Shown one piece after another: positions 1-64,000 of a DNA stretch of 64,000 nt. Source of the stretch: Gossypium raimondii. Its lineage: Eukaryota; Streptophyta; Magnoliopsida; Malvales; Malvaceae. Within the stretch, counting starts at the first letter, position 1; the number at the start of each line of letters is the position of its first letter. The position numbers were made by a program, and so were the translations under genes. Under the pieces are notes generated by a model that was not told the origin of the DNA, did not search any database, and saw only the letters and a program-made list of their open reading frames with translations. The stretch spans positions 992,001-1,056,000 of the forward strand of contig NC_068569.1 in the NCBI RefSeq assembly GCF_025698545.1, given 5' to 3'.

Positions 1-240
1 AAAAAAATTTAAAAGTATTTTAAAATTAAAAAATAAAAATAAAAAATATATATTTATTATATTCGGGTCGGGTCGGGCCGGGCCTAGGCCAAAAAAGTTG
101 TGCCCGAGGCCCGGCCCGTTTTTTAAACCGGCCTCTCTTTTTTGCCCAAGCCCATATTTCGGGCCTATATTTTTACCCGAACCCTCCCATATTTCGGGCG
201 GGCCGTCGGGCCGGGCCAGGCCACCCGGCCCATGGACAGG
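1..240. repeat. GC-rich GGGCC/GGGTC dispersed-repeat fragment
   Basis: Between about 62 and 240 the base composition jumps from AT-rich to GC-rich, with repeated GGGTCGGG and CGGGCCGGGCC units and their complements. Both strands therefore carry similar motifs and could fold. It looks like the end of a dispersed plant repeat rather than a gene. The 72-codon frame that crosses it runs into AT-rich DNA and resembles nothing I know. The family is not identified. Confidence 0.5.
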
Positions 241-529
241 TCTATCACAGCATTTCCTTTTGTTAAATATATTCTAAACCATATACTCTTCACATATTTG
301 AAATTTAATTTATCTATTTTAATTTTTAAATATTTAATATATCTACTTTTTAGGTTTTAGAATACAAATTTAATTATTAATATGGTTAAAAATAATTTAT
401 ACTAAAAATAATATTGTAATAAACTTAAATTTAACACGCTGATAAAATATTAGCAAAAACTTACATTTTAAATAGAATTTAAAGTGTTGAAATCATTGAA
501 AAAATATAAGATTAAATTCCAAATGTACA
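241..529. other. AT-rich spacer, nothing recognised
   Basis: This is an AT-rich stretch with short A and T runs. I see no open frame with coding character, no RNA gene and no clear repeat. Confidence 0.5.
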
Positions 530-965
530 AAAAGTATAGGGGCTCTATTGTACCCTCATCCGTAACAAGACACATGACAAGCCTAGAAGACGTCTGAACA
601 GTAAGCCTACCACCAACAAGCCAGGTGGTCACATGTGAGCTCACCCTTTCGAGTGGACTATCCAAACAAGGGATGACTCAATCTCCATTAGGAACATGAA
701 GTTGTTTGGTCACCAAACCTCATATAAGCTCAACCATTTCATCCCATCGCAGTCAAAATGGATGGCGGAATTTGCCTTGTTATAAACATTCTAGTCCCAT
801 CGAAGACATCCTTCCCTTGAGCTCTGTAATGATGGCTAAATGGTAAATCCAATACGTTAACATCATATTAGATAAGAGTCTTTCCTATAAATATCCCTAG
901 GAACGAGGAGGAAAGGAGGGACCCTTTAAGAATACTAAGCCTACACTCTCTCAACATTCTTCCAA
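530..965 (+). mobile_element. LTR 3' portion (fossil) with TATA box
   Basis: This moderately GC-rich stretch contains TATAAATA at 886-893, followed by a C/T-rich segment ending in ACTCTCTCAACATTCTTCC. That is the usual look of a plant Gypsy LTR promoter and its transcribed R-U5 part. At 966 the sequence switches abruptly to another LTR type (TGTAACAGCCCG). A comparable C/T-rich segment reappears after 5,740, so this LTR and the gag relic downstream were probably one element, split by the 966-5,735 insertion. The family is inferred. The element is old and broken. Confidence 0.5.
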
Positions 966-2884
966 TGTAACAGCCCGTTTTCAGTGAAATCGAAACAATG
1001 GTTTCGGAACCACAAATTCGAGTCCGAAAGAAAATTTATTTTAATATTATTTTATAGTCTATGGTAGGATAGGAATATCATATGAAAATTTCGTTAATAA
1101 ATTTTACCTCTTACATGTGTAGTTTGATAAAAATGACTAAATTAAAAAATGTACAAAACTTGCTAATTAAAAGAAATAAGTGATTAAATGGCCTAAATAA
1201 TAAATAAGGGAGGACTTAAAGGACAAATATGCCCAAATTAACATAATGCGATGGCATGTTAATGAAAAATAATAAAATAAAACAAAATGATGGCAAAATT
1301 GTAATTTGTATGAAATTAAACATACAAATTGAAATTAAAAGAGAATTCTAGACATTTTTCTTTCTTAACATTAGTAAACCGACATGGGAGAGGGCTTCTA
1401 AGCTAGTTTTGCATATTTTTGGTGGCATATCCGAATAGACCAAATACGGAATTAGATCGAGAAAAAGAAAAAGTGTCAGATTAGTAGATTTTGCATACAC
1501 GAACATTTGACAAGGTAAGTTCGTGTAACTAATTTGAGAATTTATATGTATTAATTGAATTGTATGTATGTGATTATAGTATTGCCATGTATATGAAATT
1601 AATTACATATCTAACGATGAGCCACAAGAATTAAGTCCCGTTTGAATAAATGAAATTCGATGGATATAGGGTTCCCATATTGGTTGTGGTCCTGCATGTG
1701 TTGCGGACACACCACAGCTCGAAAGAGCGTCCCGTTATTAGCTCTCATGAGCTTCCCGTTAAATGGTTCCTGTGAGCTTCCCGTTAATAGCTCTTCGGAG
1801 CATCCCGATTGGTTGTGATCCTGCATGTGTTGTGGACACACCGCAGCTCTTATAAGCGTCCCAATATATGGCTCTCCGAAGCTTCCCGATATTGGCTCGC
1901 TTGAAATTCTTGACATTGGCTTGTATGAGCTTCCCGTTAATGGCTCTCCTGAGCTTCCCATTACATGGCTCACATGAGCTTCCTCTTATGTGGCTCGAAA
2001 GAGTTTCCCGTTTATGTGCTCATATGAGTATTCCCGAATATGAATTGACGAATCTTAGATTTGTACACTTCGTGTGTATTACCTGGGTATCGGTCGATAT
2101 TTTATATGATTCAACAGGCAAAATTCTGATATGAGAAAATATATGAATTCAAAGTGAAACGTTATCTGTATATACACGAAATACATAAAAATTTGATGTT
2201 GATGAGCTTATATATAACTCTTGATATTCATGTGAAATAAATGACTAACATGTTTGACGAAGTTGTGTGTTTAGGCTATTAGCCAATTTACTTGGATGCA
2301 TTTTGTATGTTTATTTTAATGAATAAATGGTAAGTTAATTTTCTGTTATACGAACTTATTAAGCAATAAAATGCTTACTCTGGTTTATTTTCCCTTGTTT
2401 TATAGTAATTCAGAAGCTCATTGGGTTGGAGACTTGGCGAAGATATCTCACACTATGCATCGGCTCATTTCGATATATATAGTAAAACCCTTTTGATTAT
2501 AATGGCATGTATAGGTGATTTTGCCCAAAGATGGCATGTAAATGTTTGGTTGAAGTTAGTCATTTGAATGGCTTGTGTTTGTTATGTTTTGATGAATATA
2601 TATATAAGTAGATTTATCAAGTTTAAAGTATGAGTTTGATTATGCATATATGCATTTGATACCTAGGTAAGTATGAATATTAAGATGACATGATAATAAA
2701 TTGTATTTTGAGGTGCCCAATAACACATTGGTTGTATGTGGTATTATGTCACGTTTAAGACATGATTATGGGTGTTGTAAATCCCTATACGCGGTTCGAC
2801 CCAAGGAACCTGATATAGGAATATTACATTTGGTGCCAAAGTGATTTTGGCTAATCACTAATATATTTGAACATAAAAAAAAAA
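966..2884 (+). mobile_element. Gypsy-type LTR fragment (fossil), forward part of nested insertion
   Basis: It begins with TGTAACAGCCCG and the phrase TCGAGTCCGAAAG, wording I associate with abundant cotton Gypsy LTRs beginning TGTAACA. It carries the short tandem array at 1,717-2,040 and no coding frame. It sits inside the older LTR and gag remains on either side. Its far boundary, where the sequence turns into reverse-orientation LTR-like DNA near 2,885, is approximate. It is old and non-coding. Confidence 0.5.
1717..2040. repeat. Tandem array of about 12 palindrome-bearing units, period about 24.7 bp
   Basis: Units start at 1,717, 1,741, 1,766, 1,790, 1,846, 1,871, 1,895, 1,919, 1,943, 1,968, 1,993 and 2,018. 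The typical form is GCTC, four variable bases, GAGC, then TTCCCGTTAATG. Most units can form a small stem of GCTC against GAGC with loops such as GAAA, TCAT, TCCT or ACAT. A longer block (GGTTGTG.TCCTGCATGTGTTG) occurs at about 1,682 and again at about 1,811, so there is also a duplication of higher order. I infer that the array belongs to the surrounding LTR. Confidence 0.8.
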
Positions 2885-5461
2885 GTTGTTATAACTTATA
2901 TTCTAGTCCCTACTACTTGGAACACACTTGATCTTCCTAAGTACATGCCATTTTATTCAAAATTTTGAAACATACCCTCTTGGCACTTGGAGATGGGATG
3001 AGATGGATGTCCATGACCTCAACTACGACTCTTCAAAATCACTTTACCTACGCGTTGAAAATAAACGTGTTAAGTTGGTGAAAACTTAGTAAGTACCCAT
3101 GATATTTAAATTCTATTAAATTTCTTAATTTTTGATATCTCATTTCTTTGTTTATTTATCATATTCATTTGTAACTTTTTACTTATTTCACAATTTAGTC
3201 TTTAAGACCTCAAATCAACTTATAACTTTTTATACATGTATCATATTTCACCATTTAGTGTAAATTTTCATGATTTTTCTCATTATTTCTTTCACAGTTT
3301 ATTTTTAATTTAATATTTCAAACATGAATCAAAGATAAACTTTTACCTTGTAACGAAAATTATTTACCTTTTTAGCAGAGGCTCAATAGACTAAACAGAA
3401 CACTTAGGATATACGGAACTAATACAGAAGTGCATTATTATGCACTATTAAGTAGAGAGCACTAACATGCTAATAATCAGAGAGCGCGCTAAGGTTCCTT
3501 AATGGCATGCCACTAATATCCTAGTAGTTCTAATCTCGTCTAGTTGGGCAAATTATATCATGCACACATATCACTTTTACACTTTTCGCATAATGCTTTT
3601 ACATACTTTACAATTTCATCCTTGTACCAATAATCTGTATACTTATATCTTCACTATCTTTAATACATGTAATATTTTTCTAAATTCATTATTCATCCAT
3701 AATTTACTAATAATCTTTATCATGTATTTCACTTATCACTTTTATATATTTTGTAATTTAGTTTTCAAGACAAAATTTTATGTAGCAATATATTTTACTT
3801 TTAATAACACATATAACATAATTCAATATTTATTAATATTCCGAATTCACTACAACGTCAATGTTTCTCATTCTAAGTGTTATGCACTTCACTTCTCTAT
3901 TTCTAATATAAAATTTCTCAATTTTATGATTTAACCCTTAATTTCCACAACTTAGGAAATAATTGTAGTTTGAATTACAAAATTCATATATTATTTTATT
4001 ATTTCACTATGTACTTTATTATCAATATTTTCTTGTAAACCTTTATAACTTTCCAATTTAATCACCTTTTATCATAAATGTTCTCTATTCATTATTAAAT
4101 AAATTTTCTTTCACATCTTACTTCATTTACATAATTAATTCCACTATCTCATTTTCCATATCAAATTTCTATGTATTTTGCTTGTATTATTTCCACCACA
4201 TATATTTCTCAAGTCTTTCAATTTAGTCATTGTTTCCATAAAATTTCACATTTTCTCATAATTTCACTTATCTAATCCTTTGTATATTTTTGCTAACACA
4301 TAACCCAACTATTATACATAACCCAACTATTATACTTTTATTATAATTTCCTCATCCGCTTAAGAAATTATTTCACACTATATATATATTTTACTTAATT
4401 ACCACTTACTTTACAAAAATCACATTTTAATCCTCAAATAACAAGAAAGTTCATGGGTACTTACCTCTTTTCTATCAAAATCTCTTGTTTTTCTCTTCTC
4501 CCGCCACTTGATTCACTTACTCAACTTCTCTCTTCATCATGTCAAAAACACAATATTTCCTCATGAGAAATCTCTACTTTAACACCATTTTTATGCTTTT
4601 CTATCCCTACTGAACTTAAAAATAACATAAACCTTAACATCTATACATTATTCTCTTGAAACCAAACTTTAACTTGACTTTCTCTCTCCTCCAACTTCTA
4701 TTTTCTTGAATCTAACTTGATATTCTAGCTCCTCAAAGTCTCCTTATTGTTTTTCTCTCTTGATGGCTATGGAAATTCATTTGATTTCTAAGTGAAAATG
4801 GTGGATTTTTAGTAAAAGGACCAAATTGTAAAGAAAAGAAAAAAATTTCTTTCTTTTCTTCTTCTCACATTGGAACCATGGAAAGATGAAGAGAATTATT
4901 CATCTTTCTTTTCTTATATACTAAATAAAATAATAAAAATATAATTAAATATCAAATCAAAATATTAATAAACTAATATTTAATTAATTAATTAATTAAT
5001 CTAAATATCACCAACATCATCATTACTTTTCAAAAGTATCTTCCTTACTAAATGACCATTTTACCCATTATGATCCTTCAAAATCCTCCATTGAATCCTC
5101 ACTCATTTTGGTAAAATTATGATTTAACCCTTCATACTTTTTCACTTATTCAATTTGGTCCTAATTCATCTATTTTCCTTAGTTTCTAAATCCTTCCACC
5201 CTTAAATTATTTTCACTATTGGTCCTTCAACTTCTTCATATCTACATTTAACCCTTCAAATTTTGAGTATTTACTATTAGGTCACAAAAATTTTCTCACT
5301 TTTTCAATTTAATCATTTCTTGAATTAATATATCATAATATACTTCCTAAATAGATTTTGTTGACATAACTCAAAATTTCCCTTTTTGTCAATTTATTTC
5401 CTATTTTACTATATCAAGGACAATATCTCACTTTCTTACTGTAGTAACTTTCGAGGTGTTA
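2885..5461 (-). mobile_element. LTR-like sequence in reverse orientation (fossil)
   Basis: Read on the minus strand from 5,461 it starts TGTAACACCTCGAAAG, the same opening type as the forward LTRs here. The plus strand shows repeated phrases such as CAATTTAGTC and ATTTGGTCC, reverse complements of the GGACTAAATTG phrases in forward LTRs of this window. There is no coding frame. The 124-codon frame near 3,560 is low-complexity AT-rich sequence. A short tandem duplication (ATAACCCAACTATTATAC twice) lies at about 4,301-4,336. The inner boundary is approximate. Confidence 0.45.
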
Positions 5462-5735
5462 CACGGGTGTTTTGGGCGTGTGTCCCCTGCAAATTTGAAA
5501 AATTTCAAAATTTTCTAAAAAAATTCTCTGAGTTTTCGGTTTAGTCCCGACTTGATTCTAATATGTATTTTGGGCCTCGAAGGCTCATATAAGGGACAAT
5601 ATGATTGGTTTATGATTGATTTCTGATATGAATGTGAAGTGATATGAAATGTCTGTATTTGATCTGTAAATTTTGGTAATGTTTCGTAACCCCGTTCCGA
5701 TGACGGATATAGGTTAGGGGTGTTAAATCTAGGCC
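5462..5735 (+). mobile_element. 3' end of a Gypsy-type LTR (fossil)
   Basis: It contains GGTTTAGTCCCGACTTG and GGGCCTCGAAGGCTC. It closes with CGTAACCCCGTTCCGATGACG and GGTTAGGGGTGTTA, the closing phrase typical of cotton Gypsy LTRs of the TGTAACA group as I recall them. It is probably the right arm of the nested insertion that begins at 966. There is no gene in it. Confidence 0.5.
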
Positions 5736-7060
5736 TTTGCATTCAAACTCTCTTCACTGTCATTCTTCATATCCTCTTACTTTTTGCTCTAGCTGGGTGA
5801 ATCAGCCTCCTCAACAGCCATTTTCCTATCCTTTGTAATTTCCCTTTGTTGAGCATTGTATTAACAATTGATACGATGAGTGTGGAAAACATGACTTTTC
5901 AATCCTAAAGCAACACCTTAGTTGATCAAATCAACTAGACCAATAACCTAGTTGACTACGTCAACTCTTCCACTCCACTCAACACATTCGTCCCACCCGA
6001 CTAAGGTATTTCTACTAGCTTGAACTCTGCACAAATCCCTCATTCTGCCTCTGTTATTTCTAGAGCTCACCTGCAGTATGCAAGCATTCTTCCCCCCACC
6101 TCAGAACAACCAGTGAGGGCATTGAGAGACCCTCTAACCTCCAACCCTATCATCTCAACTGCACCAACACGATTTACTTTCCTAAACAACTCAACTTTCC
6201 CAGCAGCAACAATGCTCCAATAATAGCTTGGTTTGACTCTTCCTCGGCCTTTTGATAGTATAGCTTGTTTCTTGCAATAAGTTGTAACATGTATCACAGT
6301 CGCACGCTCTCCCATAAACACAACTCTCATCCTGTTGGACCAAGGTTCTCATCAGCAAGCATCAAGTCCTCAACCTCATAACTCAGAAGCCCAAAAGAAA
6401 TTGCGGCATCGGGAAGAGCAATTCTCTTAGCAAGAGCGTCTCTTCAAAGAGCAACATCGTATCCTTGGTTAAAGGGACGCTCAAAATGAGTAGCTTATTA
6501 CAAAGCCAATAGTTACACGGGAGGTCCCAATGCAAGAAAATTTGGAGCATCTGGAGGAGAAGGCTCAATCCACACTCTGAGAGGGTAATGATTGTAACAA
6601 ATTGGAAGGTCTCTGCATGCACAATGCTGACCTCCCAGTAGCATCCTAATGCTCTCAAGAAACAATAACATCTCCATGGAAGAACAACTCAAGGCTTTCA
6701 AAGTAGAGCCAATGCAATAAGCAAACGAGGGAAGATGAGACAAATTTGTCTAGAATTACTCTAATGAACCATTGGCACCCGAAATTTTAGAAAACCACAT
6801 TTTCAACTCCTTCAAGTTCCCAAAGTTATTGTACAACAAATTTAGGGATCTAAAAGAACACCTTGTCTGGTACAACAACCATATGAATATACCAAGGGCT
6901 TCTGATGGAGTGAAGTGCAAAGCCTTCTCCATGACCCTTTTGCAGATGGCTTAATAATGGTACTTATCGCTACCTTGGAGGTCAAACCATTCCTTTGATC
7001 AGTTGATTGAACAGTTTTTGAGTTTTTTTTGGCTAACAAAACACTCTAGCAATTCCTAAT
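5736..7060 (+). mobile_element. Gypsy gag relic (fossil, much decayed)
   Basis: Around 6,770-7,040 the plus strand encodes a recognisable Retrotrans_gag-like pattern. An HLVWYNNHMNIPRASDGVKC stretch corresponds to the family's DPxDHLxAFxxHM..GATDAxKC block, and a later part resembles the SFxQLxxxFxxxF block. The upstream part (5,900-6,700) has only short open stretches. The element has many breaks and is not functional. It probably belongs with the LTR portion at 530-965. A new LTR starts at about 7,067. Confidence 0.5.
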
Positions 7061-7066
7061 GTACTT

Positions 7067-9495
7067 TGTTGACACCATTTTTTGGATGAAAAAAAACGAG
7101 TCGACTTGGGTTTTGAAAAGTAAAAATGAAACAGGAGTCGCCACCAATCCTTTTTGATAAGGTGTGATCAGGTCACCTTAGAAAAATGGCTATTTTTAAT
7201 AAACGGTTCGATTTATTAAAATAACGCTTTTTTGGTCTACGAAATTCAGAAAGACGGGTTCGGGAGTCGGTTACGCACGAGGAAGGATTAGCATCCTCGA
7301 TGCGCCCAAAATTGGTACCTAGTTGATTAATTAGTGTCTTAGTGTCGAAGATTGAAAACTTTGAAGAATTTTAAAAATACGATCCTTAAAGAAAACTCTA
7401 ATAATATTGATTGAAAGTTAAGAAGATATTTAGCTATTTGGTCGAACGAGAAATCGAAACCCAGCACGTTAGGGCACGTTCTCTCAAATTTCCAAACGCA
7501 AAACATTGCCTTATTTTAAAATTTTTTAAAAGGATATTTAGCTATTTGGTTGAACGAGAAAAATCGAAACCCAGCACATTAGGGCACGTTTTCTCGAATT
7601 TCCCAAACGCTAAATATTGCCTTATTTAGAAAAACCTTCCTTTTGATGTTTGGTGTTAATATGACAATAACGAATATAACAAGTTAAGGATAAATGGTAC
7701 AAACAATCATAAAAAATGGAATAAATAAATATAAGAGATGAATCGATCACTTGATAACAAGTAAATAAACAAATAGAATTAAAATGTTCTTTTAAAATAA
7801 TAATGAACGATACGAAACAAATAAATGAACATCAAGTAACACGAAAAATGAGATGTGTGTTTCTATATACGTATTTTAAAATAATAAAGTATTTTAAAAT
7901 ATGTACATTGTAAGATATAGGTATATATACGTATTATAAAATGTATAGATGTACGTAGTTTGAGATTATAAAATATATGAGGAACATATGCATATAAATA
8001 TAGATAAAAGGTACGTATATTTATATTCATGAAAATAAAATGTATATAGGTATATATGGAGATGTATACAAATTATAAAAATATGAAAATAAGTACATGT
8101 TTATATAAAATATTTACATACAGATATATTTCACAAAATGTATGCAGATATGTAAAATTTAAGATGTATATATTATATGAGAATGTAAAGATATAAACGT
8201 GTATGTATTTATAAAAATAAAAAGTACACATGTATTTGAAATAAATAAAATATAAGACTCGTGATAAATACTAGTTAATCTAAAACAATCTAGAATAAGA
8301 TAATATATAAAAGAAAATCATAAATGATAAAAGAAACAGTTCAAAAATATGTGAAGAATATAGATGAGTTTAATGTAAAACAAATTTAAATAATAAATGT
8401 AAGGACTTAAAACAAATAATAATAAAATAGCCTATTTTTTTAAAAAAATAAAACAAACTAAATATATCGAGGACATGGTTGAAACAGAATAAAAATCAGT
8501 CCTAAAGCGCAAATATATGAAATAGGTGGTAAAGGAGTGAAATAAAAGGCACTGAGGGCATGGGGACCGTTATAATATTCCCCATCCCGTATGCGCATTG
8601 ATTTGCGGGACCAGATTGAACAAAGAGAAATTACGTGGCGAAATTAAAAGAAATAAAAGAGTGCGTCGCATCATCACGTAATTGGAGGGACTAACTGTGT
8701 AAAATACCCATTAGGGTAATAATGCGCAACCCTCTTTCCTTTACAAGACGCCGTTTGATATTTTTAAAAAGAAATAAAATAAAATAAAATAAAACTTTCA
8801 AATCACTCTAATCTGCCATTCTTTAAGAAAATAAAGCAAAAAAGTGAAACCCTAGCCCCCTTCTTTTTCTCTCCACCGCTTGAGAAACTAAGAGCCACTC
8901 TTCCTCAACTCCGATTTGGACAGAGAGAAGAAGAGCTTCGACGGCGCCACGATAAGAACTCTCCGTCTTTTCCCTTTTTTATTTTTGATTTATCAAATGC
9001 ATATATAAAATAAAATAAAAACCAAATAACGAAAAAAATGAAAGATTCGCACCTAAAAAAAACTTTCTAAATTGATCTATATTCTTTTATTTCTTTGTTT
9101 CAAAACGCTGTGTTTTTTTTTATACAAAATCCCCTTGTTCTGAGAGAAATCGTATTCGTTTTATAGCCAATATACAATACTTTTCTTTGCTACTTGTTGT
9201 CGTTTCGCCTCTGTTAGGTAGTTTTTCTTTCCTTTTCTTGCATGTGGTCAACAGAGGCGAGCTTGCTATTTTGGTGCAATGCTTGGTGGCGGTGGCTAGG
9301 GTGTCGGGTAAGCCTCGGGACGAGGCACGGATGGTACGCCTTGAGGAGCGCGCACATGGGAAAGGCGGGGAACCCTAGGGTTCCCGATGTTTTTTTAAAT
9401 TTTGGGCCCAATTGGGCCAATTTAGATTTTGGGCCTTGGGCGGGTATTGTAATTGGGCTTGAGATTGGGTTAACTATTTAGTTTGGAGGCAGGAT
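7067..9495 (+). mobile_element. Long LTR, Tat/Ogre-like Gypsy type (fossil)
   Basis: It opens TGTTGACACCATTTTTTGG, followed by GAGTCGCCACCAATCC and GGGTTCGGGAGTCGGTTACG, phrases I recognise from a long abundant LTR of the cotton genome. No conserved coding frame is present. The GC-rich stretch at 8,870-9,450 is non-coding LTR body, and the overlapping frames on both strands there resemble no family. The LTR seems to be interrupted near 9,495 by the next unit, and its last bases may lie at about 13,040-13,062 (ending GGCTGTACA). Confidence 0.5.
7418..7627. repeat. Two imperfect tandem copies of about 105-110 bp
   Basis: The segment beginning GATATTTAGCTATTTGGT at about 7,420 and reading on through CCCAGCACGTTAGGGCACGT is repeated from about 7,531 with a few differences. 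The copies lie head to tail inside the long LTR. The shared ACCCAGCAC.TTAGGGCACG block is the most conserved part. This is an internal LTR duplication, not a gene. Confidence 0.75.
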
Positions 9496-12400
9496 GTAAC
9501 AAATTTCAATTTTCAAGAGTGTCGAATAGTGATTTGAGATCACTAAATCCGATGAAAATGTTAGAAAAATTTATTAATTAATAATTATAAGTTCAGTGAT
9601 TTTAGAAATATTTTGAATTAGCGAATTTTGTGATTTAAAAGAAATTATTAGGTAAATTGGGTGAAAACGAGGTATCGAGACCTCGATATTATAAACTGAG
9701 CCGTAAATATTTTTATAAATATTTACGAGTGTCATTAGGTAGTATTAAAGTTTCGTTAAGAAATTTTAATGTTCCGATGGTTAATTGATTAAAAAGACTA
9801 AATTGCAACAGGTAAAAGCTTAATTATAGATTAAAGAAAAGTTAAAAGGACTAAATAGGTAAATATGCCAAGTCCCATAAATGAGGCGGCATATGCATGG
9901 TAAAAATCTGAGATTTTTTAGTATATTATTATATTATTATATTGTAAATTATATTAATTATATTATATTATTATATTTTAAATAAACAAAATTGTTGACA
10001 AATGTATGGTGCATATGATGACATGTGGAAAAATGAAGTACATATATTAGTAATGATTACATATTTACTTATTATTTAAGTAAGTAATATTATATTATTA
10101 TTTTATTGTTATTATATTAAACTAATTAAATAAAGGAAATAAAAGATAGAAAAGAGAAATGGAAACAGAATAGGCAAACGAAAACAGGGGAGAAAGGAAA
10201 GAAAAGAAAAAGGGAAGGAAAGGAAAGGAAGAAAATTTGGGATTTCAAGATTTCAAGCTCAATTGGTAAGTTAAATTAAGTCATTTTCTTATAATTTTGA
10301 GTTTTGGTATTCTAGAACAAAGTATTATTGGATTTATGTTGAAATTTTGAAAGTTAGTATATTATTAGATGATGTTCATGTTGAATAAATTGAAGTGTTA
10401 GGGGTTAAATTGATTGAATTTCAAGTTAGAAGTTAGTAAAGGATTTAATTGTAAAATAAAGTGTAAGTTTTGAATAGTAGGGACTAAATTGAGAGAATTT
10501 CAAAATTAGGGATTTATGGTAAAATTGAAGAGCTAAATTGAGTTTATAGTAAGAATGAAGAGAGAATATGGAGTTAGAATGAGAAAATAAAATTAGTATT
10601 GATAAAGAATTAAATTAGAGTTTATGTAAAGTTTGGGTATAAATGGAAATATTTTGATGAAAACATATATTAATGATTTTTAATTGTTTAATTACGTAGC
10701 TAATGTCGTGCAAGAGTCATTGTCCAAGAAAGGGAAGGAGAAGATGGATAAGGATTGACTCGAGAGAAATTTCGGTTAGTATTACCATAATTTGAATTTA
10801 ATTATTCATTGTTGAAATTTAATTTAATATACATTATAAGCAAATTAAGGTGAGTATCATGATTGAATTGAATGAAATATATAGATATATATACACACGT
10901 ATTGGTATTGAATTTATTGATAGTAATTGTTGAATTTTGAATAATATGTTTAGTAAATAAAAATAATGTGAATATATCGATATTGAATTAAATGAATTAA
11001 AATATGAATTAAATAAAAGTGAATTAAATTATGATTATGTGTGAATATGTGAATTGTGTATAGATTTAAAAGTGGTTTGAATTGAATCAGAGTATGATTG
11101 TATGTGAATATCTGAAATAGGTATTGAATTGTATATTGATTAGAAAGTGGGAAGTGAATCTGAATTGAACTGTGATTGAATCGAAAGTGAATTTGAAATA
11201 GAAAAATGTATTGAATCAAATTGTGATTAAATTGGAATGATTTGAATTGAAAGTATGAGAAAGTGATTGAATTGAAATGTGATTTGGAAACCCTATTAAC
11301 TAGTCGGGCTGAGTCGGATATAGTTGGCATGCCATAGGATTGGAAGAGTTCAGGGATACTTCGACCTCGAGTCGATGAGACACTGGGTGTCATACTGTTA
11401 CTTCGGATAGATTCGATGAGGTACTGGGTACCAATTTACTTCGGCTTGGCCGATGAGACACTGGGTGTCACTTTATTGCGTCGAACTATCCGATGAGGCA
11501 CTGGGTGCCATTCTGGTGTGTTTGGTTGGATCCGTGTATCCGCCAAAGTCCGAGTCTTGTTAATAGGGTAAATAATTGGAATGAGAAAAAAAATTGAATA
11601 AGTGTGATTGATTGAGCTATGGAAAGAAATGAGAAAGTGAAATTGTGAATTGATAGGTGAATTGGAAACCGAGATAAGAGATTTGAAGATATGAACTCAA
11701 AGTTCATGATTTGATTAAGAGTAAATTTTTGTTATATGATATTAGTGAGTAAAAATTGCAATAGAATTGATACTAAAGATAGTGATAAATTGAATGAATT
11801 GCATATGAACTAAAATGAATTATTGGAATGAGATGTGAAAAATCTAATAAAATTTAGATAGTGAAATAAGGTATGAATAACATTAAATATAAGATTGAAA
11901 TATTGCTTATTGTTATTAATGATCAATTTGATTTAAAGTATGAGATAATTAATGAATAATTGTAGATACAAATTGAATGTATATAATTTATCGATTAATG
12001 TTATAAATTTGAATTATGGTAATACCACTGAGCATACCCATACTCAGCGTATGGTTGTTTCCGTGCGCAGGTTAGTAGAAAGCCAGTGCTCGATCTAGCA
12101 TCCAGAGTAATCCCGACTTTAGAGAAACTTTAGTGATGTACCTTTCCTTTGATAACATGGCATGTACCTAAGTAATGTTTATACCTAAGTGATGTATAGG
12201 GATTAGTCAATTTGAATGTTTGTATCTATGTATTGCTAAAGGAAGATGTGTGAGTATGTGATAATGTTTGGCTTTTAAAATGGTTAAGTATGAATATGTT
12301 TGGTAATATGTATGTTTAGATGATAAATCATGCATGGAAATCATGAAAGAGTAAAATTTGTAATGAAACAGATTTCAAGTAGCTACAGTGATGTGACTTT

Positions 12401-13039
12401 GAAAAATCACCTAGGATAGTATAAAATGAAATAGAGGATTAATGATATATGAAATTAAAGCTTGTTGAGTCTATTTTCATGGAAAAATATCGGTTTAACA
12501 AAAGGAGTTTTATATTTTAAGATATTTGAATTTTCGTGACACAGGGTCAGAACAGTTTTTGGCGTCTCCTGTTTTGAGTTTAGGAAATCATTAAAAATTG
12601 TATAAAAATGGTTATGAGTTATAGTTTATATGTATAGATTCCTTATTGAGTCTATTTTTTGTAGAAATAAGTAAGAACCTCATATGAAAATCCTACAGTG
12701 AGAAAACTTATTTTTAGTGACAGGAGGTCAGGACAGTCAGGTGGTGAAATAGGGGAGACTTCAACTAATAAACTGTACTAATTGGCTGAACCAAAAATTC
12801 TAAAAATTTTATGTCAATTAGATATATGAGTCTAGTTTCAGGGAAAATTTACGGAATTAAATTTCGAGTCCCGTAGCTCAAGTTATAATCAATTTAGTAA
12901 CTACTGCGCGATTGGACAGCTTTGCTGTAAATAGTGAAATAAATTTTCAAACCAAGTTTTTATGCTCCAAATTAGTAACATAAGTTAAGTAACGCCTCGT
13001 GCTCGACTCCGGTAACGGTTTCGGGTAAGGGGTGTTACA
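9496..13039 (+). mobile_element. 3.5 kb LTR-like unit bounded by TGTAACA and TGTTACA (fossil)
   Basis: The left end reads TGTAACAAATTTC. The right end reads ACGGTTTCGGGTAAGGGGTGTTACA. The ends are inverted (TGTAACA against TGTTACA), as expected for an LTR. The flanking five bases are CAGGA and CGGGA, one mismatch from a target-site duplication. No internal coding region is present, so it reads as a large solo LTR or a non-autonomous unit. It seems to lie within the preceding long LTR. It contains a four-unit hairpin array at 11,373-11,510. Confidence 0.5.
11373..11510. repeat. Four-unit tandem array of hairpin-forming repeats, period about 39 bp
   Basis: Units begin CGATGAG at 11,373, 11,413, 11,451 and 11,491. 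Each continues into a short palindrome: GACACTGGGTGTC, GGTACTGGGTACC, GACACTGGGTGTC and GGCACTGGGTGCC. The arms differ between units, but each arm change is matched in the partner arm, so pairing is kept while sequence drifts. The DNA between units is less conserved. The array lies in the 3.5 kb LTR-like unit. Confidence 0.85.
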
Positions 13040-14560
13040 CGGGAAAATTTGGGCTGTACATACTTAATAACCATCCGGCAAGGAGTGAATGAATCCTTCG
13101 CGATTATGTTAAAAGATTTAGTGTAGCCACAAGATCATGAAATGAGTCGTAGATAAGGGGGCAATCCAAGTATTAATTGTGTGGACCTCGCACCAGCATC
13201 TCATGTGCATTATCATATGAAATATCCCAACCAAACTCTCTGATCTTTACAAATTGGTACACAAATTCTCGGAAGGAGATGAGGTTAGAAAACTGAACTA
13301 TAAAAAAAAAAAAAGAGTTTTTGATTGGTGCTGACGGTCAAGAGTGAATCTGAATTTTTTATTTTAGGGGATGAAATTGAATAATAAAAATTTAAGAGTT
13401 TAAACATAATTTTATAATGTATTAATTTATAATTTCACCATTTTTGAATGAATTAAACATAATCATTTTTATGGGTCAAAATCAATTTCACCATAAACTA
13501 AATTTTAATTTAATCATTTAATAGAGACTTATATGGTAAATTTTTTTTATTTGAGTAGGAGGGGGCAATGTCCTTGCCTCCTTAGATTCGTCTTTCCAGC
13601 CGGTACAATGACTTGAATGAAAATTTTTGAATAATTCAATAATTATTTTATATTTTTTTCAAAAAATTAAATGACTAAAACTTACTAATGATTTAATAAT
13701 TTTCAATTAATTTACCTTAAATTCTAACCTCTCAAGGCTATTGTCCACAAAGCTTAGCCCCTGCAAGCGACCCTCGAGAACCACCAACTTGATCGTAACA
13801 TGTTTCTCTTAGTTTCCGAAAATGAACGGGACACGTTGACTAAAGGTTGAAGTTAATAGTGATAGACCTCTTCGTTGATGTTTGTTACCTGTTGTAAAGA
13901 TCTATCAAACCTTGAAGATCCTTTACTAATTTATTATTCATTGCTTGTTGGGATAAAAAATCGAAAGAAAGAAAAAAATTAAATTTTTGAAAAAAGTATA
14001 TTAATCTAAACTTACATTTCTCTCAAATTTTTTCATTTTAGTATTTTAATTTAAAATAATATATTTCCAGAATAAAGATAATTATATTTTTTTTCACTTT
14101 TCCATTCAGCCAAATACACTTTTGAATTATCTAAATTCTATGAACCTTACTCCTCCTAGTTGAGAGCCCAAAATTATACAAATTTTCTATTAATATTTAA
14201 ACTTTTTATCCAATATTGATACTCAAATTATGACTCCGTTATAGATTTTTATCAAAAATATTCAATAATACCACACAAAAACATTGACGCATATAGCCAA
14301 TGGAAACATGACAAATGTTGATGTGACACCCTTTAAAAATAACATATAAAACTTAAAATATATATTAAAAATACATAAACTTTAAAATATATATATATAT
14401 ATAAAATAAAATATTTTAAAACTAGTAAAGCTAATAATGAACTTGAGTGCTTCACTCTATAAGTAATACTATGATTTTGTATTCTCAAGGCTCATATTTT
14501 GCAATAATTTCTAAACTTGGTCATCAAGAATATTGAAACATACTTGGGGGATTGTTGTCC
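13040..14560. other. Unassigned repeat-flanking and AT-rich DNA
   Basis: The first 20 or so bases may be the displaced end of the long LTR. The rest mixes a non-coding stretch (13,060-13,300) with AT-rich DNA containing A and T runs and TA repeats near 14,390. I found no supported gene, RNA or terminal repeats. Confidence 0.4.
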
Positions 14561-15096
14561 GTTGAGTGGACAAAAACAATTATACTCCCATTGTATGATG
14601 ATATTGATAACCAATAATGATTCTGGAACCCCAACAACGATGCTTGAGAAAATATCCTAATAAACCATTTAACCATTTCTCATGGGGGGTGGTGACACTA
14701 GACATCATAGAAGCACTGGTTCTAAGTGAATATCTAAGGTGCATGTGGCTACTCATAATTACTAATGGAATTGCTTTGCTATAAAAAGCATATATCATTG
14801 GCCAATGCAAAAAATGCTCAGCAGCAAGAATATGTAATGCTCAAATATTTGAAATGCTGTCCAATGAAGAATTTTTAGCATAAAGAAGTGCCATAACAAT
14901 GAGTTCCAAATCCATGATAAAGGAGAAACAATAGGATCCAAAAAGCAAAAAAAACAGATCAAACTTTCTTCTAGTCCATTCAAATAAAACTAAAACAGTC
15001 ATCTTTTGGCCCACTGTTTATTTCGCATTGTTGAATGAACAACGAGAAATACATGTTCATATATGTATATGTAATGTAGAACAAAAAAGGAGGCGT
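14561..15096 (-). other. 3' flank of the coiled-coil gene
   Basis: This stretch lies directly downstream of the stop codon of the minus-strand gene ending at 15,097. The first part past the stop is probably 3' UTR. The short frames here (62-76 codons) show no family resemblance, so none is called as a gene. Confidence 0.35.
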
Positions 15097-17813
15097 TTAC
15101 CGCACTGGTTGCTGATTATAATGGTTCTTCTCTTTCTTCTTTGCAGCAGCAAGCCTTGCACTCCTTGCAGCAGCCTCTTGTGCAGCAGCTTTTGCAGCTG
15201 CATCCATGTCTTTACTGGATTTCTTCTTCTTCATAGATGCCATCTTCTTTAGCCGCTCTTTCACGTCAACAGCTGATGCATCCTCCTCATTCTGTTCAGT
15301 TCCAGCAGCTTCATCTGGCCCATTGGTGGCATCTGTACTCGTCAGCTGATCCTGTGATTCTTTACCCTCCTTCGATTTATCCTTCTTTTTCTTCTTCTTG
15401 GCACTTTTAGACTCCCCTGGAGGATTTTCCTTCTTTTCTCCCTCTCCATCTTTCTTTTCTTGTGCAACATCTGCAGTATAAGAGATAACAACCAAGCTTA
15501 GAAGAGACTTCCTTTATGTAGATATTTAAGCAAAGAAATTGTTCTGGACTAGAAATGCCATCTTCATACGTGCACGGGCTTATTTACAGCCAAGCAAACA
15601 ACATATAACCTTAAAAATGATAACATGTAAATATAAAAAGGTTGTGTGCATGCTTGCACTTGAGAGAAAATTTTCAGATTTTCAAACTTGTACTCACGAA
15701 CAGCTTTAAGGTTGTTATGCATTGTGTCCCAAGAGACAACTTGAATCATCAACTACTGTTGTCGCAACAAAACCATCTAAGATTTGATTCTACTGTTATT
15801 GGAACTTAACGAAAGGAATACATAGCAAAAATACCGACTTTCCACAAAAACTAGGGGCAAAATGTTGCACTAAGTTGGTTAAATTACCACGCGACTCATC
15901 CTGGCCATTGCTCTCCTTCTGTGTTACTCCAAAATCAGCAAGAAGAGCCTCCAGCTCAGCAAGCTCCTTTTTCTTCCTCTCTTTCTTTGAAAGTTGTCTT
16001 TCTGGCTCCTTAGGTGGCAGAGGAACTTCAGGAACCCTTTTTGGCAAAGGCTCAGGATGTACTGGAACCTCTGGTTCATGATCATGATCTTCCTCTATAT
16101 CATCATCACCTTCATCTAAAATATCTTCTTCACTCTCACTATCCTGTCATCCCAGATCAATTAAAATTTAATGAGACATAGCTTGTCCAAAGCAAACTAA
16201 TTTCCGACTTTCATCCTGTATCAACTATAGTCATCCAATCATACAGGATAAATGATTTATGCTCAAGGGACTCATCTTTTTGACGGAGTAACGAAAGAAC
16301 AAATGGACCTGACCTGAGACTTGGGAAGGCCCAGAAGGAAACCAAGCTGGCTCTTTGCCAGTAACTGTAGTCACAATGTTATATCTTATATGCTATTCAC
16401 TTATTCTCCAAGACAATTAATCCAATTGTTTTTTTTTTCCACTTCTTCTTCAACCTTAGATTGCAAGAAGCATAAAAATGAATTTCCACTTAGAAGAGAG
16501 AACTAAAATAAAATCCGACATCGTAATGATTTATGCTTTTAAGTGACAAGACTACAATAAATCTTTAAAGTACTAAAACTAAACCACAGGAATGAAAAGA
16601 TACACCAATATTCCTATATATTTTGTTGACAAACAAAGAGGAAGTAAAATCCATGTCAAACAAAAATGCAGGAGTGTGAAAGTAAATTGGGTTTCCTTGA
16701 AAAAATAATACTATAACAAAAAGTCCAGATTTTGGGAAGCTTTTAGCAAAGTGATCCTCAAATGATGGGAGCACTATACTACTAAATAAATTCCATTAAA
16801 TTAGAAATATATATATAGAAAGAAAACCAAAGCTAAAATTCACCACTCATGATTTCAATAATATCAAAATAAAATATGAAAGAACAAGAAGAAAAACACC
16901 TCATCCATGGAGAAAGACAAAACAGAATATCTTTTCACCTTAGCTAACATAATAGCTTTCTTAGTAATACAATCAGAAAAATTAGCATTCTAAAGATAAA
17001 TAGATGTCCAAAGTCTTCACTATGAACTTGCATGATTTTAATCTACTTCCGGTAAAAAAAGACCTTAAGTAGCATCTATCGGCTAGTAAATTTCATAATC
17101 TCCTGAAATTCAGTAGAACCTTCTGAAAATAACTTCTATAGAAACATTCTCATATGAATTACTATCACCATAAATACCTCCAATTTAACATCCAATTTAA
17201 CTATGATATATGAGAACCCAAACATCTCAACCTCACGCCGAACTCCATAGACAAATATGCTAACAGTTTAAGCCATAAAGCCATTGGTCCAACTATGGGA
17301 TGCTTAAGGTTCATTTTCCAATCATTGACTAAGAGGCTTCCTTTCCACAATTTACCATCGCATAATCATCCTCAACCATTGAAAATATAACAAAATAAAA
17401 TCAACAAGAACTTCACAAAATTACACTAACTGATTTCATAGCAGTCAAATTAGAAGAAAAAAAACGATCGTTTAATCAGTAAGTCAATTCACCTCTTCGT
17501 TGACGGTCTTATCTTCATGAGACGGCTCGGAGGATCCCCAAACCGACTGAGGAGGAGCGGTTGTAGCATAATAATCGTCATCGTCATCAACATCGGCCCA
17601 TGATTTGACATTAAGCGGTGCCGGAGCCCAAAAGACCTGCGGTTCAGGTTCTTTTTGCGGTTGTGATTGCTGAGACTTAGAAGAAGACTTTTTAGAAGAA
17701 CCTCGGTCCTTATCAGACTTCTTCTTCTTCCGTAGAGTTTCAAGAGCCGCAAACACGTTGGTGTTGTTGATCACCATAGATCCTTCGTCTCTCCTGCTTC
17801 CTCCTCCCACCAT
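15097..17813 (-). CDS. Conserved plant lysine-rich, acidic coiled-coil protein of unknown function
   Basis: I read three exons: 17,813-17,493, 16,143-15,888 and 15,470-15,097. Phases fit and introns are GT-AG, giving about 316 residues. The start is the ATG of MVGGGSRRDEG; the frame runs open upstream without another ATG. The N-terminal third has INNTNVFAALETLRKKKKSD and an FWAPAPLNVKSWADVDDDDD segment. The middle is acidic, then proline-rich (EVPLPPKEPERQ), then a basic and leucine coiled coil (KKERKKKELAELEALLADFG). The C-terminus is lysine-rich with an alanine-rich helix. I recognise it as a conserved plant protein but know no function, and the composition suggests a nuclear or nucleolar protein or an RNA-associated adaptor (inference). 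No signal peptide or membrane segment is visible. It looks intact. Confidence 0.85.
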
Positions 17814-19464
17814 CTCTCCCTGTTCCCTCAAAATCAAATAACAAAAAACAGTCGAATCGACAAATATACGAATATTCGAAAAAAAGTACTAAAAAAAACG
17901 AAGATCGAGATGCTAAAAACGAGATTTGTTTTTTTTTTTTTTAAATTAGTGTGAGATGACGAGATGATTGTTTAGGGTTTGTTGAAAATGGAAGTGATCG
18001 TATATAAGAAAGGTGAGTATGTTTCTGGTGAAAAAAAGCTTAGGGTTTGAAATGAAGCGTGTTTGTTTGCCGAGTGTTAGGAGCTAAGGCCGTGGGGTAG
18101 GGTTAGGTTTATACTGGGAGTGGAGGAGATAACGTTAAATGGTTAAATGGGTAATAATAATGTGATGAAATTGGGGAGGATGATGTATGTGGGTGAGGGC
18201 AAGATGGACGAAATCAAAATAATGTGGTATTTTAAACCCACAAATGGCAAACCACAATCTATCTGATTACAATTATAATTTCTGGAAATTTCAATGCGTG
18301 GTAAAAGTCTTCAACCATATTTGTTCGCGTTCGCACAAAACAAATGTAATTTCCCCCTTTCGTTTGTTTGTAACAAATGAAAATGAGATTTCTCTTGCTT
18401 AAATTATGATAGTTTTCGATTTAATTTTTAAATTTTAATTTCTGTGGAATTGTGACAATTACCCACTTACTTTTTACATTTTAGTTTAATCAATACTTTT
18501 GAATTTTAAATTGTAATATTTAAAATTATGAAGAGAATTTGTTTTGTTTTAATTTTACTAATTTATGAGCTTATATATACAAAACTCATTTAAAGGTAAA
18601 ATATTTAAAAAATGAACAAAGCAATGTATACAAGATCAAAAAATAAATTTTGTTCATTTTACTATTAAAATTAATTCTTAAATATCGTTATAAAATATAA
18701 GTAACACCTAACATGTAATTGCTTAATCATTTCATCAGTTTTAATTGTAAAAATAAATAGAACTTTATATCTATTGTATAGACGCTATTTTACTCTTTTT
18801 GAGTGAAAAGACAACATATAATATATCTTTTAATACAAGTACTACCATCATACTTTTACCCTTTAAAATTACTATTCTATCAATAAAATCTCATTAAAGA
18901 TAAAATCATTTTAAAAACATTTGATAAAGGTAACATCATAGGATTCTGACAGGTCTAAAAGAACCCCAGGCTCTTTCACTTTAATTACAAAGCATATTGA
19001 AAACTCTAAATGAAGGAATTTTTTATTCCTTTAGCCAAGGAAAACCATACGAATGCAGAGCAAAATAAAGTGAATCACAAAGTCAAAGCAAGCAAATCCA
19101 AGTTTAAGTTGCTACATATATATATATATATATCATCAAACATTGTAAAAGCAAGGGAGAATAATAGGGAGCAATTTTGTCTGAATAAAACTCCCCGCAA
19201 TAATTAATTTGAATTTAAAAAAAAAGGGGGGGGGGGGGAAATAGTTTCTGCCACTCTCATTGTTTCCAATTTACATGTACCCTCTACATACACATCAGGC
19301 AGGGTGAAAAAAACTTTGATGCACAACTGGGTATTGTGGCTTAAACCAAAAAGGATGGTGTTATAATATTATATATATAGCAGTAAGAAAAGGCGGATAG
19401 GGCAGGCACTATCATTTTCTTTCTCTCTTTTCAACCAACCATCTCACTTTATAATTGACTATGA
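17814..19464. other. Intergenic: promoter side of the coiled-coil gene, 3' flank of SYP32
   Basis: This is the upstream region of the minus-strand gene starting at 17,813 and the downstream region of SYP32. A TA microsatellite lies at about 19,116-19,133 and a run of 13 G at 19,226-19,238. Otherwise it is AT-rich, with no gene seen. The 65-codon plus-strand frame at 19,010 is low-complexity and spans the TA repeat. Confidence 0.5.
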
Positions 19465-22272
19465 CTATGCCACAAAGAATAGGAAAACCATCAGGAAAAA
19501 TATCAATACAAAAAATATCTTCATCATCAACCACCTGTTTGACGATATGCCGTTTAGGTACTTGAGCAATTGTCCTTGTGCTCCCTCCACGTTCGCTAAG
19601 GTGTCGTCCATGTTTTCATCAATCCTGACAACAAAACATCACCGCGGTCCAGTAGTCCATATATCAGTTACAAGATGAATGCTAAGGGAAAATATCAATA
19701 CATTGAACAAAATGACTTCTCAAATTTTCCCAAATACCAAACCATGATGCACACCCGATAACTAAGAGTAGCCAAATAGGAAGGACATCTGGCGTAACAA
19801 CCCAGAAAACTACATTAATAATTCTGTATATAATTTTGAATACCAGGATGATAACCGCCATTTATCTTTGATTATTGAATTCTATCATTGCTTCTAACAC
19901 AACTATGCAATTACATGACACTCTACTAAGTTTAAGTGCATGAGATTTTTCATAGCCTTAATAAACTATTTGGTCAAACTTCACTTGTAAGCCAAATAAT
20001 TAGCTTAGTCAAATTAATCAATGACCACACTGTTGCTATAACATTAACAGAATACAGCACGCCATGACATAGAACACCTTACATAGCAAGTGATAATTTA
20101 GCAATAAAATACTTTCACATGTTCAAAAAAAGAAGAAACCTGATAGCTATTTCTCCTTGTTGAGAAACCAGAGTAGCTAGCTGGTTGAAAATGGTGCCTA
20201 GCTCATGAATTGTAGATTCTACATTTTGAAGAGCTTCAGCTCTGCTCTGCATGTAACTGTCTTGCTGTGGAACCATTTGTTGCTGTTGCTGCTGGAGCAA
20301 TGGCTGACTCTCACCATCCATCTGCTTTCTGTATAATTAAGAACCAAAAATGAAGTTCATCAGTGTCTAGAATTTCAAGTTGAGATAGTTTCATATAAGA
20401 AGTTAAAACCAACTAGAACAAAACAGAATCAGTGAACAATGGTTGGTTCAAAAGAACTAGAAAAAAGAAAGGAAAACAAATAAAAGAAGATTGTGAAGAA
20501 TAAAAACAGATGCAACATCACAAGCACATGCAATACTAGAATTTTGTGCTGTTATGGTCCCAAGTTGCGGATCAAATCATTGGACGAGTAACACAAAAAT
20601 CAAATCCAAGAAAGAGGCCTTTTCCCTTATTTGATTCCTTGTGGAACTCTAAGGGAATTGCCTACCTTGGAACTCTAAGGGAGTTGCCCCCCTTTTAACT
20701 TACTGGAACTTTCAGCTTGTTTTATTCAAAAATAATTAACTCTAAAATAGAGGTTCACAATTTAGGAAACAAGATGCAAAACCTTAATTTCATATTCTAA
20801 TAAGGAAAACAAAAAAATGACAGCAAAGTATCTTAATTAATTAGGATAGTTTCATTTAAACTCCCAAAGAAAATCTAGGAAATCAAATCATAATTAAATC
20901 CCAACAAAATCAGAATCCAAATCAAATCCCCTAACACTAAAATAGTACAATAGCGATTTTAAGAAATGTTCCAAGAATATTCAGTAACAAATTATAATTA
21001 AATGGACTAAGAATTTCCCAACTAAAATTCTAGACTTCTGAGTGCTAAAATATTTTCCCCAATTAATCAGTCAAGGGTACGTATCTTGTGAAATAATGGT
21101 GGTAAATTTACCTCGGAAACAATTGTGATGAAGATTTATTGCCATTGGCCCATTGAGGAAGGTTGTTTGAAGCTCCAGCTGCTGATTTGATGGCCAGAGG
21201 ACGCTGCCGTACAAAAGGATTTGGAGAATCCTTCGAAGCATTGGATGAAAATAACTGTCTTCTGTTCTCATGAACTTTTAAATTCTGTACAAGGCAATTC
21301 AACAAACATCAATTGCCAATGACAAACTAAACGAGCAAATAGAGAAAAACTAAGCCTTACCTCTGTTCGCATGGTGAGGACATCTTTGAACTCTTTTGTT
21401 GCACTCATCAAGCGATTCTTCAAGTCATCAACAACTGTGGTTGAATGACTAGATGTGTCACTGGAGATACCACCTTCATTCCTAGAATTGCAGAAAAGCT
21501 GAAGGTCTACCACAGCAGAATTAAGTGTAGTGATATCCTGCTTGATAACTGCAGTGAGATCCTGGATTTCCTTTGTAGGGTCATCGAAAACTGAAGTCCT
21601 CTTAGCCACTGGAAAAGCAAGCAAAACACAGGATAAGAACGACATAGTGAATGAATAATATGTGGGATCATAGTAACTATGATAACAACAAACATCAATG
21701 ACAAAGTCCTATCAATACCTAGTCTGTTTGTCTCCTATTATAGCTGTCATTGACAGTTGTGCACACTGGATTTCATCAAGTTCAACTACAACATCAGTAC
21801 AATTTAAACCAGGACAAACCAAGGTGGGGAAATTTCCTACTTCAATTCTGATGGTCAAGTCATATATTTTGTTAATTCAATTCCTACCAAACCACGGGGA
21901 AGAAAAAAGGAAGAGAGGGGCAGAGATGGAGGAGCATAGTTCTGAAAACTACAGCATATAAACCTCTATTTATTGTGCATTTCTTTAAAGAAATATAGAT
22001 AATTGTAAATGAAACTGATATAAGCACTAACATTTTGCTAACTTCGAAAGCTTCTGCGAAGTCTGGTGAATTCCAAATCCAATCTTAGAAGCCTTCCTAT
22101 TAAACTCCGATTGATGCGCAACCATAGATCTCTTTTCCTCCGCTCTCGACGTACTACTACTCGGCCCATTTTGGCCCTGCCCAGACGAGATTGACTTCCT
22201 GAACCTATCTGCTACGCTCTGAAATTCTTGCGTCCGATCTCTAAATGATGATTGTGCCACTTTTGCATGCAT
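19465..22272 (-). CDS. SYP32: Syntaxin-32 (Qa-SNARE of the Golgi, SYP3 family)
   Basis: I read five exons: 22,272-22,032, 21,608-21,361, 21,284-21,112, 20,328-20,140 and 19,624-19,465. All phases join, giving about 336 residues. It is a Golgi t-SNARE related to yeast Sed5, acting in ER-Golgi and intra-Golgi fusion (family knowledge). The N-terminus MHAKVAQSSFRDRTQEFQSV is the syntaxin-5 type head. An Habc-like helical region follows (KRTSVFDDPTKEIQDL), then NRRQLFSSNASKDSPNPFVR, a Gln run, the SNARE motif (STIHELGTIFNQLATLVSQQ, with the zero-layer Gln in VSQQGE) and a C-terminal anchor (NRWLMMKIFFVLIFFLM). The start is the only sensible ATG and aligns with Arabidopsis SYP32. The exon 1/2 junction rebuilds the duplicated LAKLAK. 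SYP31 is the alternative, but the C-terminal half fits SYP32 better. It is intact. Confidence 0.95.
20636..20692. repeat. Imperfect direct duplication of about 26 bp in SYP32 intron 3
   Basis: The phrase TGGAACTCTAAGGGA.TTGCC occurs twice head to tail in the intron between SYP32 exons 3 and 4. It is a small local duplication with no apparent effect on the gene. Confidence 0.7.
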
Positions 22273-25018
22273 CTTTTCCTTTCCTTTCTTTTTGGTTAAC
22301 CTCCTCGGTCTTAAAATCGAAACTCCCAAAATTGAAAATCCCTAAACTAACATTCGATTCCCAATAATTCTTCGATTCCCTTTGCAACTAAAAAAGTAGA
22401 AAAATATTGACGGAGATTCTTACTTGAAACGGAGAGATCTGGAACCCAGACCCTAATATACCAGATCGACCTTAATTTGAAATAAAACGAAATTGAAGAA
22501 GAAATTTTCGACAAATGAATAAATTGAAGAGTGAGATCCAGATCAAGAGCGAATGTGCTTATAATTTGCGACGAGTGAACTTGATTTTTTATCACGAGAA
22601 TTCGATTGGCAGTAGAAACTGAAACCAAGGAACTTTTTTCTCCTCGAAGGAACGTTGCTAATATGCTGTTTGCTTAACGTTCCATTGTTGTCATTTAGCT
22701 TATGAATGGACTCAAAATGTTTGTATTTAAAATGCTTTAGTAAAGGATTATGTTTGACAGCAAAACAAAAGTATCGTGTCCCACATCGGAAGGAAACAGT
22801 ATATGCCCCCTGTTTTTAAACGAGTAGTGTAAGTTATGTGAGAAAAGTGGAGATGGAGGGTTGTTACTCAGGTTCTTCGAGATTTTTCGTTGTGGTAAAA
22901 AAACCCACATGGTGCTTTGATTATTTTTAGATAAATGTTTTTTATTTATTTTGAATTGCATTATATTTTAGATATTAAGTTTTCATTAACAAAAAAAAAA
23001 AAATTCCTTTGCTTTTAAATAAAATTTTCAAATTATTTATATAATAAATAAATTAATATTTCATATATAAAATTTTATAAATAATATATTTACGTAGTCA
23101 AATATAACATATTGTATCCACAAGTTATTATGATTAATTTATTAACTATTAAGTAAAAAATTGAATAGTGAAATATTTAATTTGTAATATATCAACTTTT
23201 ATAGTTTGTACAAATTTTTAACAATGATTAGAACTTTTTAAGTATTATATTTGAATTGTCAAAATAATTTATGTATTTTTAATAGTTATTATTTTAAAAT
23301 TATGTTGTTTTACATTAAGTCTATAAAATAAAACTATATTATACATTAATATGATACACCTTAATTATGGATTCAAAATTTTTAGTATTATTCAAAAAAT
23401 ATTGATCTATAATTTTTAATTGTATTTAACAATTCAAATATTTTACAACTAATTATAATCATTAAAATACATTATTTGAAAAATTAAACATGTAAAAATA
23501 CATATAAACATGTGATATTAGAAACTAACATATAAAAAAACTCAAACAACTACTGCATCATGTTTAACCAATATTTTATACTTATTTTGTGGTTAAATAA
23601 ATCCTTAAATCAATAATTTTACCTGTTAAAAGTTTTAATATTCATAGATTAAAAGAGTTTTGATCCATACATTTGAGTGCCTAGTTAAGTATGTAAACTA
23701 AAATTTTATACCTAACCCATCGCATAATTGATCGGGCCTTGATTAGCTCGGTTTATTATTATTATTTAATTTCCCAATTTATTGGATAAATTTAGTGTGT
23801 GTTTTTACTTCTTTACACTTATATCCTGTATTTATTACCATTATCAAACTTACTCACTATTATTTTCTAAAAGCATTTAACTTCTTTATGTACAATATTA
23901 ACAACTCAAATCATAATTTTTATTTGGATTTTTTTAATTTATATCTATTCCTTAAATCTTATCACAAATACTTTAAGTGGATCTCGTTTTTATTACACGA
24001 GTCATAACATTATTCGCTTTTCTCAACTTTGCATTATCACTATGTTGAAGTCTTTCATTTCACTTCTATTATCACTTAATTATATCATTTATCTTCCTTC
24101 CACTTAATTTTTTTTATAGATTTCATTTAATTTTCTTTTAGAGGCAAACAATGATTATTTAATTATGGACCGGAGTAAACGTTCTAAGTCCAACCCTCTT
24201 AGACATCTACTGACCTGGTCATTGTCAATAGATTCCTCGAGGTAATTGTTTTAATTAGAGTTTGCCTCTTTCACCTCAAGATTCGCAATTTTCCATTTTC
24301 ACTTTTTATTTATTTATTTCATTCCTTAAGATCCAATCACTATTTATTTATCCAGACCAAAAAATTGCTAAATAATATTCACAATTTGTTTATTTTCTAT
24401 CCTTCATGTTAAAACATTGTTATATTGTTAATTTGTTATATTTATGTGTTTAAATTTAGTTTTACTTACAATTTAATATTTTTAAATTTTAATATTGTAC
24501 ATATTTTACATGTTATTACAATTAATTAATTTCAAATAATACGTTTCATTATTTATTGTATATTATTTTTAGACATATGTTCTAAATCATGATTTCTACT
24601 TTCCACCAATTCTAATTATAAAACAATAAAATATTTAAATAAAAAGATTACTTTATAAGAAAATTAAAGAAATAGTAAAGGGGAATGTGGTGTGAACAAA
24701 ATTCAACGGCTCAAAAAGGGTCGCCTAACCGTTTTTCCCGGCAACTTTCTCTCTTTTTGTAGTTTGATTGCTTAATTCAACATCTTCTCATTTCCTTGCT
24801 TTCCCTCACTTCTCTCGTTAACAATGAAGTTGCAAATGTTTGTTTCCTGAGAAAAAAAATAATTTCCTCAATTTACCAAATGGACCTATCAAGCTTGAAA
24901 CTTAGCATTGTCATGTTGTTTTCTATCCAAACCATTGCACGTATTTCTAGTGATTTGGGATTCTGATTCCTTCTGGATGAAGAAGGGTAAATTTTTTATT
25001 TCTTTTTTGTGAAAAAAA
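22273..25018. other. Intergenic between SYP32 and AGD14 (divergent promoters)
   Basis: This 2.7 kb stretch separates two divergently transcribed genes and holds both 5' regions. It is mostly AT-rich. A snRNA-type upstream element lies at 22,778-22,788. A short block at 24,150-24,260 is less AT-rich and has no identity. Close to AGD14, TTCAACGGCT (24,702) and AACCGTTT (24,727) give two AACGG cores on opposite strands, similar to Myb/MSA sites, without proof of use. No further gene is supported. Confidence 0.5.
22778..22788 (+). promoter_or_regulatory. USE-like element (GTCCCACATCG) of plant snRNA promoters
   Basis: GTCCCACATCG exactly matches the plant snRNA upstream sequence element RTCCCACATCG. 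A TTTTTAAA stretch lies about 25 bases downstream, near the spacing used by Pol III-type plant snRNA genes, and T runs follow at 22,882 and beyond. The downstream sequence is not one I recognise as U3, U6, MRP or 7SL RNA. The same phrase also occurs in some plant LTR and TRIM elements, so it may be coincidental or a repeat remnant. Confidence 0.35.
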
Positions 25019-28000
25019 ATGGGCGATAAGAAGAAATTAAAGGAGGATGAGAAAATCGAGAAGTCGATTCGAGCTCTTCTCAAACTTCCCGAGAATAAAA
25101 GATGCATTAATTGCAATCTTTTGGTACGCTTTACCCTTTCTCTTGTTTTTCTTAGACAATGCATTTGAAAATTTGTTTTTATCAAAAGCATTGCATTTAA
25201 TATTCTTTAAATTGAAGTATAAACTTTGAATAATTTTTTTTTGGCAGGGTCCCCAATATGTTTGTACCACTTTCTCTACTTTTGTTTGCACCACCTGCAG
25301 CGGAATACAGTAAGTTTTAGTAATTTCATATTTGAGATCTAATCGCAATAATAATGAGGTCTAGCGCACTTCATTATTGACTTTGAGCGTTTTTTAAATT
25401 ATTTCAGTAGGGAATTCACTCATAGGGTGAAATCTGTATCAATGGCTAAATTTACTGAAGAAGAAGAGAATGCTCTTCGAGAAGGAGGAAATGAGGTCCG
25501 TGATGAACAATCATTTCTGATATCTTTGCTTCCGGTTTCTTATTGCTAACTTGTTTCTCGTTATTTTGCAGAGAGCAAGACAAATTTACTTCAAGGCATG
25601 GGATCCTCAACGCAATTCTTACCCTGATGCCAGGTAATCAAGCATCTTTTTCCTTTAAATTCTTTTATGCCTCATTAGAAATATGTCTTGATGCATCTAT
25701 ATTTGCTTTCAGTAATCTTCATATGCTCCGAAAGTTCATCAAGCATGTCTATGTGGATAGGAGATACACTGGTGAGAGGAGTGAAAGGCTTCCAAGTCTG
25801 GAAGTGGTAATGTTTCTGGTTAACCACCCACACACCTATATATACATATATTGTACACATAAATTTTATATTTCATGTGACCGATGGCTTAGTCAACAAT
25901 TTTTTTGGTGCTCTCAATCAAATGCCACTCCAATGTTTTTACTCTTAATAGATTCCTGTACGTATTATACAGGGATACAGGACGGAATCCCCAGAAATCA
26001 AGAGGGTCATTGTGTTTACTGGTAGAACCAAAAGTCCACTTTATGGTAATAGGCATGAATGGAGCTCTAATGAAGGATTTAGTCCTGCTGGAAAAAGTGG
26101 TGCTGTTAGGGGTTTCTATAATGAGTCAATAAATTCTAGATATGAAGGTTCCCCTAGAAACCATCGGCACATTGAGATTATTGATCACAGGCTCCGTCGT
26201 GATGGCCCTGGAAGTGCCATACAAAAAGATAACCCCAACATTCGACAGAGAGAACCTGTGACACGAAGCATGTCATCTAGCAACCTATCGGATAGGTCTG
26301 CACCTCCAGTGGTGCGCCCCATTAGAGATATTTTGGGGGAGAATGCTCCTGCCTTGAAGGTGGGTGAACATTCAAAAGAAAATACTGGAAATGATACTGT
26401 TGCTAAAAACCAGGTGAGGTTGCTACATCTTCAAGTAATATGACTCTAAAAGGATTTTATGTGTGTATTCGAACCATTTATATCTATTTGAATGCTTAAT
26501 ACATATAAATAGATTTGTGAATGAACTGACTTCATAGAGTGAGATTTTAATTGTGCCCAGGGGAAGCTGTGGATGACGCTTTACTTGTAGTTTAGCAGTT
26601 TGAAAACTTTGTCACTTGCTTTTAGTAGTTTGGCAGATTTTCGTACCGTGTTACTATTCCTTGTGGCGCTTCAGAACACTCTTTGCACTTATGTTGTTAT
26701 TTTTACACTTTGCAGAAGATTTCACCACCTAGTGGTATTGAAAGTTTGATTGATTTCAGTATGGATTCTGAGCCGTCTAATGCTGCGGCAACACCAAATA
26801 TGCAGCAAGTGCCGCCATCAAGCAAAGGTGGTAACCAGTCATCAGATGAACTCTCTTCAAAGGGAAAAGCACCTCCGGCCTCCAATGCAAATCCTTTGGA
26901 TTTTTTACTATTTGATCTTGCAGCTCCCTCTGCGGTACCTGTTGATAATGTCTTAGCAGTACCGAGCACCTCAGGTGCTCCATCAACTGCATCTGGACAG
27001 AACACTTCATTAAACAGTATTTCTCCAGCAGCACCTGAAGGACAGCTTTTCACTTTGACAAGTTCCAGCAGCTCTTCACCAGTTCCACCGGCAGTCAATG
27101 TCCCACAAGTTCAATCTCCTCACGGGCATGTCTTTTCCAGCATGCAAAAACATCAGTCTTCCCTTTTCCCTGCTTCTGATAATAGCTTTTTTACTGAACA
27201 AAGTAATCAAACAACTGAAGCATCGAATAGCCAGGTTATCATTGGAATTGATTAGAAGTTGTTGGAAACTAAATAAACCTGAAAAACATAACCGTACTTT
27301 AATCAAATATGGTGTGAACTTCATTTCACTTGCTAACTCTGTTGCTTCTTGTTATTATTTGCAGCCCGGTACAACGTTGCTGATGCATAATGCTCAACCC
27401 TCTTCCTCTACTGAACAATCGTCAGAAGCCACCTCCAAATCAACTGAAGAAACAAAGTCTGGCGGAAGAAAGGAACTTCCGCAGGTGATGGTTGTCTTCA
27501 ATTGTGTAAGATGTTTATGAATTCTCTTAACAGTTTATGCTGCCCTTCTAGCAGGATCTCTTTGCTACAAGCTATGGGTCTGCCCCTGCTGCAGTTCCGG
27601 GTTGGCAAACTGGTCTACCACATGGAGTTGCGTTTGGTTTGCAGTATTATCCTAATGCAATGGTATCCTGTGCCATAGAATTTTTGAATTCTGTAACTTC
27701 TATGCTTATTCTTGCTTGATATTTGGAATGGTTAAACTTTATGTATATGCTTTCAGCATTCAGCAGCATTTTCAAGCATTTCAAAGGCAAATCCATTTGA
27801 TCTTAGTGGCGATACGACTCCAGCACAAGCACCACAAGTAGGCACCTAATTTGTCATTGCTTTTTTACTCTCAAATCTTTTAAAATACAAAAAAAGTTTG
27901 ACTTTTCTAAATTCAGTTGATAATTATCATTTTATGAATGACACTATTTTTATATCAAAATTCTTTTTTGAGGTTTCAAGAGTTTTTATTCTTGTTCTGA

Positions 28001-28770
28001 TACACCGACACGGCTTCTATATCTCCAAAGTATTCATATCTTTTGTATCTATGAACTTGCTCTAACTTCAAAACGTACATGGCTTAATTGTTGATTGTTT
28101 TGTAGTTTCCTCAGATGACATCTATTCTTGGGACCCTCCCTAGCATCCAAGATCCTACTGCTTTGTCTCCCAAACCCAGTACTGATGCCCCATCCCATTC
28201 ATCGCATTTTGCGTCCATATTGACGCCAGAATCACCTTCCACATTGGCTACGCCTTCTAGTAAATTCACTTCTCTTCTAATCATGCTAAATGTTCATACT
28301 AATGTAGTTTTTCTCACGCTTACAAGGCGTTTATGATCCTAGGTGCATACATGGGGAATCAATCACACAGTGGTGTTCCATCTCCCAGGTTACATTTCAT
28401 TCTGGTAGTCTTCTATTATTTAGCATCGATCACATAGTATTAAGACAGTATTAAAAGTATGCCGATGTAAATGGTATGGTCTAAAAGTGACATGGCTGGA
28501 CACAAAAACTTTGCAGGCACATATAGTAGTGTTTTCCTTCAACTAGCATGCATATTAAGCTTAAAAACAATGGTTTGTTCTAACTTTCATGAAAATAGAA
28601 AACAAGTTAAGATTTTGAATCACAATTGCAGACCACAAGGTATAGGTGGTTTCGGCAGTGATGAACGCAACCTGGGTTTCTTAAATGCAACTCAGAGACC
28701 TGCAGGTGGACAACCAGCATCTAATCCTCCCAACACTTTTCCTACAATGGGACCAAATCCATTTGGATAA
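25019..28770 (+). CDS. AGD14: ARF GTPase-activating protein, AGD14 type
   Basis: I read thirteen exons: 25,019-25,123, 25,248-25,309, 25,408-25,495, 25,572-25,633, 25,713-25,806, 25,973-26,413, 26,716-27,234, 27,365-27,484, 27,552-27,662, 27,757-27,837, 28,106-28,259, 28,343-28,388 and 28,632-28,770. Phases fit, giving about 673 residues. It stimulates GTP hydrolysis by ARF proteins in vesicle traffic (family knowledge). The ArfGAP zinc finger is C29-x2-C32-x16-C49-x2-C52, followed by GIHREFTHRVKSVSM with the catalytic-type Arg57. The rest is a long disordered Ser/Pro/Thr-rich tail with NPF motifs, one of them at the extreme end (GPNPFG), a form that binds EH-domain proteins. The start ATG lies just before GDKKKLKEDEK, after an A-rich leader. 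Exon 9 has a tandem acceptor. The paralogue AGD15-like is less likely given the length. Confidence 0.92.
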
Positions 28771-29786
28771 AGGAAAAAAAAAAAAGATACCCAGTCATAC
28801 TCCCATTACTTTTGTTTTGAACCTCTGAAGATCCTAAAGCAAAAGTGAAGTTCTTTTTCTGGTTGGAAATCGGAAACAGAAAAGCCGCATGACTGACTGA
28901 CTGACTAACTGACTGATGATGTCTTCTGACTTTTGTGCATCTTTGACACAGAATTACAGTATCAAAGACGATCCAATAGTAATGCATGAAAAGTCACGAT
29001 TCTGGAGGCAATGGAATCCTCCCTGTAAATTTCTCATAGCCATTATTTATTTTCTTTCTTCCTGCTTGGTTCAATCTCCTTTCATTGTCATTTTTCTTTG
29101 TTCATCTGTTGTAGTCGCACCATTTTATAATGACCGTAATACTGTAAGAGATTATTTCTACATCCCCATACACATCAAATATGCTGAACCTTTCTTGCTA
29201 TGATCTCTTAGGGTATTGCATTGCATGTATGAGTTGATTGCTAACTTTATGAACTTGTCATGTACATCACTTGATATTCAGTTTACTCACAATTAAGCAA
29301 TTTAACCTATAAGTTGCGAACTTTTTTTTTCTTTTTCTTTTTATTTCTTTGCCATGATTAAGCAATACATAACCTTCCATTTTTGTAAACTTACCCTTCA
29401 AGATAACCTTCCATTTTTGTAAACTTACCCTTCAAGCAACCATTGTACTAAAGCTAACTGGCACCTTTATAAATTGAAATTTCCGGATCCTGACAAGTAG
29501 TATTTCAGCTTCAATAACTGTATCAAGTATATAGTGTAGGTAGCACAAACAAAGTTACTGGTACAGATCAAATCGGATTATGCATCATAGATTCATAGAC
29601 ATCTGATAAAGAACTAAGCAATAATGTGGAGAATTTTTTATGTTACATTCACTAAAGTTACCTAACAAAACAAACCTCAAAGTATCAAGAACAGGCGATT
29701 GCCTAACGTAAAGGGGTTGAATTCTTTTGTCACGAGCTTTTTCAATTACGATAGGTGCCGATTTTTTTATATTTGGGAAGGTATCT
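28771..29786. other. AGD14 3' region and spacer with small repeats
   Basis: The first few hundred bases are probably AGD14 3' UTR. They include a GACT microsatellite at 28,891-28,916. At 29,369-29,437 a phrase of about 35 bp (ATAACCTTCCATTTTTGTAA and following) is repeated head to tail almost exactly. The rest is AT-rich, leading to the 3' end of the minus-strand TMN relic. I see no gene in it. Confidence 0.55.
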
Positions 29787-31612
29787 TCAATCCAGCTTTA
29801 CCGAAGAGAATAAATAATCCACAAACCAGAAAGATGAAAGGAATCCGACTGTGCCTGTCGCAAACATGATTGCTAGAACCATGAAGAGAGAATACCCCAA
29901 GTAGAGAGTGGAGAACACAGGTCCACTCAAACTCTTAAGATCAAATACGAGATAGTTTATGGAGTACAAGAAGATGTAGATTGCAACTGAACCGGAGCAA
30001 AGAAAGATTTCCACCACCATTTCCAGTCCTCCACACAGAGATGCATGCAAGTTCCAGCACCAAGAACTAACAACCGGGATGGGTAATTCTGAACTGGAAT
30101 TTCCCGAGGGATCTGGTTGGTTCGAACAGGGTATTCGATATGTGGTGCCTTAGCCCCAAAGTATCCACCAATTAGGTGAGTGGAACTGAGATGCAGAACC
30201 AAAGCAGAAGTAGAATAACAAAGAGAGAAAACGGAATAGCTCCTGTGCTGTGACTTCCCCGCAACAGGAAATTTAAAGTGGTCAGTATCAAAAAGGCAAT
30301 GCCAGGGAAGAAACACGCAGCCTTCCAAGCGACGGAAGCCCATCCCCTGTGATCGCCACAGCCAATTGTTCTCCAAAGACGAACTGAAACATAACCAGCT
30401 GTAATACCAAGAATAAGGTAGAAAAATAGCATACCTGTAATAAGAGTTCCACGGGATGCTGGTGACATAAACCCAACAGCAGCAAATAATATTGTCACAA
30501 CTGCCATCCCAAGGATCTGAACTCCATCCCCAACCATAATACACAAGAGAGCAGGATTGGATGGGGCATGGAAAACATCCCCGACAACTAGCTTCCACCC
30601 AGATAACACCTCAGTCATCTGGGCTTGGGCCTCCTTGTCAAGCTCCTCATATCGGGTAAGATCGCGCCTGACAGTCCTTAAGAATATCACAAGTACAATA
30701 CCAGCAAGGAAAGTGATCACCATAAGAGAATTCAAGATTGAGAGAACCAATGGACTTTGGATATGTCCATCTTCAAATAAGCATCCCAACGAGACGACCA
30801 CTTGATATCAATCTCCTCAAAAGCAACCTCATAGGTGAAGACAATTGGCTCACCTTCCTTGATGGGCGTTGATACAGTAGTTGAGTCGCATTAAATCGGA
30901 GATGGGTACTTTTCATACATTTCAAGTTCTTAACCAAGTTACCATTATGCGTGGCACTGCAAGGAACAACCTCAAAACCAACAACCACCTATCCATGCAC
31001 ATCCGATCCCCCATTGCCGATACCGGGCATAACCTCGGCATCCCCGGTCCCCCTCATACGAGCCACATTCGTTTCCTCATACTTATGAACAAGCACCTTA
31101 AATTTCAAATGATTAAACACATAATAGGCGTCCTGTATGTTAACCCCAGCAGGGTATTCTGTCCACCTCAACATAAAACCCTCTTTCTTAGTATATCTTA
31201 TCGCAGTCAAATTGTCGAGAATCAAGTTAACCTGATACATCTCATCATTCCTTTCCTTCAACAACTTAAAATCATCAGCTGATAACTTATTGGATTGACA
31301 CAAGAAGATCTCAGTCTCATTAGTATACATCTTAAACATATACGGTGAGTTCTCAATCCGGTCTCCCATGAGAAGCTCACCAAGATTTTCAGCACCATCC
31401 TTAACACCCTCCTTAGGCTTACAAAAGGGTAAACTGTAATAGCTAAATGACATTTCAGTGTCGATGGAAGTTAAGGAATTCACTTTGACAGACAAATAGC
31501 ATCCAACTACATGTTTGCGAGGGTAACTACCTGGCAGATAAAACCCATATCCAGATTGAAATATCAAACAAATTGCCGATACCCAGGCCGCAAAATTACC
31601 CATTAATTCCAA
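29787..31612 (-). pseudogene. Decayed transmembrane nine superfamily (TMN11/TMN12-like) gene
   Basis: Successive minus-strand frames give most of an endomembrane TM9SF protein. There is an N-terminal signal-like segment with GFYLPGSYPRKHVVG, the lumenal domain (31,612-30,992), then FLRTVRRDLTRYEELDKEAQ and several membrane segments. The C-terminus (GFLSSFWFVDYLFSSVKLD) carries the family's usual cytosolic end. The copy is broken: an in-frame TAG lies at 30,989-30,991, and the frame changes near 30,890, 30,760, 30,180 and 30,005. Near 30,053 the sequence GAGT joins directly to MHLCVEDW, so roughly 60 residues including membrane segments are missing. Plant TMN11/12 genes are largely intronless in my memory, so a retrocopy cannot be told from a duplicated gene. 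Functional protein is very unlikely. Confidence 0.9.
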
Positions 31613-32782
31613 TTTTTTTTATCAGATCAGGAAAACCCCAGATCGAGAAATGAGGTTATCCAATACTTTTCAGTTTTTAAGGTATGTATCTGAGTCTAGT
31701 GGTTGATATTTTTTTTAGTGATGAATATAATATTTTAATTTATTATATAATAACTTGATAAAATTTTAATTGTTAAATTAAAATTAATTATTATATATTT
31801 ATAACACCATATAAAACATCATATAAGTTTAAATCCTAAAATTGTGGCTTATTAGATTAGGTGTAGTTAAATTTATTGTAAAAAAGAAGAAGCAACATAC
31901 ACGTTTTGATGCCAGATATTTTTTTGTGTTATTAGGTAATGCAATAGAAACCATTTAAGAGGAAGTTATATGTGAACTGATTTGGCACCCTTTTCTTCTT
32001 TTTTGACTTCTGTCCACATGGGAAAAGCAAGCACACAAAACAAGAGCAATTTACACAAACCATGCCAAATGTCAGCCTTCAATTACGATTCTAAACTAAA
32101 AATGTATAAAGGTTATTACAGTCATGTGATTGGATTAGATTTCAAGTTTTCAACAATAAAATATTATTAAAAGCAACAGTTATGAATTTTAAAAACATTA
32201 AATATTATAAATTATAAAACTAATCTAAAAACATTTTGAATTCACTAAATGTGTATCTTATATTTTGAAATATACATAACTCGATGATATTTTATACATT
32301 ATATGTACCTTGAAAAGATTACACATGATCACCCCATCATGTGCATGTATAAGAGATTAATTTCCCAAAACTATGGGAGACATCGTACATATAATATGTT
32401 CATGTGTAATTCTCATTCTATGCAATGTATAATTTCATATATCAATATTCCAGTATCTATCTGGTGCAAGAAATAAATAGTATGGACGAACTAGCAAAAG
32501 AAAAGAAAAAAAAGGCATTCGAAATAAATAAACTAGCATATTAGTAAGATTCTAATAGAATTGTATATGTAACTACTTAATTAGATTACTGAAAACAATG
32601 TCAAACTGGTAATAGGTGCAGGAAATATATAATTCAAATGAAAAACAAAATACAAGCCATTAAGTGACTTGAATAAAGAGAAGCAATGACCATAATCTGG
32701 TTGAATGTAAGTCCCTGTTATATCCTTGAGCTGTGGAGACGCTTTGCCACTGCAATTGAAAAATTAAAAGGTGTTGGACTGA
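31613..32782. other. AT-rich spacer between two pseudogenes
   Basis: This is AT-rich DNA with no terminal repeats I can define. The 62-codon frame at 31,982 has no recognised relative. I see nothing else in it. Confidence 0.5.
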
Positions 32783-33719
32783 CTAATATAAAATAAGAAT
32801 AACTTGTTCTTTTAAAGAGGCCAAGCATAGAGTGAAGGGGAAGGCATCACACGGCGGACATTTAAGTTCAGCATTCAACATATCCGAGCATTGCAGTGAC
32901 ACCAAGTTGCCGGATTTATAGTAATAGCAGAAGATAAGATTCGGAGTCCAAATGATAACACCGTCATCGAAAACGGGATCAAAAGCTAAAGGCTGGAATT
33001 TTGCATTCATGGCTGGAAACATGGTCCTCAAATCAACCAGATTAGGATGTTTGATCAATGCCTCTAAGCTAACACAATGCATCAGAATCCATTCACGAGT
33101 ATCAACATTAAACACCCAAATTGGCACTAATCTTAAAAGTTCATCGATCTGTGCAAACTGAAGGCGTTCCCCACATGAACCAATACACCCTTTTCTTCTT
33201 CTAAGCCTTGTCATGCTATGTTCTCTATCAGGGAGCTTAACATGATCACAAACACATCAACATAGCATCTTCAATGGCGGTATCGACATAATCCAAATAC
33301 CTTTTTGTTCAAGTAATCGAATCTTTTATCTAAACTAGTGGAAGTATCATCATCATTAACTAGGTCCTTCACTTTGCCGATGTATTTCACTTTGCGTTTA
33401 AGCCATATGCCATTACATGAATAGAAGATGTACAGAATACCTTTGTGTTTGGGGAAGTTAAAGATTTAAAAATAAAAATGCAGTTTTTTTGCCAGGTTTC
33501 CAATACCTAATATCTACTGCAAGAACAGAAAAAACCCCGAATGCCCTTAGTCAAAGGGACGAGGAGAGTGTTCTTGGTACTCGGATTCCACAAAATATAC
33601 TTATCTCCAGAGGATGTTGGAAGAGCATTAAACCATCGCGAGAGTCGAGCAAACAATGATGAACATTTGCAAACACAATAGCATTGCATTAGAATCTTAG
33701 GCGGCAAACAACAAAGCAT
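32783..33719 (-). pseudogene. Broken F-box / F-box-associated-domain gene
   Basis: At 33,719-33,507 the minus strand reads LPPKILMQCYCVCKCSS, a degraded F-box with the usual LPPKxLxRCxCVCKxW pattern. DKYILWNPSTKNTLLVPL follows, the start of an F-box-associated domain. At 33,214-32,783 a second frame gives VPIWVFNVDTREWILMHCVS and DDGVIIWTPNLIFCYYY, the later part of the same domain. The 290 bases between them are related-looking but without one open frame. The reading frame is therefore interrupted and the F-box is shorter than normal. F-box genes of this kind decay often in plants. A functional SCF adaptor is unlikely. Confidence 0.75.
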
Positions 33720-33807
33720 TTAAACACATGCCAATCGAATTCAGACACAATAACATTGATATATTTGTCAAAATTATAATTCATAGAACTATTCTAAATT
33801 TTTTGAC

Positions 33808-34080
33808 ATTACTATATAATATATTTAATTTAAATTGCAATTCAAATTGATACAATATTATTAACTACTCTAACATTACTAAATATATTTCACTTAAATT
33901 GCAATTTAAATTTATACAATTTTGTTCATCCATGGAACTACTCTGACATTATTAAATATATTTTATTTAAATACAATTCAAATTTATACAATTTTGTTGA
34001 TCCATAAAACTATTGTTTGACATTACTAAATGCATTTCATTTAAATTGCAATTCAAATTTATAAGAAATTTAATTTTTAC
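33808..34080. repeat. Degenerate tandem repeat, about four copies of 60-75 bp
   Basis: Units start with TGACATTACTA or a variant at about 33,808, 33,869, 33,946 and 34,018. Each continues with AAATATATTT, ATTTAAATTGCAATTCAAAT and ATACAATTTTGTT-like stretches. The spacing (61, 76 and 72) varies through small insertions and deletions. It is AT-rich and non-coding. Confidence 0.7.
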
Positions 34081-34548
34081 ATAAATAGTTTTATTAAAAT
34101 TTATAAAATAAGCATAAACCAATTAAATTTTTAGAATATAAAATATATGGAAAAGTTAATTCTTATCATTTTAAAATTTGTGAAGTAGGTAAGAAAAGAT
34201 TGAATGTGTAGCATTAAACATGAGCGGTGTCACCCCTCACTCAAAAGAGAAAGATATTTCAAAATATAAATAAAAGAAATGGTCTCTTAGTCATATATCG
34301 TTCGACTTGTAGCGTAAGATACATAGAATTTTATCATTGGATGCTTGTTGTGACCCCAAAAATTGATTTTGTGAGAGGGGCAAGCTGTGTCGCATCAACT
34401 ATTTTAAAGTTTCAAACAGATTCAACTTATAGATTTTTCCAATTTTAAAATTATTTTATTTAGTCAATATATTTTTAAAATTTTAAAATAAAATACATAT
34501 GTTGATTTATTTATATCACCAAACATCAATGATGTTTTGTTGATTAAA

Positions 34549-34580
<32 letters not shown>

Positions 34581-34599
34581 AATGTAATGTGGTGGAGTT

Positions 34600-34880
34600 T
34601 CTTTTTTGCATGCTATGCATATGATAAGGTGATGTGGAGCCTGTCAGCCCTGTAAATTTACAGGTGTACGGATGCAGCTCGTTTCCCTATGTGGTCCAAT
34701 GAAATACGGGAGCGGCACGTGTTGGGAGTACGGAGAGGGGAGCAGCAAATAGGCTAATGCTGCCTACGGTGGTGCCATCATAGAGTTTGTTGGGTTATTG
34801 CAGTCTACCTCGGGCGTGGGGACCTGCCTCACCTCCTGTCCTGCTTTATCTTTTTGGGTCAAATGTTAGCTACCTTGGCC
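34600..34880. promoter_or_regulatory. GC-richer intergenic island with G-box and perfect palindrome
   Basis: Between two very AT-rich stretches this block has mixed composition. It contains the perfect 16-base palindrome CCTGTAAATTTACAGG at 34,649-34,664, a CCAAT box (CCAATGAAATACGGG) and a G-box CACGTG near 34,716. There is no open frame with coding character. It lies about 1.7-2.0 kb upstream of the KNOX start and could be a distal regulatory element or a repeat remnant. Confidence 0.35.
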
Positions 34881-36585
34881 AATTGCATTTCTTTTTTTCT
34901 AATACTCTGAAGTAAGAAATTGAAAAAAAATATTATATTACTTCTAAAACATAATGATGAAATGGAAAAAGAAAAACTGTATATCTTAAGGATTAAAAAA
35001 TATTTTATCTTTGACATCATTAATTTTAACAATAAAATTTAAAAAATATTAATTTTAAATAAAAATATAGAAACTCAATATTTCAAAATTAAGATATAAG
35101 GATTAAAATTTCAATTTCAAACAAATACAAGGATCTCTAACTTTTCTTCATTTTATAAAACAAAATACAATTAGCAAATTATGATAAATTTTAATGAATT
35201 TTTAGTATAAAGGGGTTTATACCTAATATATAAAAAAATTATGACTTTTAAGTTTGGATTATACCCTAACATGACTCTTACTCTCTTTTTTCTATGACAA
35301 TGCGAATTCATTTTAGTATGGTATTATATATTGTTATTTGCTGTGGGGTTGAGAAATAAGTTTTAAATAATGACAAAAGTCTTCTATCTACCATTGTTTT
35401 TACAATTAAAAAAGTATTTGAAAACACACTTTTATTGAAATGAATTTACTTTTGAATGACTTTGCAAGTATGGATTAGGTTAAATTTGAGAATAAATGAA
35501 AAATTGAATGTTAACCAAAAGTCTAGTATATAATTTAACATTTGTGTTTGAGGCAGTGGTAAGTAATTTAAGATTGACTCACTTGTACATAAAACCTTCT
35601 CATTATAAAAATATATCATAAACTTTGAAATGTAAGTTTTCTATCAAATACCAATTTTCTAATTAAAGAAAGTTGTTGGAATCAATAATCAAAAATTGGC
35701 ATCTTTCTCCAAAATAAATGGTAGAATACAAAGTTAGGTGAGAATTTAGAAGAAAAATATATATCATAAATGCAAGCAAACCAATAGTGACCTAGAGAAG
35801 TAGACAATCCTTTCATCAAATACCAATTGTACCCACTTCTTCATGAGCTTCACATTGGAAGAGCATTGTCGTTTTTCGAAAACTAAAATGATTATTTTAA
35901 TATATTAAATATTAAATATTTTAAGCAATCCATATTAATTCTTTGTAAAATTCAAATTGAATATGTAATTTATATATTTGAAATAAAATTTAATGACAGA
36001 AATAATTTTATATTAAAAGTAAATATTACATAAATTATATTGAATTATAAATAAAAGTTAAATTTAAAAATGTTTTTCTCGAAAGCAAATTTATCTGTTT
36101 AATATTAATTTACTTTTTCGAAAACAATTCTATTGAACCAAAAAAATAGTAAACAAAGCATTAAATTATTTCTCGTAAAAATTTGACTTTTAACTATTTT
36201 TCTTCACTTAAAATTCAAAATGCGTAAAAAAATTCACTGGCTTACAGCTTCATACCATCATTTGTTTTTAAGAGGTAAAAATGATGAAGCAGATGAGACA
36301 AAAGGCAACCAAATTAACCAACAAAGGGAACGTATAAAATTAATCTCAAACGTCAATGGTTGTCCCCCCTCCTGTTCCTGCATCATCATCATCATCATCA
36401 TGATGGATCCCTTGGCCCTTTGTCTTTTCATTACACAATCTTCCAACAACCGCGCTTTCCTATTTTTTTCTTATTTTATTTCTTCTTCAAAACTCTTCTT
36501 CTTTTATCTCTCTCCCCCTTATCTTCTTCTTTGCTAAAGACCATCGAATCCTTCCCTCTCTTTCCAGTTTTCCGATCAACACAAC

Positions 36586-39197
36586 ATGGCTTTCGATGGT
36601 TTTGTCTCCGACAATACCAAAGACATGCAAACCCTTGCTCTAAACGAACCACCGCCATCAGCTGCTGACATCGATCATTGGGAAAGAGCTAAATGCAAGG
36701 CCGAGATAATGGGGCACCCTATGTACGACCAGTTGCTGGAAGCTCATGTTGCCTGTCTACGTGTTGCTACGCCTGTTGACCAGCTCGCTCAGATCGATGC
36801 TCAGTTAGCTAGGTCCCAAGATGTGTTGGCTAAGTACTCCTCGGCCGCTGCTGCCGCCGGTTCTGCTGAAGAAGAACTCGATCACTTCATGGTAACCCTT
36901 TTCTCTCCTCGTTTTGTGATCTGGGTCATTTGTGTTTTGTTCAGTTCTTGATTTTCTTTCGTTTTTGGGTAATCGTTGACCAACTGGTTTTAGGTTTTAA
37001 CTCTTTGTTTAGTCATAAATTTATAATCCATTGGTTAGACTGAATTATTTTTTATGTTGATTATCATTTAAACAATAGTTAGATCTTTACTACCGAGGGT
37101 TTTAATTATTTTACAACAATATGTGACTATTTTAGGAAAGGATTTCTCTTCAAGCTAAAGTTGTTTGTTCTTTTAGCTTATATACACATCATTGGTGGTA
37201 CTCAAAAACAGCTTAAAACTTTTAATCTAACCCTTTTGCCTTTTTTGGTTTACTGTATGATAATTTAGTGAAAGAAAAGGGCAGAGAGAGAGAGAGAGAG
37301 AGAGGAGTTTATAGATGTTTTATGTTAGGATCAGTATTTTATATGTCAGCTAATAGAAAATGAAAAATTAAAAAGGCTCAAGGAAAGTTTGTTCAAAAAA
37401 AAAAAAAACCAAGTGTCTTAATGAAAGGATACTCTACTTGAAGGTGTGCCTTGTGAAGTGAATCAGTATGAATTTTTGTGCCACCATAAGAGAAATGATC
37501 ATTTTCCTAAGTAATGGGACTTTTGAAATGTTTTTCCTAAACAAATTGCTTAAAGGACCAAATTTTCACTTTTTTTTTAAGATTGTATGTCTGCAACTGT
37601 GAATTATACCTAATTTTTTCCCCTTTTTATATCATTTGGAATCATAAAATGCTGTTGGAGATAGCTGGAAGCATGATCTTGCTTTCAACTCCAGATGATG
37701 TAAACTAGAGCTAATTTCTCTGTCCAAGCTTCTATATGTCTCATATGTTCTTATGGATAGCAGATATTAATTGTTGTAATTAGGCATGAAGAAGTTACCT
37801 GGCCATACAAAGTACTATTTCAACAAGCTAGCTTTAGAATTCTTGTAAAATTGATGTTCATTTTCTTTATATTGTTCAGAAAATTGGAAGTGTTAACGTG
37901 GTATAGATACTTGATGCTGAGCAAAGAAAGTTTCAACCATAACAAACATTTATAATTAGGGTATGCTAGGTTGATTTCACACTGTTCATATATGAAAAAA
38001 CAGGCATGATACTAGTTTAAACTCGAGGGAAGTTCAGGAAAGAGGCATTTAATTAAGAACTGCCATTATTTTCAAGAAAAGCAGAATATGGCATATGCTC
38101 CTTTAGAATTTTTTTTAAAGATTTCTGATATAAACCATACTATATGTAATCATCGGCATCTTTTCCATTTGAGTATTCTCTTTTTACTTCGGTATAGGCA
38201 AATTATGTTCTATTGCTTGGTTTCTTCAAAGACCAATTGCAACAACATGTTCGTGTTCATGCAATGGAAGCAGTTATGGCTTGCTGGGATCTTGAGCAAT
38301 CACTTCAAAGTTTAACAGGTCAATCCTTCTCCCTGCTGGAAACAATTTCGAATAACATAGCTCCCTGTTTTGCCTTTCTTTTACCAACCTAGACAACATG
38401 ACTAATGTAGACCAATGCTAATCGCTATGATCTTGTCATATTAATTCAATTGAAACCGGGAAAACGTCTATGCATAAGTCGTAATAATGAACTTATCCTT
38501 TCCCTGTTTATTTTGATTGTTTTGGAAAACTTAAGAGCTAAACTAGAAAGCATGGAACAGGTGTATCTCCAGGTGAAGGCACTGGTGCAACCATGTCTGA
38601 TGATGAAGATGAAGTTGTAGATAGTGATACCAGCTTGTTTGATGGAAGTTTTGATGGGATTGACAGCATGGGGTTTGGCCCCCTCGTCCCATCCGAGACT
38701 GAGAGATCACTAATGGAGCGTGTTAGGCAAGAACTGAAGCACGAGCTGAAACAGGTATACGACTATTCGAACTTCATAGTAAAATGACTTGACATACACG
38801 CTACAGCTAAATTTGCTTCGGTCTTTCAGGGTTACAAAGAGAAAATTGTGGACATTAGAGAGGAAATTCTACGTAAGAGACGGGCTGGAAAGCTACCAGG
38901 CGATACGACCTCGTTTTTAAAAGCTTGGTGGCAGTCACATTCCAAATGGCCTTACCCAACTGTGAGTGTGATGTGTTTCCCTGGTAGTTCTGAACATCAA
39001 AATATGTTGCTTCCGACATTTTTATGACAAAAAGTGTTTTTTGCTAAAAATGTTTTTTTCAGGAAGAAGACAAAGCAAAATTAGTACAAGAAACAGGATT
39101 GCAGTTAAAGCAGATTAACAACTGGTTTATAAACCAGAGAAAAAGGAATTGGCATAGTAACCCCTCTACCTCTCTGAAGAGCAAACGTAAGAGGTAG
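36586..39197 (+). CDS. KNAT3-like: Class II KNOTTED1-like homeobox protein (KNAT3/4/5 clade, short N-terminus)
   Basis: I read five exons: 36,586-36,891, 38,198-38,318, 38,561-38,754, 38,830-38,961 and 39,063-39,197. Phases fit, giving 295 residues. It is a nuclear TALE transcription factor that pairs with BELL proteins (family knowledge). In order it has KNOX1 ([20 protein letters not shown], about 41-90), KNOX2 ([20 protein letters not shown], about 100-142), an acidic linker (MSDDEDE), the ELK helix (about 200-221) and a homeodomain. The homeodomain carries the PYP three-residue extension (KWPYPTEED) and recognition helix [10 protein letters not shown] at 272-281, then ends 14 residues later in KSKRKR. 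Core sequence matches Arabidopsis KNAT3/4/5 far better than KNAT7. The long low-complexity N-terminus (KNAT3 is about 430 residues) is absent. The large first intron is usual. It is intact. Confidence 0.93.
37283..37304. repeat. AG microsatellite in KNOX intron 1
   Basis: About 11 AG units lie in the first intron of the KNOX gene. This is a simple sequence repeat, useful only as a marker. Confidence 0.9.
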
Positions 39198-40971
39198 GCT
39201 GCATACGTCGTGTTTATGTTCCTCGATCGAGATCAAGTTTTCTCGAAAACCATTGGCCACTTTTGCTTGGGAAAGAAGTAAGGCAGGTTAAACCTGCAAT
39301 GACCACTTATTGTAAATTAAGAAAAAAATGAAAAGAACCCTTAGTAGAAACTCCATGTTTCGCTGTTGACCTGTTCATGGTAGTGGGAATTTGAGCTTGA
39401 ATCAGTTCTAGTCTGAGTAATCTGGTGATAGTTAATGATATCTGTATAACAACTATGTTGCTTTAAATCCTTAATTTAGAGTAAATATGAGCTTAGTTGG
39501 ATGTTTGCTGTAATTTTTCTGGGCTCATGCTTTTACATCTGCGAACAATAATGGCTTTTTAAGTCATAGGTTTATAATGTAATTTTATCTACTTGTTTAT
39601 ATATAAAACTAGTTTGTACCTGTGAAGTCGTTTATATAATGTAACGATGTTTCCAGCTGCTAAGATTAATGTCTACAATTTGCTGTGAGAAAACACCGTT
39701 TTGATTGACCAAAATTACGAAAGCTTGCTAATAAAAAAGCAATTATTATATGGGAGAGTATTTATGCATTACACGCGTGTAATAATATGATATTTTATTA
39801 TTAAATAAAACAAAAATTGTATAAGATTTATAGTTAAATATTAATAATTTTATTGAAACATAATTAAATAATAAATAATTATAACTAAATGTTAAAATCT
39901 TAGATTGAAACTCATATTTTAAATTTAAAACACTAAACTTTAAATTATTAAATCAAGATTCGATCTGAGAGTTATTAATATTTATTAATATTTAATTGTA
40001 CTTAAATAAAATTATTAATATTTATTTATAAAACATCTATTATTTTTGTTTTATTTAATGAAATCTTATATTATTATTCATTGATGATGCATGAGACTTA
40101 TTCACCGATAGTCCATCAAATATTATTTCTTATTATATATAAGGAATGATATAATTTTTAGTCCTTAAATCTGAATGTACTTTTCTTTTTCACTTTGGCG
40201 CATGGATTTAACAATTAATCCACTTTTATCCTTAAACTTAAAATATATAAAAGTTTGATAATTTAACTAATACGATATAATCTTAAAAGTTCGATTTAAC
40301 CACTTTATTTGAACCGTTATATCCATCAATTTTGATTCATTTTAGTCACATCATTAGAATATTAACATAATTCAAATTAAGGGACAAAAAGTTTCTATTT
40401 GCCAAGTTCAAAGATTGAAGTGAAAATATACAAATATCAAAGTGAACCTAACTGCAAAATTTAAGGACTAAAATTATATTATCCCCATACATTACAATTA
40501 AATTCTTATGCCAGAAGCATTTTAATTTAATTAAACAATAATGAATTATTTAAGAAAATATGAAAACTTATAAAATTAATATAAATGAATGAATTAGCAA
40601 TAGGAAGCAAAAGGAACAACTGAACCCTGTTAGGTTGAAAGTTGACAAAAACAATAATATGATTTTAACAAAATTTCCCGACGAATACAAGTTGCACATA
40701 AACACAAACTTCAATCAGACGGAAACGTCTAATGTCGACACGATCAAGCAAATATGATTTCTATATATGTAAAAAGAAAAAGAAAATGAAAACATAGTTC
40801 CCTTCCTTTCCTTGTGCTGTGTACATTCATGCCAAGCAGCAGCACATTTACGAACACCCTATTATTCCTCCTACCACTGCCATGCAAAATGCAAAGGAAA
40901 CAAGAGATGCCAACAATAACCAGATTGTCCAAAATCATTTTGAAATTTGAGGGTTGAGTTTTCTGCTTCGT
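39198..40971. other. Convergent 3' region of KNOX and Raf-like kinase genes
   Basis: The two flanking genes converge here. The KNOX 3' UTR probably occupies the first 400-500 bases. AT-rich DNA and the MITE-like element at 40,150-40,480 follow. The kinase 3' UTR probably occupies the last 200-300 bases. No other gene is seen. Confidence 0.55.
40150..40480. mobile_element. MITE-like element with about 20 bp inverted ends
   Basis: The left end ATAATTTTTAGTCCTTAAAT (40,151-40,170) is matched in inverse by ATTTAAGGACTAAAATTATA (40,459-40,478) with one indel or mismatch. The interior of about 290 bases is AT-rich and non-coding, and further in it also shows partly mirrored phrases. Size and structure fit a miniature inverted-repeat DNA transposon. 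The target duplication is not clear (TA-rich flanks), so the superfamily is undecided. Confidence 0.65.
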
Positions 40972-43900
40972 TTATTTTTGTGGGATTTGCCCCTTTGGTT
41001 GAATTTTTGCTGCCATTGACCGTAACTCATTTGCTATCTCGGTGAAACTCGGTCTCTCTGGTAGCTCGGATGACCAGCACCTCTCCATCAATGATCTCCA
41101 TTCTGGGTCACAGCCTTCTGGAACCTGTGGTCGTAGTGTATTACTTACGATACCACCTGAAATGAATTCATTTCCATGCTCAGAAGCTCAAAATGATAAG
41201 GTTCAAATAATCGAATTCACAATTACATTTATAAATAATGAAATTACCAATAATAGCCCCGTAATGCAAGTCTGCATATGGTTCCTCTCCAGTGAGAAGC
41301 TCCCACATAACAATACCGAATGAGAAGACATCAACCTATATTAGAGGGAATAACAATGATTATATACGACATAAAATGGTAGAGGGCACTAAACTATGAA
41401 GAATGTGCAAATTACAAACCTTCTCCGAGACAAGACTGCTACTGCCGTTCAGAAGCTCTGGTGCCATCCATGGAAGGGTTCCACGGACACCACCTGAGAT
41501 AAGGGTTTGACATTTCACCTTAGATAGGCCCAAATCTCCAACCTGGTACCAAAAAAACAGTTGTGAATGAAACTGAAATATCATTAAAACCAATAAGCAA
41601 ATCGAAGAGAACTTTTAGGTATTAAGCAAAGAGAAACAATCTATGACAGTAACCTATTAAAGTGTGGTGTGTCATGCAATTACCCATTAGTCAGCATCAG
41701 CCTGAGCTAGCTACTGTTCTCAACAGTTGATCAAACAGACAAATAATATACCACAAAACATAATTTTAGTTTAAGACAGTCAAGGTCTGCAACTTGAGAT
41801 TAAATGGGATGTGCATATAAGTACTCTTTGCACGATTGAAGGTTAATAATTCCATAATAATAACTTTAAATGTCACTTCCTTATTCATATTATCAGAAAT
41901 TACTCTTAAAGAGCTCAGGAATACCAAACATTCCCTGCAAAAACCTCAAGACAATTATGCCAACAAAAAGTACTCAAAGAAAGCATACTTGTCCAATTAA
42001 TATCCAATGTGAATCTATAGAAATGACAATTTCATCTTAGGATGTTTGGAATAATTTGCCACCGAAGAGCTGGCACCAGAATGGATTGCAAGCAAAACTC
42101 AGGCCTGAGCACTAACCTTGCATATTGGACGGTGAGGATCTCGAAGATTGACAAGTAAGTTGTCACTCTTCAAATCAAAGTGCACTATATTCTTTCCATG
42201 CAGATACTCCATTCCAAAGGCAACATCCATGGCAATCAAAAGTCGCTTACGCTTATCAAGATTCCTGGCAATAGCAAGTCATCCAATATTATTTATAACC
42301 AGAAAAATTATAGGAAAGGTTATACAGTATAGCAAACAAAACAAAAACTTTTAGTACTTCTCATTCTTCTGTAAAGCAGTTCTTAAGGAACCATTAACCA
42401 TATATTCTGTCACTGTTGCCACAGAGCCACCAGGACCATCGAGAACAACACCATAGAATGCCACAACATTGGGATGATGCAAGTCAGCAAGCTTAATTGC
42501 CTCATTCCAGAAATCATCAATCTAGTCAAATGAATTCACCACAGTACAAGCTATTAGCAAGTGAAATTACAAAGTGGAACTAATATGGATAAATAGGAAA
42601 TTGCAAAGAGAAAATAAAGAGCCAAACCATGCGCTCTTGTTCAGAAGGTTTCCCTGCAAAACATCTATCATTGATCCGTTTGATTGCTACATCAGTACCT
42701 CGCCACTTCCCATGATAAACAGTACCGAAGGTGCCAGAACCTAGTTCTCGCAGCTCTTCAAGGTCAATGTTTTTTATAATCTGAAAATGTATATAATTAA
42801 ATTCATGAGCGAAAGGAGTTAACAAAAAAACAAACATCACATGAAAGCAATGATTCAACCTGCAAGCAACCGATGCCATCTGAAACTCGAAAGCCAAAAT
42901 TTGTTCTGTCTGGTTGTTTGGTCTTGATTTCCTGAGTTAAGAAAAAAAAAACAAGATGTTCAATGAATATATCTGCAGAAGGCAGCCGCAATTTTTTTTA
43001 GAGAAGGAAATGGGGAAAGGAGGGGGGGGGGGGTGGGGATGGTGAGGACAATGGGCATACAGATAGAGAATGAAGAGATGCACACCTCAAATTTAGCTTT
43101 ATGTTGCATTTCAATGTTTCTAGTTGAACCATCTATCTCTTGATTGCCCTCAAAACCAGATGCATCAGTTGCTGCTGGTATGTCAGGAGTGGAAGGGGTA
43201 GATGACTGGAAAACAGAAGCAGCTACTCCCTCAGCAACAGCTTGTAGTTCTTTCTTGATGAGTTCCTCAGCTGAGCCATTTGCAGTGAAGGCAACAAGAA
43301 GAAACATTTAGTCCATGCATAAAGCGATAAATGCCAATGTTTGTTGCAAACAGAAATCAAATACCTCACCTTTTGCGGACTGTTTTTGGTCTGAAATGAA
43401 ATCCTTGTTTAAATGGTTTAATGGCTGGTAAACATCATCTTCCAATTGGGCTTTAGATTCCCCAATAATCACTGCCTGGTTCTCTCCAAAAGGGTCTCTG
43501 GTAGGTAATCCTTCTCTCTGTGTTTGAATTTTGTTAGGTCTAGGAGGAGGAAATTGAGCATCTTGCCGTAAATTCCAAGGATCTTGATTGCTAAAGAGTG
43601 AATCTGAGGAATCCAAGACATCACCACCTCTATTAGATGGTGAAAAGGAAGATCGGGTATTAGCATTCAAAGGAGCAGCTTCAGTGCCATTTAGTACAAT
43701 CTTCTGCTGAGTCCATGAAACGTCATCCAATTTATGTGCCGATTGAAGACCAGAAAATGGAGGGTTCCCATATTGAACTTCAAGGGAATCCAAGTTTTGA
43801 GCTCCAACTTTGGGTTGTGAATGTGTCACTACATTATCCAAAATAACTATCTCACTGGAGTCTATTGGTTTGTTAAAGATATTATCCAAAGGCACCTCTC

Positions 43901-46463
43901 TCCCTGCTATTTGTGGAGATCTCTCATCCAAGGCATCTTTTCTGGTTTTGTAAACAGGTGAATTACCCTGCTCATTGCTTATCCGAAGAGCATCCATCAT
44001 CCCATTAATTGGGATCAGACGATTAGGGTCTACAATATCCATTTTGGAGACAGCAGGAATATTGCCATGATATTCTCTGGAGGCTTCAGCCACTTGCTGT
44101 TCAGAAGCTTGAATGCCAATTGCCCCAGGATGTGGAACATCCTGTTTAAGCTGGTATTGAGTCGGCAAAACATACTGTGATTGTAATTCACCTGCCATAC
44201 CCATTAAACCCTGACTTGCTGGAATTCTAGGATGATCGGAATTATCAGTTCTACATTCATTTTGTGCATCAAGACCTTGAGAGAATCCAACTGCCTCTGA
44301 ATGAAGTCCTCCAACTTGATGATCAACGTGACCAAGCTGTCGAAACCCAGCTCCTTGTTCAGCAATGCCATCCCCTAATGCTCCAGATACCACAACCCTG
44401 TTTACTGGTGAAATTTTCATACCATCTTCTGGACGCAGACTATGATAAGTTGAATTCGTATTAACCAGAAGTGTTCCACTGCTATTTCTTGTATCCTTTA
44501 CCAAAGGATCAGAATGTGCATGAGGCAATGCCTTCTGACACATACAGCAGTCTTCAAGCCTTGAGATCTTCTCAGGAGTAGTTGCTTGGTGCTGAGGCAA
44601 GGATCCATCTGACAAGAGAACATGCTCAGTTTGTGGAATACAATGCCAGGCATAACCTCCTCCAACCATTGCGGATGGAATCTGGGCTTGATAAACATTC
44701 TGGTTCCGTTCGACAGGAAGCTGAACTATCTTTGTACCAAAAGCACTTTCACCAGGATGACTCTCCAATGGAATTTGTTTGGGTTGCAACAGTGGCTGAA
44801 CCACTGCTGGTCTAATACCAGCATGGGAAGCGGAGGGAGTCATTGTCATGTGCAAAGCAGGAATGAACTGATGAGCGGTAGCATTGTCACAAAAATGCTG
44901 TTGGCTGAATACAGAATCAGTATTGCCCACCAACTGGGGACTTGAGTAACCCATTTGAGGTGCAAGATGCACATAATCAGAACGGTTCATAACATCATGG
45001 CGAGGATCAATATATGCAGATGCATAGTGTAGCGGTGAATCATATCTCACTTGCTGCGGTGCCGAAGTGAGGGGCATCGACCTCTCTAACTCAACCTCAG
45101 GTTGAGAAGACAATGTTTGTGGAGGAGCAGATTTAACCACTGGAATTCCTAAATGAACAGCAGAAGCATCTGGATAAGCAGCAACAGGATTAGGATCCGG
45201 AGCCATCATTTTTGGACCAGTATCATGAGAAGTAGCTGAATTCCCTCCGGGTGACAAGATGTTTGACGGTGGAGGCCCCCCAACATCAACCTGACCAGCA
45301 CCAATGCTATCAACAGCCTCAGTCCCACTAACATCAGAATTCCGTGTTGAAGCAAGACTTGCCATGCTCTCCTTCCGTGTGAAGCCACAAGAAGCTCCTT
45401 CCACAATTCCATTCACTGCCTCAACATATTTCTGCCCATTGTCATTTAAATCCCCAAATTGAACCAAACCAGAAGGATCGAGCTCCGAAGCCGAAAACAA
45501 AAATACCCTTAATTTAGCTGAACCATCTGAAGACCTTTCAACCACTTTGTCATACTCATCCATCATATTATCTAGATCATCCAAGGAAGAAATGGACACC
45601 AATGCATCAAGATCCTCATCAGGAAGCTGGTACTTAATAACCACAGGTTGCCCATAAGCATCCACCATTTTTTGCACAAATTCATTAAAACTCACATCTC
45701 TCCGAAGACTAATAATCCTTGTCTGCCCCCCAACATATCGCAACACCCCATCACTAGGTCTAGGCAATATCTTTCCCCCAAAACTACACAAAATCTTAAC
45801 CTTTTTTCCTGACACCGAATCACCCCCGCCCTCATCACTCACCTGATCAGCCCCACTGCCATTGCTTCTAAGTCCTAAATTTGGTTTATAAGTAAACCCA
45901 CCTGACAATTCATTATTCAACTGATCAATCTCATTACCACTACCCCTGTTTCCAATATTTGAACTCTGTCCAAAACCTGTTGACGCAATATCATTACTCG
46001 CCTGATCACTCCCATTCCCACAATTTCTATTGCCCAAACTAGGACTAAAACCTTGCCCAGCTACCACATCATTACTGACCTGATCCACAGCATTACCAAC
46101 TACCATATTGCTCAAATTGGGATTATAACTAAACCCAACAACCGGGTTTATACTTGGACGCCCCACTGGCACAGGCACATGCATAGGCATGGGCATGGGA
46201 GGCCTCCATGCAGGGGCACCCGGTGCCAGGGGCACTGCATTTGCATACCCTAAACCTACAAAACCAGCATTAGCCATAGTTGCTGGATAAAAGCCAGGCA
46301 TGGTACCAGGACTTCCAGGCTCCCGAGATGGGTTGGGAAAGAACCCTTCAATATTTCTACCACTGACATTACTAGTAGCTGCAATGCGGGGCTCTTCAGT
46401 TACAGTTCTAGCTACATTCAATGGTCTTAGATCTTTTGGAATTGCGCTGTGATCAAATGCCAT
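40972..46463 (-). CDS. PB1-domain Raf-like MAPKK kinase (group B4, RAF35-like)
   Basis: I read nine exons: 46,463-43,370, 43,270-43,086, 42,931-42,860, 42,780-42,628, 42,521-42,358, 42,264-42,117, 41,542-41,420, 41,335-41,248 and 41,156-40,972. Phases fit, giving 1,403 residues. B4 Raf-like kinases act in osmotic-stress signalling upstream of SnRK2 (family knowledge). A Pro/Gly/Asn-rich N-terminus is followed by a PB1 domain at about 220-325 ([20 protein letters not shown]). A long disordered middle comes next, then the kinase domain from about 1,123. This has the Gly loop [15 protein letters not shown] (Lys1151), HFDLKSDN in place of HRDLKxxN, and GDLGLSK in place of [14 protein letters not shown] follows. 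DLG and the [13 protein letters not shown] phrase point to the RAF35/RAF42 branch (At5g57610 type). A 5' UTR intron (about 46,711-46,472) is likely. It is intact. Confidence 0.93.
43022..43033. repeat. Run of 12 G in a kinase intron
   Basis: A plus-strand poly-G run lies in the intron between exons 2 and 3 of the Raf-like kinase gene, close to exon 2. On the transcript it is a C-run. Its length is likely to vary or to be miscalled. Confidence 0.85.
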
Positions 46464-46721
46464 AATCTAGAACACAGGATTCAGCTAAATGGGATATAAG
46501 CTTAGATTAGTGCAAATCAAGTGCGGAAGAGATAAACGTAGGGTTTTGGTTTCTGGGTTTTGTTTATTTCCTTAAAAACATACTAGAATTCACATAAAAT
46601 CTCTGAGAAACAGAAATAAAACCTCTTTTACATAAAAGGGTATTTTCTAAAAGCAAAAAACAGAGCTAAAAAAGAAGAAGAAAATATTAAAAAAATGAAG
46701 ACTAATAAGTACCAGATTCAA

Positions 46722-46752
<31 letters not shown>

Positions 46753-46850
46753 TTATGGGAGTAGAAGAGACAGAGAAACTGGGTCGGCGGTGGTGCTGGG
46801 CCGCCTTTGATTCAGGGCATTTTCAGCGCTTTCGTTTAATCGGTTAACTC
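46464..46850 (-). promoter_or_regulatory. 5' UTR region of the Raf-like kinase with CT/GA repeat
   Basis: Upstream of the kinase ATG a probable 5' UTR intron ends TTCTAG just before ATTATGGC, and its donor (GTACTTA) is near 46,711. Above that a CT tract on the coding strand (46,726-46,752, GA on the plus strand) lies in the presumed untranslated leader. GA tracts near plant starts are known binding sites of BPC proteins. Whether they act here is an inference. Confidence 0.5.
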
Positions 46851-49800
46851 TCCTTTTGTCTCTCAGCTTCCTATCTACCTCTCTTTCTCTCAGGAAATCC
46901 AGTCTTCTGGGTTTTATTTTGTTTTGAAAAGAAAATTCACCACGGCCCTTTGTTGTTGTTGTTTTTTTCCCTTTTCTGGGGGTTTTGATTTTCTCGAGAA
47001 AACCAAGGGGATTGAAACTGACTGGCAGTGACCTATTCTTTCTTTCTTTTTTTCCAAGTTGCGAGGGGTAACGAAAGAGAGAAAACAGAGATTAGGGGTG
47101 ACGGCACGTGGATTGTTTCATGCAAATTTTCGGTCAAAATCGTAGGATGATTTTGATTTATGAGAATAAAAGATAGTGACAAGTTCAATTTCTATATTCT
47201 AGATTTTGGTGGTGGGCTCTGCCTTTTGATCCATTTTCCTCCCTCCGATTTTTTTAATTTAAACATGGTTGATGTTTTTTTTATATTAAAACATAATTAC
47301 ATCAAGCATCTAAATATATTTCCATCTAAAATTTTAACAATGATACATAATTTATATTAAAATCTCAATTTTATAGTTAAATCACAATTTTATTTACTAA
47401 GTTTTCTTTAAGTTATTATTAACTAAAATATCTCAATTCTCTAGAAGAAAATGTCAATTCTTAAATATAAATGAGTCCCTCAAATCTTTGAAAATTCCAC
47501 CCAACTCTCGTATGCAACCTGGGCTAAAATCTATACATATTATTACGTGGCAAATTCATACTATTTAACTACTTTTCTTTTCATTTTTTGGATTAAAAAT
47601 GTTGGATGACTATTTCTATTTCACTAATAAAATATAATCAAAGCTAAGGATTTAATTCAAATTTCTTCATCCAAATACTTTTTAATTTCAAAACTAAATT
47701 TAATCTTGTCTTCTATGTCCAAGAAAAGAGAATAATATATTTTATTACTTACAAAAAGAATTTTCAATTTCTAAATATGTTTTTTATTCTTAAAACATTT
47801 AACCAAAAAACATAAATTAAATGATAGAAAGACCAATGGACCACAGAGGTTCAATGCGAATAAATATAAAATCGGCTTTAATTATATAAACCTTAGCCAT
47901 CTTTTGTAATATATAATTGATTATTGACATTTACGTTATAAGTAAGGAAAAAACCTTTATAATAAAAATTGTTAAATTTAAATTTAAATTTCTGATATGT
48001 TTTAAACTGTTGAGTTGTTTTGTGAAATAAATTTAATCCTATATATATTTATATTTAAATCATATATAATATTAATCCACTAGACAGACCAAACGAGATG
48101 TTGGGGGATGCAACAACAATTCCAGCTTTTCAGTTGTTTATTTTCATTTGACTAAAGCCATTAATTATGGAATTGGCTGTGGTTATTATTTTATATGTAC
48201 CTTGGGGAACAGTTTATTTTTTTATTTTTTGAGGAAAATCGTGGACAGTTTGTTAGTTGAAGCTCTTTTCTGTATTACTTCTTGGAGTTATTTTATATAA
48301 TTAATAATAAAATTTTAATTTTACAAATAAATTAGAGAATATCACATATTCTTTTCATGTTTGGGATCATTTCTATTAATTATTTCTTAAACTTTTAACC
48401 AATTTTAATTAATTAATTAATTAATTAGCAATAAAATAACAATTATAAGTAAAAAATGTAATGAAAAGTACTGCAGCACATGCATTTTATTATTATTTAA
48501 AGTTGGAGATTGAAAAATAAAATCATACCTAAAAGGTTGTTTTCCAGGGAAACCGCGTCTTTGTTATTATCATATAAAATTAAATTAAAAATAAAGATAA
48601 AAGACAAAGACACGATAAAATAATAATAACTACTCCTATATGCAAATCCACTTTGAATAAGATAAGGTTGCTCGACTTTATTGATGCAAAGTTTCCAAAG
48701 TACACTTATCTTTTGTCTTTCTTAGCATACAATTCAAAATATAAATTATATTTAATATATTTAAAATATATAAATATTTCTCATTAATTATTTGACCATG
48801 AAATCATTAAAAATACAAGCTGTTATATATTTTAAATTTTTAATTATATGAAAAATAATTTAGTAAAACTCAATGTACAGTTAAAAGTGACGTGGGAGTT
48901 GCAATTTCATGTTACACTTCAATGTTGATAATTAATAATAGACTAAAGTTATAAAATAAAATAAAATAAAAAGTATATAATAAACTAAAAAGTAATGAAA
49001 GAAAACTCAACCATGTGTAAGAGGATGATTAAAATTAAAAATAAAAAACAGAACAAACACGTAGAATGACAATACCTGAATTACTTTTTCATTACCGTGT
49101 TAATCTCGTCGATGATAGACAAAGCATCAAATATAGTAAATCATGAATAAATGGACCGAAAGTGATATTAGTTAGTAAATCTAATGGTATTGATTGAGAC
49201 GCACATATAATATATGGTCTTTTTTTATGTATTAGATATTAAATGTATGTAAAAGCTTGGTTTGGAATGTCTTTCACTAGTTTTGGTGGGACATAAAGTG
49301 CTTCCTAGAAAGTTCGCTAGAATCAATGAAAGATTTGAAACTTCACACGTTTATGCTATCGTTTCGGTCTATCACACTGACACCATGATATACATTGGTC
49401 TCATGTTGGTTTGCCCTACATTATCCAATTCTTACGTCACTTGAAGAACAAAGGATTATTTGATTTGAAATGATGAAATTTTGCTACCAGTCCTAATAAG
49501 AATAATGTTGCTTTAATGATGGAATTTTGCTACTAGTCCTAAATAAGAATTTTGTTTGTTAGTTTACTGTTAGTTAGTCAGCTATAATATAACTTAGTTT
49601 TAACTAACTCCATGCAAGTTAAGCTATCTTGAGTGTTTTTTATCCATAAAAAACTTTGATATAAGAAGAAGTTACAAATAAAAGGAGTGTTTTTTGTACA
49701 ACTCTAATACAAATGAAAATTTTTCATTTACGTCATTTAAAATTTTAAATTAATAAAGTTAAAATTATACTTTGATTTTTAAAAATAATAAAAATTAATT

Positions 49801-50592
49801 TAATTTTTAAAATTATAAAGATAAGGACTATTAAAATAACAAAATTATATTTTTACTATCGTAAAAATTACAATTTAATCTTAGCCTGCCCTAAATTTTT
49901 TTCTAATTTTGTCCTTGATAGAAAGTGAATACATTTATCAACAAGTCATAATTTGGGTTTCAAAATAATCAAAGTTTGTTACCATAAAAGTACAAACATT
50001 AAAATTAACCAAATTAAAATATAATAACTAAATATGCAGCAAATTTTGAATATGAAATCTATCCTCTACAACATTGGCTTCAAAATTATATTTACGGTGT
50101 ATTTTTATTTTTACAATAAAACAAACATACATCTTGTTGGATAGAATGTTAAAAAATTCAATCGATTGAATATTAATATTTTTAACAATTTAATTTTTAA
50201 GCACGTTTGATAATCAATCATGAAACTATTAGATAGAGTTTTTTTCTAATAAGCATAGAAAATGATAAGTAAGATTATTTTATTTTATTTACGATTATAT
50301 TATCATTTTATCAAACAATTTAATTATATTTAATTTTAAATAAAATATCAAACATATTTTATAATTTAAATTTAACACTTAATTTTTCAATAATTATTTT
50401 TTTAATTTATCACACAAATTACAGAAAAATATCAGATTGCATTGGTGAATGGAAACCAGAACCTAAATTGAATTAACAAATATAATGAAATTATTATATA
50501 CAAATAAATTTAACAAAAATAAAACACAATAAATTCAACACAAGAAAACACAATAACCCATCAAAGGCCTAAGCACGTTGCTTTTTTCCTTT
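46851..50592. other. Large AT-rich intergenic region
   Basis: After the kinase promoter (to about 47,150) there are 3.4 kb of AT-rich DNA with many T and A runs. Around 49,250-49,660 composition is less extreme, and a phrase (GGAATTTTGCTAC.AGTCCTAA and relatives) occurs twice at about 49,475 and 49,521. It looks like a repeat remnant, but no ends could be defined. No gene is supported; the 60-codon frame at 49,262 has no recognised relative. Confidence 0.5.
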
Positions 50593-51012
50593 TTACGTGT
50601 AAGCCATGATTTCTCTTAAAGTAGCAGCCGAAGGAGATCGTGGCAACCTAGATGTAAAATTTCTGTTAGGAAACTCATTAATTTGACTATCTTCACCTCC
50701 ATTATCGAAATTCAACGCATAACTCGACGGATTGTATTGAAAATCTATTGAGCGTCGTCTTCTGTGAATAAAATTATAATTAGGATTATGGTTACGACGG
50801 TAATTAGGAAAATCATGTCCAATACGAGTAATCAAATTACGACATTTGTGTTTAAAAGTTTTAGGACTTGAAATAGGAGTTGAGTGAGGAGTAATTGGCA
50901 CACTCGAGATATGTTGATTGTGGTCATGGTGGTTGTGGTGACGGAGCCATTGAAGAGAAGATTTTAACTTTTGCTTTAAAGATGGATAAATTGATTCGTT
51001 TTCATTGCTCAT
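50593..51012 (-). CDS. Small basic plant protein, function unknown
   Basis: This is a single-exon frame of 139 residues beginning at a proper ATG (MSNENESIYP). It is rich in Ser, Asn, His and Arg. The middle has SPKTFKHKCRNLITRIGHDF and RRRRSIDF. The C-terminal part has NPSSYALNFDNG and then NFTSRLPRSPSAATLREI. The combination of a YALNFD motif and an Arg-Leu-Pro serine-rich end is one I associate with a plant-only family of short, intronless, uncharacterised proteins. No signal peptide or membrane segment is visible. The arginine cluster could be a nuclear signal (inference). Long AT-rich flanks and a codon use unlike random AT-rich sequence support a real gene. Confidence 0.75.
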   Translation of the reverse strand: MSNENESIYPSLKQKLKSSLQWLRHHNHHDHNQHISSVPITPHSTPISSPKTFKHKCRNLITRIGHDFPNYRRNHNPNYNFIHRRRRSIDFQYNPSSYALNFDNGGEDSQINEFPNRNFTSRLPRSPSAATLREIMAYT

Positions 51013-52081
51013 TATTTTATCTTATATTTTTTCACTTTTCTTATAAATAAAAGAAAGAAAAACTTTTATTTATATATTTTTCAAAAATGGTGGAAATTGA
51101 AATAGTGTAGGGATAAGATAAAATTACCAAAAATTGTACGAATCCTACGTAAATAAAGGAACAATTAAGAGGTTATTATTTGGAGAGTTAAAACTAATGT
51201 TTTCTGTAATTTTAGGGAAAATTCAGTGTAGATTAAAGATTTTACTGTTTTGTGATTTTGTAATTTTAGGGAATATTTCTTTATTTAAATATATTGTATT
51301 TAGCTTGAAATTCGATTTCTATAACTAATATGATTTTTCAGTTAAATAATAAATTTTATTTTTCCATTTTAAGCACAATCATAAAAATAAAAATATATAT
51401 AAAGAATAGTTTATTATTTAAATTAATAGTGAACTTTAAAAACAAAGTAATGAGAGATTTATTTAAAAATAGAGATGCTTTTAAGAGTAATTAATTATAT
51501 TATTGATATTACATAACAATTCTAAGTCTTTTTAAAATATTGTTGATTAATATATAAAAACTCGGATAAATAAATGATAATATATAATTATCATTATTAT
51601 TATTATCACAAATCTTCCGCTTTTTTTCCGTCAAGAAAAGCGATTACGTCTACCGGCTGCTGAAAACAGGCTTATCAAGCTGCAGTCTGACCAATAATTT
51701 AAATATAAATATCATTAATGATCATTTTTAAAGTCTGACTGAATGGCTTTTCTGTTATACAAAGAGATTATCGTATTACTAATCATCTAAATCAACCCAA
51801 AATCTGTCGTGATAATGAAATTGGTTACTATAGAAAAGGGATTAAATTCAAGGATAAGATATGTATTTAAATTTAAATACAATAGTAACAATGAATTACG
51901 AAATAAAAATAATTAAATGTATATCTAATCAATAATTAAAATCTATTAAAATTATTTATATTAGATTATAAAATTAAAAATTAAAAATTTATTTATACTA
52001 AAATAATTAATTAAAAATATAAATATATATAAAAAGCTTTCGATCGAGTTCGAGTGAATTCGCTCGATCTTTTGATGGCAA
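51013..52081. other. AT-rich spacer left of the tandem duplication
   Basis: This holds the promoter region of the small protein gene and then AT-rich DNA. The DNA before 52,082 has no counterpart before 58,561, which fixes the left edge of the duplicated unit. I see no gene. Confidence 0.5.
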
Positions 52082-52410
52082 ATGTATCTTATTTTATTTA
52101 AATGTAATAAAAATATTTTTTTTAGTTTAAATAGTAGATGTGGACAATCGGAATCGCATATTAATTTATATAATTTTATTTTATGGTTTGACATTAAATA
52201 AATGTTGCATGTGGATGGCTTGGAACCATTTTAAATAACTGGAAACCGACAAAATATATGGAATAAAAGCTTATTAGTTCAAACTAGAAAGCCAAACTTG
52301 AAAATAAAATTTGTTCAAACTCAATTTATTTACGGCCATATTCGAAAACTTGATTTAAACTCTCAGATAAGGAGTTATGGCTCTTATTTATTTGAATACT
52401 GTTAAAGCAT

Positions 52411-54975
52411 TCAAGCAACTGCTTCAGCAGCAGTGGAGACCTTCTGGAGGACAAATATAGGATCTCCCACTTTAACCAGCTTTGCCTTCCCTTCAGTCAA
52501 ACTTTCCTTGCAAACCATGTTCTGCCCGAAATAGATCTGCAATTCATCAGAACGTACTCAAAACGGATCGTTTGCGGGTGAGAGGGCATTACAGCAAAAA
52601 AAATGTTCCGAATTTTCATCTTAGTGGTCTTACCTCTCCTTGTTGTTTCTTGTCCGGTCGCAAGACCTTACCGGACCTGTATTTCATAAGAGTTTCATTC
52701 GGCTCTGGACCAGCAATTGCGGTGTCTTGATTGATTGTAGGCACCTGAATAATGCACCATCATCTTTTTAAACATTAACATGCTTAAGCATATGATATAT
52801 AGTTATTAATATCGTAAGATACTCTATATGTATAGTTCAATACGATTCGATTCACAATCAAAATCACTAGGTATCTATATAGAGAACTGGTTTTTAGCAT
52901 TGAATACCTTGAAATCCATTGCAATTTACAATATTCTTAAGATAACAGTACTTCTCGTAATATAAGCAGAAAATGCAGAAAGGGTAGCTTTTATACCTTA
53001 CAGCGGGAGCATAGTCTCACGCCTTGAAATGAAAATTGGCTTATTTTAATCTCAGTCCATAGGTCTTCGGAGAACGGTTCACAGCCGTCAACAAGGATGC
53101 TATAATGAGCACAAAAAATTATGTAATAAAGTTGTAAATAATACAGAAAAAGAGTAAAGCAGAGGTGATTAAACTTAAACAAATGTTTTCCATTGGAAAT
53201 AACATGAGAGAATATTGAAATTTAGAGGATTAACTGGATCCTGATGAAAGGACATGCTAAATAAAAACCAAAAGACATGGTATGAGCCTGAGAAAGGGGC
53301 GAAAAAAGTACTTGGGTCTGAAACGGTTCATGGGTACAGGCTCCTTCAGAAGCTTGTTCAGTTCGTCCAAAGATCCCTGCAAGAATTTGTACTTATAATA
53401 TCAAGTTTAAGCTTTGTTAATTTATATTGATGTCATCATCATCATCATCATCATCATCAGTTATGAAAAAAAAAACCATTGTTTCCAAAACTAACCTGAG
53501 ATACTAACATGAAAGGGAACATGTCAGAAAACATTATGGAATACCCTTGAGCATACACAGGATTCACAGGCCTAGTTTCTGATGCTGCATTTATTAAATA
53601 ATGTTGTAACCAAATTGTTAGCCATATAAATTGGAGACTTAAAAACTATCTTAATATGCAAAGCTATCACAACATGGCTGTAGAATTTATATAGTTAATT
53701 GAAATCAAACCAACCTGCATTAAAACGAACCATCCTACTGGGTTTCCCGAGATAATTTGTAAACCATTTTGAAGCCTCATCACCCTCATCTAATGCAGAG
53801 CCGGACCACTCCCAAACTGAAACACCATCAGACACTTTTGGTGGTTTGCAAAGAGAAATCTTGAGTAAATCCATTCCGGGTGCTTTTATTTCTGCGAATG
53901 AAAGCATATAATGGTCACGACTCATGAAAAATAAAAGGAAATAGGAAATCACAATTTGAATGCTTTAGACAATTTGCCTGCATAAAACAAATAACTCATA
54001 CTAAGATTTCTACTATTAGAGATTTGATAGTTTGTCTCATACAAATAATTTTGCCATGTAAAAACACACTATTCTGTTTAATATGAGCATTATATAATGC
54101 AATATCTGCAGTAACTAAGTTGTCTTAAAGATTAATGAGGTACAGATAATGATGAGTTGGTTTACCCAAATAGGAGGTCTTGGTAGGTTCCCAGCCCTCT
54201 GAAAAGGCCTCAGCTGGCAGGTTCACCTCAACTAGAGCAAGCTTTGGTTCAACCCTTTGAGTATATGCCCTGCCTCTCTGATTCACAACAAGCCATTGCC
54301 GATCCCATCGAAACCCTGTACATGCATCAACAGAGGAACATAAGAAATAAATCAGCCATGCTTGCAAGTTAGCCATGGAGAATAAATTGAACAAATTGAC
54401 AGATGGTTGAGGCAACTGGATACGCCAAATCAAGCTAACTACACTGTTTAAGAAAATCAAGAATAATTCCCAAAATTACATAAAAAAAGTGATCCAATAT
54501 AACAAGCACTGTAGCTATCACTTAATCATAGTTATTGTTTCTAATGTTATTTGGGTTAAGCTAATGAACCAGTGATAAGACAGAAAACTATGACTGGGAG
54601 TGAGGTTAAAAATTTTGGGAATAGCACCAAAAAAAAAAAGCAATAAAAAATAAAAATGAAAACCAAAATTTCCTTGTAAGTATTAAAGCTGGAGTTGCAG
54701 AGAAATACATTAAGACAGTGTTAGCAAATGAAGTGCAGGTGAAAACACCATAATATAAGAACAACAAGGCTAATAATTGATAAATATAAAGCGCAGAAAA
54801 AAACTCACAGCCGGGACCTTGAAGAGATGGAAAAAAAAGGAGTACCAGTAGGAGTGAGGGGTGCATGTGGAACAGAAATTCCACGGCATGATTTTACGGG
54901 ATAGATAAAGATTGATGATATCTTAGCATCAGCAACAGCAGCAGCAGCAGCAGATGATGCATCAGTCTTCTCCAT
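52411..54975 (-). CDS. Mitochondrial amidoxime-reducing-component-like MOSC protein, copy A
   Basis: I read eight exons: 54,975-54,846, 54,315-54,166, 53,891-53,715, 53,584-53,496, 53,376-53,312, 53,099-52,997, 52,744-52,634 and 52,536-52,411. Phases fit, giving 316 residues. It is a molybdenum-cofactor enzyme of the mARC family, which reduces N-hydroxylated compounds with cytochrome b5 partners (family knowledge). An alanine run follows the start, then the MOSC N-terminal barrel (IFIYPVKSCRGISV, FRWDRQWLVVN) and the MOSC domain (NRFRPNILVDGCEPFSEDLW). GVRLCSRCKVPTI contains the conserved cysteine expected to hold the cofactor (about Cys237). It matches Arabidopsis At5g44720. The start is the ATG of MEKTDASS; the frame is open upstream but has no in-frame ATG. 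It is intact and lies in tandem with copy B. Confidence 0.93.
53434..53459. repeat. ATC/CAT microsatellite in an mARC intron (copy A)
   Basis: About eight to nine CAT units lie in the intron between exons 4 and 5. The same repeat sits at 59,928-59,953 in copy B at similar length, so it predates the duplication. Confidence 0.9.
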
Positions 54976-55789
54976 GCCTCTTTCTTCTTTCGGACAAAGA
55001 GACAATCTTGAGTTTCCAAGCAAAAACAGGTAGTCTGTATGTTTAAGAAGTCTTCTTAAAAACCACTGACTTTGAACCACATGAATTCATTTCCTTTACA
55101 TGGAAACTTCCAAACTGAATTTGGATTTTTGCACAATGGGATCAGAACGGTGGACCGCCCTCTATACAAAGTGGCCCTGCCTCCAGCCCACATCCTTTTC
55201 TAACACACGTTACTATTTTCTTTTTCCTTTTTCGGTTACAATTTCCAAGAGGGCAATCCAATTGTAACCTCCATTTTATTTTAAAATATGCTTTTACCTC
55301 TTTCAGATTTATTCATTCTTTTTTATTTTTAAAATTTTAATTTTAAAATTTATTTATTAAATTTATTGATGTGATATTTTAACATAAAACAAATAATTAG
55401 TGGTTATATAATAAAAATACCGTTATAAACTTGAATTTAACCAAAGCATTTTAATTGTATTCACAATTGTAATTAGGTTTTAAATCTAAGAAATAGAAAA
55501 TTTAAATTCCAAATGTAAATATTTTAATCTCACTAAAATTAAGGTTAATTAATACTTCAATACAAATAAAAAAGGTTAATTTTGTCCTACCAAACATTTT
55601 TACTTTTCAAGAAAGCAAGTTTTCAGGAAAAAAATCCCATTACTTGTGGGAAATAACTCAGTTACATTCGAAAGAAAATCAACTAATTTTTGTTAAATTT
55701 ATTGAAAAATGATAACATTCCATCGTATCAAACATCCTATAAGAGTTCAATAGTAAACTGTCTAAAATCCTATCGAGTTAAAAACTAAT
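54976..55789. other. mARC copy A promoter and spacer to the PTAC14 relic
   Basis: The first 450 bases are the promoter side of mARC copy A and are shared with copy B. At about 55,422 homology ends because copy B is interrupted by an LTR. The remainder (55,423-55,789) is AT-rich and leads into the 3' end of the PTAC14 relic. No gene is seen. Confidence 0.55.
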
Positions 55790-58560
55790 CTAAAACAATA
55801 TACGCTCTTGATAGATGTCCAATGCCTCGATAACCTTCTCGATGAATAGTTTCCGGTGCAATCTGTACCTGAATATGTAAAAAGGTAAGAGAGACTTCAA
55901 CTCGGACTGTAATTAAGAATTAAAACCTTAATGCATGAGAGGAAAAGGTATGTTATGTCAGAATCACATACTTGATTGCTGTTTCAAGTGTCCTCCTTGC
56001 TTCTGGCATAGATGGAAAGATGGAAAACTGAAGGAGTAGAAAACTAGAAGGATAGAAAATATAATTTTTCTTTCATAATCTCTTCATTTTCTCTCCTCTT
56101 ATTTTTCCAATTTGGAAGGATTGGTTTTTATGCGATAGAAAATGGTCATCCCTCCCATTTTCTTTTCTCTCACTTTTCTTTCAAACCAAGCACACTCAAA
56201 ATTTATTTTCCTTCCACTTTTCCACTCCATCCTCCATCCCTCCACTTTTGCACCTAACCAAGCACACCCTAAAAGTTGAAGCTAATTACCACAGATGATG
56301 AGAATCCATATCGTTGCATGAGCATCTGATTTTGCTGTCCATTCATGTAATTGATGGTCATCTGTTAACATTATGGAATTGTAGATACATATCCCATAAT
56401 GTAAATAAAAAACACTTAGGATCTAACATGGTTGATGGCTTTAAAAGGCAAACAGCAAAGACAACACAAAGCAGGCTAAACTTTATCACAAACTAAATGC
56501 TCCAATAGCTACAAAGAGACCAAAAAGACTACAAATAAACGATGGCTGGACCGCCCCTTGATGTTGAAAATTCACTTGAACAACATTAGAATTTAAAGAG
56601 AATATGGAATAACAATACCTCCTCTCCTTTTCTAATCCTCTGTCCAGCGTTTATCATCACCTCAACCATGCGATCCTTAAAACGCCAATGGAGAAAACAG
56701 TTTGGCTGAAATGAATGATTTAGCATGTCTGCGCTGACAAATGGATACACATCAAAAAGCATATTAAAATATTAGATAAGTAAGAGAAATAATAACTTAA
56801 AGGAAATATGATGGCAGTCAATTTGTAGATAAGGCAGGGAGGTATTAGTGATGCCAAAACAGGCCAAAGCTTTGGTCGAAAAAGACAATAAATGAAGGAG
56901 AAACAGTTGAAAGGAATGGTCTACAAGAAAAACAAAAAATCTTGTCAAGCCCTGCATTACTTTTAACTTTTTGACCAGCCATCATAGACAAGAAGGCATA
57001 GAAATGAAAAATAGAGGAGCCCCATGCAGCAAGATCACCAGACCAGCATAGGGAATTAGCATATTTGCATCTTGAACTAGTGCACCGATCCTAACTTGCA
57101 TGTTAATGCATCGTGACTGTGCAATGCTAACAGCCCAAATGAATCTCTCAGGATCACGAGCAAGGCGCTTTATTTTCAGAGGAACACCGGAATGCTGAGC
57201 GAGGTTAAGCACACAAACAAGTCATATTAGAGTGAGCAAGAACTTCTTTGAAGAAACGAGAGGTAAAATGTTTATTGTCATAATGATAGATGGGTTGCTT
57301 ATACCCAGTTCTTTTCCCAAAATTCTAAGGCTCTTAATTGTTGATTTTTCATAGTTGAAACAAGATCAGGATCCTGCAGCTGTGAGAGGTCGTCCTGCAA
57401 GGATTGAGCAAGCTGTGAGTACAACAAGTTGCTTCCCACATAGTTACTCTTAGAATTATGCTAAAATCCCAATCCTTTGCCATTTAACAACCATAACCAA
57501 TGCTTTAATGCTATCATTAAGATATGTCACTCCCACCATTAATTCATCAAAGACAAAAACTGTAATTTAGCAAAACATAGAAGGGAACTCGAAATAAAGT
57601 AAAAAGCAAGAAAATACACACACCTCAGTAGCAAGAAGCAAGCTAGTGCACTCATCAGCACTAGGTAAGAAGTCTCCATATAGTTGCCAAAAGTTATCCT
57701 CCTTATCAAATGCATACAAGAGAAGGCATGCCAATCTCAGATCCCAATCTGTCAGCCAAGAAAGACGCCATGAATTACATTGAAGAACAGCGCAATTAGT
57801 GTTATAGTACAAACCAAATAGTGTGCTAGTGAATTCACCAAATTTGAACAATAAATGCAGAAAACTTGAAATGATAATTTAAGTCTTTCATATAAAGGAA
57901 AATTCGAATTACCTCAGGATTGGTTGAGTTTATGATATCAAATATGGGATGACCTAGTGGCACTATATCCGGGAAGAACATCCATGGCAACTTCTGCCTT
58001 ATTGTCAACATCAATTCCAAAGGTATTTCCATAATTACCTGTTCAGTCAAGTATTGAAAGCATAGTTACCAACACATACACACAGATATCATAGCAAGAG
58101 AATATATGGTAGAAAAGGGTTACAGTGAGAATTTAGAAGCAAATGACAAAAGTGAAACAGACTCTAGCACAACGAAGAGGTTCAACATCTTTGGAGGCAT
58201 AGACTCCAAAACCATCAGGACCTTCCTTAAACTCAATTCCATAAGCTCTCATACTTCGAACATAACCTATCTTGTAGAAATCAGGGTCCGCAGGCTCCAA
58301 CTATAAAGGAAAACAAAAGCAACTGAATGATTTTAAAAACCCAAAATGGAAAAAAAAGTAATAGGAAGAGTGAATTGATAAGCCATGAGCATATACCTGA
58401 GAAGGAGATTCTTGAACTGGGGTAGGCTGAAAGAGTGGAAACGAAGGAGTTTCAATCTCAAACAATACTTGGTCGCTGGTGCTGGTGACCACCCATGACT
58501 ATGAAAATGAGTACGACGAGATTCTCTTTCTGGACAAGCATAGGTGAAGCACCCACTGAC
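55790..58560 (-). pseudogene. PTAC14: Truncated PTAC14 (SET-domain plastid transcription-associated protein) copy
   Basis: Minus-strand exons match Arabidopsis PTAC14: 58,560-58,397 (partial), 58,300-58,163, 58,038-57,913, 57,752-57,624, 57,394-57,305, 57,194-57,044, 56,728-56,619, 56,361-56,290, a scrap near 56,010-55,972 and the last exon 55,868-55,790 ending DIYQERILF. Intact PTAC14 is part of the plastid-encoded RNA polymerase complex (established). Recognisable parts include DPDFYKIGYVRSMRAYG, PWMFFPDIVPLGHPIFDI and DMLNHSFQPNCFLHW (SET core). Decay is clear: the start and most of the transit peptide are missing at the duplication junction (58,560/58,561). The acceptor before exon 4 reads TG where AG is needed for frame. 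The large exon from VNPWD to about LLDS is gone, replaced by an insert at 56,011-56,270. Two donors are GTCTG. It is a non-functional partial copy. Confidence 0.9.
56011..56270. mobile_element. Transposon-like insert replacing a PTAC14 exon
   Basis: This pyrimidine-rich block of about 260 bases lies between PTAC14 exon 8 and the scrap of the exon ending in TAIK. Its right end reads CTAACCAAGCACACCC, and an internal AAACCAAGCACACTC repeats the phrase. On the minus strand this is GGGTGTGCTTGGTT, a terminus style seen in plant MITEs (from memory). The expected matching left end is not clear, so the element may be incomplete. Confidence 0.4.
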
Positions 58561-61500
58561 ATGTATCTTATTTTATTTAAATGTAATAAAAATATATTTT
58601 TTTTAATTTTAAATAGTAGATGTGGACAATCGGAATCGCATATTAATTTATATAATTTTATTTTATGGTTTGACATTAAATATATGTTGCATGTGGATGG
58701 CCTTTACCCGGCTAGGAACCATTTTAAATAACTGGAAACCGACAAAATATATGGAATAAAAGCTTATTAGTTCAAACTAGAAAGCCAAACTTGAAAATAA
58801 AATTTGTTCAAACTCAATTTATTTACGGCCATATTCAAAAACTTGATTTAAAGTCTCAGATAAGGAGTTATGGCTCTTATTTATTTGAATACTGTTAAAA
58901 GCATTCAAGCAACTGCTTCAGCAGCAGTGGAGACTTTCTGGAGGACAAATATAGGATCTCCCACTTTAACCAGCTTTGCCTTCCCTTCAGTCAAACTTTC
59001 CTTGCAAACCATGTTCTGCCCAAAATAGATCTGCAATATCATCAGAACGTATTCAAAACGGATCATTTGCGGGTGAGAGGGCATTACAGCAAAAAAATGT
59101 TCCGAATTTTCATCTTAGTGGTCTTACCTTTCCTTGTTGTTTCTTGTCCGGTCGCAAGACCTTATCCGACCTGTATTTCATAAGAGTTTCATTCGGCTCT
59201 GGACCAGCAATTGCGGTTTCTTGATTGATTGTAGGCACCTGAATAATGCACCATCATCTTTTTAAACATTAACATGCTTAGGCATATGATATATAGCTAT
59301 TAATATCGTAAGATACTCTATATGTATAGTTTCAATACGATTCGATTCACAATCAAAATCACTAGGTATCTATATAGAGAACTGGTTTTTAGCATTGAAT
59401 ACCTTGAAATCCATTGCAATTTACAATATTCTTAAGATAACAGTACTTCTCGTAACATAAGCAGAAAATGCAGAAAGGGTAGCTTTTACACCTTACAGCG
59501 GGAGCATAGTCTCACACCTTGAAATGAAAATTGGCTTATTTTAATCTCAGTCCATAGGTCTTCAGAGAACGGTTCACAGCCGTCAACAAGGATGCTATAA
59601 TGAGCACGAAAAATTATGTAATAAAGTTGTAAATAATACAGAAAAAGAGTAAAGCAGAGGTGATTAAACTTGAACAAATGTTTTCCATTGGAAATAACAT
59701 GAGAGAATATTGAAATTTAGAGGATTAACTGGATCCTGATGAAAGGACATGCTAAATAAAAACCAAGAGACATGGTATGAGCCTGAGAAAGGGGCGAAAA
59801 AAGTACTTGGGTCTGAAACGGTTCATGGGTACAGGCTCCTTCAGAAGCTTGTTCAGTTCGTCCAAAGATCCCTGCAAGCATTTGTACTTATAACATCAAG
59901 TTTGAGCTTTGTTAATTTATATTGATATCATCATCATCATCATCATCATCATCAGTTATGAAAATAAAAAACATTGTTTCCAAAACTAACCTGAGATGCT
60001 AACATGAAAGGGAACATGTCAGAAAACATTATGGAATACCCTTGAGCATACACAGGATCCACAGGCCTAGTTTCTGATGCTGCATTTATTAAATAATGTT
60101 GTAACCAAATTGTTAGCCATATAAATTGGAGACTTAAAAACTATCTTAATATGCAAAGCTATCACAACATGGCTGTAGCATTTATATAGTTAATTGAAAT
60201 CAAACCAACCTGCATTAAAACGAACCATCCTACTGGGTTTCCCGAGATAATTTGTAAACCATTTTGAAGCCTCATCACCCTCATCTAATGCAGAGCCGGA
60301 CCACTCCCAAACTGAAACACCATCAGACACTTTTGGTGGTTTGCAAAGAGAAATCTTGAGTAAATCCATTCCGGGTGCTTTTATTTCTGCGAATGAAAGC
60401 ATATAATGGTCACGACTCATGAAAAATAAAAGGAAATAGGAAATCACAATTTGAATGCTTTAGACAATTTGCCTGCATAAAACAAATAACTCAAACTAAG
60501 ATTTCTGCTATTAGAGATTTGATAGTTTGTCTCATACAAATAATTTTGCCATGTAAAAACACACTATTCTGTTTAATATGAGCATTATATAATGCAATAT
60601 CTGCAGTAACTAAGTTGTCTTAAAGATTAATGAGGTACAGATAATGATGAGTTGGTTTACCCAAATAGGAGGTCTTGGTAGGTTCCCAGCCCTCTGAAAA
60701 GGCCTCAGCTGGCAGGTTCACCTCAACTAGAGCAAGCTTTGGTTCAACCCTTTGAGTATATGCCCTGCCTCTCTGATTCACAACAAGCCATTGCCGATCC
60801 CATCGAAACCCTGTACATGCATCAACAGAGGAACATAAGAAATAAATCAGCCATGCTTGCAAGTTAGCCATGGAGAATAAATTGAACAAATTGACAGATG
60901 GTTGAGGCAACTGGATACGCCAAATCAAGCTAACTAAACTGTTTAAGAAAATCAAGAATAATTCCCAAAATTACATAAAAAAAAGTGATCCAATATAACA
61001 AGCACTGTAGCTATCACTTAATCATAGTTATTGTTTCTAATGTTATTTGGGTTAAGCTAATGAACCAGTGACAAGACAGAAAACTATGACTGGGAGTGAG
61101 GTTAAAAATTTTGGGAATAGCACCAAAAAAAAAGCAATAAAAAATAAAAATGAAAACCAAAATTTCCTTGTAAGTATTAAAGCTGGAGTTGCAGAGAAAT
61201 ACATTAAGACAGTGTTAGCAAATGAAGTGCAGGTGAAAACACCATAATATAAGAACAACAAGGCTAATAATTGATAAATATAAAGCGCAGAAAAAAACTC
61301 ACAGCCGGGACCTTGAAGAGATGGAAAAAAAAGGAGTACCAGTAGGAGTGAGGGGTGCATGTGGAACAGAAATTCCACGGCATGATTTTACGGGATAGAT
61401 AAAGATTGATGATATCTTAGCATCAGCAACAGCAGCAGCAGCAGATGATGCATCAGTCTTCTCCATGCCTCTTTCTTCTTTCGGACAAAGAGATAATCTT

Positions 61501-61938
61501 GAGTTTCCAAGCAAAGACAGGTAGTCTGTATGTTTAAGAAGTCGTCTTCTTAAAAACCGCTGTCTTTGAACTCGATTCCCTATCAAACCACATGAATTTC
61601 ATTTCTTTTACATGGAAACTTCCAAACTGAATTTGGATTTTTGCACAATGGGATCAGAACGGTGGACCGCCCTCTATACAAAGTGGCCCTGCCTCCAGGC
61701 CCACACCCTTTTCTAACATACGTTACTATTTTCTTTTTCCTTTTTCGGTTACAATTTCCAAGAGGGCAATCCAATTGTAACCCCCATTTTATTTTAAAAT
61801 ATGCTTTTACCTCTTTCAGATTTATTCATTCTTTTTTATTTTTAAAATTTTAATTTTATTTTAAAATTTATTTATTAAATTTATTGATGTGATATTTTAA
61901 AATAAAATAAATATTTAGTGGTTATATAATAAAAAATA
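58561..61938. repeat. Tandem duplication, second copy of the shared segment
   Basis: This is the second copy of the segment at 52,082-55,422. The left junction is sharp: ATGTATCTTATTTT follows PTAC14-derived sequence directly. At the right, homology breaks at the LTR that starts at 61,939, so the true end of this unit may lie beyond that element, outside the window. Small differences include one alanine codon fewer and a few replaced residues in the gene. Confidence 0.95.
58905..61466 (-). CDS. Mitochondrial amidoxime-reducing-component-like MOSC protein, copy B
   Basis: I read eight exons with the structure of copy A: 61,466-61,340, 60,810-60,661, 60,386-60,210, 60,079-59,991, 59,871-59,807, 59,594-59,492, 59,238-59,128 and 59,030-58,905. 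All phases fit, giving 315 residues. All MOSC features of copy A are kept, including the CSRCKVPTI cysteine. Visible changes are one alanine fewer in the N-terminal run, Asp to Glu after TINQ, RSGKV to RSDKV, and GE to GK at the end of exon 7. Both copies keep open frames and splice sites, so both could be active. The upstream region is shared for about 470 bases, so the promoters may be similar except where the LTR sits 5' of this copy. Confidence 0.92.
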
Positions 61939-62234
61939 TGTTACGGGATAGAATAATAGCAGGAAAAAAAATTAGCTAAAATTAATTTAGTTACTGAAAA
62001 TAGGGAGTTTTAGATATTAGTTAAACGGTGAGTTTTAGTTGTTAATTGGATGGGGCGTTTTGGTGAGTATTAGTTACTGTTTGTTATGTTTTCTTTTGCT
62101 TGAAGTATGCAAGTGCTGCATGGGAAGGAAGTTGTCGAATTACAGAAGAAATTTGTTATCTGTTTTCTCCTCTCTTTCTTCCTTTTCTCCCTTTTCTTTC
62201 TTCCAAATTCTCTGCTCGATTTCAGTTCTTCTCA
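61939..62234 (+). mobile_element. 5' LTR, about 296 bp
   Basis: It starts TGTTACGGGATAG and ends TTCTCA, giving the standard TG...CA ends, two bases before the primer-binding site. The five bases before it are AAATA. In the uninterrupted copy A the matching position reads AAATACCG, which fits insertion at this point and a five-base target duplication. The second LTR would lie outside the window. Confidence 0.7.
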
Positions 62235-62236
62235 AA

Positions 62237-62247
62237 GGTATCAGAGC
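62237..62247 (+). other. Primer-binding site for initiator-methionine tRNA
   Basis: GGTATCAGAGC matches the core of the usual plant PBS TGGTATCAGAGC, complementary to the 3' end of initiator tRNA-Met. It lies two bases after the LTR end, as expected. Confidence 0.85.
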
Positions 62248-62424
62248 TTTCATGATCCCTTTTTGATGGCCGGCGGTGGTGTTTCGACAAGGTTGCAAAA
62301 AGAGGTGAGCACGATGCAGCAGGAAATCTCCAAAATCTAAGAGGAATTCGCGCATCTGGAGGCCAAGCTGGACTCCCAATTACAGGAGTTCAAAACGGCG
62401 GTTCGAGGTGATTTACAATCGCTG

Positions 62425-62915
62425 TTGGTTCAGTATTTCGGGCCACCACCAACTGGTTCATCGGTAACTGCTGCAGCTGATAAGGGTAAGGGGGTTTTGG
62501 GAGCTCCTCCTGGGTTTTTACCTAAAACCACCGATTTACTGCCAGGACAGACGGAACCCTTTGTTCCGGATGGAGGTAGTGTGCATGTACGGGATCCTTC
62601 CTATGTGGCGGGAGTTTCTACTAGAACCAGTCGATTAGAGTGTCCTAAGTTCGATGGTAATGATTTTCGGGGATGGTGGACCAAATTGGAACAGTATTTT
62701 GAAGCGGAAGGCATACCTGAAGTGAGTAAGGTTCGCATGGTGATGTTGAACTTAGAAGGCAGAGCATTGGAATGGCATCATTTCTATTCACAGAGGCAAG
62801 GTGGTTTGCAAATGTTGTTATGGCCGGCGTACATTAAGAGCCTCCAAGATCGTTTTGGATGTGGGCCATTCAGGGATCCGATGAGGGAGCTGGTCAACTT
62901 GAAACAGCAATGCTC
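62425..62915 (+). mobile_element. Gag segment of the retroelement
   Basis: The frame gives LECPKFDGNDFRGWWTKLEQ followed by RMVMLNLEGRALEWHHFY and DPMRELVNLKQ. This is the core pattern of the Ty3/gypsy Retrotrans_gag family (LxxPxFxGxDxxGWxxxxExYF, then LxGxAxxW). An N-terminal coiled-coil-like region is encoded upstream. The usual zinc knuckle of gag is not reached, because bZIP-derived sequence takes over at about 62,915 in the same reading frame. Confidence 0.8.
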
Positions 62916-63465
62916 CATTTCTAGTTTAAAATCCAACAATGTTGGTGTTGTTGCTAATACCTTGCACTATGGCGCCTTGAACACGAGCATTGGTGCAACA
63001 GCGATAGTTTCAAGTGGAATTGGGTGTTTAGATACAGGGCGATTCATGTACCAGAAGGGCGCAACATTGGGTGCCTTGTTGGAAAATGGCCAATTTGAGA
63101 ACTGGGCTGACTCTGGCCTTGCCGATAATAGCCAATAGACTGACACTTCGACTGATGTTGACACTGACCATAAAAACCAGCTTCATGGAGTTCAACATGG
63201 AGCTGTAATGGTGAATATGGTCCAAGTCAAAAAGTAGTGATCAAAAGACTCTTCGCAGGCTTGCTCAGAATCGAAAAGCTGCAAGGAAGAGTAGATTGAG
63301 GACAAAAGCCTATGTCCAGCAGCTTGAGAGTAGTCGACTCAGGCTTACAGAACTATAGCAAGAGCTTCAAAGGGCACAGCAGCAGGGTATTTTTATAGCA
63401 TCTGGACTTTCTGGGGACCATGGCCATACAGTTGCGGGAAATGCTGCTTTGGCATTTGACATGGA
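62916..63465 (+). pseudogene. Captured TGA-type bZIP transcription factor segment, intron-free
   Basis: The sequence encodes parts of a class D (TGA) bZIP factor. First comes an N-terminal region with GCLDTGRFMYQKGAT and FENWADSGLADNSQ, then TDTSTDVDTDHKNQ. The basic region and leucine zipper follow (LRRLAQNREAARKSRL, YVQQLESSRLRL), ending at ALAFDMEY. Plant TGA genes have several introns across this interval, yet none interrupts it here, so it derives from spliced RNA. The first part continues the gag reading frame. The segment is partial and is not a working gene. Confidence 0.85.
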
Positions 63466-64000
63466 ATATGAAGACATACATGCAGTCAATATGAGGGAAA
63501 TGATATTCATAATGATATATGTCTCCTTTGACATGATTCTTGGTGCCTATCTCATTAGTAACATGACAGCATTAATCGTAAAAGGATCCAAGACAGAGAA
63601 GTTCAGAGATAAAATGGCAGATGTTATTAAGTATATGAACAGAAATAAACTTGAAAGGGATCTCCGTAATCAGATCAAAGGCCACTTGCGTTTACAGTAC
63701 GAAAGCACATACACTGAGGCTGCCGTTCTTCAGGATATTCCCATCTCTATTAGAGCTAAGATTTCCCAATCTATATATCTGCCATACATTGAAAATGCAT
63801 CTCTTTTCAAGGAATGCTCTTCAGCGTTTATTAATCAGATTATTATTAGACTCCATGAAGAATTTTTTCTCCCAGGAGAAGTAATAATGGAACAGGGAAA
63901 TGTTGTGGATCAACTCTATTTTGTTTGTCATGGTGTGTTGGAGGGAAAAGAATCCAATCTCCGAGTTAGGCAACTGGAATCAGACATCTCATTTCACATC
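63466..64000 (+). pseudogene. Captured outward-rectifying K+ channel (SKOR/GORK-like) segment, intron-free
   Basis: Starting within a few bases of the bZIP end, the plus strand encodes DIHAVNMREMIFIMIYVSFD, then GSKTEKFRDKMADVIKYMNR, IKGHLRLQYESTYTEAAVLQ and RLHEEFFLPGEVIMEQGNVV. These are the region around the last membrane helix, the C-linker and the cyclic-nucleotide-binding-like domain of SKOR/GORK Shaker channels. The pore is not present. The host genes have many introns; none is seen here. Only parts of the channel are represented, and the segment runs off the window. Confidence 0.85.

Follow-up and report, generated by a model that had tools for sequence, protein, structure and literature searches.

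A probable gene-transducing LTR retrotransposon in Gossypium raimondii joined to fragments of a TGA bZIP and a SKOR-type potassium channel gene

How did a long terminal repeat, a piece of gag and parts of two unrelated host genes come to lie end to end, and in one orientation, in the genome of Gossypium raimondii? The locus fills the last 2.06 kb of the 64,000-nucleotide stretch of contig NC_068569.1 analyzed here (the window), in which an LTR, a primer binding site (PBS), a truncated gag, a fragment of a TGA bZIP gene and a fragment of a SKOR-type channel gene follow one another without a gap, all on the plus strand. The initial annotation of the window had described an LTR, PBS and gag followed directly by two host-gene segments in the same orientation, and this layout was borne out by the sequence together with profile and structure matches. 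The features used below, with positions counted from the first base of the window, are:

52082-55418, no strand assigned: duplication copy 1, a direct repeat of about 3.3 kb, with the empty target site
58561-61938, no strand assigned: duplication copy 2, delimited by alignment to copy 1, with the element at its visible right end
61934-61938, plus strand: AAATA, presumed 5-bp target-site duplication (left copy); the tandem copies cease to be homologous here
61939-62234, plus strand: 5' LTR (TG...CA), 296 bp; left edge taken from the empty site, right edge from the CA followed by the PBS
62236-62247, plus strand: PBS, AGGTATCAGAGC, agreeing at 11/12 bases with the presumed tRNA-iMet complement TGGTATCAGAGC
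62266-62913, plus strand: gag, represented by its 5' part; start ATG at 62266, stopped in frame by a TAA at 62338-62340, truncated by join 1
62905-62928, plus strand: join 1 between gag and TGA, given as a range and not as an exact base; one frame runs from gag-like ..LVNLKQQ into TGA-like LKSNNVGVV..
62914-63469, plus strand: TGA bZIP cDNA fragment; N-terminal part, basic region and start of the zipper, ending at FDMEY
63467-63470, plus strand: join 2, TGA to SKOR, in frame; TATG is compatible with both parents (..EY-A.. and Y-G-D..)
63467-64000, plus strand: SKOR-type outward K+ channel cDNA fragment, open to the window edge
63938-63946, plus strand: join 3, inside SKOR, in frame; ..HGVLE then GKESN..

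The 5' LTR starts with TGTTACGGGATA at 61939 and closes with ..TTCTCA at 62234. A second copy was not found within the 64-kb window at a blastn E value of 0.01. A plain scan of the plus strand of the LTR found no TATAA or CAAT motif, an absence that we regard as neutral, since it would neither show nor exclude transcription. The PBS, scored against a motif that we take to be the tRNA-iMet primer-site complement, is the sole 11/12 match on both strands of the 64 kb, with 10/12 reached at five other sites. Direct repeats of at least 14 bases within 61000-64000 comprise seven families; two of these (62261/62815 and 62385/63187) were considered as borders of the captured pieces and rejected, as they lie inside the element, flank no piece and look like chance.

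Two Pfam families match the last third of the gag part, both below their cut-offs: Ty3_capsid, the best match (E 0.0039, 17.1 bits with the cut-off at 29.1), and Retrotrans_gag (E 0.084, 13.5 bits with the cut-off at 24.1). By this likeness the element is probably of Ty3 type, and the visible stretch is probably the 5' part of a non-autonomous LTR retrotransposon. No pol family was found in the six stretches scanned with Pfam, none of which includes 63139-63238. The frame running from gag into TGA had no match among solved structures at E values up to 1, and a fold predicted for the gag piece from its sequence alone was of no help (mean pLDDT 45.6). No gag relative was recovered in any of nine candidate stretches from a collection of viral contigs, which is silent on plant copies.

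Gag and the first part of the bZIP had been thought to share a single long open frame of 237 codons. The sequence instead gives 265 codons from stop to stop (62341-63138), a length reached in 0/2000 single-base shuffles, in which the earliest ATG is codon 133. The frame that begins at the gag ATG is stopped after 24 codons by the in-frame TAA at codon 25. We therefore reject an intact gag-bZIP fusion protein, given the stop at codon 25 and no further ATG until codon 133.

The left border of the element can be read from the tandem duplication beside it. The two copies differ by 48 substitutions in 3331 aligned bases and by 15 gap events (K2P 1.46%), and the homology of copy 2 to copy 1 is lost exactly at the start of the LTR. 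At this point copy 1 reads ATAATAAAAATA followed by CCGTTATAAAC, and copy 2 reads ATAATAAAAAATA followed by TGTTACGGG. The empty site in copy 1 thus fixes the left edge of the LTR at 61939 and supports AAATA as the target duplication. The sequence past the empty site in copy 1, CCGTTATAAACTTGAATTTAACC, further predicts a right flank of AAATA followed by CCGTTATAAACTTG, beyond the window. The target duplication proposed in the initial annotation accordingly stands on its left flank, and the right-hand AAATA falls outside the window. With the element present at copy 2 and the site empty in copy 1, the insertion is later than the duplication, unless the duplication itself ends at that base. Divergence between the copies is uneven: eleven bins, each of about 300 bases, range from 0.3% to 3.0%, and a final bin of 76 bases reaches 5.3%, so that gene conversion between the copies is possible.

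On its minus strand the duplication seems to hold the 5' portion of a MOSC/mARC-like gene, a putative assignment made from reading the translation. Between the two copies, at 55800-58500, are minus-strand stretches of coding appearance, which we take to resemble a SET-domain (Rubisco LSMT-like) methyltransferase. If the duplication unit extends to 58560, a duplicate of these stretches would be expected to the right of the element.

The first of the two host-gene pieces is identified as a TGA factor by its bZIP region. Positions 63239-63355 match Pfam bZIP_1 (E 2e-7) and bZIP_2 (E 3.9e-7), both above their cut-offs, and the closest of the six solved relatives listed for this region are TGA7 (E 3.2e-10) and TGA3 (E 2.2e-9). 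Upstream, 62914-63135 is presumably the N-terminal stretch of a TGA protein of the long class II type; scanned alone with Pfam it gave no match, and TGA motif strings found no match in the full-text literature. The fragment is interrupted by a TAG at 63136, a frame change at about 63205-63239 and a second TAG at 63356, and is without most of the zipper and the remainder of the TGA protein.

The second piece runs from the selectivity filter of the channel through the C-linker and into the nucleotide-binding domain, followed by 17-18 codons from past an internal gap. It matches solved SKOR at E 7.4e-93 (8.5e-87 for SKOR residues 300-458 of 8wtz alone) and GORK at E 4.3e-77, and is identical to SKOR at 132/159 residues against 119/159 for GORK. 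The 177-codon frame in this stretch was reached in 0/2000 single-base shuffles. Conserved channel sites are altered in the piece, one of them the glycine of the selectivity filter. Compared with the viral contigs, the SKOR piece matched one locus (L001) among three candidate stretches, with 60% identity over residues 44-68 (E 3e-4).

Only two junctions had been recognized in the initial annotation, and a third is present inside the SKOR piece at 63938-63946. It emerges from two collinear matches, to residues 298-458 and 525-549 of 8wtz, between which 73 codons (219 nt) of the channel are absent, with Leu-Glu on both sides. The full SKOR and GORK chains are continuous through this gap.

Parent genes close to the element were considered as the source of the two pieces and rejected, as no TGA or SKOR homologue occurs elsewhere in the window (best other tblastn match E 0.18). 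Several other features of the window may be recorded here. Three open frames at 29960-31618 on the minus strand match Pfam EMP70 (best E 3e-62) and indicate an endomembrane protein 70 gene, seemingly split over frames. The longest frame in the window, of 1052 codons, lies at 43311-46466 on the minus strand and contains a PB1 domain (E 1.5e-16). Four partly overlapping open frames of 153-208 codons at 25507-27520 on the plus strand have no Pfam match at E 0.001. An inverted repeat at 39781-40078, with 104-nt arms that are 78% complementary and 90 nt apart, could be a small DNA transposon, and a 60-nt repeat at 1679-1867 is present in two copies that are 85% alike at a spacing of 129 nt.

Whether the two pieces derive from spliced RNA bears directly on how they were acquired, and intron positions provide the evidence. 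For the TGA piece we take the grapevine bZIP group with intron pattern b to be the TGA group, from the numbers of its Arabidopsis orthologues. Two phase-0 introns, at -25 and -5, are reported in all group D genes of six legumes (PMC4676100), TGA factors are assigned to group D (PMC7796262), and the same introns are given for the corresponding grapevine group, one member excepted (PMC4023599). In the present TGA piece the two sites fall at codons 63248 (-25) and 63308 (-5), and both are uninterrupted. Provided that the parent gene conforms to the published rule, the absence of both group D introns indicates a spliced RNA as the source of the TGA piece.

In the SKOR piece 159 codons run without interruption. 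Peach SKOR and GORK are described with 10 and 12 introns (PMC8926527) and willow SKOR with 16 (PMC7932800); if these were evenly spread, about two would be expected in a stretch of 159 codons, a figure that is supportive rather than proof. An origin of the SKOR piece from spliced RNA is nevertheless likely. The earlier description of both segments as intron-free therefore holds at the published positions for TGA and is likely, from the unbroken codons, for SKOR.

All three joins keep the reading frame, the call at join 1 depending on what we take to be the underlying TGA sequence, and the frame change sits within the TGA piece, not at a join. Three in-frame joins would be expected in about 1 of 27 cases if joins were random with respect to frame. 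They may be a matter of chance, or may be a sign that the chimera started as one open frame. A few bases could be common to both templates at joins 2 and 3: at the former TATG, on our assumption that TGA continues past the join as ..EY-A.., and at the latter the Leu-Glu codons. By the protein codes, about four or more bases could be shared at two of the three joins, and the view that the junctions show little or no homology is probably wrong for these two.

The explanation put forward in the initial annotation, in which an LTR retrotransposon captured pieces of two host mRNAs by template switching of reverse transcriptase, is also the one best supported by our analysis, and we give it a probability of about 0.77. 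Sense pieces of two genes directly adjoin, the TGA piece is truncated at both ends, no poly(A) is seen at the joins, and the TGA introns are absent. Under template switching, RNA of the element would have been packaged in a virus-like particle along with TGA and SKOR transcripts. Reverse transcriptase would then have left its gag/pol template and copied an internal stretch of each mRNA, switching at short matches, and would later have gone back to the element, giving a chimera with its own LTRs, the 3' copy included. Integrase would finally have inserted the chimera at AAATA, beside copy 2 of the tandemly duplicated gene. A comparable route is described for LTR-mediated capture, in which host mRNA is packaged accidentally and templates are switched, perhaps more than once, at microsimilarities (PMC5408686), and abnormal template switching has also been described for capture (PMC13317346).

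Three other histories could place the same pieces side by side. L1-like retrocopies are known in dicots (PMC4838847), and processed TGA and SKOR pseudogenes or fragments might have entered a resident LTR element one after the other. We consider such independent insertions improbable: the longest A run within 40 bases of any join is 4 (3 at join 2), and the 41- and 31-base stretches at the two ends of the TGA piece (62895-62935 and 63455-63485) have no string of 5-8 bases in common. With no long A run and no shared string, neither a poly(A) tail nor a target duplication of its own is seen for the TGA piece. The common orientation of the pieces, the direct abutment of TGA on SKOR and the preservation of frame at all three joins also argue against separate events. 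Capture or rearrangement at the DNA level beside the LTR, whether by end joining or by a Pack-type or Helitron mechanism, would, in its end-joining form, also fit the few bases that may be shared at joins 2 and 3. It is set against the absence of both group D introns from the TGA piece, the 159 unbroken SKOR codons and an empty-site edge that coincides with the start of the LTR, and we hold it to be just as improbable as independent insertion.

The window ends inside the element, and an assembly join that attached unrelated sequence at the LTR or at one of the joins has to be weighed for this reason. Similarity to the sister duplicate breaks off precisely at the TG of the LTR, directly after AAATA, and orientation and reading frame are kept across the joins, which makes an assembly error very improbable, the least probable of these alternatives.

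Join 3 calls for a separate judgment. There is a little under an even chance that this join alone is not a jump of reverse transcriptase, and that the captured SKOR mRNA had skipped an exon or that a later deletion removed 219 nt. The length of the gap is divisible by three and the GAG/GGA at the join fits an exon end, as exon skipping would have it; a deletion between two Leu-Glu codon pairs is equally consistent with the join. We see no decisive point against either process. Exon borders of SKOR were not found in the accessible portions of published SKOR gene descriptions, which give intron numbers at most.

Following capture by template switching, the reading frames appear to have decayed. 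The captured frames are very probably dead and the chimera probably non-functional, judging from the three stops, the frame change, a zipper and a TGA protein that are largely missing beyond the start of the zipper, and the altered conserved channel sites. When this decay took place can be approached through the neighboring duplication. Change per copy since the duplication was set at 0.7-0.9%, from half of the 1.46% divergence and half of 12/649, the latter being the count in the three bins next to the element. At this rate 2.1-2.6 amino-acid changes would be expected per 125 codons and 0.5-0.7 stops per 541 codons; 13 and 3 were seen. The 13 are residues common to SKOR and GORK that are changed here, out of 125, and 6/13 correspond to G-to-A changes when the nearest codon is taken.

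The excess of changes and stops over expectation hints at decay before the present insertion, and so at movement after capture. The timing may be read as a hint only, as true orthologues also vary at the 125 residues, so that the baseline is not fixed, and neither count stands out once change per site is put at 3% (P 0.37 for stops, 0.09 for residues). Methylated elements may also mutate faster, and gene conversion may have erased differences between the duplicates. It is possible that the chimera, once formed, went on to transpose as a small non-autonomous family. A fuller version, in which the chimera began as one open gag-TGA-SKOR frame and then spread, with the frame change and the stops arising later inside the pieces, is rather unlikely on present evidence. 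In that version a gag-led fusion of transcription-factor and channel fragments may at one time have been translated from the LTR.

An LTR element with pieces of two different mRNAs is, to our knowledge, a less usual outcome of capture. LTR-mediated retroposition through template switching at microsimilarities was reportedly set out by Tan et al. in 2016 (as described in PMC5408686), and the mechanism proposed there is the same as that proposed for the present element. We know of no previous combination of gag, a TGA bZIP and a SKOR channel, and a limited literature search found no retrotransposon with a captured bZIP, potassium channel and gag chimera in print; the capture process is well known in plants and the combination of genes is apparently new.

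The element is probably a gene-transducing LTR element of the Bs1 type. Like Bs1 of maize, an LTR element with segments of several unrelated host genes, it appears to work by taking up host sequence. The Bs1 segments are reported to come from three host genes, encoding an H+-ATPase, a xylan endohydrolase and a beta-1,3-glucanase (PMC13317346). The host genes are other ones here, and Bs1 is reported as a transcribed and translated chimeric gene (PMC13317346), whereas the present chimera contains stops and a frame change and is known from its 5' part alone. In rice and sorghum, 672 and 1,343 LTR-captured genes are reported, those of rice being largely pseudogenes (PMC3726574). The genes counted there are annotated ones within full-length elements (PMC3726574); in the present case fragments of two genes are joined to gag and to one another, and what is visible of the element is its 5' part. 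Chimeric retropseudogenes of Magnaporthe likewise contain several transcripts that template switching has fused into one DNA copy (PMC2104539). There the machinery is that of a LINE, in contrast to the LTR, PBS and TG edge found here.

The locus offers a readable case in which pieces of two unrelated host transcripts are joined to an LTR element, and the same window supplies both an empty site and a neighbor that can be dated. It adds an example with three in-frame joins to a process known mainly through surveys and Bs1. The understanding of capture itself is left unchanged; what the locus makes testable is the order of capture, decay and insertion. If the chimera did begin as one open frame and spread, it could feed small RNAs against its parent genes.
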